Assembly: GCA_963580285.1 (NCBI GenBank)
Contig: OY757023.1
Span: 92,281,108-92,345,107, forward strand
Source of the DNA: Lucinisca nassula
Taxonomy: Eukaryota; Mollusca; Bivalvia; Lucinida; Lucinidae
Length of the DNA stretch: 64,000 nt
Direction: 5' to 3'
In this document: positions 1-64,000 of the stretch, piece by piece
How positions within the stretch are numbered: position 1 is the stretch's first letter
Layout of the letters: every line of letters begins with the position of its first letter
Notes under the pieces: model-generated
What the model saw: the letters and a program-made list of their open reading frames with translations, nothing else
Told to the model about the DNA's origin: nothing
The model's database searches: none
Made by a program: the position numbers and the translations under genes

Positions 1-409
1 CTAACTCCATTTTCAAGATGCGGAGAGACCTCTAAATAAATTCGTATCATAGTTAAGTGTGAGAAAGTAAGGTGCATTAAACTCCTTAAATACGCGTGCT
101 ACGAATTTCAAATCCCCGACTATATGTATTTCAGACTGATTTATGTCGCTAAATACAATTGATATATTTGACACTGGAAGATACTATTTGTAATCATATA
201 TAATGCATCATCTATGTTTATTCTTTTTCATTCAATTGTTTTTGTTGCTCCACTTTCTTAAATTAAAACAGTCACCTATATAGTATATAAAAAGCGGTCC
301 TAAAAATGTACGATTTACAATTTGCCTGAGGCAATTTGCACAGGAGGTAGTCGAGTCCTTGGGGAGATAACCATTTATTTTCTGTCTTGTTCGCGTTAAT
401 TCCCTTGAT
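1..409. other. AT-rich sequence, nothing recognised
   Basis: No coding signal, splice-compatible exon, hairpin or repeat family known from the rest of the window was seen here. Confidence 0.4.
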
Positions 410-700
410 TTTCAGCACAGCTGAGAAAGGTGATGTCCGTATAAGTCCGGTATGGACTAATGATCAAGAGGTTGTGCGTTCGAATCCGGCCACCGGTATC
501 GAGGTGTGTCCTTGGGCAAGACACGTAATTACACTGCCCCACTCCACCCAGGTGTAAATGGGTAGCAGTGGTGTAAAAGCCACTGCCTCTCTCGCGCGCG
601 CGCGTGAAAACACCCGGAATAAGTGTTCGAGAGCGGTTCAATAAGCTTGAAGCTTTCATCGCAATCGAACTAAAATAAATTAGTATAAACTAAACTAACA
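410..700 (+). mobile_element. SINE (type G), tRNA-derived head
   Basis: A pol III B-box-like GTTCGAATCC lies near 480 with an A-box-like stretch upstream. It is followed by a body with CTTGGGCAAGACAC and CCAGGTGTAAATGGGTA, a type of SINE core common in marine invertebrates, and an A-rich AACTAAAC tail. The class is clear from structure; the family name is not assigned. Confidence 0.6.
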
Positions 701-1107
701 CCTAAAGATTATAACCAATGAGTCAGTTTCGAGGGATTTTCATTGCATGGGCTTGTATAAGTAATGGGCGTGATCTGCGAAGGTAACCAAAATGACATGT
801 TGCGTACCATCCTTTTAGGGATAAGCGTAGGTTTCTTTAACCTATGTCGCGCATCATCTTCTTCAGCTATGGCTGTGATAAGACGAAAATTTCAATGTGC
901 GATGTCTAAATATTCATCTCAGAAATACGACAAAATGTGCGAACATCGCAGGTCTCAAGCGTTTGATGAAACAGGATTTTTGTCGTAAGAACTTCGTACG
1001 ATCTTTCTAAGATGAAAATACGTCGCAAATGCTTTGATGAAACTGGCCCCAGGAGATTAGCTTCTAATTTCGCAGCTCTTTAACAGAACTTCAAAAACCT
1101 TAATTAA
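701..1107. other. Intergenic, no feature supported
   Basis: A 74-codon open frame at 764-988 has no recognisable domain, and its GATGAAAC-type words look repeat-derived. Nothing else was seen. Confidence 0.35.
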
Positions 1108-1388
1108 CATCACGTGAACAAGTCCGTGAAATGAAGACCCCTCTAAACCCCACTTTATATAGAGGAAACTGGGGTTGACGGGGGTATACATTAGTTTTCT
1201 TATTTCTACTCCAAGACATAGGTTGTGGGTACTCGTTAGAACCGCCTCAATGAGGCGGTTCTAACGAGCACCCACAACCTAGGTTTTGAGCATTTATAAG
1301 AAAAATATGAAGGATTTTCATCAGAAAAGTGGCCATTTTGGAGATATGAAAAATGCACTATATCGTACGGGTGAGTTGTCGTAATTAA
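1108..1388. mobile_element. Hairpin MITE, family B
   Basis: The left end CATCACGTGAACAAGTCCGTG is followed by a short AACCCCACTTTATATA / GGGGTT inverted motif, then the long central palindrome at about 1225-1285 (GTGGGTACTCGTTAGAACC, then GCCTCAATGAGGC, then the reverse arm). The right end GTTGTCGTAATT is decayed. There is no coding capacity. Confidence 0.7.
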
Positions 1389-1593
1389 GAGTAAATCAGC
1401 ACGTCTAATCAGCCTAAAGAAATGAGTGAACAAACATAATACAAGAGGCGGTTATTAAAAGGAAATAACATTTTATTAATGATTGGGTTTGACCTTATGG
1501 AACTTCAGGTCAGTGACTATAGAAAATGACCAGACATTTTATTTGTTTGAACTTTACCATCACGAAAGTATGCCTATATAATTCTGACCCCCT
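1389..1593. repeat. Interspersed repeat R8 fragment
   Basis: The stretch with AGAGGCGGTTATTAAA and the following AACTTCAGGTCAGTGAC recurs around 2156-2230, 2511-2600, 15130-15300 and 16510-16640. It appears to be the host sequence into which family A MITEs inserted. Confidence 0.45.
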
Positions 1594-1921
1594 TGAATAT
1601 GTTCTATAAAAGGGTAGTCTTTGGAAGCAAGGAATACACCACAGAAGTGAAAAATATGGAGTGTACATGTTTTCTGGGCCAGACTAGTTAGTTTCGGCCA
1701 ATAAGGCCACATCAGTGACCCTCAGATATTTTCAAAATTCCACAATGGAATCAATGATCCAAAGGACAAGAAAATATAATCTACACTATGATGTAGGGCA
1801 GGAAGACGTTTTACCGCCGCCACACATTCCCACACACCAGCTGTAGTGAAGTAAAATATGTTCTATAAAACGGTTATCCTTTGGAAGCAAGGAATACACC
1901 ACAGAAGTGAAAAATATGGAG
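1594..1921 (+). repeat. R1 satellite, about 1.3 units
   Basis: The unit begins ATATGTTCTATAAAAGGG and contains GGCCAGACTAG...TTTCGGCCAATAAGGCC and CTACACTATGATGTAGGGCA. A second unit starts at about 1856, giving a spacing near 250-260 bp, and is cut off by a family A MITE. Confidence 0.7.
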
Positions 1922-2155
1922 TGAACCCCAGTTTTATTTAGTAAAACTGGGGTTTACAGGGGTAAACTTTATTTTATTCTTATTTCTGCTCTAAAATATA
2001 GATTGTAGGTACTCGTTAGAACCGCCTTGTCGAGGCGGTTCTAACGAGTGCCCACAATCTATATTTTGAGCAGAAATAAGAATAATTTCACACATTTTCA
2101 TCTTAAAATTTTCAGTTTTTCGGCAATGTATTTGTATAGGCGTGTTTTCGTAATG
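1922..2155. mobile_element. Hairpin MITE, family A, 5' truncated
   Basis: It has the AACCCCAGTTTTATTTAGTAAAACTGGGGTT motif (described, not perfect), the central palindrome around 2003-2065, and the right end TATAGGCGTGTTTTCGTAATG at about 2136-2155. The left terminal repeat is replaced by R1 satellite. Confidence 0.75.
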
Positions 2156-2230
2156 CAGCCTAATGAAATGAGTGATTTGTATGTTTATACATGCAATACA
2201 AGAGGCGGTTATTAATGTATTAATGATTGG

Positions 2231-2510
2231 CATCATGAAAACACGCCTATATTATTTTGACCCCCTTGAACCCCTCTTTTATATAGTAAAACTCGGGTTT
2301 CCGGGGGTCTACCTTATTTTTCTTATTTCTGCTCAAAAATATAGATTGTAGGTACTCGATAGAACCGCCTCATCGAGGCGGTTCTAACGAGTGCCCACAA
2401 TCTATATTTTGAGCAGAAATAAGAAAAATATCACAATTTTTCATCATAAAATTTTCATTTTTTCGGTGATAAAGATGGCAATGTATTTGTATAGGCGTGT
2501 TTGCGTAATG
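2231..2510. mobile_element. Hairpin MITE, family A, complete
   Basis: The ends CATCATGAAAACACGCCTAT and ATAGGCGTGTTTGCGTAATG are mutual reverse complements with few mismatches, so this is a full copy of about 280 bp. The central palindrome (ACTCGATAGAACCGCCTC / GAGGCGGTTCTAACGAGT) lies near 2352-2402. No coding capacity; presumed to be moved in trans by an unseen transposase. Confidence 0.8.
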
Positions 2511-2692
2511 GTTTGGCCTAATGGAAGTTCAGGTCCGTGACCACAGAAAATGATCAGGCGTTCTATTTGTTTGAACTTTATTGTCCAGTCAACACTTTTA
2601 GAGACATGTCGAGTATGTTACATGTATGCCTTGCATGGTTAACCAGGACTAAACGGGAATACTTCGCGAATGTGAAGGTTTGTTGATTTGTT

Positions 2693-2990
2693 TGTTTGAT
2701 TTGAGGTTTAACGTCCGCGTGAACAATGTAAAGGTCATTTTTGAGACTTTGCTTCCAATTTTGCGTGACTTTTACCCGACATTGAGATGAAACGACATCT
2801 CAAGCCCTGTTGCCGAATGAAACCAATAGGGTTTATTAGCATGGACGGTCCGACTCGCACCGCTTTGCCTGGGCAGGCTTAGATCCTCTAAGCGGTTTAC
2901 GGGCACTCGTGTGCGGGCCGGATTCAGCTCTGCGTAGAAGTATCATGCAGCCAATATATTTCTTCAAGCCTCTATGGGCGGGGCCGAAGG
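2693..2990 (-). mobile_element. SINE type A
   Basis: Read on the minus strand it has the CCGCCCATAG-like head, GGTAAACCGCTTAGAGGATC, the GACAGGGCTTGAGATGTC core and a tail of AACCTCAAATCAAACAAAC. It lies immediately beside the Polinton-like insertion site. Confidence 0.75.
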
Positions 2991-3015
2991 TTTGGTGAAT
3001 GACGTAATGATCAGG

Positions 3016-3021
3016 AATCGA
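3016..3021. repeat. Left target-site duplication AATCGA
   Basis: AATCGA is repeated at 13660-13665. The flanks GATCAGG on the left and TACAATTGACCCACAGC on the right rejoin into a sequence of the R3 family (compare 56433-56480), which shows that a single integration split an R3 copy. Confidence 0.85.
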
Positions 3022-4103
3022 AGCAGCAGTGGGGTCACTATAGCCCCATGGACTGCGCATGCGCAGAATGCCGTCACTCCCAGAAACGTAAGGGAAACGA
3101 TTAGATGACGAAACTACCCTAAATATCGGACGCGTGTTTAATTTATTTAAATTACCGTAATTACGCCGTAATTATCCTTAAGTTTGAGGTCTCGGACGAC
3201 GCTCGAAAGGCGTTCCCGCGGAATGGCGGAGTTTGCTGTCCCCGATAGGGTCAGGGCGATCGGGGTCTACACCGTTCGCTCGAGCGCTCCTATCCGTATA
3301 TTTAGGGGGATACTACTCGTTGTCGTATTGATATTATTAACAATCGCGGCGAACCACTTATCGCCTCGAACACCGGAAAACAATGGAAGGTGCTGGAAGA
3401 GCGCGATTTGATGAACTGCTTTCGATTCAATTACTAAAGGCGTGAGAAAGGACTGCGCCCCTGGAAAAAAGTAAAAGTAGTACGCAAAAAGGGAAAGCAC
3501 ATCAAAATGATAACCGAATGATGATCAGCGTAATTATCCTAAAAATGTCAATGAAAAGAAAAATCGACGACGCGACGTTGGTGCAACGTTGTATACGACG
3601 GCGTCTTAAACGCATGTGTGCGTGTGTACGCGCGTGTCCGTTTTATGTCCAACCAACGACTTAGGGCATAGCGGAGACGGGGTGACATATAAAGCTTGTC
3701 CGGAGCAGACCTCTAATAGTTTTAAAGGTAATTATAAGCGAAACTTGAAACACCGATGTGGGGCTATGAGAGAAATCGCAGAATGCAAGAAACATAACCC
3801 CGCTAACACTATTTACGGAGTTACTTCCCTTCTTAAATAGGACCCCGCACAGTATTTTGGGTGCCCTATAGAAATCACCAAGTCAGTCAGCTTGTCACAT
3901 CTAAACCAAAATATTTAACCGGTCATAACTTAAAAAGTATTTACCCTACGCTCACGAAACTTCGCATACATACCATCACAATACCCTACATTCTGACAAA
4001 CGGTCATAACCGTATTGCTTTTGGGTGCGCGTTTGTCAGGCAAAAACCAAACGACTTAAAGTCGGTCATAACTTCAAAAGGATTTGTCCTGCTGTCACGA
4101 AAC

Positions 4104-4208
<105 letters not shown>

Positions 4209-4221
4209 TCCATCACAACGG

Positions 4222-4420
4222 CCCCCGCCCATAGGGGCTCGAAGAAATATATGGGCTCCGCGTTGCTTCCACGCAGAGTCGAATCCGACCCGCGCACTAG
4301 TACTGGTAAACCGCTTAGAGGATCTAAACCTGATCGGGCAAAGCGGTGCTAGTCGGTCCGTTCACGCTAATAAACCCTGTTGGCTTCATTGGGTGACGGG
4401 GCTTGAGATGTCATTTTTAT
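4222..4420 (+). mobile_element. SINE type A fragment inside the left terminal repeat
   Basis: The CCGCCCATAGGGGCTCGAAG head through GGGGCTTGAGATGTCATTTT is present, and the A-rich tail is absent. The same truncated SINE, with the same junction CATTTTTATGCCC, sits in the right arm at 11800-12000. Confidence 0.7.
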
Positions 4421-4849
4421 GCCCCACCAACGACAAAGGGCATAGCGGAGACGGAGCGATAGATGCGCTCGATCGGGGTTAGCTCCGTTTGGTCAGGGGC
4501 AGTCGGTCAGTCGTTAACGCAAATTGTTGCGCGTGTTAAACGAAACGACGTTGTTTTAACGTCGTATGCACGGCGTGTGCCAGTGCACGGCAGCAGCACT
4601 CTTCCATCCCAACATTTAGGATATTACTACTGTCAGGCGCTGGTGCGGTGTCATGATCAGCCGAGTAAGCGGCGAAAGGTTTATCGCCTTTAAACAAACA
4701 ATGGAACTCGCTGGAAGGGAGCGTTCTGAAGGCTGCGGTTATTGATCCAATTTTTATGCTCCCCGAAGGGAGAGCGTTTAGTCGCCGCTTCGTCCGTCCA
4801 TCCGTCCGTCCGTCAGTCCGACACACTTTTTATCTCCAAAAGCGTTAAA

Positions 4850-5280
4850 GGTAATTAAGCGAAACTTGATATACTGATAGAGGGTGATGAGAGGAATTTG
4901 AGAATACAAGAACCATAACCCAGCCAACAGTATTTACGGAGTTACTACCCTTCTTAAATAGGACCCCGCACAGTATTTTGGGTGGCCTATAGTAAGCACC
5001 TTGTCATTCAGTTTGTCACATCTAAACCAAAATATTTAACAGGTCATTACTTTTAAAGAATTATCCATACTCTCATGAAACGTCACATACATACCATCAC
5101 AAGACCTACATTCTGACAAAGGGTCATAACTATATTGCATTTGGTTTGTCAGGCCAGAACCAAACAACTTAAACTCGGTAAACAATTAAAAGTATCTGCC
5201 CTGCTCTCACACACATACATACCATCACAATACCTACATTCTGACGACAAAGGGTCGTTATTAAAGTATTATTTTCACTG
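4850..5280 (+). repeat. Direct duplication of terminal-repeat sequence 3730-4100
   Basis: The stretch with GCGAAACTTGA, ATTTACGGAGTTAC and AGGACCCCGCACAGTATTTT repeats 3735-4100 in the same orientation with about 10-15% divergence by eye. A (CCGT)n-like run at 4788-4815 precedes it. Confidence 0.7.
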
Positions 5281-5409
5281 AATTATCTCCCCTTTTTTCA
5301 AAATAAATATCTCCTGTTGTTTCATAACCATGGGTGATAAGGCTTTCGTATTTCACACGCGTAATCCTTGTGACATTTTTCATTAAAAATCGCTAACTAG
5401 GAAATTCTT

Positions 5410-5738
5410 AGACTTTTGGTTTATTTGTTTGTTTGATTTGAGGTTTAACGTCCACGTCAACACTGTAAAGGTCATTTTGGAGACGTTGCTTCCAATTTCG
5501 TGGGACTTTTACCCGGCATTGAGATGAAGTGACATCTCGAGCCCTGTCGCCCAATGAAACCAATAGGTTTTATTAGCATGGACGGTCTGCCTCGCACCGC
5601 GATTCCTGGACAGGCTTAGATCCTCTAAGCAGTTTACCAGTGCTAGTGTGCGGGCCGGATTCAGCTCTGCGTGGAAGCATCATGCAGCCCATATATTTCT
5701 TCAAGCCCATATGGGCGGGGCCCGAGACTTTTGGTTTA
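5410..5738 (-). mobile_element. SINE type A with 14-bp target duplication
   Basis: The SINE body (about 5424-5724, minus strand) is flanked by AGACTTTTGGTTTA at 5410-5423 and 5725-5738, so it is an intact retroposition into the viral element and dates the element as older than this insertion. Confidence 0.85.
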
Positions 5739-5859
5739 AGAGTTACAACAGGTGGCTACTATATTTAGTTTATTTACATCTGACACTTAGTTCATTGATT
5801 AACCAATTGTTTGCGGGAAACCCCGAAAGAAGTACCTTGGCAAACAGTGCTTGCCCAGA

Positions 5860-5912
5860 TCAGACGTCGCAGAACGCGGGGTCTGATCAGGGCCTACACT
5901 ATACACATCCGC
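5860..5912. repeat. Palindromic repeat, GGCGTCTGATC type
   Basis: CAGATCAGACGTCGCAGAACGCGGGGTCTGATCAGGGCC is a decayed copy of a hairpin also found at 15525-15570, 17132-17182, 38365-38415 and 57412-57465. Confidence 0.6.
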
Positions 5913-6001
5913 ATACACTCACACCTACAAACGCGCACAAACTGCTTCAAACCCTAATTTCATATGAAAAGTTTTTAACCAAATCCGACCTTCACTCTCC
6001 T

Positions 6002-6205
6002 ATCAGACTATGAACTCTTAAAAGTAAAATCTATGTTAACAATGACTACGACGCATACCGATTGGTTGCTATTAAAAAACCGACCTATACTGTGAACAAA
6101 TGACAGCCTCGTTTTGAAATCGGCGAAAAAAACATAAAGGTTGTAGTAAATAACTTCATTCTCAAACGAATCCGCAAAGAGAAAACACCAAGCGTTGCGT
6201 TCCAG
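6002..6205 (+). pseudogene. Possible remnant coding frame upstream of the 169-aa ORF
   Basis: One frame here (codons from 6032) reads as plausible protein with lysine- and valine-rich segments (for example ILKRIRKEK) but is interrupted by TGA near 6101. It has no start that fits and no recognised domain. It may be the broken end of a viral gene; weak evidence. Confidence 0.25.
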
Positions 6206-6210
6206 GTAGG

Positions 6211-6720
6211 ATGGGAAGGTTTCTGGCATTATATCGGGCTTTCGGCGGAGAGGAGTGCATCGAAAAGGACACGCGCGTAATTAATGAAATCAACTGGAAT
6301 TTCAACGAAAGGGGCCTATGTAACTGGATCGAGGACAACTGTAAATTTCACTATGGCCAGGAACCCCGACTCACATTTTACCAGGTAACTTCTCACCATG
6401 ACGGGGAAGGCAACACGAGCTACACCAGAAAGCAGATCTACGATACGGTAAATCACTACTGGAAACGGCTAAAGCAAAAGCTAAGGAGTGGTCAGTGTTA
6501 TTTCTTCCCACCCGCAAGAACTCCACCACCGGATAGCGACGACAACCCCATCAAATATAAACCGAGTACGGGAGAGCTGTATTCGATACCTACGTCCGGA
6601 GAGAAAAGTCCTATGTATTTGAAAGATGTTGAGATTTACGAAAAGTGGTTCAAAGACTTACTCGCTTTTGTAACAGAATATCTGAGAGATGAGACCCTTA
6701 GCTTAGCCGTATCCGATTAG
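6211..6720 (+). CDS. Unknown 169-aa protein of the Polinton-like element
   Basis: The frame is open from ATG at 6211 to TAG at 6718-6720. I do not recognise the protein. It has aromatic-rich segments (NHYWKRLKQKL, EKWFKDLLAF) and a proline-rich middle (FFPPARTPPP near residues 97-106). No signal peptide or membrane segment is apparent. It lies on the same strand as, and upstream of, the ATPase, so it is probably one of the element's accessory or virion genes. The start is uncertain because the upstream region could supply a longer, now broken N-terminus. Confidence 0.55.
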   Translation: MGRFLALYRAFGGEECIEKDTRVINEINWNFNERGLCNWIEDNCKFHYGQEPRLTFYQVTSHHDGEGNTSYTRKQIYDTVNHYWKRLKQKLRSGQCYFFPPARTPPPDSDDNPIKYKPSTGELYSIPTSGEKSPMYLKDVEIYEKWFKDLLAFVTEYLRDETLSLAVSD

Positions 6721-6809
6721 ACATAACGTAAAAAAAAGAAAGCGATTTTCCCAATCGAACATTTGGGACCAGTTGTATTCTCGAATGAGTTAAGAGGAGA
6801 GGCACTGGG

Positions 6810-7155
6810 TATTGGTGGTGGTGGTGGTGGTGGCTGTGGTGGTATCTGTGGTGGTGGTGTTGGTGGTGGAGGTGGTTGTGGCTGTGGTGGTGGTGGGTGG
6901 TGGTGGTGGCTGTGATAGTGGTGGTGGTGGTGTCTGTTGTGGTGGTGCCTGTGGTGCTGGTTGTAGTGTCTGGTTGTGGTTGTGGCTGTGATGGTGGGTG
7001 GTGGTGGTGGCTGTGGTGGTGGTGACTGTAGTGGTGTCTACGGTGGTGGTGGTGGTGGGTGGTGGTGGTGGCTGTGGTGGTGGGAGTGGTGGTGGTGGTG
7101 GTGGCTGTGGTGGTAATGGTGGCTGTAGTGGTGTCTGTTGTGGTGGTGGTCAATG
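6810..7155. repeat. GGT/TGG-rich low-complexity tract
   Basis: About 345 bases of GTGGTGGTGGCTGTGG variants between the 169-aa ORF and the ATPase gene. Both the plus-strand glycine/valine reading and the minus-strand Thr/His reading are low complexity and not supported as genes. Runs of GG on one strand could form two-tetrad quadruplexes. Confidence 0.85.
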
Positions 7156-7204
7156 ATGTAAAAAGTTTGTTAGAATAACCAAACTGTAAACTCTTGAAAC
7201 GAAA

Positions 7205-7885
7205 ATGAATCGATGCTCAGACTGTTACCTCGGGTTCTCGAGACGTGATGCTTTGTTAAGACACCAACGCAATACACACGGTAGTGGGATAGTCCCAGAC
7301 ATAACAAACAGCATTACCTTCCAACATCCGTTTTCTATGGTTGTAACTGGCCCTAGCGGAAGCGGTAAAACGGAATGGACTAGAAAATTACTCCTGTCCG
7401 ACCTCATATACCCTCCACCCGAACGTATCGTATGGCATTTTGGTCAATGGCAAAGATTGTACGACGACTTGCAACGCACTCTTCCCCAGATAGAGTTTGT
7501 ACACGGTATACCGGACAACCTGACTAGCTCCGAGTATATCGATACCCGAAAAAGGAACGTCCTAGTCTTTGACGACTTGATGACCGAGGCTAAATGCGAT
7601 CAAAGAATTGCGGACCTCTTTACTAAGGAGAGTCATCAAAGAAACTTGTCCGTCGTATATCTCACGCAGAATCTATTTCCACAAGGAAAAGCCTGTAGAG
7701 ACATCGCTTTGAACACGCAATACCTCGTCCTTTTCAATAATCCCATCGGCAGACAACAAGTGGCGACGTTGGCGAGAAGAATGTATCCAGCATCCCATTC
7801 CACGTTTATGAAACGATTCGAACAGGTTACGAGTCAGCCGAAAGAAGCGGAAATTAGAGGTATCCGAAGAGTCCGATATAAATGA
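7205..7885 (+). CDS. Packaging-type (FtsK/HerA, A32-like) ATPase with N-terminal C2H2 finger
   Basis: 226 aa. The family powers entry of viral DNA into the capsid in adintoviruses, Polintons and related viruses. Walker A GPSGSGKT is at residues 49-56, Walker B VLVFDD at 119-124, and a polar sensor TQN at 154-156. The downstream LVLFNNP and LARRMYP also match Polinton ATPases. A classical C2H2 finger (C4, C7, H20, H25) precedes the ATPase domain. The ATG at 7205 keeps the finger. The C-terminus after about residue 210 stops looking like the family and terminates at TGA, while the +1 frame is open beyond it, which suggests a deletion or frameshift near 7830-7860. The family call is firm; function in this copy is doubtful. 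Confidence 0.85.
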   Translation: MNRCSDCYLGFSRRDALLRHQRNTHGSGIVPDITNSITFQHPFSMVVTGPSGSGKTEWTRKLLLSDLIYPPPERIVWHFGQWQRLYDDLQRTLPQIEFVHGIPDNLTSSEYIDTRKRNVLVFDDLMTEAKCDQRIADLFTKESHQRNLSVVYLTQNLFPQGKACRDIALNTQYLVLFNNPIGRQQVATLARRMYPASHSTFMKRFEQVTSQPKEAEIRGIRRVRYK

Positions 7886-8384
7886 CGAAGACAGTGACGA
7901 TGACAGGGAATCGATAAGCGACGTAACCGACACGCATTACCCCTATATTAGACCTCCGGGTAAACGCGTCAAAGATGAGCTGGCAGAAGACCGCCTGTGT
8001 CTAGAAATATGGGAGAGAAGGTTTAAGGAACCTCTAAGGCAATCCAATGCAGAGCGCTTTAAAGACAAGGTTAATAGCTACATCGAAGATGGGACTGCTC
8101 CCGAGGACGCTTATCATCGCGCAGCAAACGAGGACTTGCCTTCCCTCAGGAAAAGACTTAGGCACGATTACGCGAGGTTTCTGGTGGATTATCACCGGCT
8201 GCAAAAGGATCATACTCAACGGCAGATTCTACAGTCGGCTAAAACATTAAGAATACAGCATGACAGGAATGTCGACGAATCCATCCAGCAAGCCGTGAAA
8301 CTGAGGAAGGATTTATTCGCCAGCGTTTGGCCCGACCATGTCTTGACAGAAAACGATGAAAACCAGGAATCTGATGCCGAATGA
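7812..8384 (+). pseudogene. Start-less open frame overlapping the ATPase end
   Basis: A 190-codon frame, +1 relative to the ATPase, is open from just after a TGA at 7809 to TGA at 8382-8384. It begins with a basic RKKRKLE cluster that resembles a nuclear localisation signal, followed by a strongly acidic serine-rich segment (EDSDDD) and then a charged helical region. There is no ATG in the first part, so either its own 5' end was lost by deletion or it was joined to the ATPase by frameshift. No family was recognised; minor virion or DNA-binding proteins of such elements are often basic like this. Confidence 0.5.
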
Positions 8385-8429
8385 AATATACGTAACAAGG
8401 GTAAAGCATCGCTATATTTACAGAAAAAG

Positions 8430-8807
8430 ATGGGTTCTATAGAAGTGTTTGACAAGAAACTGAATAAATGGGTGCCTTATGTCCCGGACTACGATGCATG
8501 GTACCATCATTCCAAAGACTTGAGCGAGGGCTACGTTGAACCCGATCACGAGGGACGGTATATCGTCGGTAGCGGTAGAAGAAACCGTCTTCTAAAGGAA
8601 ATGGAAGATCAGCGACAAAAAGAAATTTAAATGCTAGAACAGCAAAAACCCGTGGTGAAATTGGTCACTCCCGTGGCTCAAGCGGTTGAAATTGCAAAGT
8701 CAGAACTAGCACGATTACAAAAGGAGCATAAGGGCGAGGCCTCTGATCGTAAGAAACCAAGAGCGAAAAACGGGCAGTTGGGAGACTGGACAACCTTTAA
8801 ATATTAA
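8430..8807 (+). pseudogene. Small basic protein gene split by an in-frame stop
   Basis: Two adjoining frames in the same phase: 8430-8630 (66 aa, starts MGSIEVFDKK) ends in TAA, and an ATG follows at once at 8631, continuing to TAA at 8805-8807 (58 aa). The second part ends with a lysine/arginine cluster (DRKKPRAKNG) and TTFKY. The seamless frame on both sides of the stop suggests one ancestral gene of about 125 codons, but two separate small genes are possible. It lies between the start-less frame and the protease, where Polintons keep minor capsid-type genes. Not identified. Confidence 0.5.
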
Positions 8808-8813
8808 GCGACG

Positions 8814-9262
8814 ATGAACAGTGATCAACTGACTCGTATACTTTCTGGATACACCGTAACTGTCTGCGCAGCGGACCAAATTAAAAAAACGAAGAGGAAG
8901 GTTCGTCATTTCCAACACATCCACGAGTTATCAAAGGGGGGGAACACTGGGTAACATTTCATTTTCCCAAACACGGACCGTACGAATTTTTCGATTCAGT
9001 AGGAAAAGATCCTAGAAGTTACGGCGTTGGGTTCGAAGAGGTACTCAATAAACCCTACTTAATGGACCATAAACAGCTTCAACAATCTAGTTCTAACGTA
9101 TGCGGACTATACTGTGCGTACTACGTGATGGCTAGATCTCGAGGAAAAACCATGCGATACATTATCAAAGAATTCAACCCACGCCAGAAGAAGTTCAACG
9201 ACCGCCTGATTGTGTCTAAAATGAAAAGAATGCTAAGAAGAAGACGGAAAGACTTTACATGA
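8814..9262 (+). pseudogene. Adenain-like cysteine protease, broken by two frameshifts
   Basis: The family (C5/adenain-like) matures capsid proteins. The coding potential runs through three frames: 8814-8890, about 8891-8938, and about 8939-9262. The shifts fall at an A7 run (8883-8889) and a G7 run (8936-8942). The last frame shows the catalytic region: histidine in EHW (codon 8945-8947), the EFFDS segment, a glutamine-rich stretch and the nucleophile in VCGLYC (codon 9101-9103). The start at 8814 (MNSDQLTRIL) fits the family's short N-terminus. The gene is intact in order but cannot be read through as it stands, so this copy is inactive unless the runs are assembly errors or sites of frameshifting. 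Confidence 0.75.
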
Positions 9263-9305
9263 ACATTTATACATGTATACATAATTTGCCACTACGTTGC
9301 GTGTA

Positions 9306-9311
9306 AATAAA
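9306..9311 (+). terminator. Poly(A) signal AATAAA
   Basis: AATAAA about 45 bases after the protease stop; a plausible 3' end for the plus-strand viral genes. Confidence 0.5.
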
Positions 9312-9349
9312 TATGTAAAAACTATACGTTTGTTTTGTAATCATTTCTA

Positions 9350-9915
9350 TCCTAATATGTTCTATTAAAGGGTTATCCTTTGGAAGCACGAAATACACCA
9401 CAGAAATGGAAAATATGAAGTGTACATGTTTTCTGGGCCAGACTAGCTAGTTTCGGCCAACTAGGCCTCATTAGTGACCCTCAAATATTTTCAAAATTCC
9501 ACAATGGAATCAATGATACCAACGGACACGAAAAAATAAAAAATCTACACTATGATGTAGGGCATGGAGACTTTTTACGGCCGCCACACGTTCTATCCTA
9601 ATATGTTCTATAAAAGGGTTATCCTTTGGAAGCACGAAATACACCACAGGAATGGAAAATATGAAGTGTACACGTTTTCTGGGCCAGACTAGCTAGTTTC
9701 TGCCAATTAGGCCTCATCAGTGACCCTCAAATATTTTCAAAATTCCACAATGGAATCAATGATCCCGAAGGACAAGAAAATATAAACTACACTATGATGT
9801 AGGACAGGGAGACTTTTTACGGCCGCCACACGTTCTATCCTAATATGTTCTATAAAAGGGTTATCCTTTGGAAGCACGAAATACACCGCAGGAATGGAAA
9901 ATATGAAGTGTGCGG
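9350..9915 (+). repeat. R1 satellite, about 2.3 units, inside the viral element
   Basis: ATATGTTCTAT unit starts at about 9354, 9600 and 9841 (spacing 242-246 bp) with high mutual similarity. The last unit is truncated and runs directly into an R3 fragment. Confidence 0.85.
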
Positions 9916-10110
9916 CCGTAAACACTCTCAAAATAGAAGTGAAGGCAATGATCAGTAATCGATACAAGTAGCAAACACCTCTCTTTAGAGATACCGTAGG
10001 GAAAGAAACGCGGACATAAAATACACCCTAATGGAAACGTCAAAGTTTAAACCCATACAGTTATTTTCCTACAAAAAGGTCAATTGGCTATCCGAAACAA
10101 ACCGAGCACG
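9916..10110 (-). repeat. R3 fragment inside the viral element
   Basis: AATAGAAGTGAAGGCAATGATCAG, GGGAAAGAAACGCGGAC and CCCTAATGGAAAC match the minus-strand R3 copies at 39330-39480 and 56415-56600. Confidence 0.6.
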
Positions 10111-10252
10111 CCTTATGCCGTTGAAAAAAAAAAAACCCGAACAGCGAAAATCGGGATCTACTCGAGTCCATTTGCGCAGTAGTGACCTCGACTCCCGTAT
10201 TGTCAATTATATTTTTCAGGACCTAGATAACTCGCTAGTGGCTCGGGGTTAA
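10106..10252 (+). pseudogene. 3' end of an unknown basic viral protein
   Basis: The frame ends at TAA 10250-10252 with RSSDLDSRIV...DNSLVARG after a lysine run (KKKKPEQRKSG). The ATG at 10031 lies in R3-derived sequence, so the apparent 73-aa ORF is a chimera: only the part after about 10106 is element-specific. The 5' portion was displaced or deleted when R1/R3 sequence came in. The function is unknown. Confidence 0.4.
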
Positions 10253-10291
10253 AATACGAGGAAGACAAGTACTGTTCCGAGTCTGACACGT

Positions 10292-10297
10292 TTTATT
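10292..10297 (-). terminator. Poly(A) signal of the BIR gene
   Basis: AATAAA on the minus strand about 215 bases downstream of the BIR stop codon. Confidence 0.4.
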
Positions 10298-10511
10298 GTA
10301 AAGGATAAATACGTATACGCATTCTTACGAGTTTACAATGCAATACAATTTACAATATAACGCTGTATGAATGTTCGTGTCGGTGTCTTTCAAATATTTC
10401 TCTCCACCGTTCTGAAGCCTCTCTGGCTTCTCTTCGCAACTGGCGGCATCTTAACCACTAACACAACTCGTTAGATATTGTCAATGTCGTACGCATTAAT
10501 CCAATCATTGC

Positions 10512-10916
10512 TCACATAGGTTCGTCTCCGTTATCTCTCCAGTTTTGACAGCGTTTTGGATCCAATGTACTCACAAAATTATCTGATGCTTTCCCGAAAC
10601 CGCCCAAGGTCGCACTTGACCCGAACGTGAACCCTGTCTGTATTTTAGGTGGTGCCCCAACCATCTTGATGTATGTACAGTTCGGAGACCATTTGTAGTG
10701 TTCTTCGATGGCGTCGTCATCTCGTTCCCAAGAGCTGAGTTTTACGTAACAACTGAAGCACTGACATAAATCCGATTTCCCCGTGTAATAAAGTCCCGCC
10801 CGTGCTAGTTGGTATTTGTCCGGTTGCATCAGTTTACGATAAGTATCGAATGTTTTGAGTCTATTTTCGAAGAATTCCATGCCGAGTTGATCAGCTTTAC
10901 TGTCCATGACGTTCAT
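10512..10916 (-). CDS. Single-BIR (IAP-like) protein
   Basis: 134 aa. BIR domains bind zinc and, in inhibitor-of-apoptosis proteins, bind caspases or IAP-binding motifs; viral versions block host cell death. The zinc site is complete: C53-x2-C56-x16-H73-x6-C80, preceded by NRLKTF (18-23) and LARAGLYYTG (37-46), all typical of the fold. The usual TFxxW tryptophan is replaced (TFDTY). There is one BIR and no RING finger or UBA; the C-terminal 50 residues are Gly/Ser-rich and unrecognised. The gene is convergent with the plus-strand genes, intact, and has its own TATA box, unlike its decayed neighbours. It may be a captured host gene or an ancestral accessory gene of the element. A second ATG (codon 4) is an equally good start. 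Confidence 0.85.
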   Translation of the reverse strand: MNVMDSKADQLGMEFFENRLKTFDTYRKLMQPDKYQLARAGLYYTGKSDLCQCFSCYVKLSSWERDDDAIEEHYKWSPNCTYIKMVGAPPKIQTGFTFGSSATLGGFGKASDNFVSTLDPKRCQNWRDNGDEPM

Positions 10917-10948
10917 GATGAGAATGACGATACATCGTTCGCACGTCG

Positions 10949-10956
10949 TTTATATA
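10949..10956 (-). promoter_or_regulatory. TATA box of the BIR gene
   Basis: GTATATAAAC on the minus strand lies about 35 bases before the first ATG, implying a very short 5' leader. Confidence 0.55.
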
Positions 10957-10989
10957 CACAATGCCTTCTCTCCGATTGGTTTATATTTT

Positions 10990-11240
10990 AGAACTTAAAT
11001 ATCTTTGATTTTAGATTCTATTGGATAGGTCAACTATTAACACTACCTATAATAATTACGCGTATTCTTTCTACTTTCTCCAACCAGTCTTCTACAGTCA
11101 CACGGTGTACTTTTCTCAAATGACAAAAGATATACAACACATTCTTTCTATGGCATATAGGACATTCGTATACGTATCTGTGAGGCATATTTTATCACAA
11201 ATCGTTCAAATCGTCGGGGGTTACATTCAAAACACTGTAA
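10990..11240. other. AT-rich element sequence, no gene recognised
   Basis: A 93-codon plus-strand frame (11021-11302) runs out into a MITE-like hairpin and shows no domain; it is not supported as a gene. Confidence 0.4.
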
Positions 11241-11425
11241 TGCACCCAAGCCTCGATGAGGCGATTCTTACATATATCTATAACATTTGTAGAGAAAAAT
11301 AAAAGGTGATGAGGTCCTTAAAATGTACCCGTCGTACTCCAAACCGGGATTCTTTATAACGGCAAATTCGTTATAACGGTGCCATAGTAGGGAACAAATA
11401 CTGTCGTTATAGCGAGGGTCCTCTG
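11240..11425. mobile_element. CGTTATAACG-type MITE, truncated
   Basis: Half of a GCCTCGATGAGGCGATTCT hairpin is followed by TCTATAACATTTGTAGAG, GGGATTCTTTATAACGG and TTATAGCGAGGGTCCTC, which match 12740-12895 in the same orientation. Confidence 0.6.
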
Positions 11426-11799
11426 TATGGGGTATTTAGCGCCCCCCGCCCCTCTGGGGCTTGAATAAATAGATCGGGCTGCACGTTTCTTCCACGCGCA
11501 CGAGTACAGGTAAACCGCTTAGAGGGCTAGGCCAAACATCCCACTTATTGAGCTGACTATGACACCGCACCAGCGCCTGACAGTAGCTATATCCAAAATG
11601 TTGGGATGGAAGAGTGCTGCTGTCATGCACTGGCACACGCCGTACATACGACGTTAAAACGGCGTCGTTTCTTTTAACACGCGCAACAATTTACATGAAC
11701 GACTGATCGACTGCCCCTGACTAAACGGAGCTAACCCTGATCGAGCGCATCTATCGCTCCGTCTCCGCTATGCCCTCAGTCGTTGGTCGTTGGGAGGGC

Positions 11800-12005
11800 A
11801 TAAAAATGACATCTCAAGCCCTGTCGCCTAATGAAGCCAATAGGGTTTATTAGCGTTAACTGACAGACTCGCACCGCTTTGCCTGATCAGGCTTAGATCC
11901 TCTAAGCGTTTTTTTTTATTTTTATTTACCGGTACTAGTGTGCAGAAGAAGCAACGCGCAGCCCATATATTTCTTCGAGCCCCATATGGGCGGGGGCCGC
12001 TGTGA
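11800..12005 (-). mobile_element. SINE type A fragment in the right terminal repeat
   Basis: This is the mirror of 4222-4420, including the same truncated end at CTTGAGATGTCATTTTTATG. Confidence 0.7.
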
Positions 12006-12549
12006 TGGTAAGTATGTGTGTGTGAACTTTCGTGACAGCAGGACAAATCCTTTTGAAGTTATAACCGAGTTTAAGTCGTTTGGTTTTGGCCTGACAAACG
12101 CGCACCTAAAAGCAATACGGTTATGACCGTTTGTCAGAATGTAGGTCTTGTGATGGTATGTATGCGAAGTTTCGTGACCTTTAAAGTTATGACCGGTTAA
12201 ATGTTTTGGTTTAGAAGTGACAAACTGACTGACTTGGTGATTTCTATAGGGCACCCACAATGCTGTGTGGGGTCCTATTTAAGAAGGGAAGTAACTCCGT
12301 AAATACTGTTGGCAGGGTTATGTTTCTCCAATTCCGCGATTTCTCACATAGCCCACGATCGGTGTATCAAGTTCCACTAAATTACTAGGTATGCTCCAGA
12401 CAAGCTTAATATGTCACCCCGTCTCCGCTATGCCCTTAGTCGTTGGTGGGACATAAAACGGACACGCGCGTACACACGCACACACACGCACGCACGCACG
12501 CACGCACACACACACAAATAAACGTGCGTATAACTCGTTCTTTAGTCAG

Positions 12550-12900
12550 CGATAATACAGTCAACCCTCTTTATACCGACATTCGTTATAACGGTAAACT
12601 CGTTATAACGACAATTTAAATGGTACGATTCTTTTGCTCAAAACTAAGCCTTGATCTGATCAGCTTGGTAGGAAAGGCGTGTATAAATTCCATAGCCAGG
12701 AAAGACTCTCCGAGAAACAAATGTTATAGATATATGTTAAAATCGCCTCGATGAGGCGATTCTGACACATGTCTATAACATTTGTAGAGAAAAATGGTGA
12801 GGAGGTCTTTAAAATGTACCCGTCATACTCAAAACTGGGATTCTTTATAGTGCCATAGTAGGGAACAAATACTGTTGTTATAGCGAGGGTCCTCTGTATG
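12550..12900. mobile_element. CGTTATAACG-type MITE
   Basis: The ends are near GTCAACCCTCTTTATACCG and CGTTATAGCGAGGGTCC. Internal CGTTATAACG palindromes occur near 12570-12610, and a GCCTCGATGAGGC hairpin core lies at 12735-12780. Its ends are unlike those of families A and B although the core is related. Confidence 0.65.
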
Positions 12901-12904
12901 GGGT

Positions 12905-13200
12905 ATTTAGCGCCCCCGCCCCTCTAGGGCCTGAATAAATAGATCGGGCTGCACGTTTCTTCTACGCACACGAGTACTGGTAAACCGCTTAGAGGGTCTA
13001 GACCAACCCGGGCAAAGCGGTGCGAGTCGGATCGTCCATACTTATAATTATAAAACCTATCGGTTTCATTAGATGGCAGGGCTTGAGATGTCATATCGTC
13101 TCAATGTCGGGTAAAAGTATCACAAAACTGGAAGCAAAGTCTCCAAAATGACCTAAAAATGTTGACGGGGATGTTAAACCTCAAATCAAACAAACAAAAC
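12905..13200 (+). mobile_element. SINE type A
   Basis: The head CCGCCCCTCTAGGGCCTGAA, the GGTAAACCGCTTAGAGGGTC core and the tail AAACCTCAAATCAAACAAAC are present. It is inserted in the right terminal repeat only. Confidence 0.75.
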
Positions 13201-13659
13201 TTTTTTTCCCGGGCGCATTCCTTTCTCATGCCTTTAGTAATTGAATCGATAGCAGTTCATCAAATCGCGCTCTTCCAGCACCTTCCATTGTTTTCCGGTT
13301 TTCGAGGCGATAAGTGGTTCGCCGCGATTGTCAATAATATCGCGCCCCATCAATACGACACCGGGTAGTATCCCCCTAAATATACGGATAGGAGCGCTCG
13401 AGCGAACGGTGTAGACCCCGATCGCCCTGACCCGATCGGGGACAGCAAACTTCGCCATTCCGCGGGAACGCCTTTCGAGCGTCGTCCGAGACCTCAAACT
13501 TTAGGATAATTACGGCGTAATTACGGTAATTTAAATAAATTTAACACGCGTCCGATATTTAGGGTAGTTTCGTCATCTAATCGTTTCCCTTACGTTTCCG
13601 GGAGTGACGTCATTCTGCGCATGCGCAGTCCATGGGGCTATAGTGACCCCACTGCTGCT

Positions 13660-13665
13660 AATCGA
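13660..13665. repeat. Right target-site duplication AATCGA
   Basis: Matches 3016-3021 directly outside the CCCCACTGCTGCT end. Confidence 0.85.
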
Positions 13666-13833
13666 TACAATTGACCCACAGCTCCCACCAGAGACACCAA
13701 AGGGAAAGAAACACAAACATTAAACAATCAGACCCTAATGGAAACATCGGGACCGTGAAAAGAAAACCCTTTCTAATCACACTTTAAATAGAGGAAGGGG
13801 CGGTTTTCAAGGATAAATATTATTTTCCTTATT

Positions 13834-14116
13834 CATTACGGAAACAAACCTATAAAAATACATCGCCACCTTTATCCCGAAAAATAAAAATGAAATTTTA
13901 AGGTGAAAAATTATGATATTTTTCTTATTTCAGCTCAAAATATAGATTGTAGGCACTTGTTAGAACCGCCTCATTGAGGCGGTTCTAACGCGTACCCCCA
14001 AACTATATTTCAGAGGAGAAAAAAGAAAAATAAGGTTTACCCCTGTAAACCCCAGATCTACTATATAAAAGTGGGGTTCAAGGGGGTCAAATTTATATAG
14101 GCGTGTTTTCGTTATG
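13834..14116. mobile_element. Hairpin MITE, family A
   Basis: The ends CATTACGGAAACAAACCTAT (left, decayed) and TATAGGCGTGTTTTCGTTATG are present, with the central palindrome at 13946-14006 (GTAGGCACTTGTTAGAACC arm). Confidence 0.75.
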
Positions 14117-14217
14117 TTGTACACGAAATACATAGATTAAGGGCAATCAGTTGATGCGGTTCTAACAAGCACTCACAGTCTATGGTTGATAGCATTTCCT
14201 ACACTATAAATGTGCGC

Positions 14218-14415
14218 CCAGCGAAGAATCAGATCAGCCCGCGGATCCATATAGTGTAACCAGAGACTTCTCTTGCTGCATATGAAGGAGAATTGGACCC
14301 TTTGCTATCCTTAGGGTGCACAACGAAGACTCTGATCAAACTGCGCGGATGCGCAGGCTCATCTGAGTCTTCGTTGGGCGCACGTCTTATTGTAGGTTTT
14401 GTCATGCCCTGTCTC
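14218..14415. mobile_element. Inverted-repeat element, CTGCGCATCC type
   Basis: GCCCAGCGAAGAATCAGATCAG at the left and CTGAGTCTTCGTTGGGCGC at the right are complementary. Related copies occur at 20958-21185 and 21240-21425, and end fragments at 17395-17440 and 18330-18375. Confidence 0.6.
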
Positions 14416-14743
14416 AAATGACGAAAACACGCCTATACAAATGCATTGTAAACTTTACCGCCGAAAGAACCCGAACATTTTAAGATGAGTGTTTGAGTTT
14501 TACGTCCCACCAACAGCTAAGGTCATACGAAGACGGGACCTCGGTTTAAAGACTCACCCGAAAGTCTGAAACATTTTAAGATGAAAAATTGTGATATTTA
14601 TTCAAATTTCTGCTCTGAAATATGGATTGTGGGTACTCGTTAGAACCTCCTCAGGGCAGAAATGTGAAAACTAAGGTATATCCCTTTAAACCCCACTTTT
14701 ATTATCAATAGGATCAAAATTATAAAGGCGTGTTTTCGTGATG
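14416..14743. mobile_element. Hairpin MITE, family A, with SINE type C fragment inside
   Basis: The ends ACGAAAACACGCCTATAC and AAAGGCGTGTTTTCGTGATG are present. At about 14488-14570 it holds GTGTTTGAGTTTTACGTCCC and the following type C SINE sequence. Only the left half of the central palindrome is left. Confidence 0.65.
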
Positions 14744-15012
14744 ATCACGGAAACCCGCCTGCACGAATACACTGTATATTCTACCGTAGAAAAGAACGAA
14801 CATTTTCAGATGGAAAATTGCGATATTTTTTTTTATTTCTGATAAAAAACAAAGATTGTGGGTACTCGTTAGAAGCGGTTCAAACGAGTACCCACATTCA
14901 ATGTTTTAGAGTAGAAATAAGAAAAATAAGGTTTACCCCTGTAAACCCCAGTTTAACTATATAAAAGTGGGGTTCATGGGGGTCAAAATTATATAGGCGT
15001 GTTTTCTTGATG
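14740..15012. mobile_element. Hairpin MITE, family A
   Basis: The ends GATCACGGAAACCCGCCTG and TATAGGCGTGTTTTCTTGATG are present, with a shortened core TACTCGTTAGAAGCGGTTCAAACGAGTA (imperfect). It lies head to tail with the previous copy. Confidence 0.7.
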
Positions 15013-15129
15013 AGATTCACTATGCCATACAGGTGTGTTTTTATGGGGTTACAGGACAGAAGATTAACTTCCGGGTTTCTCGGCCTTTTAAGAAATTCAA
15101 AACCTACTCTAATTTAGAATAAGAAAAAT

Positions 15130-15380
15130 GCATCAATCAGCATAAAGAAATGAGAGAACGGACATAATAAAAGACGCGGTTATTAAAGGAAATTAATTTA
15201 GTATTGACTGTGCTATACATTTGAGTTGTTCAGATCTGTTTCCATAGAAAATAACTAGGCGTTCTATTCCTTTGAACTTTACTGTCGTATCAACACTTTT
15301 ATGGACAGGAAGAGTGCGTTTAACATGTATGCTTCTTCAATATCTCCTATGCGGTTAACCGTATTACCATTATGAAAGCA
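15130..15380. repeat. R8 interspersed repeat fragment
   Basis: Shares AGCATAAAGAAATGAGAGAACGGACATAAT...GCGGTTATTAAAGG-type sequence with 1410-1470 and 16530-16580. Confidence 0.45.
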
Positions 15381-15521
15381 CGTCTATTAACCCTTTTAGT
15401 ACCAAACGGAATCTTTCTTCTTATATATAGCAGGAGTTCATTACAAAATTTAGGGGTGTCAGTTTGTGTTTTCTTCAAAATTTATTTGGAAAATTGCTGA
15501 ACTTTTCGCAAAAAACTGTAG

Positions 15522-15610
15522 GCCCTGATCAGACGCCGCGTTCTGCGGCGTCTGATCTGGGCCTGCATTGTTTGCCCAGGTACCCGTTTAGGGGTTTCCG
15601 GTACTGAAAG
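15522..15610. repeat. Palindromic repeat, GGCGTCTGATC type
   Basis: GATCAGACGCCGCGTTCTGCGGCGTCTGATC is almost perfect; GGCCTGCATTGTTTGCCCAGGTACCC follows. Same family as 17132-17182 and 57412-57465. Confidence 0.75.
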
Positions 15611-15639
15611 GGTTAAAATATATTGAAAATTTTGTGACC

Positions 15640-15908
15640 AAAACTGAAAAATGTCCAGTGAAATATTCTAATATTTTCATATTTCTGCTCAAAGCATACA
15701 TTGTGGGTACTCCTTAGAACCGCCTCGTCGAGGCGGTTCTAACGAGTACCCACAATGTCTGTTTTCAGCAGAAATAGGTAAACGAGTACCCACAATATGT
15801 TTTTCAGCAGAAATAGGTAAATTATGTATACTCATGTAATCCTCAGTTTTACAATATGAGAGCGGGGATGAGGGGGGTCAGAATTATATAGCCGTATTTT
15901 CGTGATGC
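15640..15908. mobile_element. Hairpin MITE, family A, left end missing
   Basis: The central palindrome is at 15695-15765 (GCCTCGTCGAGGC). A partial duplication of the right arm and its flank (ACGAGTACCCACAAT...TTTCAGCAGAAATAGGTAAA) follows, then the right end GTATTTTCGTGATG. Confidence 0.7.
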
Positions 15909-15982
15909 TGCACAGTGATAACCCCGCGGATGCGAAGGCTTTGGACATCATGTAAAAATCCATAAAATGAACACCCCTGTAT

Positions 15983-16255
15983 ATTACGCAAACACGCCTA
16001 TACAAATACATTGCCACCTTTATCGACGAAAAAAAAATATGGTGAAAAATTGTGATATTTTTCTTATTTCTGCTCAGAATATAGATTGTGGGCACTCGTT
16101 AGAACCATCTCATTGAGGCGGTTCTAACGACTACCCACAGTCAATATTTTAGAGCCGAAATAAGAAAAATTAGGGATTCCCCCGGAAACCCCAGTTTTAC
16201 TATATAAAAGCGGGGTTCAAGGGGGTCAAAATTATATAGGCGTGTTTTCGCGATG
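15983..16255. mobile_element. Hairpin MITE, family A, complete
   Basis: The ends ATTACGCAAACACGCCTATAC and TATAGGCGTGTTTTCGCGATG are present, with the central palindrome at 16083-16145. Confidence 0.8.
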
Positions 16256-16299
16256 AAATTACATTTTATACAAATAGAGTTAGGTTTACACGAATATAC

Positions 16300-16420
16300 A
16301 CTATTTTCCTCATTTGTGCCAAAACATAGATTTGAGTGCTCATAAAAACCGCCTCGGTAAGGCGGGTTAACATGTACTCAAAATCTCAGTTTAATGCAAA
16401 AATAAGACAAATGTCAAAAG
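16300..16420. repeat. Diverged hairpin core with flank
   Basis: AAACCGCCTCGGTAAGGCGGGTT with TGAGTGCTC / ATGTACTCA arms; a decayed relative of the MITE core. Confidence 0.45.
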
Positions 16421-16765
16421 TTTTGTTCAGAAAAAAATGCCCGTTTTTTAGTCATGTGTCGCACAGTAGGGTAACATATCTGGTGATTCAGAACGTCAAA
16501 ACTTTCTCTAATTATAACTTAATCAAGCCTAAAGATATGAGCAAATAGGCACAACAAAGGCAACGGATATTAAAAGAAAATGACGTGGGATTAAAGTTTG
16601 ATGTACATTTAGGTTTGACCTTATGGTCGATCATTGGCCTCTGTTGTTCGACGCTTGTTCGTAATCAGGAGGTCGCAAAATCGATCGAAGCCCATGTAGG
16701 TGGCACTTTTTTTCTTTTCGGAGATCTTTTCTACAGGAATTACCTACCCAACGCTGATAAGGAAG

Positions 16766-16900
16766 TAAGTGAGTGTTTGAGTTTTACGTTCCATCAACAG
16801 CTTAGGTCATACGGAAACGGGACCTCGGTTTAAAGACTCATCCGAAAGTCTGGAGAAGCCCGAGATCGATCCTGCGATCCCTGGTTTACAAGACTGATAA
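16766..16900 (-). mobile_element. SINE type C fragment
   Basis: GTGAGTGTTTGAGTTTTACG ... GACCTCGGTTTAAAGACTCA ... ATCGATCCTGCGATCCCTGG match the complete copy at 18400-18570. Confidence 0.65.
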
Positions 16901-17131
16901 GGAAGGACAATGAAAAAAGTGCACAGCACTGGTTTACCACACATGTATAAGCCTATCCAGCAAAAGTGTAGCGAGGTAAGCTGACCGACTCGATATGACC
17001 TTAATAGTGTCAAAGGCCGTTTAACTTCAAACTGAACTAAAATTATTCGCAACTTTGTTACTGTGTCTAAAAACACTTCTAACCCATTGTATGCGGGAAA
17101 CCCCTGAAGGGATACCTTGGCAAACAGTGCA

Positions 17132-17182
17132 GGCCCAGATCAGACGCCGCAAAACGCGGCGTCTGATCAGGGCCTGCACTAT
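17132..17182. repeat. Palindromic repeat, GGCGTCTGATC type
   Basis: CAGATCAGACGCCGC AAAAC GCGGCGTCTGATCAG; flanked by the same ACCTTGGCAAACAGTGC as the 57400 copy. Confidence 0.8.
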
Positions 17183-17599
17183 TTGCTTACATAATTTTCC
17201 GTCAAAAATTGAATAAAAACGAAAATAATAGGCGTGACACCTCTTATATAACAAATGGACTTGTCCAACATAGAGCAATGGAAGAGTCAACTAGTATACA
17301 ATGGGTAAGGGACATTTTGTCACTCACAGTGCGCCTTTGTCATGGTAAAAGATGTAAGTTCGGGAAAATATATAAGTTATAGATGTGTAGCCAGCGCATG
17401 CGCGTAGCCTGATCTCAGTCTTCGCTTCGCAAGCTGTAAAAGGTATCAGTTGGGCATTGAGCACCAATGAAGAAGTAAGGCAGCAGATATGATTCTGCAT
17501 GGGTGGACAATGGACATGTTGATTGCATTCAGGAAAACTTGTTATATTTTCTAGTCCTTTCCATTGTGATATTTTGGTACGCTGATGGCTCCAGCCTAA

Positions 17600-18300
17600 A
17601 TACTTTATATTTATACGTAATGTCGGTTGGTGCCTGATGTTCTGTCTCTATTTGGGCCCACCGGAGTCCAACTATTCTATTTTTTTTAGCTCCATCATCA
17701 TCAGTTATTTCCATCAGGAACACACGCCTATACAATTTTGACCCCCTTGGACCCAACTCTTATACAGTAACTGGGGTTTAACGGGCATACCTTATTTTTC
17801 TTATTTCTGCTTTAAAATACAGATTGTGGGTACTCGTTAGAACCGCCTCGACTAGGAGGTTCTAACGAGTACCCACAATCTTTATTTGGAGCAGAAATAA
17901 GGAAAATGTCACAATTGTTTACCCAAAAAATTTCATTTTTTCGGCGATAAGGGTTACACTGTATTTGTATAGGCGTGTTTTCGTAAGGACGATGTCCCCA
18001 TCGTTGTTTCATCTCTGCATTTGCTTGGTTAGTATGTTCTTGGAGATGCTGCCTGGTGAATTAAAATCTTTCATTTGGATTGAACAAATTATTTGTCTAC
18101 ACCACGACAGAACCGAGGGTGATCATTGTGGCCACGTAAAATCGATTAAAGCCTCAAGTAAAAACGTTTAATGGGCCGTCCCAGGGCGGTTCTTCTGTTG
18201 TGGTTTATTATAGTTATAGTTCACCTTTGCATGGCGGCCATGTATGCTACGTAAATTTTTATTGTGTATAACCGTTTGGCCATGTATGCGAGAAAGTAAA
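17600..18300 (+). repeat. R3 interspersed repeat carrying a family A MITE, duplication copy 1
   Basis: From TAATGTCGGTTGGTGCC through AGCTCCATCATCATCAG, a MITE (17712-17988), then GACGATGTCCCCATCGTTG, CGTAAAATCGATTAAAGCC and GGGCGGTTCTTCTGTTGTGG. The same order occurs at 18930-19620. Confidence 0.7.
17712..17988. mobile_element. Hairpin MITE, family A
   Basis: The ends CATCAGGAACACACGCCTAT and TATAGGCGTGTTTTCGTAAG are present, with the core palindrome at 17824-17881. Confidence 0.8.
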
Positions 18301-18399
18301 AGTCATTTTAGCTTTCCGCTTGTTACGTGTAACCAGCGCATGCGCGTAGCCTGATCTCAGTCTTCGCTTCGCAAGCTGTAAAAGTTATCAGTTGGGCCT

Positions 18400-18570
18400 T
18401 GAGTGAGTGAGTTTTTGAGTTTTACGTCCCAACAACAGCTAAAGGTCATACGGAGACGGGACCTCGGTTTAAAGACTCATCCGAAAGTCTGGAGAAGCCC
18501 GGAATCGATCCTGCGACCCCTGGTTTACAAGGCAAGTAGCATAACTACTACACCACGGAGGCTTCTAAGT
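18400..18570 (-). mobile_element. SINE type C
   Basis: On the minus strand it starts GAAGCCTCCGTGGTGTAGTA, with a tRNA-like B box GGATCGATTCC, and continues to GTTGGGACGTAAAACTC. Other copies: 25040-25207, 55145-55306. Confidence 0.7.
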
Positions 18571-18781
18571 TGGGCCATGAGCATCAATGAAGAAATGATG
18601 AAGCAGATAATGCTGCATGGGTGGTCATGTTGACTGCATTCAGGCTAACTTATTATACAGTAAAATTACGCTGTTAACACCACCTAAAAGTAAGACCAAT
18701 TCTGCTTTGAAAAGCTTATTTAGTAGGTTTCAGTTATTCTTTCTTTGTGTTTTCTGCATACAGTGTTCCCCGTTCAGAGAC

Positions 18782-18840
18782 CACCTTTGGGACTGTTCAA
18801 AAGTGGTCTTTAAGACCACTTTTGAACAGTCACAAAGGTG
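18782..18840. repeat. Near-perfect 59-bp palindrome
   Basis: The arms CACCTTTGGGACTGTTCAAA and TTTGAACAGTCACAAAGGTG extend through AGTGGTCTT / AAGACCACT with virtually no loop. This is a foldback unit of its own, unrelated to the MITE core. Confidence 0.8.
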
Positions 18841-18929
18841 ATATTAATAATGGAATTTTAGTGTATTTTCTAGTCCTTTTTGGATCATTTATTCCAGTGT
18901 GGTATTTTGGGCCCTACAGCCTTAAGACT

Positions 18930-19620
18930 TTATATTTTTGAGTAATATCGGTTGGTGCCTTATGTTCTGTCTCTAGTCGGGCCCACCGGAGTCCAACTTT
19001 TTTTTTTTTTTAGCTCCAGCATCATCAGCTATTGCCATCAGGAAAACACGCCTATATAATTTTGACCCCCCTTGAAACCAACTTTTATACAGTAAAACTG
19101 GGGTTTAACGGGCAAACCTTATTTTTCTTATTTCTGCTTTAAAATGCAGATTGTGGGTACTCGTTAGAACCGCCTCGACGAGGCGGTTCTAACGAGTACC
19201 CACAATCTTTATTTTGAGCAGAAATAAGGAAAATGTCACAATTTTTTATCCATTTTTTTTTAATTTTTACGGCAATAAGGGTTACACTGTATTTGTATAG
19301 GCGTGCTTTCGTAATGACGATGTCCTCATCGTTATTTCATCTCTGCATTTGTTTGGTTTGTAAGAGTATGTTCTCGGAGATCTGCACTGATGAATTAAAA
19401 TTCTTCATTTGGACTGAAAAAATTATTTGTCTACACCATGACAGAGCCAAGGGCGATGACTGCGGCCACGTAAAATCGATTTAAGCCCCAGTTAAAGACT
19501 TTGTATTGACCTTCCAAGGCGGTTCTTCAGTTGTGGTTTATAATAAATATAATTAATCTTTGCGTTGCATGTATGTATTGCTAAGTATATTTTTATTTTT
19601 TATAGCCGTTTGGCCATTAA
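18930..19620 (+). repeat. R3 interspersed repeat carrying a family A MITE, duplication copy 2
   Basis: Same order and same MITE insertion point as 17600-18300, so the pair arose by duplication after the MITE insertion. Confidence 0.7.
19036..19316. mobile_element. Hairpin MITE, family A, complete
   Basis: The ends CATCAGGAAAACACGCCTAT and TATAGGCGTGCTTTCGTAATG are present. The core at 19152-19207 is a perfect palindrome (GCCTCGACGAGGC centre). Confidence 0.85.
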
Positions 19621-19635
19621 TGCGGGAAAGTAACT

Positions 19636-19942
19636 GTCTTGTTTGTTTGATTTGAGGTTTATCGTCCCCGTCAACACTGTAAAGGTCATTTTGGAGACGT
19701 CGCTTCCAATTTTGTGGGACTTTTACCCGACATTGAAATGAAGTGACTTCTCAAGCCCTGTCGCCCAATGAAGCCAATAGGGTTTATAAGCATTGACGGT
19801 CTGACACCCGCACCGCTTTGCCCGGGCAGGCTTAGATCCTGTAAGCAGTTTACCAGTATTCCTGTGCGGGGGTCGGTTTCAGCTCTGCGTGGAAGCATCA
19901 TGCAGCCCATATATTTCTTCAAGCCGTGATGGGCGGAGGCCT
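19636..19942 (-). mobile_element. SINE type A
   Basis: Runs from TTTGTTTGATTTGAGGTTTA to GTGATGGGCGGAGGCC; inserted between R3 segments. Confidence 0.75.
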
Positions 19943-20470
19943 GCACTGATGAGTTAAAATCTTTCATTTGGACTGAACAAATTATTTGGTTTAACCACAA
20001 CAGAACCGAGGGCGATGATTGTGGCCACGTAACATTGATTTAAGCCCCAAGTAAAAACGTTTTATGGGCCGTCCCAAGGCGGTTCTTCTGTTGTGGTTTA
20101 TTATAGTTATAGTTCATCTTTGCATGGCGGCCATGTACATTACGCAAACACGCCTATACAAATACATTACCACCTTTATCGCGGAAAAAATGAAAATTTT
20201 ATGACGAAAAATTGTGATTTTTTTCATATTTTTGCTCAAAATATAGATTGTGGGCACTATGGTTTAGAGCAGAAATAAGTTTTACTATATAAAAGTGGAG
20301 TTCAAGGGGATCAAAATTATATAGGTGTGTTTTCGTGATGTATTGCTAAGTATATTTTTATTTTGGATAACAGTTTGACCATTTATGCGGGAAAGTAACT
20401 GTCATTTTTAGCTTTCCGTTTGTTACATTTTAATAACGGTGAAGTTATTTTATGTTTGTGTTTCTTTCCC
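19943..20470 (+). repeat. R3 repeat with a core-deleted family A MITE (20138-20340)
   Basis: GATGAGTTAAAATCTTTCAT and CAAGGCGGTTCTTCTGTTG are R3. The MITE has both ends (CATTACGCAAACACGCCTAT; ATAGGTGTGTTTTCGTGATG), but its central palindrome has collapsed to GATTGTGGGCACTATGG. Confidence 0.65.
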
Positions 20471-20504
20471 TATGTTGCCTTTGATCGGAGGTGTGGGGTT
20501 ATTT

Positions 20505-20769
20505 CATTACGATAACACTTCCGTGTGACATAGTGCATTCTTTCATTTCTTGCGAATGGCTACTTTGTGACTTTTTTCTTATTTATACTTCAAACATAGA
20601 TTGTGGGTGCTCGTTAGAACAGCCTCATTTGGGCGGTTTTAACGAGTACCCACAACCTATATCTTGGAGCAGAAATAAGAAAAATAATGAATACCTCCGT
20701 AAACCCCACTTTATATAGAGAAAATGGGGTTTAGAGATGTGTTCATTTCACGGACTTGTTCACATGATG
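20505..20769. mobile_element. Hairpin MITE, family B
   Basis: The ends CATTACGATAACACTTCCGTG and CACGGACTTGTTCACATGATG are present, with the core palindrome at about 20597-20657 (GTGCTCGTTAGAACAGCC arm). Confidence 0.75.
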
Positions 20770-20814
20770 TTATCGATTTCTGATCACTGCATTAAATTCT
20801 ATTTTTTTAAATAT

Positions 20815-20935
20815 CTGAGGGTCACTGATGAGGCCTAATTGGCCGAAACTATCTTGTCTGACCAAGAAAAATACACAAGTACACTTCATGGTTTACAGTT
20901 CTGAAGTGCAGTCTTTGCTGCCGAAGGATTAGCTA
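20815..20935 (-). repeat. R1 satellite fragment
   Basis: TGAGGGTCACTGATGAGGCCTAATTGGCC (cited in part) and GTGTACTTCAT match R1 in reverse. Confidence 0.65.
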
Positions 20936-20949
20936 TTTCTAGAACATTT

Positions 20950-21425
20950 GAGCCAGCGCATGGCAGAACCTACAATAAAACATGTGTGCCCAACGAAGAC
21001 ACAGATCAGCCTGCGCATCCGCACAGTCGGATCAGAGTCTTCGTTGTGTGCTCTAAGGAGAGCTAAGGGCCCAATGCTTCTCCATGCAGCAAGAGAAGTC
21101 TCTTGTGAGACTATATGGATGCGCAGGCTGATCTGAGTCTTAGATGGGCGCACATGTCTTATTGTAGGTTTTGTCGTGCGCTGGCTCCTTTAATTTTACC
21201 ACAGCTGGTGTTAAGGTGATCTGTTGTGGCCTTAAAAAGTTTCCCTCAGAGAAAACTCAGATCAGCTTGGGAATCCGCCTGGTCTGATAAGAGTCTTCGC
21301 TGTGCGCTCTGAGGATAGCAAAGGACTCAATGCTCCTTCAAACAGCAAGTGAAGTGACTGGTCAGACTATATGGATGTGCAGGCTGATCTGATTCTTCGC
21401 TTGGCGCACAGGTAAATTGTAGGAA
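20950..21425. mobile_element. Two inverted-repeat elements, CTGCGCATCC type
   Basis: CAGATCAGCCTGCGCATCC / GGATGCGCAGGCTGATCTGA arms at 20958-21185, and a diverged second copy at 21240-21425, each with complementary ends near GCCAGCGCA / TGCGCTGGC. There is no coding capacity. Confidence 0.65.
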
Positions 21426-21785
21426 ATGCTGTACCCCGCCTCAGATAATATATATTCTTGTAAACCAACGTTTCCCTATATAAAGCTAGGTAAACAAGAT
21501 TCTTTCTTGCACACCAGACAAGGAAATCCATAGTTTTAGATTGGGATAGAAATTCTGTTCTAACCCTGGTGTTCTAACCCAAAATCGAATATTATAGGGT
21601 GTTTGGTAAACGCACTGGTTGAATACGACCTCGTATGTCGGTAAGGTTGACGCCACAGCACGTTACGTGACGTCACTAAACATTCCTGTAGTGTCATCAC
21701 AATATGGCGAAGTGGCTGCAGCATTAAAAATCTGCCCTAAGAATTGGAAGGTATGCAAGAAAAAGAATCCAATATGCCATTTGGT

Positions 21786-21899
21786 GTGAGGGGTGGATCG
21801 AAAATCCGTCCTTCGGGATCACTGTCCGGCATCACTCGGAAAGCTTCGTGATGCCGGACAGTGACCCTTGAGACGGATTTTTACCATCCACCCCCTCAC
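21786..21899. repeat. 114-bp foldback palindrome
   Basis: The GTGAGGGGTGGAT and ATCCACCCCCTCAC outer arms and the CACTGTCCGGCATCAC / GTGATGCCGGACAGTG inner arms surround a short centre. Confidence 0.8.
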
Positions 21900-22009
21900 A
21901 CCCACAAAAAATTCTTATATTGAAACGCCGACATTTAAACGTGATCGTTCTAGCAATGCTTCAGTGTGAACCATCCAAAAGGATAGGACCATATTCGCTG
22001 AAATTCCGC

Positions 22010-22200
22010 TTTTAAGGGGAATGGTAACACCTGGCACATTTTTCCGCCATGTCTCAAAGGGGCACAACTTTCGGGACTGTTCGCTTTTCTATATGCCCTG
22101 TTCCACTGAAAAAGGGGTCTGCTCTTAAAGGAAAGAATTTGCTCCACTGGAGCATATTCTTTCCTCTAAGAGTTGACCCCTATTGAAATGGGTCCAAAAA
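22010..22200. mobile_element. Foldback element with AAAGGAAAGAATTTGCTCC hairpin
   Basis: GCTCTTAAAGGAAAGAATTTGC and the mirrored TATTCTTTCCTCTAAGAG flank CTCCACTGGAG. The same hairpin occurs at 47000-47060. Confidence 0.6.
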
Positions 22201-22359
22201 TACTTTTGCAGGAGTTGCCTCCCCTGAAGGTGTTCCCGTTCCCCTTATGGTCACCTAAATTCAGACCAATTCTGCTTTAAACAGCTTTTTTAGGAGGTTG
22301 CAGTTATTCTTTCTTTATGTTTTCGGCATACAGTGTCAAAGGTTTTTCTTCTGTCGCTG

Positions 22360-22590
22360 TTTAGTTTTGTTATAGTTTGTCTTTTAATGTGTGTATCGCT
22401 AAATATTGTTGTTTTGGATAGCCAATCGGCCCTTATGTTGGAAATTAACTGCCCTTTTGGCTTTCCGCTATTGGTGTTTCCATTGGGATCTAGTTATTTC
22501 ATGTTTGTGTTTCTTTCCCTTTGGTGTCTCTGATGGGAGGTGTTGATTAATTGTAGCGATTCCTGATCATTGCATTCACTTCTATTTCGT
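22360..22590 (+). repeat. R3 fragment
   Basis: GGCTTTCCGCTATTGGTG, GTTTCTTTCCCTTTGGTGTC and CATTCACTTCTATTT are R3 landmarks. Confidence 0.6.
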
Positions 22591-22677
22591 AGTGGTTTCA
22601 AAAATGTTCATGCATGATATGCATTGCAAGTACAAGCACATGTATTTGAAATATGTTAAACCAAATTTATTAAATAT

Positions 22678-23012
22678 TTTATAATGAGCCGGCCTCGGTA
22701 GCCCAGTCGGATGCACGTCTGGAGGACGCGGGTTCGATACCTGTCGGTGTCGGCAACATTCTTTCGTGGAGATGGATCATGACATCTTTTCTACGGTCAT
22801 TCTCTCCTTTCCGATGATTCAAGAAGGGCAGTTGTCAGTTTCCGGAGAAGAATGGGCACTGTTCTGGTTTAAGTATAAGCCTGCCAAAGTAAAGTGTATA
22901 GGTAAACTGACCTGCTCAAAAATGACCTAAAGAGTGTTGACTTGGCGGTTAAACTCCAATACAAACAAATAAACAAACAAACAAACAAACAAACAAACAA
23001 TAGTTTATAATG
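22678..23012 (+). mobile_element. SINE type D, (AAAC)n tail, 9-bp target duplication
   Basis: The tRNA-like head GCCGGCCTCGGTAGCCCAG with B box GGTTCGATACC lies near 22730, the body includes a GTTGACTTGGCGGTTAAAC end, and an (AAAC)n tail follows. TTTATAATG is repeated at 22678-22686 and 23004-23012. Confidence 0.8.
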
Positions 23013-23066
23013 CTGGAACAATATTTAATCACAAAAATAAAGTGATTTTAATTATCTTTCCGCTGA

Positions 23067-23166
23067 CTACCATACAGAACATTTCTTGACAGGATTCATC
23101 CTAGACCCTGCTGGACAATTAAATGCTTTGGCAAATTCGTCATAGTTTTGCATTGGTCCATATACT
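23067..23166 (-). CDS. M13 peptidase, last coding exon
   Basis: Encodes [16 protein letters not shown], then a conserved Cys, SRMNPVKKC and the terminal CSVW before TAG (23067-23069). The acceptor is TTTCAG; it enters in phase 2, completing an Arg codon. The C-terminal Cys-x-x-Trp tail is the M13 signature. Confidence 0.93.
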
Positions 23167-26100
23167 CTGAAATGATAAGAAAGAACAATTTCAACATAAG
23201 TCATTTCTTTGGATAAGCTCACAACGACTTAAAGAAATAGGAAAATGCAGACAAAAAGGGCACGATATCTTCATTTAAATGTTACATGGAACACTATCAA
23301 AGAAACAACGAAATTGCGGGTTATTTTATATTTGCAATGTGCTCTTTAGTTTCAATGGCAATTCTTGCATCTTTATTTATGTGTATACTAAATATTATGC
23401 CACATTTTGATAATAATGCGAATAAACAATGGCCACACACAAACATATAATAGAAACGTAGCACAGGCGAGTCAGTTCGCAGTTAATCAAACGCGATATA
23501 TAAACGTACAGTTTCGGTGTCTTAATATGATCAGGCATCTTGTTAAACACAGGCGTAATGCTCAATCCTCATAAATAAGGAAGGAAGCAAAAACTACAAC
23601 ACAGAACTGTGTGTGTGTGTGTGAATTGGGGTTTAACGTTTCTTTCAACAATATTTCAGTCATATCGCGACGGCGTCTGGTTGTGACAGGGAGCTCAATG
23701 CTCACTTTTATAGTGCTGCCTCACTGAAGTATCATGTCCCAGACACATTACATGATACCACACCCAGTCACATTATCCTGACACTGGGTCGACCAGTCCT
23801 AGCTCTACCCCGTAAAGCTGAGTGCCAAGCGAGGAGCAGCTAGTACCATTCTTAACGACTTTGGTATGTCGCGGCCCGGGATCGAACCCGTGACCTCCCG
23901 TTCCCCGGAGAGGACACTCTACCATCTGAGCTATCGGGGCCGGCACCAACACAGAACTGAAAATTTGGAGTGTTTTTTTTTCTAGACCAGACTAGCTATA
24001 GCTAGGCCTCATCAGTGGCCCTACAATATTTTAAAATTCTGCTGCAGAATCAACATTAGGAAAACATAATAAGAAATAATGGCGTCCAACATGGTGACAG
24101 AAAATGATAAATATTAGGTAAAAATTATAACATCTTTATTATTTCTGCTTTCAAACTAGATTGTGGGTGCTCGTTAGAACCGCCTCAATGAGGCGGTTCT
24201 AACGAGTACCCACAATCTATGGTTTTGAGCAAAAATATGGCAGATAATATATACCCCCGTAAACCCCACGTTTCTCTATATAAAGTTGGGTTCAGTGGGG
24301 TCTTCGTTTCACGGACTTGTTAGCGTGATGATGATTCCAAATGGCTAGATTTTGATTGATTGATTTGAGGTTTAACGTCCCCGTCAACAATGTATAGGTC
24401 ATTTTGGAGATGTTGTTTCCAGTTTTGTGGGACTTTTACTTGGGATGACACCCCCGCCCACCTGGGGCTTGAAGAAGTAGATGGGCTGCATGATGCTTCC
24501 CCGCAGAGCTGAAACCGACCGCACACGAGTACTGGTAAACCACTAAAAGGGTCTAAGCCTGCCCAGGCAAAGCGGTGCGAGTCGGACCGTCCATGCTTAT
24601 AAACCCTTTTGGTTTTATGGGGCGACAGGACTTGAGATGTCATTTCATCTCAATATCGGTAAAAGTCCCACAAAACTGGAAGCAACGTCTTCAAAATGAC
24701 CTATACAGTGTTGACGGGACGTTAAACCTCAAATCAATCAAACAAATACTTGCGATGAAACGGCATCTTTAGCCCTGTCGCATAATGAAACCAAAAGGGT
24801 TTATAAGCATGGAGGTCCGACTCGCACCGCTTTGCCTGGGCAGGCTTAGATCCTCCAAGCGGTTTACCAGTACTCGTGTGTGGTCGGTTTCAGCACTGCG
24901 TGGAAGCATCATGTATCCCATCTATTTCTTCAAGCACCAATGGGCGGGGGCCGATGAAAGGACTAGAATATAAAACCAACACTATGATGAAGGGCAGGGA
25001 GACTTGTAAGTCCGCCTTTCATTCCCGTTACATCAGCTGTGGTGAGTGGGTGAGTGTTAGAGTTTACGTCTCACCAACAGCTAAGGTTATACGGAGACGG
25101 GACCTCGGTTTAAGGACCCATCCGAAAGTCTGGAGATGACCGGGAGGAATCCTGCGACCCTGGTTTACAAGGCGAGCAGCATTACTACTACACCACGGAG
25201 ACTTCCCAGATGCGGTGAAGGTAAATGCGCTATATTAAGTTAATTCTTCGAAAGCTATTTATACAAAAGATAGTCAACAGTCGAACCAGTAATAGGGTAG
25301 CACACAAGAGCCTATGATAAATTCTTGCTTAAGACAGGTGCTTGCAGTTTTCTGGGAAGTGAATTCAGGCTTGACGTCTAACTGTTGGTCTTCTATTGCT
25401 CCAGCATTTCAGTGGTTTCTTGCTGTCGAGTCCTCACCGTTGTTTCATCTCTGTGGTTGTCAAGGAGATGTTGCACTGAAGAGTAAGTAGGCCCAGAATT
25501 TTATGGTGAATTAGTATATAAATTTAGAAAAATATAAACCGCAATTACTTCAGCACCCAATTTCGTAAAATCATTTTATGATATAAAACGATTGGGTACA
25601 ACATAAAATGTTATACGACAGACTGCATGCAAAGAAGTTAACCCACAATCACGGTTGACAACTTTGCTTCCATCTTCAATTGCACGCCGGTGGGTCAGGC
25701 CTCAGATTCTATGACGGTTCCAGCGTAAAGGCTTATTGAGAATTAGAGAGATCTAATTCAAGGTAATGTTGGTTGGTGCCTGATGATCTGTCTCTGGTTG
25801 GGCCCATCGGAGTCTAACTGTTGGTTTTCTTTTGCTCCAGCATTTCAGTGGTTTCTTGCTGTCGAGTCCTCACCGTTGTCTCACCTCTGTGGTTGTTTGA
25901 TTATTTGTGTTCACGGAGATGTTGCACTGATGAGTTAAGAGCTGAACAAATTATTTGTCTAAATCGCGACGGAAGTAAGGGCGAGAATTGTGGCCACATA
26001 AAATCAATTTAAGCCCCCACCCACCCCCCACCCAAGTGGAATTCGTTCCAAGGTGGTTCTTCTGTCGCGGTATATATATATTTTTTGTTATGGTTTGTCT

Positions 26101-29100
26101 GGAGTTTGGAGGCCTTCATGCGGACTGAGCAAATTGTTTGTCTTAATCGCGGCGGGGGTGAGGGCGAGGAATGTGGCTACGTAAAATCGATTTAAGCCCC
26201 CCCCCCCCCAGTGGAATTCGTTTCCGCTGACCGTTCCGAGGCGGTTCTTCTGTCGAGGTTATTGAAATTATGGTTTGTCTTTCGGGGTTTGTGTCGCTTA
26301 TTTTATTTTGGATAGCCTATTGGCCATTGTTTTGGGGAAAGTAACTGTCCTTTTGGCTTTCCGCTGTTGGTGTTTCCATAAGGGTCTGTTGTTTTATGTT
26401 TGTGCGTCTTTCCCTTTGGTGCCTTTGGTGTCTCTGATTGGAGCTGTGGGTTGATAATCGATTCCTGATCATTGCCTCCACTTCTATTCTTCATGCGGAC
26501 TGAACAAATAAGGGCGAGGACTGTGGCCACATAAAATCGATTTAAGCACCACCCCACGTGGAATTCGTGTCACTGACCGTTCCAAGGCGGTTCTTCTGTC
26601 GCGGTTCATTTTTGTTTTGGTTTGTCTTTGAGTGTGTCTATCGCTTATATCATTTTGTTTTAGATAGCCAATTGGCCATTTTGTGGGAAAGTAACTGTCT
26701 TTTTGGCTTTCACTAGTGATGTTTCCATTAGGGTCTAGTTGTTTCGTGCCTGTGTTTCTCTCCCTTTGGTGTCTCTGATTGGAACTGAGGGTTAATTGTA
26801 TTGATTCCTGATTATTGCCTTGACTTCTATTTTTCTTATTGCAGGTTGTTGCCTTAGGGACCGTTCCAAGATGGTTCTTCTGCTGTGGTTTATTATCATT
26901 ATAATACTTCATCTATACATGTGCGTTGAGTAACCGTTTGGCCATTTTGTGGGAAAAAATATCCGTATGGCGTTCTGTTTGTGACGTTTTCCTTTTTATG
27001 CTTGTGCTTATTTCCCTTCAGTGTTATGGGGTAATCATCACGAAAACACGCCTATATAATTTTGACCCCTTGAACCCCACTTTTATATAGTAAAACTGGA
27101 GTTTCCGGGGTAAACCTTATTTTTCGTATTTCTGCTCTAAAATATAGATTGTGGGTACTCGTCAGAACCGCCTCGATGAGGCGATTCTAACGAGTGCCCA
27201 CAATCTATTGGAGCAGAAATAAGAAAAATATCACAATTTTTCATCATAAAATTTTCATTTTTTCAGCGATAAAGGTGGCAATGTATTTGTATAGGCGTGT
27301 TTGCGTTATGTGTATCGATTCCTGATCATTGCTTGCACTTCTATTGGGCTGTAATCGTAATAACGAGGATATGTTTTTACAGATAAGGCTCTGAAATAAA
27401 CTCGTAGACGAGTAACCCCAATGCACAACCATGTTAGCAGCTTAACTTAGTCATCGCACAGACCACATCGCTGCTTAATATACGAACAGCCCGAAAACAT
27501 GCCCATATTGTTCTGAGCCCTTGATCCCCACTTTTATGTAGTGAAACTCAGGTTTACAAGGGTAAACCTTATTTTTTCTTATTTCTGCGCTTAAATAAAG
27601 ATTGTGGGTACTCGTTAGAATATCTGAAGCCACAATATATATTTTCAGTAGAAATAGGAAAAGTATCGCAATTTTCATCAATTTCGGCGGTAAAATGTAC
27701 AATGTACTTGTATAGGCGTGTTTTCGTAATGAAGGCAGGTACTATCAGCGCTAGATAATTTCAGTGTGGCAGATACCTGTATATGCCCAAACTGTGACTA
27801 TTTATTCGTATCTCTCTGATTTTCTCCTCATTCCGATAATCGCTACACCAAACCTACAATGAAAGACATGACCTTTTAAACTGGATCACTATCCAGTCGA
27901 ACTTCAATGGCTCGAACACATTTGGGACCTCGAAAATCTGTTCGAGACAGGGGTAGTTCGAGTCACTGAGGTTACTGTCAGTATGCATAACGAGATACTT
28001 TTAGACATCTTTTCGGTGTTCTATAATGAATATGTATGCTGTGTGTACTCATTAGAATCGCCTCATCGAGGCGAATCTAATGAGTACACACAGCATACAT
28101 TTGCAAGATAAAATACTAAAATTTCCTCCATTAATCCCCACTTTTCTTATGTAGAGGATTTCGCTAGGGCCTTAAGAATGTGTTCGACTCATCCATGGTA
28201 AACGAGCCATCGAAGTTCTACTGTACATCACGATAAGAAGTCCGTAAAACGAAGACCCCTCTAAACCCCAATTTATACAGAGAAAATGGGGTTTACAAGG
28301 GTATACAATTTCCGCCTTATTTTAGCTCAAATACATATATTGTGGGTACTCGTTAGAACCACCTCATTGAGGCGGTTCTAACGAGCACCCTATTGTGGGT
28401 ACTCGTTAGAACCACCTCATTGAGGCGGTTCTAACGAGCACCCACAATCTATGTTGAAAGCAGAAATAAGAAAGCTGCTTTTATTTTTATACAAAATTTG
28501 TTATTTCTGACACCATGTTGGACGCCATTATTTCACACGGACATGTTTTCCTAATGTGTTATCGCATGAGGCATTTTCTAAATATAGTAAACGGAAAGAA
28601 AAATCCCTTACCAAAACATAATTAAAATATAATGATATCATTTCGTGTCCATTCGTCGTTGTAAAGGCCATCTTTATTCATAACTTCTTTGTGACGACAA
28701 TCTGCACACCATGAGTGCGCCTAAATACAATTTTGACAGTTATCGTCAGTGCAATGAAAAGAGATGTAAGTGAAACTTCATTCTAATGCACTTGCGCATG
28801 TAACGCGACGTTTGATTGTATAACGTCAAAAATTGGCGTCTGTATATCCTGCAATATATTGTCGGAAACCCCTGCCCCCCGCCCATAGGGGCTTGAAGAA
28901 ATATATGGGCTGCATGATGCTTCCACGCAGAGCTGAATCCGGCCCGCACACTAGTACTGGTAAACCGCTCAGAGGATCTAAGCCTGTCCAGGAACCGCGG
29001 TGCGAGGCGGACCGTCCATGCTAATAAACCCTATCGGTTTCATTGGGCGACAGGGCTTGAGATGTCATTTCCACTCAATGTCGGGTAGAAGTCCCACAAA

Positions 29101-32100
29101 ATTGGAAGCAACGCCTCCAAAATGACCTTTACAGTGTTGACGGGGACATTAAACCTCAAATCAAACAAACAAACAAAATTGTCGGAAACCCGACGTCACG
29201 ATGTATCGTCGTTTTTCGTTATGTAGCATTTTGTTTTACGCAGCTCACAGCGCTTGCCGCTCTGAGTAAAATAGCATACGTTTTAATAAAACTTAATAGG
29301 TGAATTAGAATGGGCATAAATGTATTGAAAATTGTCACTTGGGGAGGTAAATCGCCGTAAAACGAAATTAAAGACCATAAAACCGTCGATTTACCTCCCC
29401 ATATGACATCTTGAATACAGTTATCCCCGTTTAAATGCACTTATTCAACTGTTTTTTTTTTAAATGTTCGTTTTACTTTCGCCTGAATGACTAGAAACCG
29501 TATGGTCCTTTGCGATGGCTGATTAAAAAACTCGAATTTCAGTTTCTAGAAAACTGTTCCCATAGCTCCAGATAACTAACATAACGAAAACACGCCTATA
29601 CCAAAACATTGTAACCTTTATCGCCGAAACAATGAAAGTTTTAAGATGAAAAATTGTGATATTTTTCTTATTTTTGCTCAAAATATAGATTGTGGGTACT
29701 CGTTAGAACCGCCTCGATGAGGCGGTTCTAACGAGTACCCACACTCTATATCTTAGAGAAGAAATAAGAAAAATACCGTTTACCCCTACAAACCCCAGTT
29801 TTACTATTATTATAAAAGTGGGGTTCGAAGGAGTCAAAATTGTATAGGCGTGTTTTCGTGATGTATCTAGCGGTTATTTAAGGCTATATTTTCCTATTTC
29901 ATCTTGAAATTGGCATGTTGATTTAATAGTATTTTATTAAAACAGCTGCCCCCGCCCATAGGGGCTTGAAGAAATATATGGGCTGCATGATGCTTCCACG
30001 CAGAGCTGAATCCGGCCCGCACACTAGTACTGGTAAACCGCTTAGAGGATCTAAGCCTGTCCAGGAACCGGGGTGCGAGGCGGACCGTCCATGCTAATAA
30101 ACCCTATTGGTTTCATTGGGCGACAGGGCTTGAGATGTCATTACATCTCAGTGTCGGGTAAAAGTCCCACAAAATTGGAAGCAACGTCTCCAAAATGACC
30201 TTTACAGTGTTGACGGGGACGTTAAATCTCAAATCAAACAAAAACAAAATTAAAACAAACTTTGGCATGAATATACGCTCTTACAACACTTCAGTCTGAC
30301 CAGAGGCGTTACTTATCACTCTTCGGATAGCCCTGATGATAAAGAAGGTTCAAGGGTACATTGCAGACTGCCGATACGCAGGTGATACTTTGGGTCTTTT
30401 TGTCCGAAGCATCGCTATCGTAACGAGCTCGTCAGTTTTCAAATTGTTAACTGTTCTAGTAAGTAAATGTACAATTATATTTAATACTCTATAAATAATT
30501 ATATTTTTGATAAAAAAGGTGAGCATCTTTTGCACTTTTGTGCAAAAATAGTAGTATATTTTCCATTTTAAATGATCAAAGTTTACAAAATACATTAAGT
30601 AACGACATGGGTAATTTTTAAACAACTAGTCCCTGATTTTCTTGTAGGTTTCCCGGGTTGAATGCATATTGGCGAAACGTCTCCCCGTGCTTCGGTCAAT
30701 GCTGTTATTTTGCTATCCGAGTTTACAATCTTTGAACACATTCCCACTATTATTTTCATCACCCTATATCGCTTATCTTAATTTCTTTAGGTGACTTGAG
30801 ATGGTTGTGTTCTTTGATTATGGTCTTTCCAAAGTGACATTTTCTTACTAGTATGCATGACACAGCTCTTTTGTGTGTGTCGAGTGGTGGCTTTGAAACA
30901 ACATTCAATGATGTTATTTTTCTATCCTCAGGGATTTTACAATCTCTCATTATGAAAACATGCCTACACAAATACATTGTAACCTTTATCGCCGAAACAA
31001 ATGAAAATTTTAAGATGAAAAATTGTAGTATTTTTCTTACTTCTGTTCAAAATATAGATTGTGGGTACTCGTTAGAACCGCCTCATCGAGGATTATGGCC
31101 ATGTAAAATCGATTTAAGCCCCCCTCCCCCCTCCAGTGGAATTCTTTCCACTGACCGTTCCAAGGTGGTTCTTCTGTGGCGGTTTATTTTGTTGTTGTTT
31201 GTTACTTACTGTGTGTATCACTTGTGTCTTTTTATTTTGGATGGCCATTTGGCCATTTTGTGGGAAAGTAAGTGTCCTTATGACCTTCCTTTGTTAAGGT
31301 TTCCATTATGGTCTGGTCGCTCCATGTTTGTGTTTCTTTCCCTTGGTGTCTTTGATGGGTGGAGTAAGTTAATTGTATCGATTCCTGATCTTTGTTTTAT
31401 TTCTACTTTTTCTATATTTTAGAGCCAAAATAAGAGAAATAACTGCAAACCCCAGTTTTACTATATTAAAGTGGGGCCCAAGGGGGTCAAAATATATAGA
31501 CGTGTTTTCGTGATGGATCACATTCCCACACTCATTAAAATCACACTATAGCGCTTATTTTCTTTAGCTGGTTTGAGCTGGTTGCGTTGTTTGATTGTGA
31601 CTTTTCCCGAGTGACCTTTTCCTACTAGTTAATCCTTCATTTATCGCAAGTTTTGCTCTGGTGTCGTTATCTCTTTCTCTTCTTTCGGTGGCTTGAGATA
31701 ACTGTTTCGTTTTGTTTGTCTTTTAAAGAGTAAGTGGATAACTGTATTGAAAACAATTCTCAGTTGGGGAGGTAAATCGTCGGTTTAACGGTCGGAAATC
31801 TTGCCGTTATACGGAATTTGCGACCATAAAACCAACGATTTACCTCGCCAAATGAAAATTTATCAATACAGAAATGCACTTTTTTTTCTTAAAGTTCGTT
31901 CTAGTCAAAACGGCAAGCGCAGTGAGCAGCATAAAACCAAACACCAACCAATGGAAAGCGACGTTATATGATGACGTTGGGTTTCCGACAGTATATCGTA
32001 GAATATACTGCCGCAAAGTTTTGACTTATACAATCAGACGTCGTGTTAGATACGCAAATACATTAGAATAGTATTTCTGTTCTTTTATGAATTTGACACT

Positions 32101-35100
32101 TATTTACCTGTGCTTCATTAATAAAGAACAGCTGGTTTCCAATGTAAGATAAACCAGGTAATTTCCTCTCTTCACCATGGTCTGCAACCCACTTCTGGTA
32201 AGCCTTGAAGAGGTAAACAGAAATAATTCTGAACGATTGGGATTACAATCTACGTCGTACGTCGTATTACATTAGGAAAGCATCAGTAAAATAAATAAAG
32301 GTATCTTTTTAAGGATCTTGAATGCCATTTCAGACTATTTAGAGACTTTTTTGATACCAGAACATTCATTACGAAAACACGCCTATACAAATACATTGCA
32401 AATTTTTATCGCCGAAAAAGGTAAATTTTAAGAAGAAAAATGTGATATTTTTTTCATTTCTGCTCAAAATATAGATTGTCGGTACACGTTATAACCGACG
32501 AGGCGGTTCTAACGAGTACCCACAATCTATATTTTAGAGCAGAAAAAAAAATAAGGTTTACTCCTATAAACCCAAGTTTTACTATATAATAAATGGGGTT
32601 CGAGGGGTCAAAATTATATAGACGTGTTTTCGTGACGACATTCTATGCCAACATTATGGGTGCTTGTCAGATTCGCCTCCCCATGCTGTTATATCGAGTA
32701 TTCACAATTTGGTTTTAAAATATGAATTTTACACTTAAAAGTACTCTTTCCCCATACAAGGATTGACAAGGGTCTGACTAATGTATGTGATGAAAGAGGC
32801 CTTATATGAGCAAAATATTTATCTTAAATGCAGACAACCTTTCAGAGGGACTCGGGTCTTTGTGGAAAGACGGCGTTGAAAACCGTCTCACTTCCGAAAG
32901 TGGAGAAGAGCATTTCCACTGTGTTCTTTTTCCCCAAGTACGATTTGTGGGGAAGTAAAGATGGCCTGGCTTTAACAGGTTCTTTGTTATTTGCATGTCA
33001 TTTTACTGGTGCCACGGTCCTTACCTTCCCCGTTTACAGAAAAGGACCGAGGGTTTAGAATATTTTCCTAATCAATTTTCTTGAGCTTAAGCAGTGTCCG
33101 GTTAATTAGGATAAAATATCAACTAAAACGAAATTAAAACGGATTTAATACCAAGCGAGGTCCATTTGAGCATGATAACATAGTTTTCTCAGTGCTGGAA
33201 TGAAAATAAGCAGAAATTTGTGACCATTAAATCTATTATATAGATAGAAATCTACCCTGAAACTCTCTTTAATTCCACCATTATCAGCGATATTTTCACC
33301 GACTGTATTCGCACCATTAATCTGTAAAAAAGAAAGTCATTTATTCTTATAAAAACAGAACCAATATTCTAAAGCTAGCAAGGAAACGTTACTTAGGGAA
33401 AGACTTTTTCAAACAATAACCCTCTCACGTATCAAATGCAGAGAAAGGCATAGGATAGACAAAACTGTAAAATCACGTGCACAAACACATTACGTCAATT
33501 AAAATAATTAAATAAATCTGCATAGAACGACCGCCATCGGGCGGGATGCAAGCAAAAGACTCAGACGTATACAGAACGTCATAACTCGCCCGCAATTCTA
33601 ATGCAAATTCTTAGAGAATAAACATAACAAACTGACACGCATGGAGGGATCATGATGGAATAAGCCGGAAATGTATTTAGATGGAATGGGGAGTGTCTAT
33701 GATGAATGTGTCCTCGAGTTTACTTGTTTTTTTTTCTATTGTTTTTCTCCCGCGGTGTCCATAATTGTATTAAATGGCTTAATTCTTTTGAAAAGGGACC
33801 GTCCATTAAAGTATAGCATTTCCAACTTTTGGACTTATGTTGTTTGGTGCTGATGCTCTGTCTTTGGTCGTGCCGATCGGAGTCAAACTGTAGGTCTTCT
33901 TTTGCTCCAGCACTTCAGTGGTTTCTTGCTGTGGAGCCTCACCGTTGTTTCATCTCTGTGGCTGTTTGATTTTTGTGTTCATGGAGATGTTTCAATGATG
34001 AGGTAGGAGGCCTTCATGCGGACTGAACAAGTTGTTGGTCTAAATGGCGACAGATATAAGGGCGAGGATTGTAGCCACGTAAAAACGATTTAAGCCATCC
34101 CCACCCCCCCCCCCCCCCCCAACCTCGGTGAAGTCGTTTCACTGGCCGTTCCAAGGCGGTTCTTCTGTCGTGGGCTATTTCGTTACACTCTTTGAGTGTA
34201 TGTATATATTTTTGTTAAGGATAGCCATTTTGCCATTTTGTGGGAAAGTAACTCTCCTTTTCTCTTTCTGCTATTGATGTTTCCATTAGGGTAAACTTGT
34301 TTCATGTTTGTGCTTCTTTCCCTTTGATGTCTCTGATTGGAACTGTGGGTTAATTGTATCGATTCCTGATCATTGCCTTCACTCTTTTAAGAGGCAGGCT
34401 GGATTCCGTGGATTGTTGGATGTCTTTCAATAAGGAGGAGGCCCGGTTTGGGTTCGAATCTCATAAGTTGAAGTGCCTTATTTCATGTCTGTTTGAGAAT
34501 GCACGTCAAACATTGAATGGTAGAATTCACATATTATTAGTTCCAGAATATCTCTTGGCCTTCCCAAATGTGCCACAGTTCATCTAGCTATACGAAGGCA
34601 CCAAAAGCCGTTCTGGGATTGCTTTGAGTGTTACAATTGCGATATAACAAGGGTGAACTCCGCCGTTCTCGTGTCGGTCAAAAGTTGAGGGATAATTCCA
34701 CACACTTATATCGCGTCCGGATATAAGATATTTACGTTTAGACAGTTACAGCCTATAATAGTTTGTTAAAGAAAATATATTTCGATACTGGCAGACAAGT
34801 TCACTGAAAGATAGTAAACTATCTTTCAGTAACAGTTTGAATCACTAGTTCATCAGAAGTATAAATGTATAAAAGGTGTTTATTTCCTCATATTGGTAAT
34901 TCTCTACCACACTTACAAAACTGATGCTATTTAAATTCGTGACAGCTGGTCAGTCTTCAATGGTCGCTTTATGATTGGTTGCGACAGTGGTATGGTAACA
35001 GTGAGCTCGAACTATAAAATGTGATTATTTCTTCAACTTATAGTGTTTACATGAATAGATTTGCTGTTTTAATCAGTGGGATTTAATAATCTGCTTCATT

Positions 35101-38100
35101 TTGTACTATATATTTGGCCAGGCACGTTATAGTTTTAGGCAGAAATGAAAGACAATATTCCGATTTGATGCCATTGGAAGGCTGTCATCTTTGAAGTTTG
35201 CTTTTCCAGGGCATATATTTCTGCAACTATTTTTGTCAAGACAGCCTGAATTTAGTGCCCACCATATGCAAATCAAAAGCACAATTTTGCTTAACGTATC
35301 GTAAATGATAAATTATTGTTTGTTACATGACTTAATAGAAGTGAAGACAATGATCTGGATTCGATGCAATTACATCAAACCAACCATCCAAGACACAAAC
35401 GGGAAAGAAAAATACACACCAAATAACTTCACCATAATGAAAAGGTGACAAGCAGAAAGCCAAAAGAATAGTTACTTAATAAAAGGATATTAGCAATACA
35501 TACATGCAAAGACGATATACCAATAGTAAAACAAAACAGGAGAACCGGCTTGGAATGGTCAGTAAAATATAAGACTGGGTGGAGCGGGGGCTTAAATCGA
35601 TTTAACGTGGCCACAGTCCTCGTCCCAGGTTCTGTTGTGGCTGTGCAGCCTGCATTATTTCTAATTCATCATTGCTGCATATCCGAGAACATAAAATCAA
35701 AAGAAAACAGAGATGGAACGACGATGAATACACGACAGCATGAAATGCTGAAGTAAAAGAAACCCAACAGTTTGCCTACGATGGGCATAAACCGTTAACA
35801 GTTTCATACAAGCATTATATACAGCTGTGTGATCGTAATTCTTATATAAACTAAGTCAGCAAAAATTGGCATTGTTAGTATTTCAGGTTCGAATTCAATC
35901 AGCAGAGAGTTATTTTCTTTCGTTTGGAGTTTAACGGCGGAGTCAACACTAATTAGGTCATATCGATCCGGTCAGTTTATCTATCCACGCTTTACCTGGG
36001 CAGGCGTATAAATACGTAATCGGTTAACCAGAGAGTGCACCTTCTTTTACTGCCTTTCTTGAATCAGCGGAAAGGAGAGAATGACTGTAGAAAAGATTTA
36101 ACGATCAATCTCCACAAAGGACTGTTACCGACCCAGCAGGTATCGAACATGCGACTTCCTGATCACCAGTCAGACGGGCATCCGACTGAGCTACCGACGC
36201 GGGCAATAGGTTCATCAACTGGAGACAAGGTGTGTGCCCTTCAGACAACTTGAGGAGTATGTGGTTCGAACACGACGCAAGTGATTTATCCTATGCACAT
36301 CGGGGCTGCTATTATCACTATCGTGCAGTTTACTGGTCATGGTCTCAAACTCACGACTTTTCCATACGATGTTTATGAAACACTCTGAATAAATGTAGCC
36401 CTTTTTATGCCATGATGACTGACAATGTATATACAGTAACAAACCGTCATATTTCCTGTCCCTGGTACGACATAATTATTATACTGCTCGATTATACACT
36501 GGGCCTTCTCCTTGAATTTTCTGTCATCGGTAACTGACCACCAGGACTTCATATTTCCGTTTTTATCGAACTTACGACCTGTTGAGTGGTAATTAACATT
36601 AATATTATAACATAATTATCAAATTTAATGCGAAACTGAAATTTCAACATTCTTTGGAAAAAGCAAGAAAAAGTCTGAGGGCATCCGGTTAACAAGTCCG
36701 TGTAATGAAACTCCCTCTATACCCTCTATATAGAGAAAACTAGGGCTTAGAGGGGTATATATTATTTTCATTTTGTTTCTGCTCCATTTGATTATTTCTT
36801 TCTACTCGTTAAAACTGCCGAAATGAGGTGGTCTAACTAGTACCTTCAACACCTTTTTTTGGAGTAAAAGTAAGAAAAATACAATAATTATTTTCGTCAG
36901 AAAAATACTGTTTCGCACGGATAAGATATGTTGTCGTAATGAAACGCCACTTCAAGAAAGAAAATGGAACTGCAAGGAAGCAACTGCCTTGGGATGGTTC
37001 ACACGTTTATTAATACTTTGGCTAGCGTTATGATTTGCTGCCGACATTCCCAATTCGGCTTTTGGAGCTTGTTGCTGTGCTATTTGTGATTTTCCTGTTT
37101 TGTTTTCCTCATTGCTTAGTTACCATTACGATAACATACCCGTGCGACATTGCGCATTTTTCACATCTCCAAAATGGCTACTTTTCTGATGAAAATATGT
37201 GATATTTTTGTTATTTTGTTATTTTTACTTCAAACATAGGTTGTGGGTGCTCGTTAGAACCGCCTCATTGAGGCGGTCAATGAGGCGGTTCTAACGTGTA
37301 CCAACAACCTATGTTTATGAGCAGAAATATGGAAAATAATGTATACCCCATAAACCACAGTTTGCTCTATATAAAGTGGGGTGTAAGGGGTGTTCATTTC
37401 ACGGACGTTTTAGCGTGATGCTCTTTCGCATGGTGCAGCAGTCGTTGTTTGCGGTTTTAACCATTGCCTTCACTTCTATTTTCGTGAACATCCATTTCTA
37501 CATTTTTGCAAAGCAACTCTTTTCAGATTATGTGTAGATCTCAACACCTATCGTTGTGCCATGTTGCGGACCTAAAATCACTAGTGTTGTAGTTACATTC
37601 TCTTTTTGTAAGGTCCAACTATATATGTGATCAGAATTTTAAGTTTCATGAGGGGTATCGAAGCTGTCGTTATCGCTAATGAACACTGAAACTGACTTGT
37701 AGAATTTCATTGTGGAAGATTGAAAATATTTGAGGGTCAATGATGGGCCTAATTGGCCGAAACTAACTAGACTGGCCCAGAAAACATGCACACTCCATAT
37801 TTTACAGTTCTGTGGTGTATTCCTTGCTTCAAAAGGATAACCCTTTTAAAGAACATATTTATCGTCGCTACAGCTGGTGTCTGGGAATGTGTGACGGCTG
37901 TAAAAAAACCTCCCTGCCCTACATCATAGTGTAGTTTATATTTTCTTGTCCTTGGGATCGTTGATTCCGTTATGGAATTTTGAAAATATTTGAGGGTCAC
38001 TTATGGGGCCTAATTTGCCGAAACTAACTAGTCTGGCCCAAAACACATGTACAATCCATATTTTTCAGTTCTGTGGTATATCCCTTGCTTCCAAAGAATA

Positions 38101-41100
38101 ACCCTTTTATAGAACATATTTAAGCCTGGTCCACTGTGGGGGAATGTGGATGCTCTATTTTATAAGGAGCATATTATAGATTAATCGGCCTGGTAGTCCA
38201 TGTGCTTTTTCAAAGTTTATAGCCCTTATTTCCAGCGTTAACCTTCTTTGCTGTTAATGGGTGGTATTTGTGTATATCTTTAATTTCTCCTGAGTGTTGT
38301 CAATTTGACTATAGCTATTAACCTATATATGCCTAGCGGCCTATTTGTCGGACATTAGTGAAAGGTGTAGACCCAGATCAGATGCCATGGAACGCGGCGC
38401 TTGATCCAGGTCTTCATCGATGCTTATAGTACATGCAGTTTTGTAAAATTTACCGAAAACCAAACAAACCTTGCTCTCCTTTAAGTGGAAATGCACCACT
38501 CCAAACTTATTTAGGGGACAGATTCCATTGTCATATATGGGTTTAAACAAGTTGCTGAAAATCACCACGTTCACCGTGACGTCATTGGTCATTGTAAGTT
38601 ATTGGCAGAACAGCCTTAAAGTGCTGCTGAAATTTTATATCAGTCCTTTCATTCAAATGACATTCAGCCTGTCTTACTGATAAAAATGATGCAATTTTAA
38701 AAAATAACCAAAAAGATATAGTAAATAATGTTGAATGTATTTAAACGCAATAACTTTTCAAACAGTTCAGACATAGGACACGTGCGCTCAACAATCGACG
38801 AACAAGACTCGTAGTTTTAGGCGTACAGGGAAACCAACAGCTCAGATGTGAGGACAATCACGCAGACGTGAGTCAGCTCATGTCAATTACCATTGGTTGC
38901 TACATATTTGATACAGTCAACTTATTTCATCGTTCTCTTGATTAAGGAAAAACTGCTCTCAGTTCAAAATCATAACTTGCCCCTAAATTCATTATTTTTC
39001 AGATGTTCAAAGGCAGAACATGACATACCACTATCATCAAAACCATGAGTTATCTCGTGTCCAATAACATGCCCGATGCCACCATAATTGAGATACCTGG
39101 TTTAAAGAATAAAAAACAGTATAATAAAAACACAGTCAGATGCCACTGCATATAGTTAAATAACGTTTGTAACTGGTCGAGGGTTGCCTTATTTTTTTAA
39201 ATCTAAATGGGCACAAAAAGCAAAGACATCCTAACTAATCTTTTCGATTGATACCCACACTATATGTAATGTTGCCCCATATCTCTCGAAACTTAATTTT
39301 ATAAATGAAAGTAGAAGTAAAACAAAGATCAGGAATTGATACAATTAACTTACTCCACCCATAAAAGACACCAAAGGGAAAGAAATACAAACATTAAGCG
39401 ACCAGACCATAATGGAAACCTAAACAAAGGAAGGCAATAAGGACAGTTACTTTCCCACAAAATGGCCATATGGCCATCCAAAACCAAAAGACACAAGTGA
39501 TACACACAGTAAGTAACAAACAACAACATAAATAAATCGCCACAGAAGAGTCGCCTTGGAACGGTCAGTGGAAGATTTCCACCGGGGGGCTTAAATCGAT
39601 TTTACGTGGCCACAATCAACGCCCTTACTTCCGTCGCGATTTAGACAAATAATTTGTTCAGTCCGCATGAAGGCCTCCTAACTCATCAGTGTAACATCTC
39701 CGTGAACACAAAAATCAAAGAACCACAGAGGTGAGACAACGGTGAGGACTCGACAGCAAGAAACCACTGAAATGCTGGAGCAAAAGAAAACCAACAGTTA
39801 GACTCCGATGAGCCCGACCAGAGACAGAGCATCAGGCACCAACCGACATTATCACCTTCTTCTTTCTGACCTAAACTCAAAACATGGATGTAAATGTTCG
39901 TTCGGCCGCTTAAATGAGTCGAATGAGTGTCCATATAGTTTTTCGTGTGGTAAGATACATCTACTTGTTCAAATTCTACGTTTCTTTTGAATATGGGCCT
40001 AGAATTATAACATATACTTGATAATACTGTGGCACGAATAACTGGCATCTATATCTAAAATATTCAGTACTAAACATAGCCAGCCTGTAAACTTTCACAT
40101 TTTACTCAATGTTTCTTTTTTTTTATTTTATTTTTTTATTTTGTTTTATATAAATTTTGATGACTATTTGTTGAAAGGTAAAACAAAATGACTCAACAAG
40201 ATAAGTAAGAGATGTCTAAATGTTTAGTACTTAAGTACGAAGCTTTGCGGCCCTTTTGTCGGAAAGTGACTGTCCTTTTGGCTTTCCGATGTTGATGTTT
40301 CCATTAGGGTCTAGTTATTTCATGCCTGGGTTTCTTTTCCTTTTGTGTCACTGTTGGGAGCTGTGGGTTAATTGTATCTATTCCTGAACATTGCCATTAA
40401 TTATGTTATACACTTTTAATATCTATTACATACATTCAAATCGCTTGAAGCAGTGGCGTGGTACCAATTAAATCATTGATTTAAGCACTGTATCTGAACG
40501 TCCAAGATTAAATACATGCACAAAGAGATCAGTTTGAATTTTACTTACGATGGTTGATCTTTAGAATAAAATGGAATTTGGAGAATCGCTGCAGGAAAAG
40601 CTGAAAACAGAAGGATATAATATCTCAACCCATGACTTTTGACAAGATCTTTATTTCTACAAATGAAATCTGCTTCTTTGCTCTAAGGTAGAACGTTCTG
40701 TCTGAAATACGAATTAGAAAAATAATTGTTGAATGTGCATTAAAAAGAGTTTTGCATATACGTCGCGTCTGAGAATGTAATAACGCAAGGTAATAAATTC
40801 GATAATCCACTAGTGGATTAAATATGCAAATTAGTTAGATACGCCCCCTAACCTTACATATATGGCGTCCTTAACATCATCGCGTTTACTAATGGCGGAA
40901 TATTGACAATTTTGTTAAACAGTCGTGAATAAAATGGATTTACAATGTCATATGATAAATAGAATCTTGCATTCAGGCTCATGTATTATTGAATTTATTC
41001 ATGAACACTCGTGTAAGATCCTCCTAAACTACTGATTCGACATCACAAAATGACCGGAGTCATATACAACAGTACAAGTTTTATAAACAGTGACAATATT

Positions 41101-44100
41101 ATTGCACAGACGATATATAACGGCTGAAATCTAACTAGACAAAATCTTGATTACAACATATTAAAACTGTTCAAAAAGTAAAAAAAAAATAAAATAAGAA
41201 ATGCCTGCAAAGCAAATGGATATCTGTAACAACCAATTACAGCTTAACATCACGAAAACACGCCTATGTAATTTTGACCCCTTGAACCCCACCCCACTTT
41301 GATATTGTACAACTAGGGTTTACAGGGATATACCTTATTTTTCTTATTTCTGCTGCAAAACATAGATTGTAGGTACTCGTTAGAACCGATGAGGTGGTTT
41401 TAAAAAGTATCACAATCTATATTTTGAGCACAAATCAGAAGAAATCACAATTTTTTATCTAAATATTTCGAGTTTTTTTCCGCGGTTAGGTTTAAAATGT
41501 ATTTGTATAAGCGTGTTTTCGTAATGACATGTTATAAAAAAGGCGATGGTGTATACGACAGTGCTGTTAAACTGATCAATACTACAAATCTGGTCAAGTC
41601 ATAATAGGTCAACTGGGCTACCTTCAAAAGGAGACAAAAATATCAATACCCAACATTCATTTCCGGTGGTATAGGTTTAAACGGTTGCTGAAAGATTATT
41701 TAAAAAATCAACAGACACCTATATTGCCTGGAAAAATCAAAGCACTGAGAGTACTGGTGGGTCGATTGTCTTTAGGTGTAGGTTGGGAAAATAGTCCTGA
41801 ACTGAGAATCGAACTGTTCCGTTTAACCCTTAAATTCCAGTATTTTAAGCAAGCACAGTATCCCTGATCAGATAGTTATGTTTGCCAAAGCCCAAGTGCA
41901 TGAGCACAGTCCGGAAGTTTTTTTTACGCAGCGCTCTGACGTCTTAGGGAGACGACTATCGACGCTATAAACTAGATTATGTTCAGGGTCGTTGGCAGTC
42001 AGATTGTCAGTTCGTGATAGTCACGCTTATTATAACAAACTGTGAGTACTTTTTAAAACGCTTCATTATAAGAAAAGTATTTAGTACATTTTTTAGCTTA
42101 AGAAAAAATATGGTAGCATTTTCCGTCACAGTTTTCAAAATTATTTACTTGTCACTTGTTAATGTGTTTAATTATTGCCTTTCTGTATACAGGTATATTC
42201 AACCAGCACAACAGATTCGTCTTGCTGGATTTACGAGCATTGATAATGATTAACCTCATATGCAACACAACCTATGCTAGAAAAGTTATTACATTTATAG
42301 CATTTTATCCAGCTGCAAACAGTGTAGATCCATCGGTGGCTTCTGATCAGAACCTAAAATGTTTTTCATAGTTACAATCTCTTCTCCTCGCTCGGCCCCA
42401 CCACTGCATCCCAGCTCATGAATAACAGTGATCAGAAACAGGGCCCCTTCAGCGATATGTTAAAAAAGTTCATTCTACCTGTTGATGCAGGCCCGCACCT
42501 TTTTGTTTTAAAAAAATTCTCAATCTCGGGCAGCTTTTAACTCTCTGCAACATATCTGAAATTCGCACCTGTCCCCCTTTTTTCAGATTCTGCCTACGGC
42601 CTGAATCATGTTCAAACTTGTTGTATATATACGGCGAACAGTGCCGAACTTGATCAGAAGGAATGTACTGTCTATCCTATGTGGGTCTACGCTGTATGTC
42701 TAATAACAATACCACCTTTAAAAGTCTGGGCTATCATATTTGCTCTTAAACAAATTCAAGGTTTTGGCAGAAGAGCAAAATGCTTTTGTTTACTTTTTGT
42801 ACAATCGACTCTATCTAACAGTTTTATGAATGGAATGTTCCGAAAGTCGTCACGTGATAGCGCGGTCTAGATTCAGATATTGTAATTGTTTTCCTTTTAT
42901 TACGTGAGCAAGCTGGTAATCTTATACTGTTTCATTTAACCCTTAGATGCCACTATTTAATCAAGCAGTGTAGTCCCTGTGCAACCGGCTGGGAAGACTC
43001 CACATTCCGCGGCGTCTGAACTGGGTATTCGATGTTTGTCAAACCCAGCACACGATTCCTGTCCAGGCTCTATAAATAGCTCTGACCTGCATGTAACATC
43101 GATAGAAATAGCGAGAATTTTTCCGATAATAACCCTAATATTGGTTTTCCTAAATCAGTGACGGTCACGTGGACAACAACATTATTTCGGATTTTGTCAT
43201 TTAGTAAATAAGTTCAAGCCTAAGATCTGATATTATAAAGTTGTTACTGGTGAGCAAACGCTTTAAAAGGAACTCACAAACTAAGTCTGAATAATAACGA
43301 ACATTCTTAATCTACATCATGCAAATAAATTGAGGTATTTTTCACTGTTAACAATTTAGCGATACATACGAATCTGCCAAGTGATTGAATATATATGTAT
43401 CAAGTTATTTGGGAAATTCTGCGTCACACAACCACTATCTGTTTACTATCTGAAGTCTAAGTTCTATGATAAGCTTAAAATGAAATCCCACGCAACACAT
43501 AAAACCTTTACCTTTTAATTAACAGAAAGCTTATTTTAAAATAGTCGTCTATAGGAATATCAAAAAAGCAACACAATTCTGAGTATGATTAAGCTGAGAC
43601 AAGGAAATCACGTGATACAATTGGTGCGGTTTAGAAAAATATAAGATACTGTTGTCGGATGATAAGTAGACAGTGACATAAAAGAGTAAACCACCACAGG
43701 TAGGTTTGACAGGTTGCACCCTTATCATTATCATACCCATCATTGGCTGGCAAGACAGACTATACCGTTATAATTATCATTACCGAAGCGTCTTTACCTT
43801 TTGACAACAGTGGACCATGCTTAATAACAAAAACATTCGCTGACGTCACGTTCAACGTATCCTCTGACAACTGTACTTGTCGCATTTTAATTGCAACACA
43901 GACGCGGCTTAGGGTTCGAGAATATACTTTTTTTCTTTTGACTATAAGACACCGATTTTGATTAAGACATATCACAATAAATAGAACCATTAATGCCACA
44001 AGATGATGTATATGAGCAAAAAGGTTTCGCCTATCTTGTGATGCAATTATTGAAATTGATCATTGATTTCCTTGTCAAATGTTGTTATCTCACTTATCTG

Positions 44101-46475
44101 GTTAGCTGAAGGATGGTAGTAAGCGTCTACTTGGGCAGGAGACATTATCCATCTGGCAATACATAGTTTGGGAATTACAATCACTTTGCGGCAATTCTGA
44201 TGCATTGAAAGCACTGCAGACTTAGAGCTTTTGCACTAATGGGTTAGAAATTCTTCAAGCAGACGAAACAATTGTCCATACTACGACAGAATTAAGGGCG
44301 AAGATGGTGGCTATGAAGAATCGATTTAAGCCTCCAGCATATGCCTTTTACTGACCGTTCCAGGGCGGTACGTCTGTTGTGGTTTATTATTGTAATAGTT
44401 CCTCTTTGCATTATGTATTGCGGGTGTTTTTGTTTTATAGTAGTTTGGACATTATGTGAGAAAGTAACTGTCCTTTGGTCTTTTCGGCATGTGATGATTT
44501 TATTATATTGAGGTTATGTTATGCCCGTGTTTCTTTCCCTTTGGTGTCTTGGATGCGAGGTGTTGGGTTATTTATCGATTCCTGATCATTGCATTTACTT
44601 CCATTTTAGACATGTTTCCTGAATGTCCACTACATAGTCTGCAAAATACAAAATTTCTTCCATTAACTGGAAAAGAGTGGCCACAGTTTAGAATCGTAAT
44701 ACCTTATTGGTCTGCAGTGCTTTCACACACACAGTTCTTACTTATCTGGTTTGCCGATGGGTGATAGTAGGCATTAACTTGTGCGGGTGACATTCTCCAT
44801 CTATTTGTCATCGAAAAATGTAAAACAAGTTTGAAAGGAACCAAAACTTTGAAGTTTCATTCGGCTTAGCTAATTCTCATTGCTTGCCATTGTATGTCAG
44901 CATTCCTATTTTTGATCTCTCTCCCTCTGATGATGGTAGCGTAACCGACATTCGCAAGCTGTGACAGCTGGTTGCGAGGTTTCTACATTTTTGTAATGAT
45001 TTCTGTTTCAGTTCACGGTCTGTTATTCGTGCAGGTACATCATATGATTGCTGTCAGATGCACATTTCGAAGGTTCAGGTTTGTCGCCTTCCTCAACTTC
45101 GGATCAGTTGTCGTTTATGGATAACATTTTGATCAAACGAGGAAGATATTTTTTCAGGAAGTGCCACAATCAAACAAGCCACCAAAATGTAAGGACAAAG
45201 AGACTTAGAAGGCCTTCATGCGGCCTGAACAAATGACAAATCTTGGCTTGACAGAATATGGGTGCTGATTGTGGCCACGTAAAATCGATTTGGTTTATCT
45301 GAATTAAGAGATTTCGTCCCCTGCAACACTATGTAGGTGGTTATTGGAGACGTTGCTTACAATTTTGAGGAACTTTAAACCGACATTGAGATGAAATGAC
45401 ACCCCAATAACAGTACTTGTGTGGTTAGTGTGACTTAGTTTTTGTCGAAAAATTGAAAAATTGTAAACAGTCCACCTGATTAGAGCAACAAGTATACCAT
45501 TCAGGAGGCTGAGTCCTTAACGAGCTTGTCCTCCCCAACTTTCTCGCTGGATGTATTCATCAAAAATCAAAGATTAAAAAGTATCGCCGAAAAACTTGGC
45601 AAAAAAGATAAAAAATTTACTTTAGTTATTTCATGTTTGTGTTTCTTTCCCTTTTCGTGTCTGTGATGGCAGGCGTTGGGTAGATGTATCGATTCCTGAT
45701 TATTGCCTTCACTTCTATTTTGCAGACTAACATAAAAATACAAAACATTTCTACCAGTGACAATATAAAGCCAACCTGCTCTGAAACATATAAAAGTTAT
45801 CAAAGCCACATATAAATATGTTCTATAAAAGGGTTATCCTTTGGAAGCAAGGAATACACCACAGAAGTGAAAAATATGGAGTGTACATGTTTTCTGGGCC
45901 AGACTAGCTAGTTTCGGCCAATTAGGCCTCATCAGTGACCCTCAGATATTTTCAAAATTTCATAATGGAATGAATGATCCCAAAGGACAGGAAAATATAA
46001 TCTACACTATGATGTAGGGCAGGGAGACGTTTTACCGCCGCCACACATTCCCACACACCAGCTGTAGTGAAGTTAAATATGTTCTATAAAAGGGTTATCC
46101 TTTGGAAGCAAGGAATACACCACAGAAGTGAAAAATATGGAGTGCACATGTTTCTTGGGCCAGACTAGCTAGTTTCGGCCAATTAGGTCTCATCAGTGAC
46201 CCTCAGATATTTTCAAAATTCCACAATGGAATCAATGATCCCAAAGGACAAGAAAATATAATCTACACTATGATGTAGGGCAGGGAGACGTTTTACGGCC
46301 GCAACACATTCCCACACCGATTTCTCAAGAATAATTTTATACTGCACCAACATCGCATTTCCAACATATATTTATTCATACATATATGTGAGTCAGCATG
46401 AATACAATGTCCTGACAAAATGATGCAACAAACAAACAACAACAACAAAACAACACAAATAAACAACAACATCAA

Positions 46476-46506
<31 letters not shown>

Positions 46507-49500
46507 GAAAACAAATAAGCAAAATAAGCAGTTACTTTGGTTTCAAAGTACGACAAAAAAGCAAGTACGCTTAATTCGCATTAAGGGAAAGGTGCATTCT
46601 AAACTGGTTGCGACTGACATGCAAAGTTGACTCTTACCAGCTATTCATCTTGGCTTTTTGATGCCATTCATTGTTAAAAATTTTATGGCATATATTTCAT
46701 ATGCAAGTTTATTCTTTTACGGCATCGTTACGCTCTGAGGTGATGTCTAAAATGGATTGCAGGCATCTGACTACAATTTCAACAGTTCTATTAAACGATA
46801 CAACTGTATGGATTTTGCTGCTTGTTTTTTTTTATGAATGAGAGCCCTCTGTAAAATGGGTTCACTCTTAAAAGATGTAATTTGCTCCTTCGAAACACGA
46901 TTCTTTTCAATGTAGTACATGTTTTACGGGGAATGGATACACCTTCAGGGGATGCACATCCTGAAAAAAGGCCTTTTGTCTTCCATGTCAAAAGTGGTCA
47001 ACTCTTAAGGAAAGAATTTGCTCCGGAAGAGCAAATCCTTTCCTTTAAGAATAAACCCCTTTTCCAGTGGGACAAGAAAAGCGAACAGTGAGTCCCAAAG
47101 GTTGTCTCCCTTAAAATCTGCCGTATGTGCCAATTCCGTTTTAAAAGAGAAAGTATGAAAAGAGTTGTTGCCTCAGAAGGTGAACCCATTCTACCTAATA
47201 AGATGTGACAAACGTGAACTTTCTATAAGAGAAGTTTGGGTTAATTTGTTACAACGGTTGCTTTGCTACAAACTAAATTTCATTAAATATCCCCCATAAT
47301 AATGTTAGCTGTTTACCTTGATTTATCATAATCTTGTCTTAATTTTCTCAATAGAGCTTGAACTGCTGCCCTGTCAATGCTAATCTTAGACCGTAGAGGA
47401 TCATTCCTATGCACGACAACCTGTTTTTAAACAAAATTTTATTAATTGATTATCCTATATTACACAAGGTCAACCAATATTCAAAATCATTAATCATGTT
47501 TTTAATTGCGTCAATTAATAAAATTGTCATTAATCAAGTAATTTCGTATTGGCCCAGTTACAGGTCCGAGGTCTGCTGTATTGGCACGAGGCCGAAGGCC
47601 GAGGCCAATACAGCTGACTGAGGACCTGTAACTGGACCAATACGAAATTATTTGATTAATAACATCATATTATTACGATATACATAATTATTCCTACGAT
47701 ATTTTATTTGGTATGATATTGATAGAGTTAAACGGCAGTCTGAAGTCAAGGTCAATTGGTCGTTTAACCCAATCTCACTGTTTCGATGTAGCCGAACACT
47801 TTAAATCAGTCACTGTAGATTATCGCTAGAACATCTAGGTTAGCTAAGCGTGCTCTATAATATAATTCTTTTTACAATGTTATGCCTCAGAATTTGTCGT
47901 ATAACAATTGTACAAGTATCATGTTTTTGTACGATTTATTGTTTTAGTGTCAATTCTTAATGGAATCAAAAATGAATGTTTTGAAAAAATAATAGTTCCG
48001 GATCGTTTATAACGAATGTGCCTGTCTCCATATCCAAAGAAGATGCAAACATCCGAGTAATAAATTTACCCGTTGGTAAATTTAAAAACATAAAAAATGG
48101 TGAGGACGGTTACCAGGATGGTCACCATACTCTACCGAACTGAGCACATTTATAAAATGTTGGGTTTTGCTATGCTGAACATAACATACATCATTCCAAG
48201 TTGAGTTTGTGTGTGTGTGAATTTGGGTTTAACGGCGCTTTCAACAATGTTTCAGTCATATCACGACGATGTCTGGTTGTGCCAGCGAGCTCAATGCTCA
48301 CTTTCATAGTGCTGCCTCACTGAAGTATCATGTCCCAGACACATTACATTATACCTAACCAAGTCACTTTATCCTGACACTGGGTCGACCAGTCCTAGCT
48401 CTACCCCGTAAATCTGAGTGCCAAGCGAGGAGCAGCTAGTACCATTTTAACGACTTTGGTATGTCGCGGCCCGCGGTCGAACCCGTGACCTCCCGATCCC
48501 CGGAGCAGACACTCTACCAACTGAGCTATCGGGGCCGGTCATATTCCAAGTTGAGGTGGACAAATTAATAACCCCGGTGGCAGTTTACATCGGCATGTTG
48601 TTGTTCGATCCTTAAAAATGTTAGACGCGAAATACGCGTTTTAACTCACTGGTATAATATTTTTGTATGCACACAAATCAATGGACAACCTCATAGCTAA
48701 TAAAACACCTTTTAAAGTATATGGGTTTTCTGAATTTGGATTGGTTATAACGTTGCTGGAACGCTAGTCAAAATGTCGAAATACTAATTTGGAATTCTTA
48801 CAGTATACTTAAGAAAATTCTGCAAGGACAGTACAAAGGATAAGAGAAAAAGATATACTGAAAAATAAATGAAAGTTTGGACAGGTTAAAACTCACTAGC
48901 AGAAATTCAAGACGTGCAATAAAAATGAGGAACAATTTCTGCTTCACTGTTTCACAAAAACTGCCTGTACAACCAATAAATATAAGGTCTAAGGTGACCG
49001 TGATCCCTTTAAACCCTTAAGCGTTTAGTCCGTAGCTTCCAGTGGTTGGAGTATGTGTGCTCCAAACCTGAGATGCAGGTATGTCACTAAATCAGGTGAG
49101 ACAATGAGTGCCCTTCTGTTCCAGTTATGTCCACATCTTTGTAATATGTCAATACGCAATGCTTCCGCAGATAAAATGATAAGATTATTTATTTGATACG
49201 TAATTGTACTTTGGCTGAAAACCTGAAATCTTGTCAAGCATAATTTGAAATATACTACATTGAGTTTGTTAAAGAGGCCTGTCGTATCCTATTAAATCTG
49301 GGATTGGTGGAGCACCATATGCTAAATCCTTCACATGATGTCTACAGCTGCAGTTACCTGATTATAATCAGCATTTAACTTTGTATCATTGTATATCCAG
49401 TCTGGATAGCCGATTCTAGGTTCGAGAAAATCTACCTACAGAGAAAAGAACATATATTTATTCAGTGCATGCAAGTGTTTTTGTTTTTTGTTTTTTTTTT

Positions 49501-52500
49501 CAGAAAGCGATATTGCATCAAGCTGTTGTTAATAGAGAAGATAAATACATAATAAAAGTTATAAAACATTGTTTATTTTCAAACATTTTAAGTCTAAGTA
49601 CGTGTACGGCAAACCCATATAATACGCTACTGGGGTGTAATGTAATTCATACTTCAATGAATACATGATGTCAAGTGACGTCACATGACCATTTAGTGAC
49701 TTCAAAATTTGACTGGACGTTCGTAGCATTATCACGTCAATGCCGCTGGTTTGTTGTTAATTAAGAAACTGCGTAAAAATAATTTCTTGTTACAATTTTG
49801 TGTCATGCAAGATTAATCCTTAAATTGCTGTTATAAATAATGTAAACATAGGCAAATGTACACATCTGCAATGAATTTTATTTTTCTGATATTTAACGAC
49901 TTTTGAAAAGAATTATAAATCCTACTTTATTAAATATCAGAGAAATGAAAGTTATTTCTTGAACAGTAATTAATTGGTACGCTGAGCATTGGTCCAACAT
50001 ACATGCATATTTTAACTGTATTAACGCGAATCCGAAGCGTATTGTATTGCTGCCTGCTGACAACGATTGCGGACAATTCATAAATGCATACAATTTGGCT
50101 AATTTTCTTTTCGGCAGGAGAAATACATTGAAGACCACAACCAATGGCCCAGGTCTACTATATTGTGATTAGAACGTTTATCGGAAACGATATCTTTCCC
50201 AAATATTATACAATATGATATGGCACGAGTGCTGAAAACGTAAATATAAAGCAAAATTTGTAGATCACCTTTTCCCGCGCAAACGTTTTAGTTTTGTTTT
50301 CCATCCAGCTTAATTCACTTATCATTTCTTTAAATGATTCCCTGAGGTGTGCTATCATTACTGCCACCTAAAATGTACATTAGAAAACAGACGATGAGAG
50401 AAATTGAGGATATTTGAATTTTTCAGTCTAAGATCGATTTTATTTCACCGAATGAACCCTAAAAAGTATTCTATCACGAGTGGAAAAACCACGAGTGAGA
50501 ATACAGTTTTTGGTATTCATGAGTGAATTAAAATTGATCTGACACTGAAAAAATATCAAATTATATTATGCTCCAAATTGCAATTATAAATGCAACCAGT
50601 GCTTCAGCTGAAGTGCACGACCCGCCGGATGCTTTTAGCTTTATGAGTGTTACCAAATATGGGTATGGCGGCCATTTTGGTCATGTGATCTGGACATAAA
50701 ACGGTTCCCCCAATAAATGCGCCTTATCGTAAGGAGCAAAAATATATCTTATACTTTAGTACTGTATTCTGAATCGTTTGCAGGATAAAATCCAACACAA
50801 AAGCATATGTGTCAAAGTTTGACCTAGGCACAAAGAAGGTCAAGGTCAACCCAGGGTCACCATTTTAGCAATTTATGATGGGCCTACGTTCCAGATGCTA
50901 TTTATCAAGTTTCGTGGAAATCTGCACAGTGGTTCTGGAGAAGACTATTTTTTAAGGTTTTTACCAAATATTGCTTGGCGGCCATTTTGGTCATGTGACC
51001 TGGACCCCATGAGGAAATTTTGGTTTCCCCCATCCCGTAGAGGCTCCATATGAAATTTGACTTCAATCGGCCCAACGATTTCCGAGGAGAAGCAGTTAAA
51101 AAATTTTCACATTTTTCGCCTCGGCGAAGCTATACTAAATGGAATGTAATATTTCGCAAGTTCATTGATAAGATCTCATTGATATCTATCAGTATGGCAA
51201 AAATTGTTTAAATATTCCAAGCGGTTAAGTCACTATCACCAATTTTCACAAACGGGTTACGGACGGACAGATAGACAGACCATATATGGCTTGGCGGCCA
51301 TTTTGGTCATGTGTCCTGGACCCCATGAGCAATTTTTGGTTTCCCCCATCCCATAGAGGCTCCATATGAAATTTGATTTCAATCGGCCCAACGGTTTCCG
51401 AGGAGAAGCAGTTCGAAAATTTTCACATTTTTCGCCTCGGCGAAGCTATACTAAATGGAATGTAATATTTCGCAAGTTCATTGGTTAGATCTCATTGATA
51501 TCTATCAGTATGCCAAAAATTGTTTAAATATTCCAAGCGGTTAAGTCACTATCACCAATTTTCACAAACAGGTTACGGACGGACAGACAGACAAACCATA
51601 TATGGCTTGGCGGCCATTTTGGTCATGTGACCTTGACCCCATGAGCAAATTTTGGTTTCCCCTATCCCATAGAGGCTCCATATGAAATTTGACTTCAATC
51701 GGCCCAACGGTTTCCGAGGAGAAGCAGTTCAAAAATGTTCGAAAATTTTCACATGTTTCGCCTCGGCGAGGCTATACTAAATGGAATGTAATATTTCGTA
51801 AGTTCATTGGTTAGATCTCATTGATATCTATCAGTATGCCAAAAATTGTTTAAATATTCCAAGCGGTTAAGTCACTATCACCAATTTTCACAAACGGGTT
51901 ACGGACGGACCCAAAGAAGGTCAAGGTCAACCCAGGGTCACCATTTTAGCAATTTATGATAGGCCTACATCCCAGATGCTTTTTATCAAGTTTCGTGGAA
52001 ATCTGCCCAGTGGTTCTGGAGAAGACTATTTTTGAAGGGTTTTTACCATATATGGCTTGGCGGCCATTTTGGTCATGTGACCTGGACCCCATGAGCACAT
52101 GAGCAAATTTTGGTTTCCCTATCCCATAGAGGCTCCATATGAAATTTGACTTCAATCGGCCCAACGGTTTCCGAGGAGAAGCAGTTCGAAAATTTTCACA
52201 TTTTTTCGCCTCGGCGAGGCTATACTAAATGGAATGTAATATTTCGCAAGTTCATTGGTTAGATCTCATTGATATCTATCAGTATGCCAAAAATTGTTTA
52301 AATATTCCAAGCGGTTAAGTCACTATCACCAATTTTCACTTACGGGTTACGGACGGACAGACAGACAAACCATATATGGCTTGGCGGCCATTTTGGTCAT
52401 GTGACCTTGACCCCATGAGCAAATTTTGGTTTCCCCCATCCCATAGAGGCTCCATATGAAATTTGACTTCAATCGGCCCAACGGTTTCCGAGGAGAAGCA

Positions 52501-54091
52501 GTTCAAAAATGTTCAAAAATTTTCACATTTTTAGCCTCGGCGAGGCTATACTAAATGGAATGTAATATTTCGTAAGTTTATTGGTTAGATCTCATTGATA
52601 TCTATCAGTATGCCAAAAATTGTTTAAATATTCCAAGCGGTTAAGTCACTATCACCAATTTTCACAAACGGGTTACGGACGGACAGACAGAATGACAGAC
52701 TGACAGACTGACAGATTGACAGAATGACACGGTGATTTTAGGGCACTCTTAGAAAAAACCGACTTCAGTCGGTTGCTTTTTCTGCGGGTAGTGCAATTCT
52801 AAAGCGTCAGTCGTCACCGCAGAGAACAATGATTTTTCCAAGTCGATTTAGAGGTGCTCAGCGTGGTAAATGTTTATAATACTGCGTGCAAACTGTAAGT
52901 TTGCACCTGGAAAACAGCTTGGAATGTTCTTTTAACAAATGGTTCTCTTGAAATTTAAAAAACAAATTTACGCTGTTGTTAAGTTTGCATTATTTACGTT
53001 GCATATGCGCTAGAAGTGACACCACCAACGTCGCATACCAACGCCTAACCTGCCTGACATCATTTCTTACACACATTAATAGTGTTCAGTTAACTGACAT
53101 CTATCAAACAGAGAATATATGTTAATTTTTGATGATGCATCAAAGTAGAAATGGAGGTGAAAATAAAAATCGTGATTTCGAGCCGAAATAAGAATCAAAG
53201 GACTGATAGTCCTAAGAGTCTGCTAGCTTGCACAATACTGATGTAGTACTGTCTATATTCTCTGTAAACACATGACCTGTAAAGTAGATTCCATTCAAAT
53301 TCTACAACATATGAGCTCTGTGAAATATACCAACCTTCTGGATATTGTACTTCCTGAAAAGAAGACTTTCTTAAAATACTTTTAACATCTGCTGGTAAGC
53401 GCCTGCGCTTGACAAATCTGACCTCAGGGATAAGTCTCAGGTGGATTTCAGACTACACCGTAAGATGATTTATAGCTAGCCCGGACAAATACGAACACAC
53501 AAACAATTTAGCCATAAACTGGAAGCATAATAAAATCATTTCTCTTCTATTTTATTTCTTCCTTCACTAAAATTCAATTTCATTATCTGCATCTTAATAT
53601 ATAGAGCAATGCAATTACTGAACTTATTATATTTTATATATTCCAATGAAGTTTTATTACCTGATTAATGCTCCAGTTCATACATATATAACACTTGATG
53701 TAGCTCCACGATTTTATTATATAACCGTTTCATTCACTTCGCTCCGAATTACCGTCTTGAAAAACAAATAGCGCGTGTATTTTTCTGCATCGAATTTTAA
53801 AGTTGCTATTACAAATTGCATTATCTAAATCAATTTCGTTACAATCATGTTAGCGAAATAATATGCGATTATTCAATTCATTTAAGTAGCCCTTTAAGTT
53901 GGCAATGATTCGCCAAAATTATACATTTGACCAATTTCTATGTAGCACAAATTGCAGCTTACATCATCTTTTGCCTCTTTTGTGAAATACTTAGCTGCGA
54001 ACAATCTTCCGACAACTTGCTGCATAGCAAACATTATATGTTCTCCGCAAAACTGCCATCTTGGAGATTGAGAAGCACTGCCAGTGATAGC
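23067..54091 (-). CDS. Neprilysin/ECE-like M13 zinc metallopeptidase, C-terminal half (12 of 13 exons used per transcript)
   Basis: M13 enzymes are mostly type II membrane ectopeptidases that cut small peptides. The exons, in transcript order, are 53963-54091, 50269-50367, 49358-49435, 47317-47420, then either 44742-44800 or 44094-44152, then 40549-40600, 39029-39096, 36445-36578, 33256-33321, 32108-32203, 27777-27853 and 23067-23166. All junctions use GT...AG and the phases agree, giving 353 codons plus stop. Zinc ligands and catalytic residues are present: HEITH, ENIAD, His and Arg of HSLGIYR, and the NAYY substrate motif. The protein ends KKCSVW, as the family does. Full-length members have 700-770 residues, so the cytoplasmic tail, membrane segment and first half of the ectodomain are missing and presumably lie beyond the window. 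Introns are filled with MITEs, SINEs and R3. The closest M13 subfamily cannot be settled by eye. Confidence 0.9.
23597..23959 (-). mobile_element. SINE type B, tRNA-derived, 13-bp target duplication
   Basis: CAACACAGAACTG at 23597-23609 and 23947-23959 flanks the SINE. On the minus strand the head is GGCCCCGATAGCTCAGATGG with B box GGTTCGATCCC; the tail is (CA)n. Confidence 0.85.
23960..24050 (+). repeat. R1 fragment
   Basis: CAGACTAGCTATAGCTAGGCCTCATCAGTG resembles the R1 middle (cited in part). Confidence 0.5.
24058..24330. mobile_element. Hairpin MITE, family B
   Basis: GGCGTCCAACATGGTG near the left, the core palindrome at 24162-24222 (GCCTCAATGAGGC centre), and the right end CACGGACTTGTTAGCGTGATG. 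Confidence 0.75.
24350..24955. mobile_element. Three adjoining SINE type A pieces
   Basis: A minus-strand 3' fragment (24355-24450), a nearly full plus-strand copy (24450-24755, ending CAAATCAATCAAACAAA) and a minus-strand 5' part (24756-24955, ending CAATGGGCGGGGG). They are arranged as nested or head-to-head insertions. Confidence 0.65.
25040..25207 (-). mobile_element. SINE type C
   Basis: GAGTGGGTGAGTGTTAGAG, GGGACCTCGGTTTAAGGACC and CTACACCACGGAGACTTCC match the 18400-18570 copy. Confidence 0.7.
25375..26960 (+). repeat. Cluster of R3 copies
   Basis: At least three incomplete copies in the same direction, at about 25740-26060, 26096-26480 and 26485-26935, plus a piece at 25375-25475. 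Landmarks are CTCCAGCATTTCAGTGGTTT, GTGGCCACATAAAATCGATT (with variants), CCGTTCCAAGGCGGTTCTTC and GGGAAAGTAACTGTC. Poly(C) runs vary between copies. Confidence 0.7.
27036..27310. mobile_element. Hairpin MITE, family A, complete
   Basis: The ends CATCACGAAAACACGCCTAT and ATAGGCGTGTTTGCGTTATG are present, with the core at 27147-27205. Confidence 0.8.
27491..27731. mobile_element. Hairpin MITE, family A, core mostly deleted
   Basis: The left end CGAAAACATGCCCATAT and right end TATAGGCGTGTTTTCGTAATG are intact; between the arms only TACTCGTTAGAATATCTGAAGCC remains. Confidence 0.7.
27777..27853 (-). CDS. M13 peptidase exon with WC and HSxGxYR motifs
   Basis: Reads [15 protein letters not shown] then [10 protein letters not shown] and the first two bases of Arg. 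The acceptor is TTGTAG, the donor GTATCT; phase 0 in, phase 2 out. The His and Arg spaced six residues apart are the transition-state and substrate-binding pair of the family; the common Pro of HSPG is Leu here. Confidence 0.92.
27894..28225. mobile_element. MITE with CAGTCGAACTTC ends
   Basis: CAGTCGAACTTCAATGGCTCG at the left and CGAGCCATCGAAGTTCTACTG at the right are complementary. The centre (28036-28093) is a TGTGTACTCATTAGAATCGCCTC / GAGGCGAATCTAATGAGTACACA palindrome (cited in parts) related to the family A/B core. It abuts a family B MITE directly. Confidence 0.75.
28226..28556. mobile_element. Hairpin MITE, family B, with duplicated core palindrome
   Basis: The ends are CATCACGATAAGAAGTCCGT and CACGGACATGTTTTCCTAATG. 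Two consecutive core palindromes (28338-28391 and 28392-28447) share the sequence TATTGTGGGTACTCGTTAG. Confidence 0.8.
28690..29460. repeat. R6 repeat with internal GGGGAGGTAAATCG hairpin, split by a SINE
   Basis: The hairpin GGGGAGGTAAATCG ... CGATTTACCTCCCC lies at 29341-29401. Flanking sequence, including TCGGAAACCCGACGTCA, recurs inverted at 31740-32040. Confidence 0.65.
28858..29191 (+). mobile_element. SINE type A, 14-bp target duplication
   Basis: ATTGTCGGAAACCC at 28858-28871 and 29178-29191 brackets a complete type A SINE with an (AAAC)n tail. The empty-site sequence is visible in the R6 copy near 31980-32000. Confidence 0.9.
29580..29863. mobile_element. Hairpin MITE, family A, complete
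   Basis: The ends CATAACGAAAACACGCCTAT and TATAGGCGTGTTTTCGTGATG are present; the core at 29688-29746 is nearly perfect. Confidence 0.85.
29945..30250 (+). mobile_element. SINE type A
   Basis: CCGCCCATAGGGGCTTGAAG through AATCTCAAATCAAACAAAA; about 95% like the 28858 copy by eye. Confidence 0.8.
30949..31515. mobile_element. Family A MITE interrupted at its core by an R3 piece
   Basis: The left half CATTATGAAAACATGCCTAC ... GAACCGCCTCATCGAGG stops at about 31092, R3 sequence follows (31093-31410), and the MITE right half resumes with CTATATTTTAGAGCC and ends GACGTGTTTTCGTGATG. The right arm of the palindrome is lost. Confidence 0.7.
31740..32045. repeat. R6 repeat, inverted copy
   Basis: The GGGGAGGTAAATCGTCGG / CCAACGATTTACCTCGCC hairpin at 31762-31844, and GGGTTTCCGACAGTATATCG, match 28840-29410 in reverse without the SINE. 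Confidence 0.65.
32108..32203 (-). CDS. M13 peptidase exon AYQKW...FFINEAQ
   Basis: 32 codons, phase 0 to 0: [20 protein letters not shown], then [10 protein letters not shown]. The acceptor is TTCAAG, the donor GTAAAT. The AYQ-W-G-E-LPG-LFF-AQ pattern is a standard M13 block. Confidence 0.93.
32367..32637. mobile_element. Hairpin MITE, family A
   Basis: The ends CATTACGAAAACACGCCTAT and TATAGACGTGTTTTCGTGACG are present; the left core arm is shortened. Confidence 0.75.
32640..33250. other. Intron sequence, no further feature
   Basis: Intron of the M13 gene. A plus-strand 76-codon frame at 32828-33058 has no domain and no splice support. Confidence 0.4.
33256..33321 (-). CDS. M13 peptidase exon with ENIADNGG zinc-ligand motif
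   Basis: 22 codons, phase 0 to 0: [20 protein letters not shown] then FR. The Glu of ENIAD is the third zinc ligand and the Asp is catalytic. The acceptor is TTTACAG, the donor GTAGAT. Confidence 0.95.
33830..34400 (+). repeat. R3 copy with long poly(C)
   Basis: TGCTCCAGCACTTCAGTGG, GTAGCCACGTAAAAACGATT, a C run at 34104-34120, CCAAGGCGGTTCTTCTGTCG and ATCGATTCCTGATCATTGCC. Confidence 0.7.
34400..35330. other. Intron sequence with one small palindrome
   Basis: CTGAAAGATAGTAAACTATCTTTCAG at 34804-34829 (perfect, short). No exon or known repeat was recognised. Confidence 0.4.
35335..35770 (-). repeat. R3 fragment
   Basis: GAAGTGAAGACAATGATC, CGGGAAAGAAAAATACAC and GCTTAAATCGATTTAACGTG mark a diverged minus-strand copy. 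Confidence 0.55.
35925..36207 (-). mobile_element. SINE type D
   Basis: On the minus strand it begins GCCCGCGTCGGTAGCTCAGT, has a GGTTCGATA-like B box near 36140-36150, and ends with a GACTCCGCCGTTAAACTCC body end, as at 22687-22960. Confidence 0.65.
36445..36578 (-). CDS. M13 peptidase exon GRKFDKNG...WW
   Basis: 134 nt, phase 1 in, phase 0 out: completes Gly, then [30 protein letters not shown] and VVPGTGNMT. The acceptor is CAACAG, the donor GTTTGT. The WW and the Cys of AQCI are conserved in the family. Confidence 0.93.
36690..36945. mobile_element. Hairpin MITE, family B, decayed
   Basis: AACAAGTCCGTGTAATG at the left and ATATGTTGTCGTAATG at the right; the core TACTCGTTAAAACTGCCGAAATGAGG is badly mutated. 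Confidence 0.6.
37134..37420. mobile_element. Hairpin MITE, family B, with duplicated core centre
   Basis: The ends CATTACGATAACATACCCGTG and CACGGACGTTTTAGCGTGATG are present; the centre reads GCCTCATTGAGGCGGTCAATGAGGCGG, a small tandem repeat of the loop. Confidence 0.75.
37700..38135 (-). repeat. R1 satellite, about 1.7 units, minus strand
   Basis: TGAGGGTCAATGATGGGCC at 37730 and TGAGGGTCACTTATGGGGCC at 37991; each is followed by GGCCGAAACTAACTAG-like sequence and CCCTTTTATAGAACATATT. Confidence 0.75.
38135..39020. other. Intron sequence, mostly featureless
   Basis: One decayed GGCGTCTGATC-type palindrome at 38365-38415; nothing else recognised. Confidence 0.4.
39029..39096 (-). CDS. 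M13 peptidase catalytic exon with HEITH
   Basis: 68 nt, phase 1 in, phase 1 out: [20 protein letters not shown] then DS and one base of Gly. HExxH supplies two zinc ligands and the general base. The acceptor is AAACCAG, the donor GTATGT. Confidence 0.96.
39330..39850 (-). repeat. R3 copy, minus strand
   Basis: AGGAATTGATACAATTAAC, CCGCCT-like CGCCTTGGAACGGTCAG, CTTAAATCGATTTTACGTGG, and ends near AGCATCAGGCACCAACCGAC. Confidence 0.75.
40255..40400 (+). repeat. R3 3' fragment
   Basis: GACTGTCCTTTTGGCTTTCC and TTAATTGTATCTATTCCTGA. Confidence 0.6.
40549..40600 (-). CDS. M13 peptidase exon [16 protein letters not shown]
   Basis: 52 nt, phase 1 in, phase 1 out by junction counting (two bases complete Thr, two bases begin Ser). 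The FPA-ILQ-PF motif is universal in M13 and sits between NAYY and HExxH. The acceptor is TTTCAG, the donor GTAAGT. Confidence 0.94.
41248..41526. mobile_element. Hairpin MITE, family A
   Basis: The ends CATCACGAAAACACGCCTAT and TATAAGCGTGTTTTCGTAATG are present; the core right arm is degraded. Confidence 0.75.
41530..44090. other. Large intron, no exon or clear repeat seen
   Basis: Intron between the NAYY-type exons and the FPAAILQ exon. Small frames at 42014-42253, 42679-42870 and 43743-43961 have no recognised domain or splice context. Confidence 0.4.
44094..44152 (-). CDS. M13 alternative exon, copy b (DAYY)
   Basis: 59 nt: one base completes Arg, then [19 protein letters not shown], then one base of Thr. 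The acceptor is TTGCCAG, the donor GTGAGA. It differs from copy a in two of 19 residues (I for R, D for N), although many third codon positions differ, so the duplication is old and the protein is under constraint. The Asp replaces the Asn of the family's NAYY/NAFY motif, which contacts the substrate backbone in neprilysin. Confidence 0.92.
44235..44610 (+). repeat. R3 copy in the intron between the alternative exons
   Basis: GAAGAATCGATTTAAGCC, CCGTTCCAGGGCGGTACGTC, GTTTCTTTCCCTTTGGTGTC. Confidence 0.65.
44742..44800 (-). CDS. M13 alternative exon, copy a (NAYY)
   Basis: 59 nt, same boundaries and phase as copy b: [19 protein letters not shown]. The acceptor is AATAG with a weak pyrimidine tract, the donor GTAAGA. 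It carries the canonical substrate-binding Asn-Ala. It is first in transcript order, 589 bases before copy b. Confidence 0.93.
45205..45440 (+). repeat. R3 scrap followed by a SINE type A-like scrap
   Basis: GTGGCCACGTAAAATCGATT, then GAGACGTTGCTTACAATTTT and CCGACATTGAGATGAAATGA, which match the type A 3' body in reverse. Confidence 0.5.
45620..45725 (+). repeat. R3 3' fragment
   Basis: GTTATTTCATGTTTGTGTTTC ... GATGTATCGATTCCTGATTA. Confidence 0.6.
45820..46315 (+). repeat. R1 satellite, two full units
   Basis: Unit starts at 45826 and 46077 (251 bp apart), about 97% alike by eye; the second ends at CCGCAACACATTCCCACA. Confidence 0.9.
46320..46850. other. Intron sequence with poly(A) and AAC-rich tract
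   Basis: AACAACAACAAAACAACAC and A runs at about 46430-46515; no gene. Confidence 0.5.
46850..47110. mobile_element. Foldback element, AAGGAAAGAATTTGCTCC type
   Basis: TCTTAAGGAAAGAATTTGCTC and GAGCAAATCCTTTCCTTTAAG form a hairpin at about 47002-47060. GTTCACTCTTAAAAGATG at 46860 may be another arm. Related to 22010-22200. Confidence 0.6.
47317..47420 (-). CDS. M13 peptidase exon VVVHRNDP...LRQDYDKS
   Basis: 104 nt, phase 0 in, phase 2 out: [20 protein letters not shown], then [12 protein letters not shown]. It joins in frame to WxMSPAQ of either alternative exon. The acceptor is AAACAG, the donor GTAAAC. Family conservation here is weak, so the call rests on frame and splice fit. Confidence 0.85.
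47530..47660. repeat. 130-bp foldback palindrome
   Basis: TTAATCAAGTAATTTCGTAT ... ATACGAAATTATTTGATTAA outer arms, CCAGTTACAGGTCC / GGACCTGTAACTGG inner arms, GCCGAAGGC centre. Confidence 0.8.
48193..48555 (-). mobile_element. SINE type B, 13-bp target duplication
   Basis: ATTCCAAGTTGAG at 48193-48205 and 48543-48555. The minus-strand tRNA-like head GGCCCCGATAGCTCAGTTGG is at 48537; the tail is CACACACAAA. Confidence 0.9.
48560..49350. other. Intron sequence, nothing recognised
   Basis: No exon or repeat; a 70-codon minus-strand frame at 49025-49237 has no domain and no matching splice phase. Confidence 0.4.
49358..49435 (-). CDS. M13 peptidase exon [14 protein letters not shown]
   Basis: 26 codons, phase 0 to 0: [20 protein letters not shown] then NADYNQ. 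IGYPDxI is a strong M13 block. The acceptor is CTGTAG, the donor GTAACT. Confidence 0.93.
49440..50260. other. Intron sequence, nothing firm
   Basis: CATACTTCAATGAATACAT at 49648 and GTGACGTCACATGACC at 49674 recur near 54180, 56220-56340 and 59535-59590, so part of it is another dispersed repeat. Confidence 0.4.
50269..50367 (-). CDS. M13 peptidase exon ...[15 protein letters not shown]
   Basis: 33 codons, phase 0 to 0: [16 protein letters not shown], then [15 protein letters not shown]. The L-WMD/E-x-T-K-x-x-A-x-x-K block is typical. The acceptor is TTTTAG, the donor GTGATC. Confidence 0.93.
50640..52790 (+). mobile_element. Pearl/Helentron-like tandem array
   Basis: Units beginning GGCTTGGCGGCCATTTTGG start at about 50974, 51289, 51604, 52053 and 52378 (spacing about 315, 315, 449, 325). 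Each contains GGCCCAACGGTTTCCGAGG and CGCCTCGGCGA, and four of the five end at GGGTTACGGACGGAC, three of these continuing into an (ACRG)n microsatellite. A CAAAGAAGGTCAAGGTCAAC segment at 50832 and 51911 marks a higher-order insert. A terminal ACCGACTTCAGTCGGT hairpin lies at 52760-52775. Bivalve pearl-type elements are known for tandem cores next to ACRG microsatellites and are classed with Helitron/Helentron relatives; the assignment is by structure only. Confidence 0.65.
52800..53950. other. Intron sequence, nothing recognised
   Basis: An open block with splice-like borders near 53278-53356 (minus strand) was examined and is not M13-like. Otherwise AT-rich. Confidence 0.4.
53963..54091 (-). 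CDS. M13 peptidase, most 5' exon found
   Basis: 43 codons, phase 0 to 0: [35 protein letters not shown], then KDD. It has the conserved Arg-Trp..Cys and the VGRLF/Y..KxF block. The acceptor is TTGTAG, the donor GTAAGC. No upstream exon could be identified in 54092-64000. Confidence 0.92.
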
Positions 54092-54204
54092 CTACAACAA
54101 TATAAGCTAGAATTATTCCGCTGCAAGCGGAACTATTTGCATTCTCAGTGTATTTACTTAAGAAATTAATGTGATTTGTTCAATGTTCATTGAAGTATGA
54201 ACAG

Positions 54205-54262
54205 CACAGGGTCACAAGCAAATTAAGGGAAAGACCTTAACTTTGCTCGTGACCCATATTGT
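54205..54262. repeat. GGTCACRAGCAAA palindrome, copy 1
   Basis: GGTCACAAGCAAATTAAGGG ... CTTAACTTTGCTCGTGACC (imperfect). Copy 2 is at 57288-57354. Confidence 0.7.
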
Positions 54263-54689
54263 TCCTAATACGATGAATAAATTACCTTTAATACTTATAT
54301 TTACATTATTTCCATTCCATCATAAGGCGAAATATAGACTACACAATGGGACAATGGTCATTTTAAATGATTCTTTCTCGACCTTAACAAGGCCAATCCT
54401 ATTATGTTATACTTGATGTTAAAACTATGAAACTGAAGTCTAATATAAGCTATGTTATATATAATTGTAAAATGAAGTTGTTCTTATGTTATTAACTCAA
54501 AAGTGAAAAAAAAAAGTTTTAACATTTTTTAATTCATCTTTTTACTATTTGTTTTAAATAGAGCCATTTTCATTGGATATCCATCACAAGTACATGCTGT
54601 ACAATATTTTATCACCGTTTTTTAACCTTGTTCAAAATATTGAATTTGCATGTTTTTATTGGAACGAAATTAAGTAGTAATTCTAAAGA

Positions 54690-54970
54690 TAAAAAGATAA
54701 AGATAAAGAAGCTTTATTTAACGTCGCATATTCGAAACAAATAACATAAGCTCTGTAGAGCTTTTATTGCGACAAACAAAGTATCCTCTAACAAATACTT
54801 AACTGCCTTCATTTATCTTCCTAGGACTACCCCTGATAATGCGAGCGTCAGCCAAGGGAGCTCCTAGTACCATTTTTCACGCCTTTGGTATGGCGCGGCC
54901 GGGGATCGAACCCGGGGCCTCCCATTCCCGAAGCGGACGCTCTACCACTGAGCTATCGGGGCCGATAGTT
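54690..54970 (-). mobile_element. SINE type B relative, (AAAGAT)n tail
   Basis: The minus-strand head GGCCCCGATAGCTCAGTGG, B box GGTTCGATCCCCGG, a short body and an AAAGATAAAGAT tail. The tRNA-like part is long, but the acceptor arms do not pair well, so it is not called as a tRNA gene. Confidence 0.7.
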
Positions 54971-55139
54971 AAATTGTATCCCGAATGGAATGGGATATCA
55001 TAATTCTCTGCTACATTTGTCAAGTTGTGACTTCAAAGAACGTTGGGACCGAATATTGTGCAATTTGGGCGCTGATTTAAGAAACTGAATCACTCTGAAG
55101 ACAGGCACCCACACAGAATTTTCATTTTATCAGGAAAGC

Positions 55140-55310
55140 TGTGAGTGAGTGAGTTTTTCAGTTTCAGGTCACACCAACAGATAAGGTCATACGGAGACGG
55201 GACCTCGGTTTAAAGACTCATCGGAAAGTCTGGAGAAGCCCAGAATCGATCCTGCGATCCATGGTTTACAAGGCGAGTAGCGTAACACTACACCACGGAG
55301 GCTTCTTCAG
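55140..55310 (-). mobile_element. SINE type C
   Basis: GTGAGTGAGTTTTTCAG ... CTACACCACGGAGGCTTC. TCAGGAAAGCTGTGA occurs on both sides (55131-55145 and 55307-55321) and is a likely target duplication. Confidence 0.75.
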
Positions 55311-55945
55311 GAAAGCTGTGAAACGTTTGCCGTCAATTAAAACTAAATTAAATTTAAAATAGATTGACTGGACTGATAAAGCAGCTTCTTGTCCTATTTA
55401 CCAATCAGCGTTAACAAAAATTCATCGGTTTTATTCTCGGAGTATTTTAATAATTAAATATGTACTTTGCTTAAACTTTTCATAGACATTCATCAACTGC
55501 CGAAAGGTTAAATGATTGACCATGCATAATCGCTTCACACCTTGATACAGATTGCCTTCACTTCTTTTTTTCTATTTATTGAAGATGAATCAAGGGTGTT
55601 TTATGGCAAGTAACCAAGGCTGTGTCTAGTCTTTAATTAACAATATCTATTTTGTTCCAACAATTAAATGGCCAAAACATGCTAATTTGAAACAAAAACA
55701 AAAATCTCTGTTATTTATAATTTATTTTAGATTGCAAGATTATTAAAAGACAGAAAGTCAGGCTTTTGACATAACATGTAAAATATAAAAAGAATTTACC
55801 ATCGTCCAGTCATATTGAAGAGATCTATTGTTTATTTCGACGTCACTGTCGTCGCGCGTGTGAATGTATTCATTGAAGTATGAATAACATAGCTCCCCAA
55901 TAGTTAACTGTAAACGTTTTCTGTAAATGCACTGAAAATGTTACT

Positions 55946-56176
55946 CATCACGTGAACATGTCCGTGAAATTAACACCCCTAAGCCCCACTTTATATACAG
56001 AAAACTGGAGTTTACCGGGGTATTCATTATCTTTCTGTTTTTCCGCTCCAAAAAATAGGTTCTAACAAGCACGCACAATCTATGTTGGCAGAAATAAGAA
56101 CGATGCTTTCATTTTTACCTAAAATGAGTCACTGCTGACACCATGTTGGACGTCATTATTTCATGTTTTCCTAATG
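55946..56176. mobile_element. Hairpin MITE, family B, half core
   Basis: CATCACGTGAACATGTCCGTG at the left and CATGTTTTCCTAATG at the right; only GGTTCTAACAAGCACGCACAA is left of the palindrome. Confidence 0.7.
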
Positions 56177-56414
56177 TATATTAAAATGGTATAATTTACA
56201 AAAGGTGAGAAATGTTGTTCATACTTCAATATTTACATTCTCAGTGCATGTACAGTAATCCTCAATAGTTAACTACTGGGAAGCAATGCTGTTCATACTT
56301 TAACGAATACATTGACACACGCGACGTCAATAATTCGAAATAAACAATGTTTCTCTTCAATATGGTTGGAAGATGGCGATGTTATGGCGTCAACGACGCT
56401 GTTCCGCCGTCAAT

Positions 56415-57010
56415 AGGAAAATAGAAGTGGAGACAATCATCAGGAATCGATACAATCAAACCACAGCTCCCAACAGAGACACCAAAGACAAAGACACACA
56501 AACATGAAACAACAGACCCTAATGGAAACACCAACAGCGGAAAGCCAAAAGGACATTTTTTGACCACAAAATGGCCAATAGGCTATCCAAAATTAAATAA
56601 CACAAGCGACACAAACACCCAAAGACAAACCATAACAAAAATAAACCGCGACAGAAGAACCGCCTTGGAACGGTCAGCGGAAACGAATTCCACTGAGGGG
56701 CTTAAATCGATTATACGTGGCCACAATCCTCGCCCTTACTTCCGTCGCGATTTAGACAAATAATTTGTTCAGTCCGCATAAAGGCCTCCTAACTCATCCG
56801 TGCAACATCTCCATGAACACAAATAATCAAACACCCACAGAGATGAAACAACGGTGAGGACTCGACAGCAAGAAACCACTGAAATGCTGGAGCAAAAAAA
56901 ACAACAAAAAACAACAAAAAAACAAAAAACAGTTAGACTCCGATGGCCCGACCAGAGACACAGCATCAGGCACAAACCAACTTTACCTTGAATTAGATCT
57001 CTCTAATTCT
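56415..57010 (-). repeat. R3 copy, minus strand, nearly full
   Basis: ATAGAAGTGGAGACAATCATC, CACCAACAGCGGAAAGCC, ACCGCCTTGGAACGGTCAG, CTTAAATCGATTATACGTGG, GAGGACTCGACAGCAAG and GGCACAAACCAAC. This copy shows the undisturbed site into which the Polinton-like element inserted elsewhere. Confidence 0.8.
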
Positions 57011-57287
57011 CAAAAAGCCTTTCCGTTGGAACCGTCATAGGATCTGAGGCCTGACCCACCGACATGCAATTAAAAAGGGAAGCAAAGTTGTCAACCGTGA
57101 TTGGGTTAACTACCATGCAACCGAAATTCTTTACTTGTAAGAAAACTGAAACCTGCGTTCAGTTTATTTCTTATTTCAAAAAAGCCCTTTATCATATTTT
57201 TTTAGTTACATGATAGATGGGAAATAATATAAATATATGTAATAAAGATAATTTATTTAACGTTCACTGTAGTATTAACAACATCCG

Positions 57288-57354
57288 GTCACGAGCAAAG
57301 TTTAAGTGAACCTTTTCTTTGCTTCGGGATTCACTTAAACTTTGCTCGTGACCC
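57288..57354. repeat. GGTCACGAGCAAAG palindrome, copy 2
   Basis: GGTCACGAGCAAAGTTTAAG and CTTAAACTTTGCTCGTGACC are perfect arms around TGAACCTTTTCTTTGCTTCG-like loop sequence. Confidence 0.8.
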
Positions 57355-57411
57355 GATCTTAACCCATTTTGTACCAGCAACCCCAAAACAGGTACCCTGG
57401 CAAACACTGCA

Positions 57412-57465
57412 GGCCCAAATCAGAGGCCGCACAATGCGGCGTCTGATCAGGGCCTACACTGTTTG
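57412..57465. repeat. Palindromic repeat, GGCGTCTGATC type
   Basis: CAAATCAGAGGCCGCACAATGCGGCGTCTGATCAGGGCC (cited as landmark), with TACCCTGGCAAACACTGC before and ACACTGTTTGC after. Confidence 0.7.
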
Positions 57466-57739
57466 CAAAAAGTTACGCCATTTTCCAAATAAATTTTGAA
57501 GAAAACACAACCTGACACCCCTAAATTTCGAAATTGACTCTGCCATATATAAGGAGGAAGATTCCATTTGGGACAAAAAGGGTTAATGACGTCAAAATAA
57601 ACCATGGTTCTCTCCAATATGATTGGAAGGTGGGCATAACGTCATAACATCAACGAAGCTGTCAAAATGAAAAACTTGTGCAGTAGTTTTCATGTGTCAA
57701 TTTTATCTCTCAAACCAGATTTTACGTCGAATAATGGAT

Positions 57740-58050
57740 AATTTGGGGGGTTACCTCATTTTACCCGGTGTATCTTTTTCGCAAATGTAGTTTTTTACCT
57801 GCTTATTATGAATCATACACGTTAAATAAGTCCACTTTGCAAAAATAATCCGTCTCTGACTGCCACTTGCAGAAACATGTTTTTCTCGCATGGATTAACT
57901 CAGCAATGCAAAATTCGGCATAAACGTGTCACAAAAAATTTCAGGTTTTCATCAATCACAACCGAACTAGTGATACGGGGGAACTTTTTCCGCTTTCACC
58001 CGTTGTCTTTCATTTAACTTTAGATCCAAAAAGATGTACTCGCAGCTCTA
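57740..58050. repeat. Large inverted repeat, left arm
   Basis: GGGGGGTTACCTCATTTTACC through CTCGCATGGATTAACTCAGC to CGCAGCTCTAAATTTAGA; it pairs with the reverse complement of about 63190-63540 at roughly 85% by eye. Confidence 0.75.
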
Positions 58051-58420
58051 AATTTAGATTTTCCTACTCTTGCGTCGCTTTCCGCAGTGTTCTGTCAATG
58101 ATCGGTACAGAAACCCGGACACTTGCCATAATCGTCGTGCATAAAAAGCGGAACGTGCAGGACTGATATAATCCGGAACTTTGAAACTACGTCCGGCAGT
58201 GGAGTAGCTGTTGTTACTGTTAAAATGGCATTTCCTGCCAAGTCTCCTTTGATTTATTTTTTTTTCAATGTAACATATTCTGCTAGGACTGCGTATACAC
58301 GTATTACGCAGATAAGATAACTGGATGGTGTTTCTACGTATAATGGGCTGTGCTCTGGGAATTTTGTATTGTATCGCTTTGCGGTCAACTTCCAATTAGC
58401 CGCTGTAACTTTTTTGTCAC

Positions 58421-58639
58421 ATGCGCAGAAAAGGACATAAAATATTTACTGAAAAGCAGGTGACGGCCTTAGATATGATAAAAACAAGGCACAACTGTCT
58501 TGTTTATGTCCAGGCTGGGACGGGCACAACCCACGTTATCGAGGCGATTGCTAGAGTGCTCCGTATTGAAGGGAAATGTTTGTCAGTTTCTTGCACAACG
58601 GTATCGTATAAAATCTATGTGTTTTGGACAGAGTGCTAA
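58421..58639 (+). pseudogene. Helicase-like N-terminal fragment with altered Walker A
   Basis: 72 codons resemble the start of a superfamily 1 (PIF1-like) helicase motor: FTEKQVTALDMI, then VYVQAGTGTTHVIEAI, then GKCLSVSCTT. The Walker A lysine (GxGKT/S) is Thr. After SCTT the similarity ends, either at a splice donor (ACAACG|GTATCG near 58600) or at a break. The next exon was not found. It could be an exon of a transposon-borne helicase (Helitron-like elements carry one) or a host gene fragment. Confidence 0.45.
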
Positions 58640-58880
58640 AGAACGTGTGTACATGACGTCGTCACCTTGTGTTTAAACGCTCGTTCCCGGTACACGGCGA
58701 CGGTTAGCTAAGCAAAAAATAAAAATAAAAAATAAAAAATGCAGCAGTGTTAAGCCAAAATGTTCAGAATATAAGTTAGAAGATAAGATATCTAGCAGAG
58801 ATACGGCTGGAAATAACTTGAAATTGTTTTACAAATTTTGGATTCATAGTGGTTGGAATGACTGATGACTTTAAGCGTGT
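58640..58880. other. No feature recognised
   Basis: AT-rich, with an AAAAATAAAAATAAAAAAT run near 58720. Confidence 0.4.
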
Positions 58881-58884
58881 GTTC

Positions 58885-59120
58885 TAATATGTTTTGGTTT
58901 TGGTTTTACGGCCCTTTCAAGATTATTTCACTCATATCGAGCCGATCGTTAATCAGAGGTGGGCGAAAACCGGGGTACCCGGAGAAAAACCACCTGACCT
59001 TCCGTTGCAGAACTTGGCGTCTCACATATGACCCGAGCGAGGCTCGAACCACAGTGGTGAGAGACCTAATGATCTAGAGTCAGCGCTCTTAACCACTAGG
59101 CCACGGAGGCCCGTGTGTGT
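58885..59120 (-). mobile_element. SINE type E, tRNA-derived
   Basis: The minus-strand head GGGCCTCCGTGGCCTAGTGG, GTTAAGAGCGCTGACTC, B box GGTTCGAGCC and GGTTTTTCTCCGGGTACCCC body, ending GGGCCGTAAAACC. Confidence 0.75.
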
Positions 59121-59257
59121 TCTAATATAGTTACCTAAATAACAATGGTTGTTTTGGTGACAATAGGCCTGTAGGAATTTTCCTTCTTTTTTTTTTCTTT
59201 GTGATAAGTTGAAACCAAGGAAAAAGCGTTTCAACATGTATTTTGTATAATGTTTGC

Positions 59258-59259
<2 letters not shown>

Positions 59260-59312
<53 letters not shown>
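59260..59312. repeat. (CT)n microsatellite
   Basis: About 25 CT units. The run ends in CAG and an open frame follows to 59473, which mimics a splice acceptor; no domain is seen in that frame. Confidence 0.9.
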
Positions 59313-59314
<2 letters not shown>

Positions 59315-59479
59315 ATATTTGGAAAAAAAATTGTGGAGGTCTTAAGATTAGGTAGAGAGGTATGGAAATATTGTGTACTGATCATTCCAGAGGTAGAAAG
59401 AACGGTGTACAGACCTAACCTGCACGAACCTGACCCAAGGATTATAAAACTTTTTTTTTTCATGCTCAGCTGATAGGGT

Positions 59480-60415
59480 ATGAACTTTATCCGGCCCATA
59501 AATAAAAAAAATGTAAACACATAGAAAAGAATGTCGCTCATACTACCATGAACGCATCGAGCCACGTGATTTTCAGTAACGTCAAGTTACGTCATTCTAA
59601 ACCATGGTTCTCTACGGGCGTTGGTGCGGTCAACGCTGTTTCTTTCTTTGTAGTAAAATGGCGTGTAAATGTTTTTCAGTTTAAAAAGTTTGCCCTATAA
59701 GCATTATTTTTCGCCAGTGATGAGGGGCAAAGAATGTTATTATAAAACAATAAACTTATTTTTTCTGCTTTTCATGAAAGTAGCATGTGAACGACAGCGA
59801 GTCACTAACAAAGTTTACATGAAACCTTTCGGGGTTCACTTACTTTGCACACAACCCACTGCGTTCGTACTATCATGAACAGCAGAAAAATAAATTTCAT
59901 TTCTTAAGTGTTTGTTTTCTTTGCCTCATACTGCTGCTTCACTCTAGGGTTTATTAGCTATCTCATTATGTCAATCATTGCAAAACACCCACATTGAGCC
60001 GGAGGTAATTTGTTTTCAAAACCGTCTTCTGTAGCATGTTTTGTTATCCATATGATCAGGGGAGCAACTTCTCAGTTTCTCCTTAAATGTACATTTTTAA
60101 CAGTCGGAATGACATGTCATTATCAACTTTTAATGAAATGGACATTAAGTTTGTCATCAAACTGCTGTCAAGTGTCAAAGAAAGCAGGTCATGAAATGTA
60201 CATGCACTGGTTTTTATTCCATGCGTAGCACTTTACATGTAAACGGATGCTTTAGACACAAGCTGGAAAAATGATGACGATTTTCTTCATGAGGTATGAA
60301 TATTAAACTACTAACAATTTGTTGTGTTACATTTGTGTGAAAGTACTTTATCGCTTATTAATTCCTGTATATTTGTGCAGTCTTTGCATTCATACCGCAT
60401 TCTTTACAGTTTTCG
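59480..60415. other. No gene supported
   Basis: A 72-codon plus frame at 60010-60228 (Cys- and Met-rich) has no recognised domain. TGACGTCA-like and GTTCTCTACGGG stretches near 59580-59640 belong to a dispersed repeat shared with 56300-56400 and 57590-57670. Confidence 0.4.
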
Positions 60416-60417
60416 GA

Positions 60418-60690
60418 CCCGCCCATCGGGGCTTAAAGAAATAGATGGGCTGCGTGACGCTTCCAAGCAGAGGTGAAACCGACCGCACGCGAGTACTGCT
60501 AAACCGCTCAGAGAATATATGCCTGCCCGGGCAAAGCGGGGCGAGTCAGACCGTTCATGTTTATAAACTCTTTTGGTTTCATTGGGCGACAGGGCTTGAG
60601 ATGTCAATTCAAAAAGTCCCACAAAATGGATTCAACGTCTCCAAAATGACCTGTTGATGGGCACTTTAAACATCTAATCAAACATATAAA
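60418..60690 (+). mobile_element. SINE type A, diverged, internally deleted
   Basis: CCGCCCATCGGGGCTTAAAG to CATCTAATCAAACATA. About 35 bases after GAGATGTCA are missing. Confidence 0.7.
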
Positions 60691-60877
60691 TTCCTTAAAG
60701 TGTTTGGGTGAGAAAAATAATTAATATTGCGGTCGTGGCTTCGGGCTCGTTTTCAGTGAATTAAAGTCTCATGCTCAACAAAACCCAACATGATACTTAA
60801 CTAAACTGAAAAATTGCGTGAAAATTCCTTGTTTCGGCCTCAATCCCATCATACAGTTCTTATCTAAGCAGGAAATG

Positions 60878-61216
60878 GCCCCCGCCCATCGGGGCATGAA
60901 GAAATGATGCTTCCACGCAGAGCTGAAACCGACCCGCACACGAGTACAGGTAATCCGCTTAGAGGATCTAAGCCTGTCCAGGCAAAGCGGTGCGAGTCCA
61001 TGTTAATTAAACCTATTGGTTCATTAAACCTATTGGTCCATGTTAATTAAACCTATTGGTCCATGTTAATTAAACCTATTGGTTCATTGGGCGGCAGGGC
61101 TTGAGATGTCATTTCATCTTAAGGTCGAGTAAAAGTCCCACAAAATTGGAAGCAACGTCTTCAAAATGACCTTTGCAGTGTTGACGGGGACGTTAAACCT
61201 CAAATCAAACAAAAAA
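60878..61216 (+). mobile_element. SINE type A with small internal tandem repeat
   Basis: CCGCCCATCGGGGCATGAAG to AACCTCAAATCAAACAAAA. TCCATGTTAATTAAACCTAT units are repeated about three times at 61006-61085. Confidence 0.75.
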
Positions 61217-61219
61217 ATC

Positions 61220-62215
61220 TAAGTAGGAAAATTGCCTGAACTGTTAGTATATTTAAAATAGCCAGTATTACAAATTTAACGCGCGGCTGAATTGAGCATG
61301 AAAAACGTTTTATAACCTTTTAATAGCCTGGTCGAGAAACATTAAGATTGGAATGCCGCTTTACTCAACAGCACCAAAATTTTTAAATATCCTATATATT
61401 GACAAGGCCCAATTTCTCACTTACTTTCCAATACACTCTAGGTTAATACAAGCACTTCAAACCTTTCATAAAAGTCATCTATTTTAAGGCATTCAAGAGT
61501 TCTGCAACGGAAGGCCAGGTTTTTTTTTACCGGATACTACGGTCTTCGACCACATGTGATTAACGATCGGCTCGATATGAGTGAAATAAACTAACTCGAA
61601 AGGATTGTTAAATGAGCCCCGCTCCGCAACCCTTCACCCCCCCCCCCCCCAAAAAAAATAAAATCAAGGTTGATATGCTCTAGCTTATTGTGACCTTTTT
61701 TAATTGCTGTGTTGTGGTTAGTTATTCAGATTAATACAAACTTGCTGAGCAGAAGAATTGAGCAATGTTTTTTTTACAAAAGTCCCTACACCAATGCATT
61801 TGACTGAATTCATAAATAGAAGCGTCCACTTCAGAAAATCGCGGATGAGAGAACATGTGTGTGCTGCACTGTAGGGGTTCTGTCCCCTTAAATACCTGTT
61901 GAAAAAGGACCCAATGGGCCCAACCTAAATAGTGCTTGTCATTTACTGGCCGTTAGCGACCCAGGATCAAAATTTCAAAACATAAAATGGAATATGTTGC
62001 AATTGGGAACAAATTGTTTCCATGCTGCATCATTTCGAACATTTACGTATTGGTGGCATTGTTAACAAGCTGGCTGTTTTTTTTTCATTTCTGTCTACAC
62101 AAGCATGAGTGAAACTGTTTTGAAAATAACACAAAACGTCCACGATTTCAACAAAAAATACATTTCACTTTTTCTGAGTCCGGCAAGGAGATAACTACGG
62201 CTAATCCCTGCCTTC
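61220..62215. other. No feature recognised
   Basis: AT-rich with homopolymer C and A runs at 61637-61667. A short splice-bounded frame near 61440-61500 (minus) is not M13-like. Confidence 0.4.
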
Positions 62216-62219
62216 CTAA

Positions 62220-62331
62220 CTTTAGCCACCAACCTAGCTCAGTGGTTAGTCCATTTGCCTCAGATTCTAAAGGTCCCAGGTTCGATCCCCAGCTGCGGTG
62301 ACAAAATTTCGGCGTGATTTGCAGGTACGAG
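62220..62331 (+). mobile_element. SINE type F head, split by a type B SINE
   Basis: ACCTAGCTCAGTGGTTAG and B box GGTTCGATCCC near 62280. Its body is interrupted by the type B insertion and seems to resume at 62847 (GTAGTTAACTGGAG ... CAGGTTAAAGAACCC). Confidence 0.6.
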
Positions 62332-62846
<515 letters not shown>

Positions 62847-63189
62847 CATCGTAGTTAACTGGAGCCCCCCCCCCCCCCCCCTGTGCAGGGAGAACCATCC
62901 CCTGTGCAGGTTAAAGAACCCTACCGAAATTACATGGTTACTGTGTACTCTTTCATCCTTCAAAACTGGAGTATATGCCGTATACAACGTCTGTGTCCCC
63001 TCTTGGGGTTTAGTTGAAAATGGAAGAAAAATAGCGATAATGCTCATTTGTCACTACTTCGAACGGTTTAGAATTAAACAGAACCGGTCGTTCCGGTCGT
63101 TAGTTCATCGATAGAGTAGACCGGAATCAGCAGAAAAACCAAGCTTCGCGACGATTGTTTTCTTGATCTGTTACAGAAAGTGATGTGAA

Positions 63190-63870
63190 AGAAGCAAAGT
63201 CTAAATGTAGAGCTGCAAATACATCATTTGGGATTCGAATGGCCAAGAGAGGTTCATTTTAATGAAAGACATAAACTGAAAGCGAAAAAACTTTCCTCCG
63301 TAACACTAGTTCGCTTGTGATTGATGAAAACCTGAAAATTTTTGTCACACGTTTATGCCGAATTTTGCTTTGCTGAGTTAATCCATGCGAGAAAATCATG
63401 TTTCCTGAAAGTGACAGACAGAGGCGGATTATTGTTGCAAAGTGGACATATTTAACTTGTATAGATCAAATTAAGCAGGTGAAAAACTGCATTTACCAAC
63501 AAAATACACTGGGTAAAACGAGGTAATCCCCCCAAAAATGGAGCCGAAGTTTCCTCCCTTGTCTCTAATATAGTACCCCCCCCCAAAAAAAAAAAAATAT
63601 TTTTTTTTTCATGATTCAAGCCCCTATGGATAATCCATGCGAGAAAATCATGTTTCCTGAAAGTGACAGACAGAGGCGGATTATTGTTGCAAAGTGGACA
63701 TATTTAACTTGTATAGATCATAATAAGCAGGTGAAAAACTGCATTTGCCAACAAAATACATGGGGGTAAAACGAGGTAACACCGAAAAAAATGGTGCCGA
63801 AATTTCCCCCTTGTCTCTAATATAGTACCCCACCAAAAAAAACATTTTTTTTTTCATGATTCAAGCCCCT
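63190..63870. repeat. Large inverted repeat, right arm, with terminal tandem duplication
   Basis: 63190-63540 mirrors 57740-58050. The outer part is repeated 251 bases on: ATCCATGCGAGAAAATCATG at 63381 and 63632, and TTCATGATTCAAGCCCCTATG at about 63608 and 63854. Confidence 0.75.
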
Positions 63871-63907
63871 ATGACTGAAGACGCATTTTTGATCGACACA
63901 GGTCATT

Positions 63908-64000
63908 GAATATGTTCTATAAAAGGGTTATCCTTTGGAAGCAAGGAATACACCACAGAAGTGAAACGTATCAAGCAAACAAGTTTTTCTGGGTCAGACT
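63908..64000 (+). repeat. R1 satellite, cut by the window end
   Basis: ATATGTTCTATAAAAGGGTT through TTTCTGGGTCAGACT. Confidence 0.8.

Follow-up and report, generated by a model that had tools for sequence, protein, structure and literature searches.

A candidate pair of mutually exclusive exons predicted to exchange the substrate-binding asparagine of a bivalve M13 peptidase for aspartate

Mutually exclusive homologous exons derived from tandem duplication are a known class of alternative exons, described in a human survey (PMC5740500) and also in PMC4465641, and a figure legend in this literature names 629 clusters. Two 59-nt exons, here called a and b, in the 64,000-nt window analyzed here (the whole stretch of Lucinisca nassula DNA) resemble its members in being adjacent, similar, and of one length and one phase, and in having a length that is not a multiple of three, so that joint inclusion or joint skipping breaks the reading frame. 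The pair would join this class with two distinctions: it is known from sequence alone, and the swap hits a residue that is present in every one of the 120 best of 7,545 homolog matches. In FGFR2, the swap between the IIIb and IIIc exons falls in the ligand-binding domain of a receptor, whereas in the M13 gene it would fall in the active site of an enzyme; the two FGFR2 exons are likewise mutually exclusive (PMC12828087). In the insect docking-site/selector system, long-range intronic pairing occurs near duplicated exons (PMC6071210). A comparable pairing may form in the window, where it would involve a lone inverted repeat within the a-b intron and no evident competing selector.

The pair lies in an otherwise intact minus-strand gene for a zinc peptidase of the neprilysin type (M13), its activity being predicted from the sequence. 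Besides the pair, 18 exons were assembled in frame, with GT-AG introns and matching phases. The assembly runs from position 92313 to the stop codon at 23067; seven of the 18 exons lie beyond the window end, for which the numbering is carried past 64000, and one of these (at 66613) was located through homologs. The assembled protein, a 672-aa product without the N-terminal anchor part, matches Pfam families PF05649 (M13_N) and PF01431 (M13) with 253.8, 86.3, and 249.8 bits, all above the cut-offs. Its best match among solved structures is neprilysin (E 5.9e-102), and its nearest named homologs come from the bivalves Dreissena, Ruditapes, Mercenaria, and Mya. It shares with neprilysin and other M13 peptidases the two domains, the zinc motifs HExxH and ExxAD (here HEITH and GENIAD), and the C-terminal CSVW; what sets it apart is an additional variant of the NAYY exon, which encodes Asp. 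One intron of the gene contains a tRNA match (Rfam, 41.6 bits; 54962-54891, minus strand) that could be a tRNA-derived repeat. Elsewhere in the window, open frames at 6154-9262 (plus strand) and 10949-10512 (minus strand) look like a Maverick/adintovirus-type insertion: a packaging-ATPase-like frame matches Pox_A32 and Adeno_IVa2 weakly, another frame, judged by eye and lacking a Pfam match, may encode an adenain-like protease, and a frame with a BIR domain lies close by.

Table 1. Features of the M13 gene and of the intron between exon copies a and b (window numbering).
Feature	Position	Strand	Remarks
M13 gene exon	53963..54091	-	assembled gene
M13 gene exon	50269..50367	-	assembled gene
M13 gene exon	49358..49435	-	assembled gene
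Exon directly upstream of pair	47317..47420	-	ends ..DYDKS+AG; donor at 47317
Exon copy a	44742..44800	-	59 nt, 19 residues, Asn form (VNAYY), ancestral state
a-b intron	44153..44741	-	589 nt
Inverted repeat arm 1	44710..44725	-	16 nt, perfect; 16 intron bases after donor of a
Interspersed repeat between arms	44225..44608		full-length matches to other copies 68-71% identical
Inverted repeat arm 2	44206..44221	-	16 nt, perfect; 53 nt before acceptor of b
Exon copy b	44094..44152	-	59 nt, 19 residues, Asp form; splice sites intact, no stop (window copy)
Exon directly downstream of pair	40549..40600	-	M13 gene exon; acceptor at 40600
Exon with zinc motif	39029..39096	-	HEITH
M13 gene exon	36445..36578	-	GRKFDKNGN..
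Exon with zinc-ligand motif	33256..33321	-	GENIADNGG
M13 gene exon	32108..32203	-	AYQKW..
M13 gene exon	27777..27853	-	VWCSDYR..
Last coding exon	23067..23166	-	..KKCSVW + stop

A sequence-only reading had described the two minus-strand exons, and its coordinates, phase, acceptors, donors, and identity of 17 of 19 residues all proved correct, so that the pair itself is confirmed. Both acceptors are AG, the donors are GTAAGA (a) and GTGAGA (b), and the two residue differences are Asn/Asp and Arg/Ile. Frame tests on the assembled gene also agree with the claim that exactly one copy is needed for a full protein: a alone or b alone gives 672 aa from the assembled exons, both together give ..NQING followed by a stop, and skipping of both leads to a stop inside exon 40600-40549. 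These results support mutual exclusivity forced by the reading frame. At the sequence level the pair shows several marks of mutually exclusive exons: the two are neighbors, homologous, and equal in length and phase, both window copies have valid splice sites and an open frame (the b of a partial duplicate, described below, carries a stop), and joint inclusion or skipping is unproductive. Exclusivity would be enforced at least by the frame; actively exclusive splicing, as opposed to removal of faulty transcripts by decay, is putative. The length of the a-b intron, 589 nt, makes steric exclusion unlikely, a mechanism that depends on very short introns and for which PMC5740500 gives less than 50 bp between donor and branch point. 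Incompatibility involving the minor spliceosome was rejected, as both copies have ordinary GT-AG sites (by eye).

The active-site asparagine of M13 peptidases has been studied in neprilysin, where published accounts describe Asn542 as substrate co-ordinating (PMC2259306), place it in an N-A-aromatic-aromatic motif that bonds the backbones of inhibitors (PMC7822871), and report inhibitor bonds to its side chain (PMC4908401). For thermolysin, the side-chain oxygen of Asn112 has been suggested to bond the P1′ nitrogen (PMC12316308). The swapped residue sits in VNAYY, which aligns with VNAFY of neprilysin; isoform a has the motif Asn and isoform b has Asp instead. A homolog search gave 7,545 matches among 7,994 scored candidates. 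In the best 120 of these, examined with BLASTP, all 120 have the Asn, the Ala that comes after it, and the Trp located eight positions ahead of it, and none has the Asp form. The proposal that the exchange affects the substrate-binding Asn of the NAYY motif is supported by the neprilysin alignment, by PMC2259306 and PMC7822871, and by the invariance among these 120 homologs. The sequence shows Asn to be the ancestral form. A protein search centered on isoform b returned three candidates only, none of them scored, and is uninformative. Dion and colleagues reportedly linked Asn542 of neprilysin to binding of the P2′ residue in 1995. The Asp isoform would keep the side-chain oxygen, lose the amide donor, and gain acidity. 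Its contact with the substrate backbone close to the cleavage site should therefore change, with an altered preference, an altered pH profile, or lower activity as candidate outcomes; we infer, as the sequence-only reading did, that the b isoform may have a changed peptide preference or pH behavior.

Comparison of the two copies points to an old duplication. Synonymous differences occupy 11 of 11.7 sites and nonsynonymous differences 2 of 45.3, and when 13 changes were placed at random, two or fewer amino-acid changes resulted in only 2 of 200,000 trials. The introns flanking a and those flanking b share no leftover similarity (381/500 and 208/500 shuffles align as well), which argues that the duplication is old. 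Taken together, the codon pattern and the lost intron similarity indicate that b was long maintained as coding sequence, and the codon pattern supports lasting selection on both copies. A dead tandem copy in the same gene (70240-70107 in window numbering, minus strand), located upstream of exon 69574-69441, served as a control. Its third codon is a stop, its donor is lost, and it carries 6 synonymous changes at 30.2 sites and 10 nonsynonymous changes at 101.8 sites. This is the pattern of decay in the M13 gene, and b is unlike it.

A second locus at 91866178-91939641 (∼91.87-91.94 Mb) on the window's contig (C17), on the opposite strand and ∼450 kb away, is a truncated segmental duplicate of the M13 gene. 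Its introns are ∼95% identical to those of the window near the pair (4.6% difference) and 85-95% identical in longer blocks. The duplicate has both a and b, spaced by 647 nt compared to 648 nt in the window; its a carries one silent change only, and its b a TGG to TGA change that creates a stop. Over the 150 kb examined, eight upstream exons are missing, as is the last one, and the FPAA and HEITH exons recur in internal repeats. With these defects the duplicate probably does not work as a gene, and the stop in its b may mean little. The sequence-only reading had named a copy broken by stops in related species and other individuals as a finding against it; the stop seen here, within the same genome and in a closely similar duplicate that is itself truncated, comes near to this. 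By parsimony over the four copies, window b has undergone a single replacement (Arg to Ile) plus a single silent change, and window a no change. Since the duplicate's b and window a both read AGA (Arg), the Arg/Ile difference is recent in b. Thus, of the two residue differences in the sequence-only reading, the Asn/Asp exchange holds up as the only one that is old, and Arg/Ile drops out as a later change in window b.

The duplicate also bears on the view that b once functioned as an alternative exon but is now decaying, with only a in use today. Besides the nonsense change in the duplicate's b, this account draws on the two changes in window b compared to none in window a, where ∼1.4 would be expected for unconstrained sequence (59 nt × half of 4.6%); two versus zero is thus what an unconstrained b might also yield, with numbers too small to decide. 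Moreover, when the two loci are compared, purifying selection is evident in the exons they share apart from b, with 14.5/149.8 synonymous and 9.5/594.2 nonsynonymous changes (nine rows in total, with the misaligned row 27853 left out and the closer or fuller copy used where the duplicate locus has two), so that selection could have been relaxed on b alone. Window b nevertheless keeps both splice sites, has no stop, and encodes a nearly unchanged peptide, and the stop-bearing locus, lacking so many exons, may simply be dead. We therefore regard decay of b as unlikely, though a serious contender. Less probable still is that b acts mainly as a poison exon whose inclusion together with a lowers the amount of enzyme: joint inclusion does lead to the stop after ING, but an exon with this role alone would not have had to conserve 17 of its 19 residues while its synonymous sites became saturated.

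A pair that arose by chance, by assembly error, or by import of an exon from another M13 gene might be suspected in a family that is multi-copy on C17 and has a duplicate locus with internal repeats. However, the pair recurs at nearly equal spacing in that duplicate, and searches of the 2.93-Gb genome found, among the best candidates scored, the a-b pair only at these two loci and no other b-like exon. The exon-a peptide matched five places and a composite mini-exon query eight, four other places of the latter being single matches (again among the best candidates scored). One Asn-type 59-nt exon was found in the 96.03-Mb gene, where the full interval between the flanking exons was covered, and one in the 67.58-Mb gene, within the 8 kb covered. 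Exons a and b differ from each other at 13 positions, from the exon of the 96-Mb gene at 18 and 19, and from two other mini-exons at 27-30. Because a and b are nearest each other, the mini-exon was probably duplicated within the line of the window gene, and import of b is unlikely; we consider chance, error, and import together highly improbable. Most of the M13 exon matches listed (28 of 36) fall on C17, and three long intronless M13 frames on C1 and C12 have HEYQH and altered NAYY motifs.

The intron between a and b contains a perfect 16-nt inverted repeat that could form a regulatory stem. None of 1000 shuffles of the intron reached 14 nt; among 7,970 real 589-nt stretches, 807 contain a 16-nt inverted repeat somewhere and 13 a similarly placed one, by a placement criterion set after seeing the arms. 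Both arms are unchanged in the partial duplicate, which is weak evidence at 95% identity. The minimum-energy and centroid folds contain the 16-nt stem; taken as a whole, the folded sequence does no better than its shuffles (z of -0.42, with 5 of 20 shuffles as good). No further match to the arm sequence (up to three mismatches) was found in the window besides the two arms. That the arms are the ends of the interspersed repeat was rejected, because this repeat is bounded at 44225-44608 and the arms lie outside; of the 67 pieces that match it, 13 stop at 44225 and 32 at 44607 or 44608. In FGFR2, a regulatory intronic stem lies between the two exclusive exons IIIb and IIIc. Another inverted repeat, of 17 nt and 94% identity (44635-44651 and 45713-45729), would loop out exon a; one of its arms overlaps sequence that is also part of a direct repeat there.

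Mutually exclusive exons that stem from an old tandem duplication of the NAYY mini-exon are the best explanation of these observations, and we hold it with moderate confidence. According to this model, a tandem duplication long ago would have doubled the small exon that encodes the substrate-binding NAYY stretch, and each productive transcript would now include one copy to the exclusion of the other. Transcripts containing both copies, or none, would be unproductive and probably be removed by nonsense-mediated decay, and pairing of the 16-nt arms in the intron may bias which copy is chosen. The fuller picture of a genome-encoded Asn/Asp toggle in the active site, with an obligate exon choice kept by long selection, a swap at a residue invariant among the homologs examined (best 120), and possibly an RNA stem as its switch, is more tentative, and we consider it possible but somewhat short of probable. 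In the open-licence literature searched, we found no report of an exclusive-exon pair in an M13 peptidase and none of exon swaps in metalloproteases. If both isoforms are made, the locus would be a natural experiment on the Asn in the active site of M13 peptidases, in which the rest of the protein is the same except for Arg/Ile, and would test the effect of an Asn to Asp change on backbone recognition. It would then also represent a mollusc case of exon choice editing an active site.
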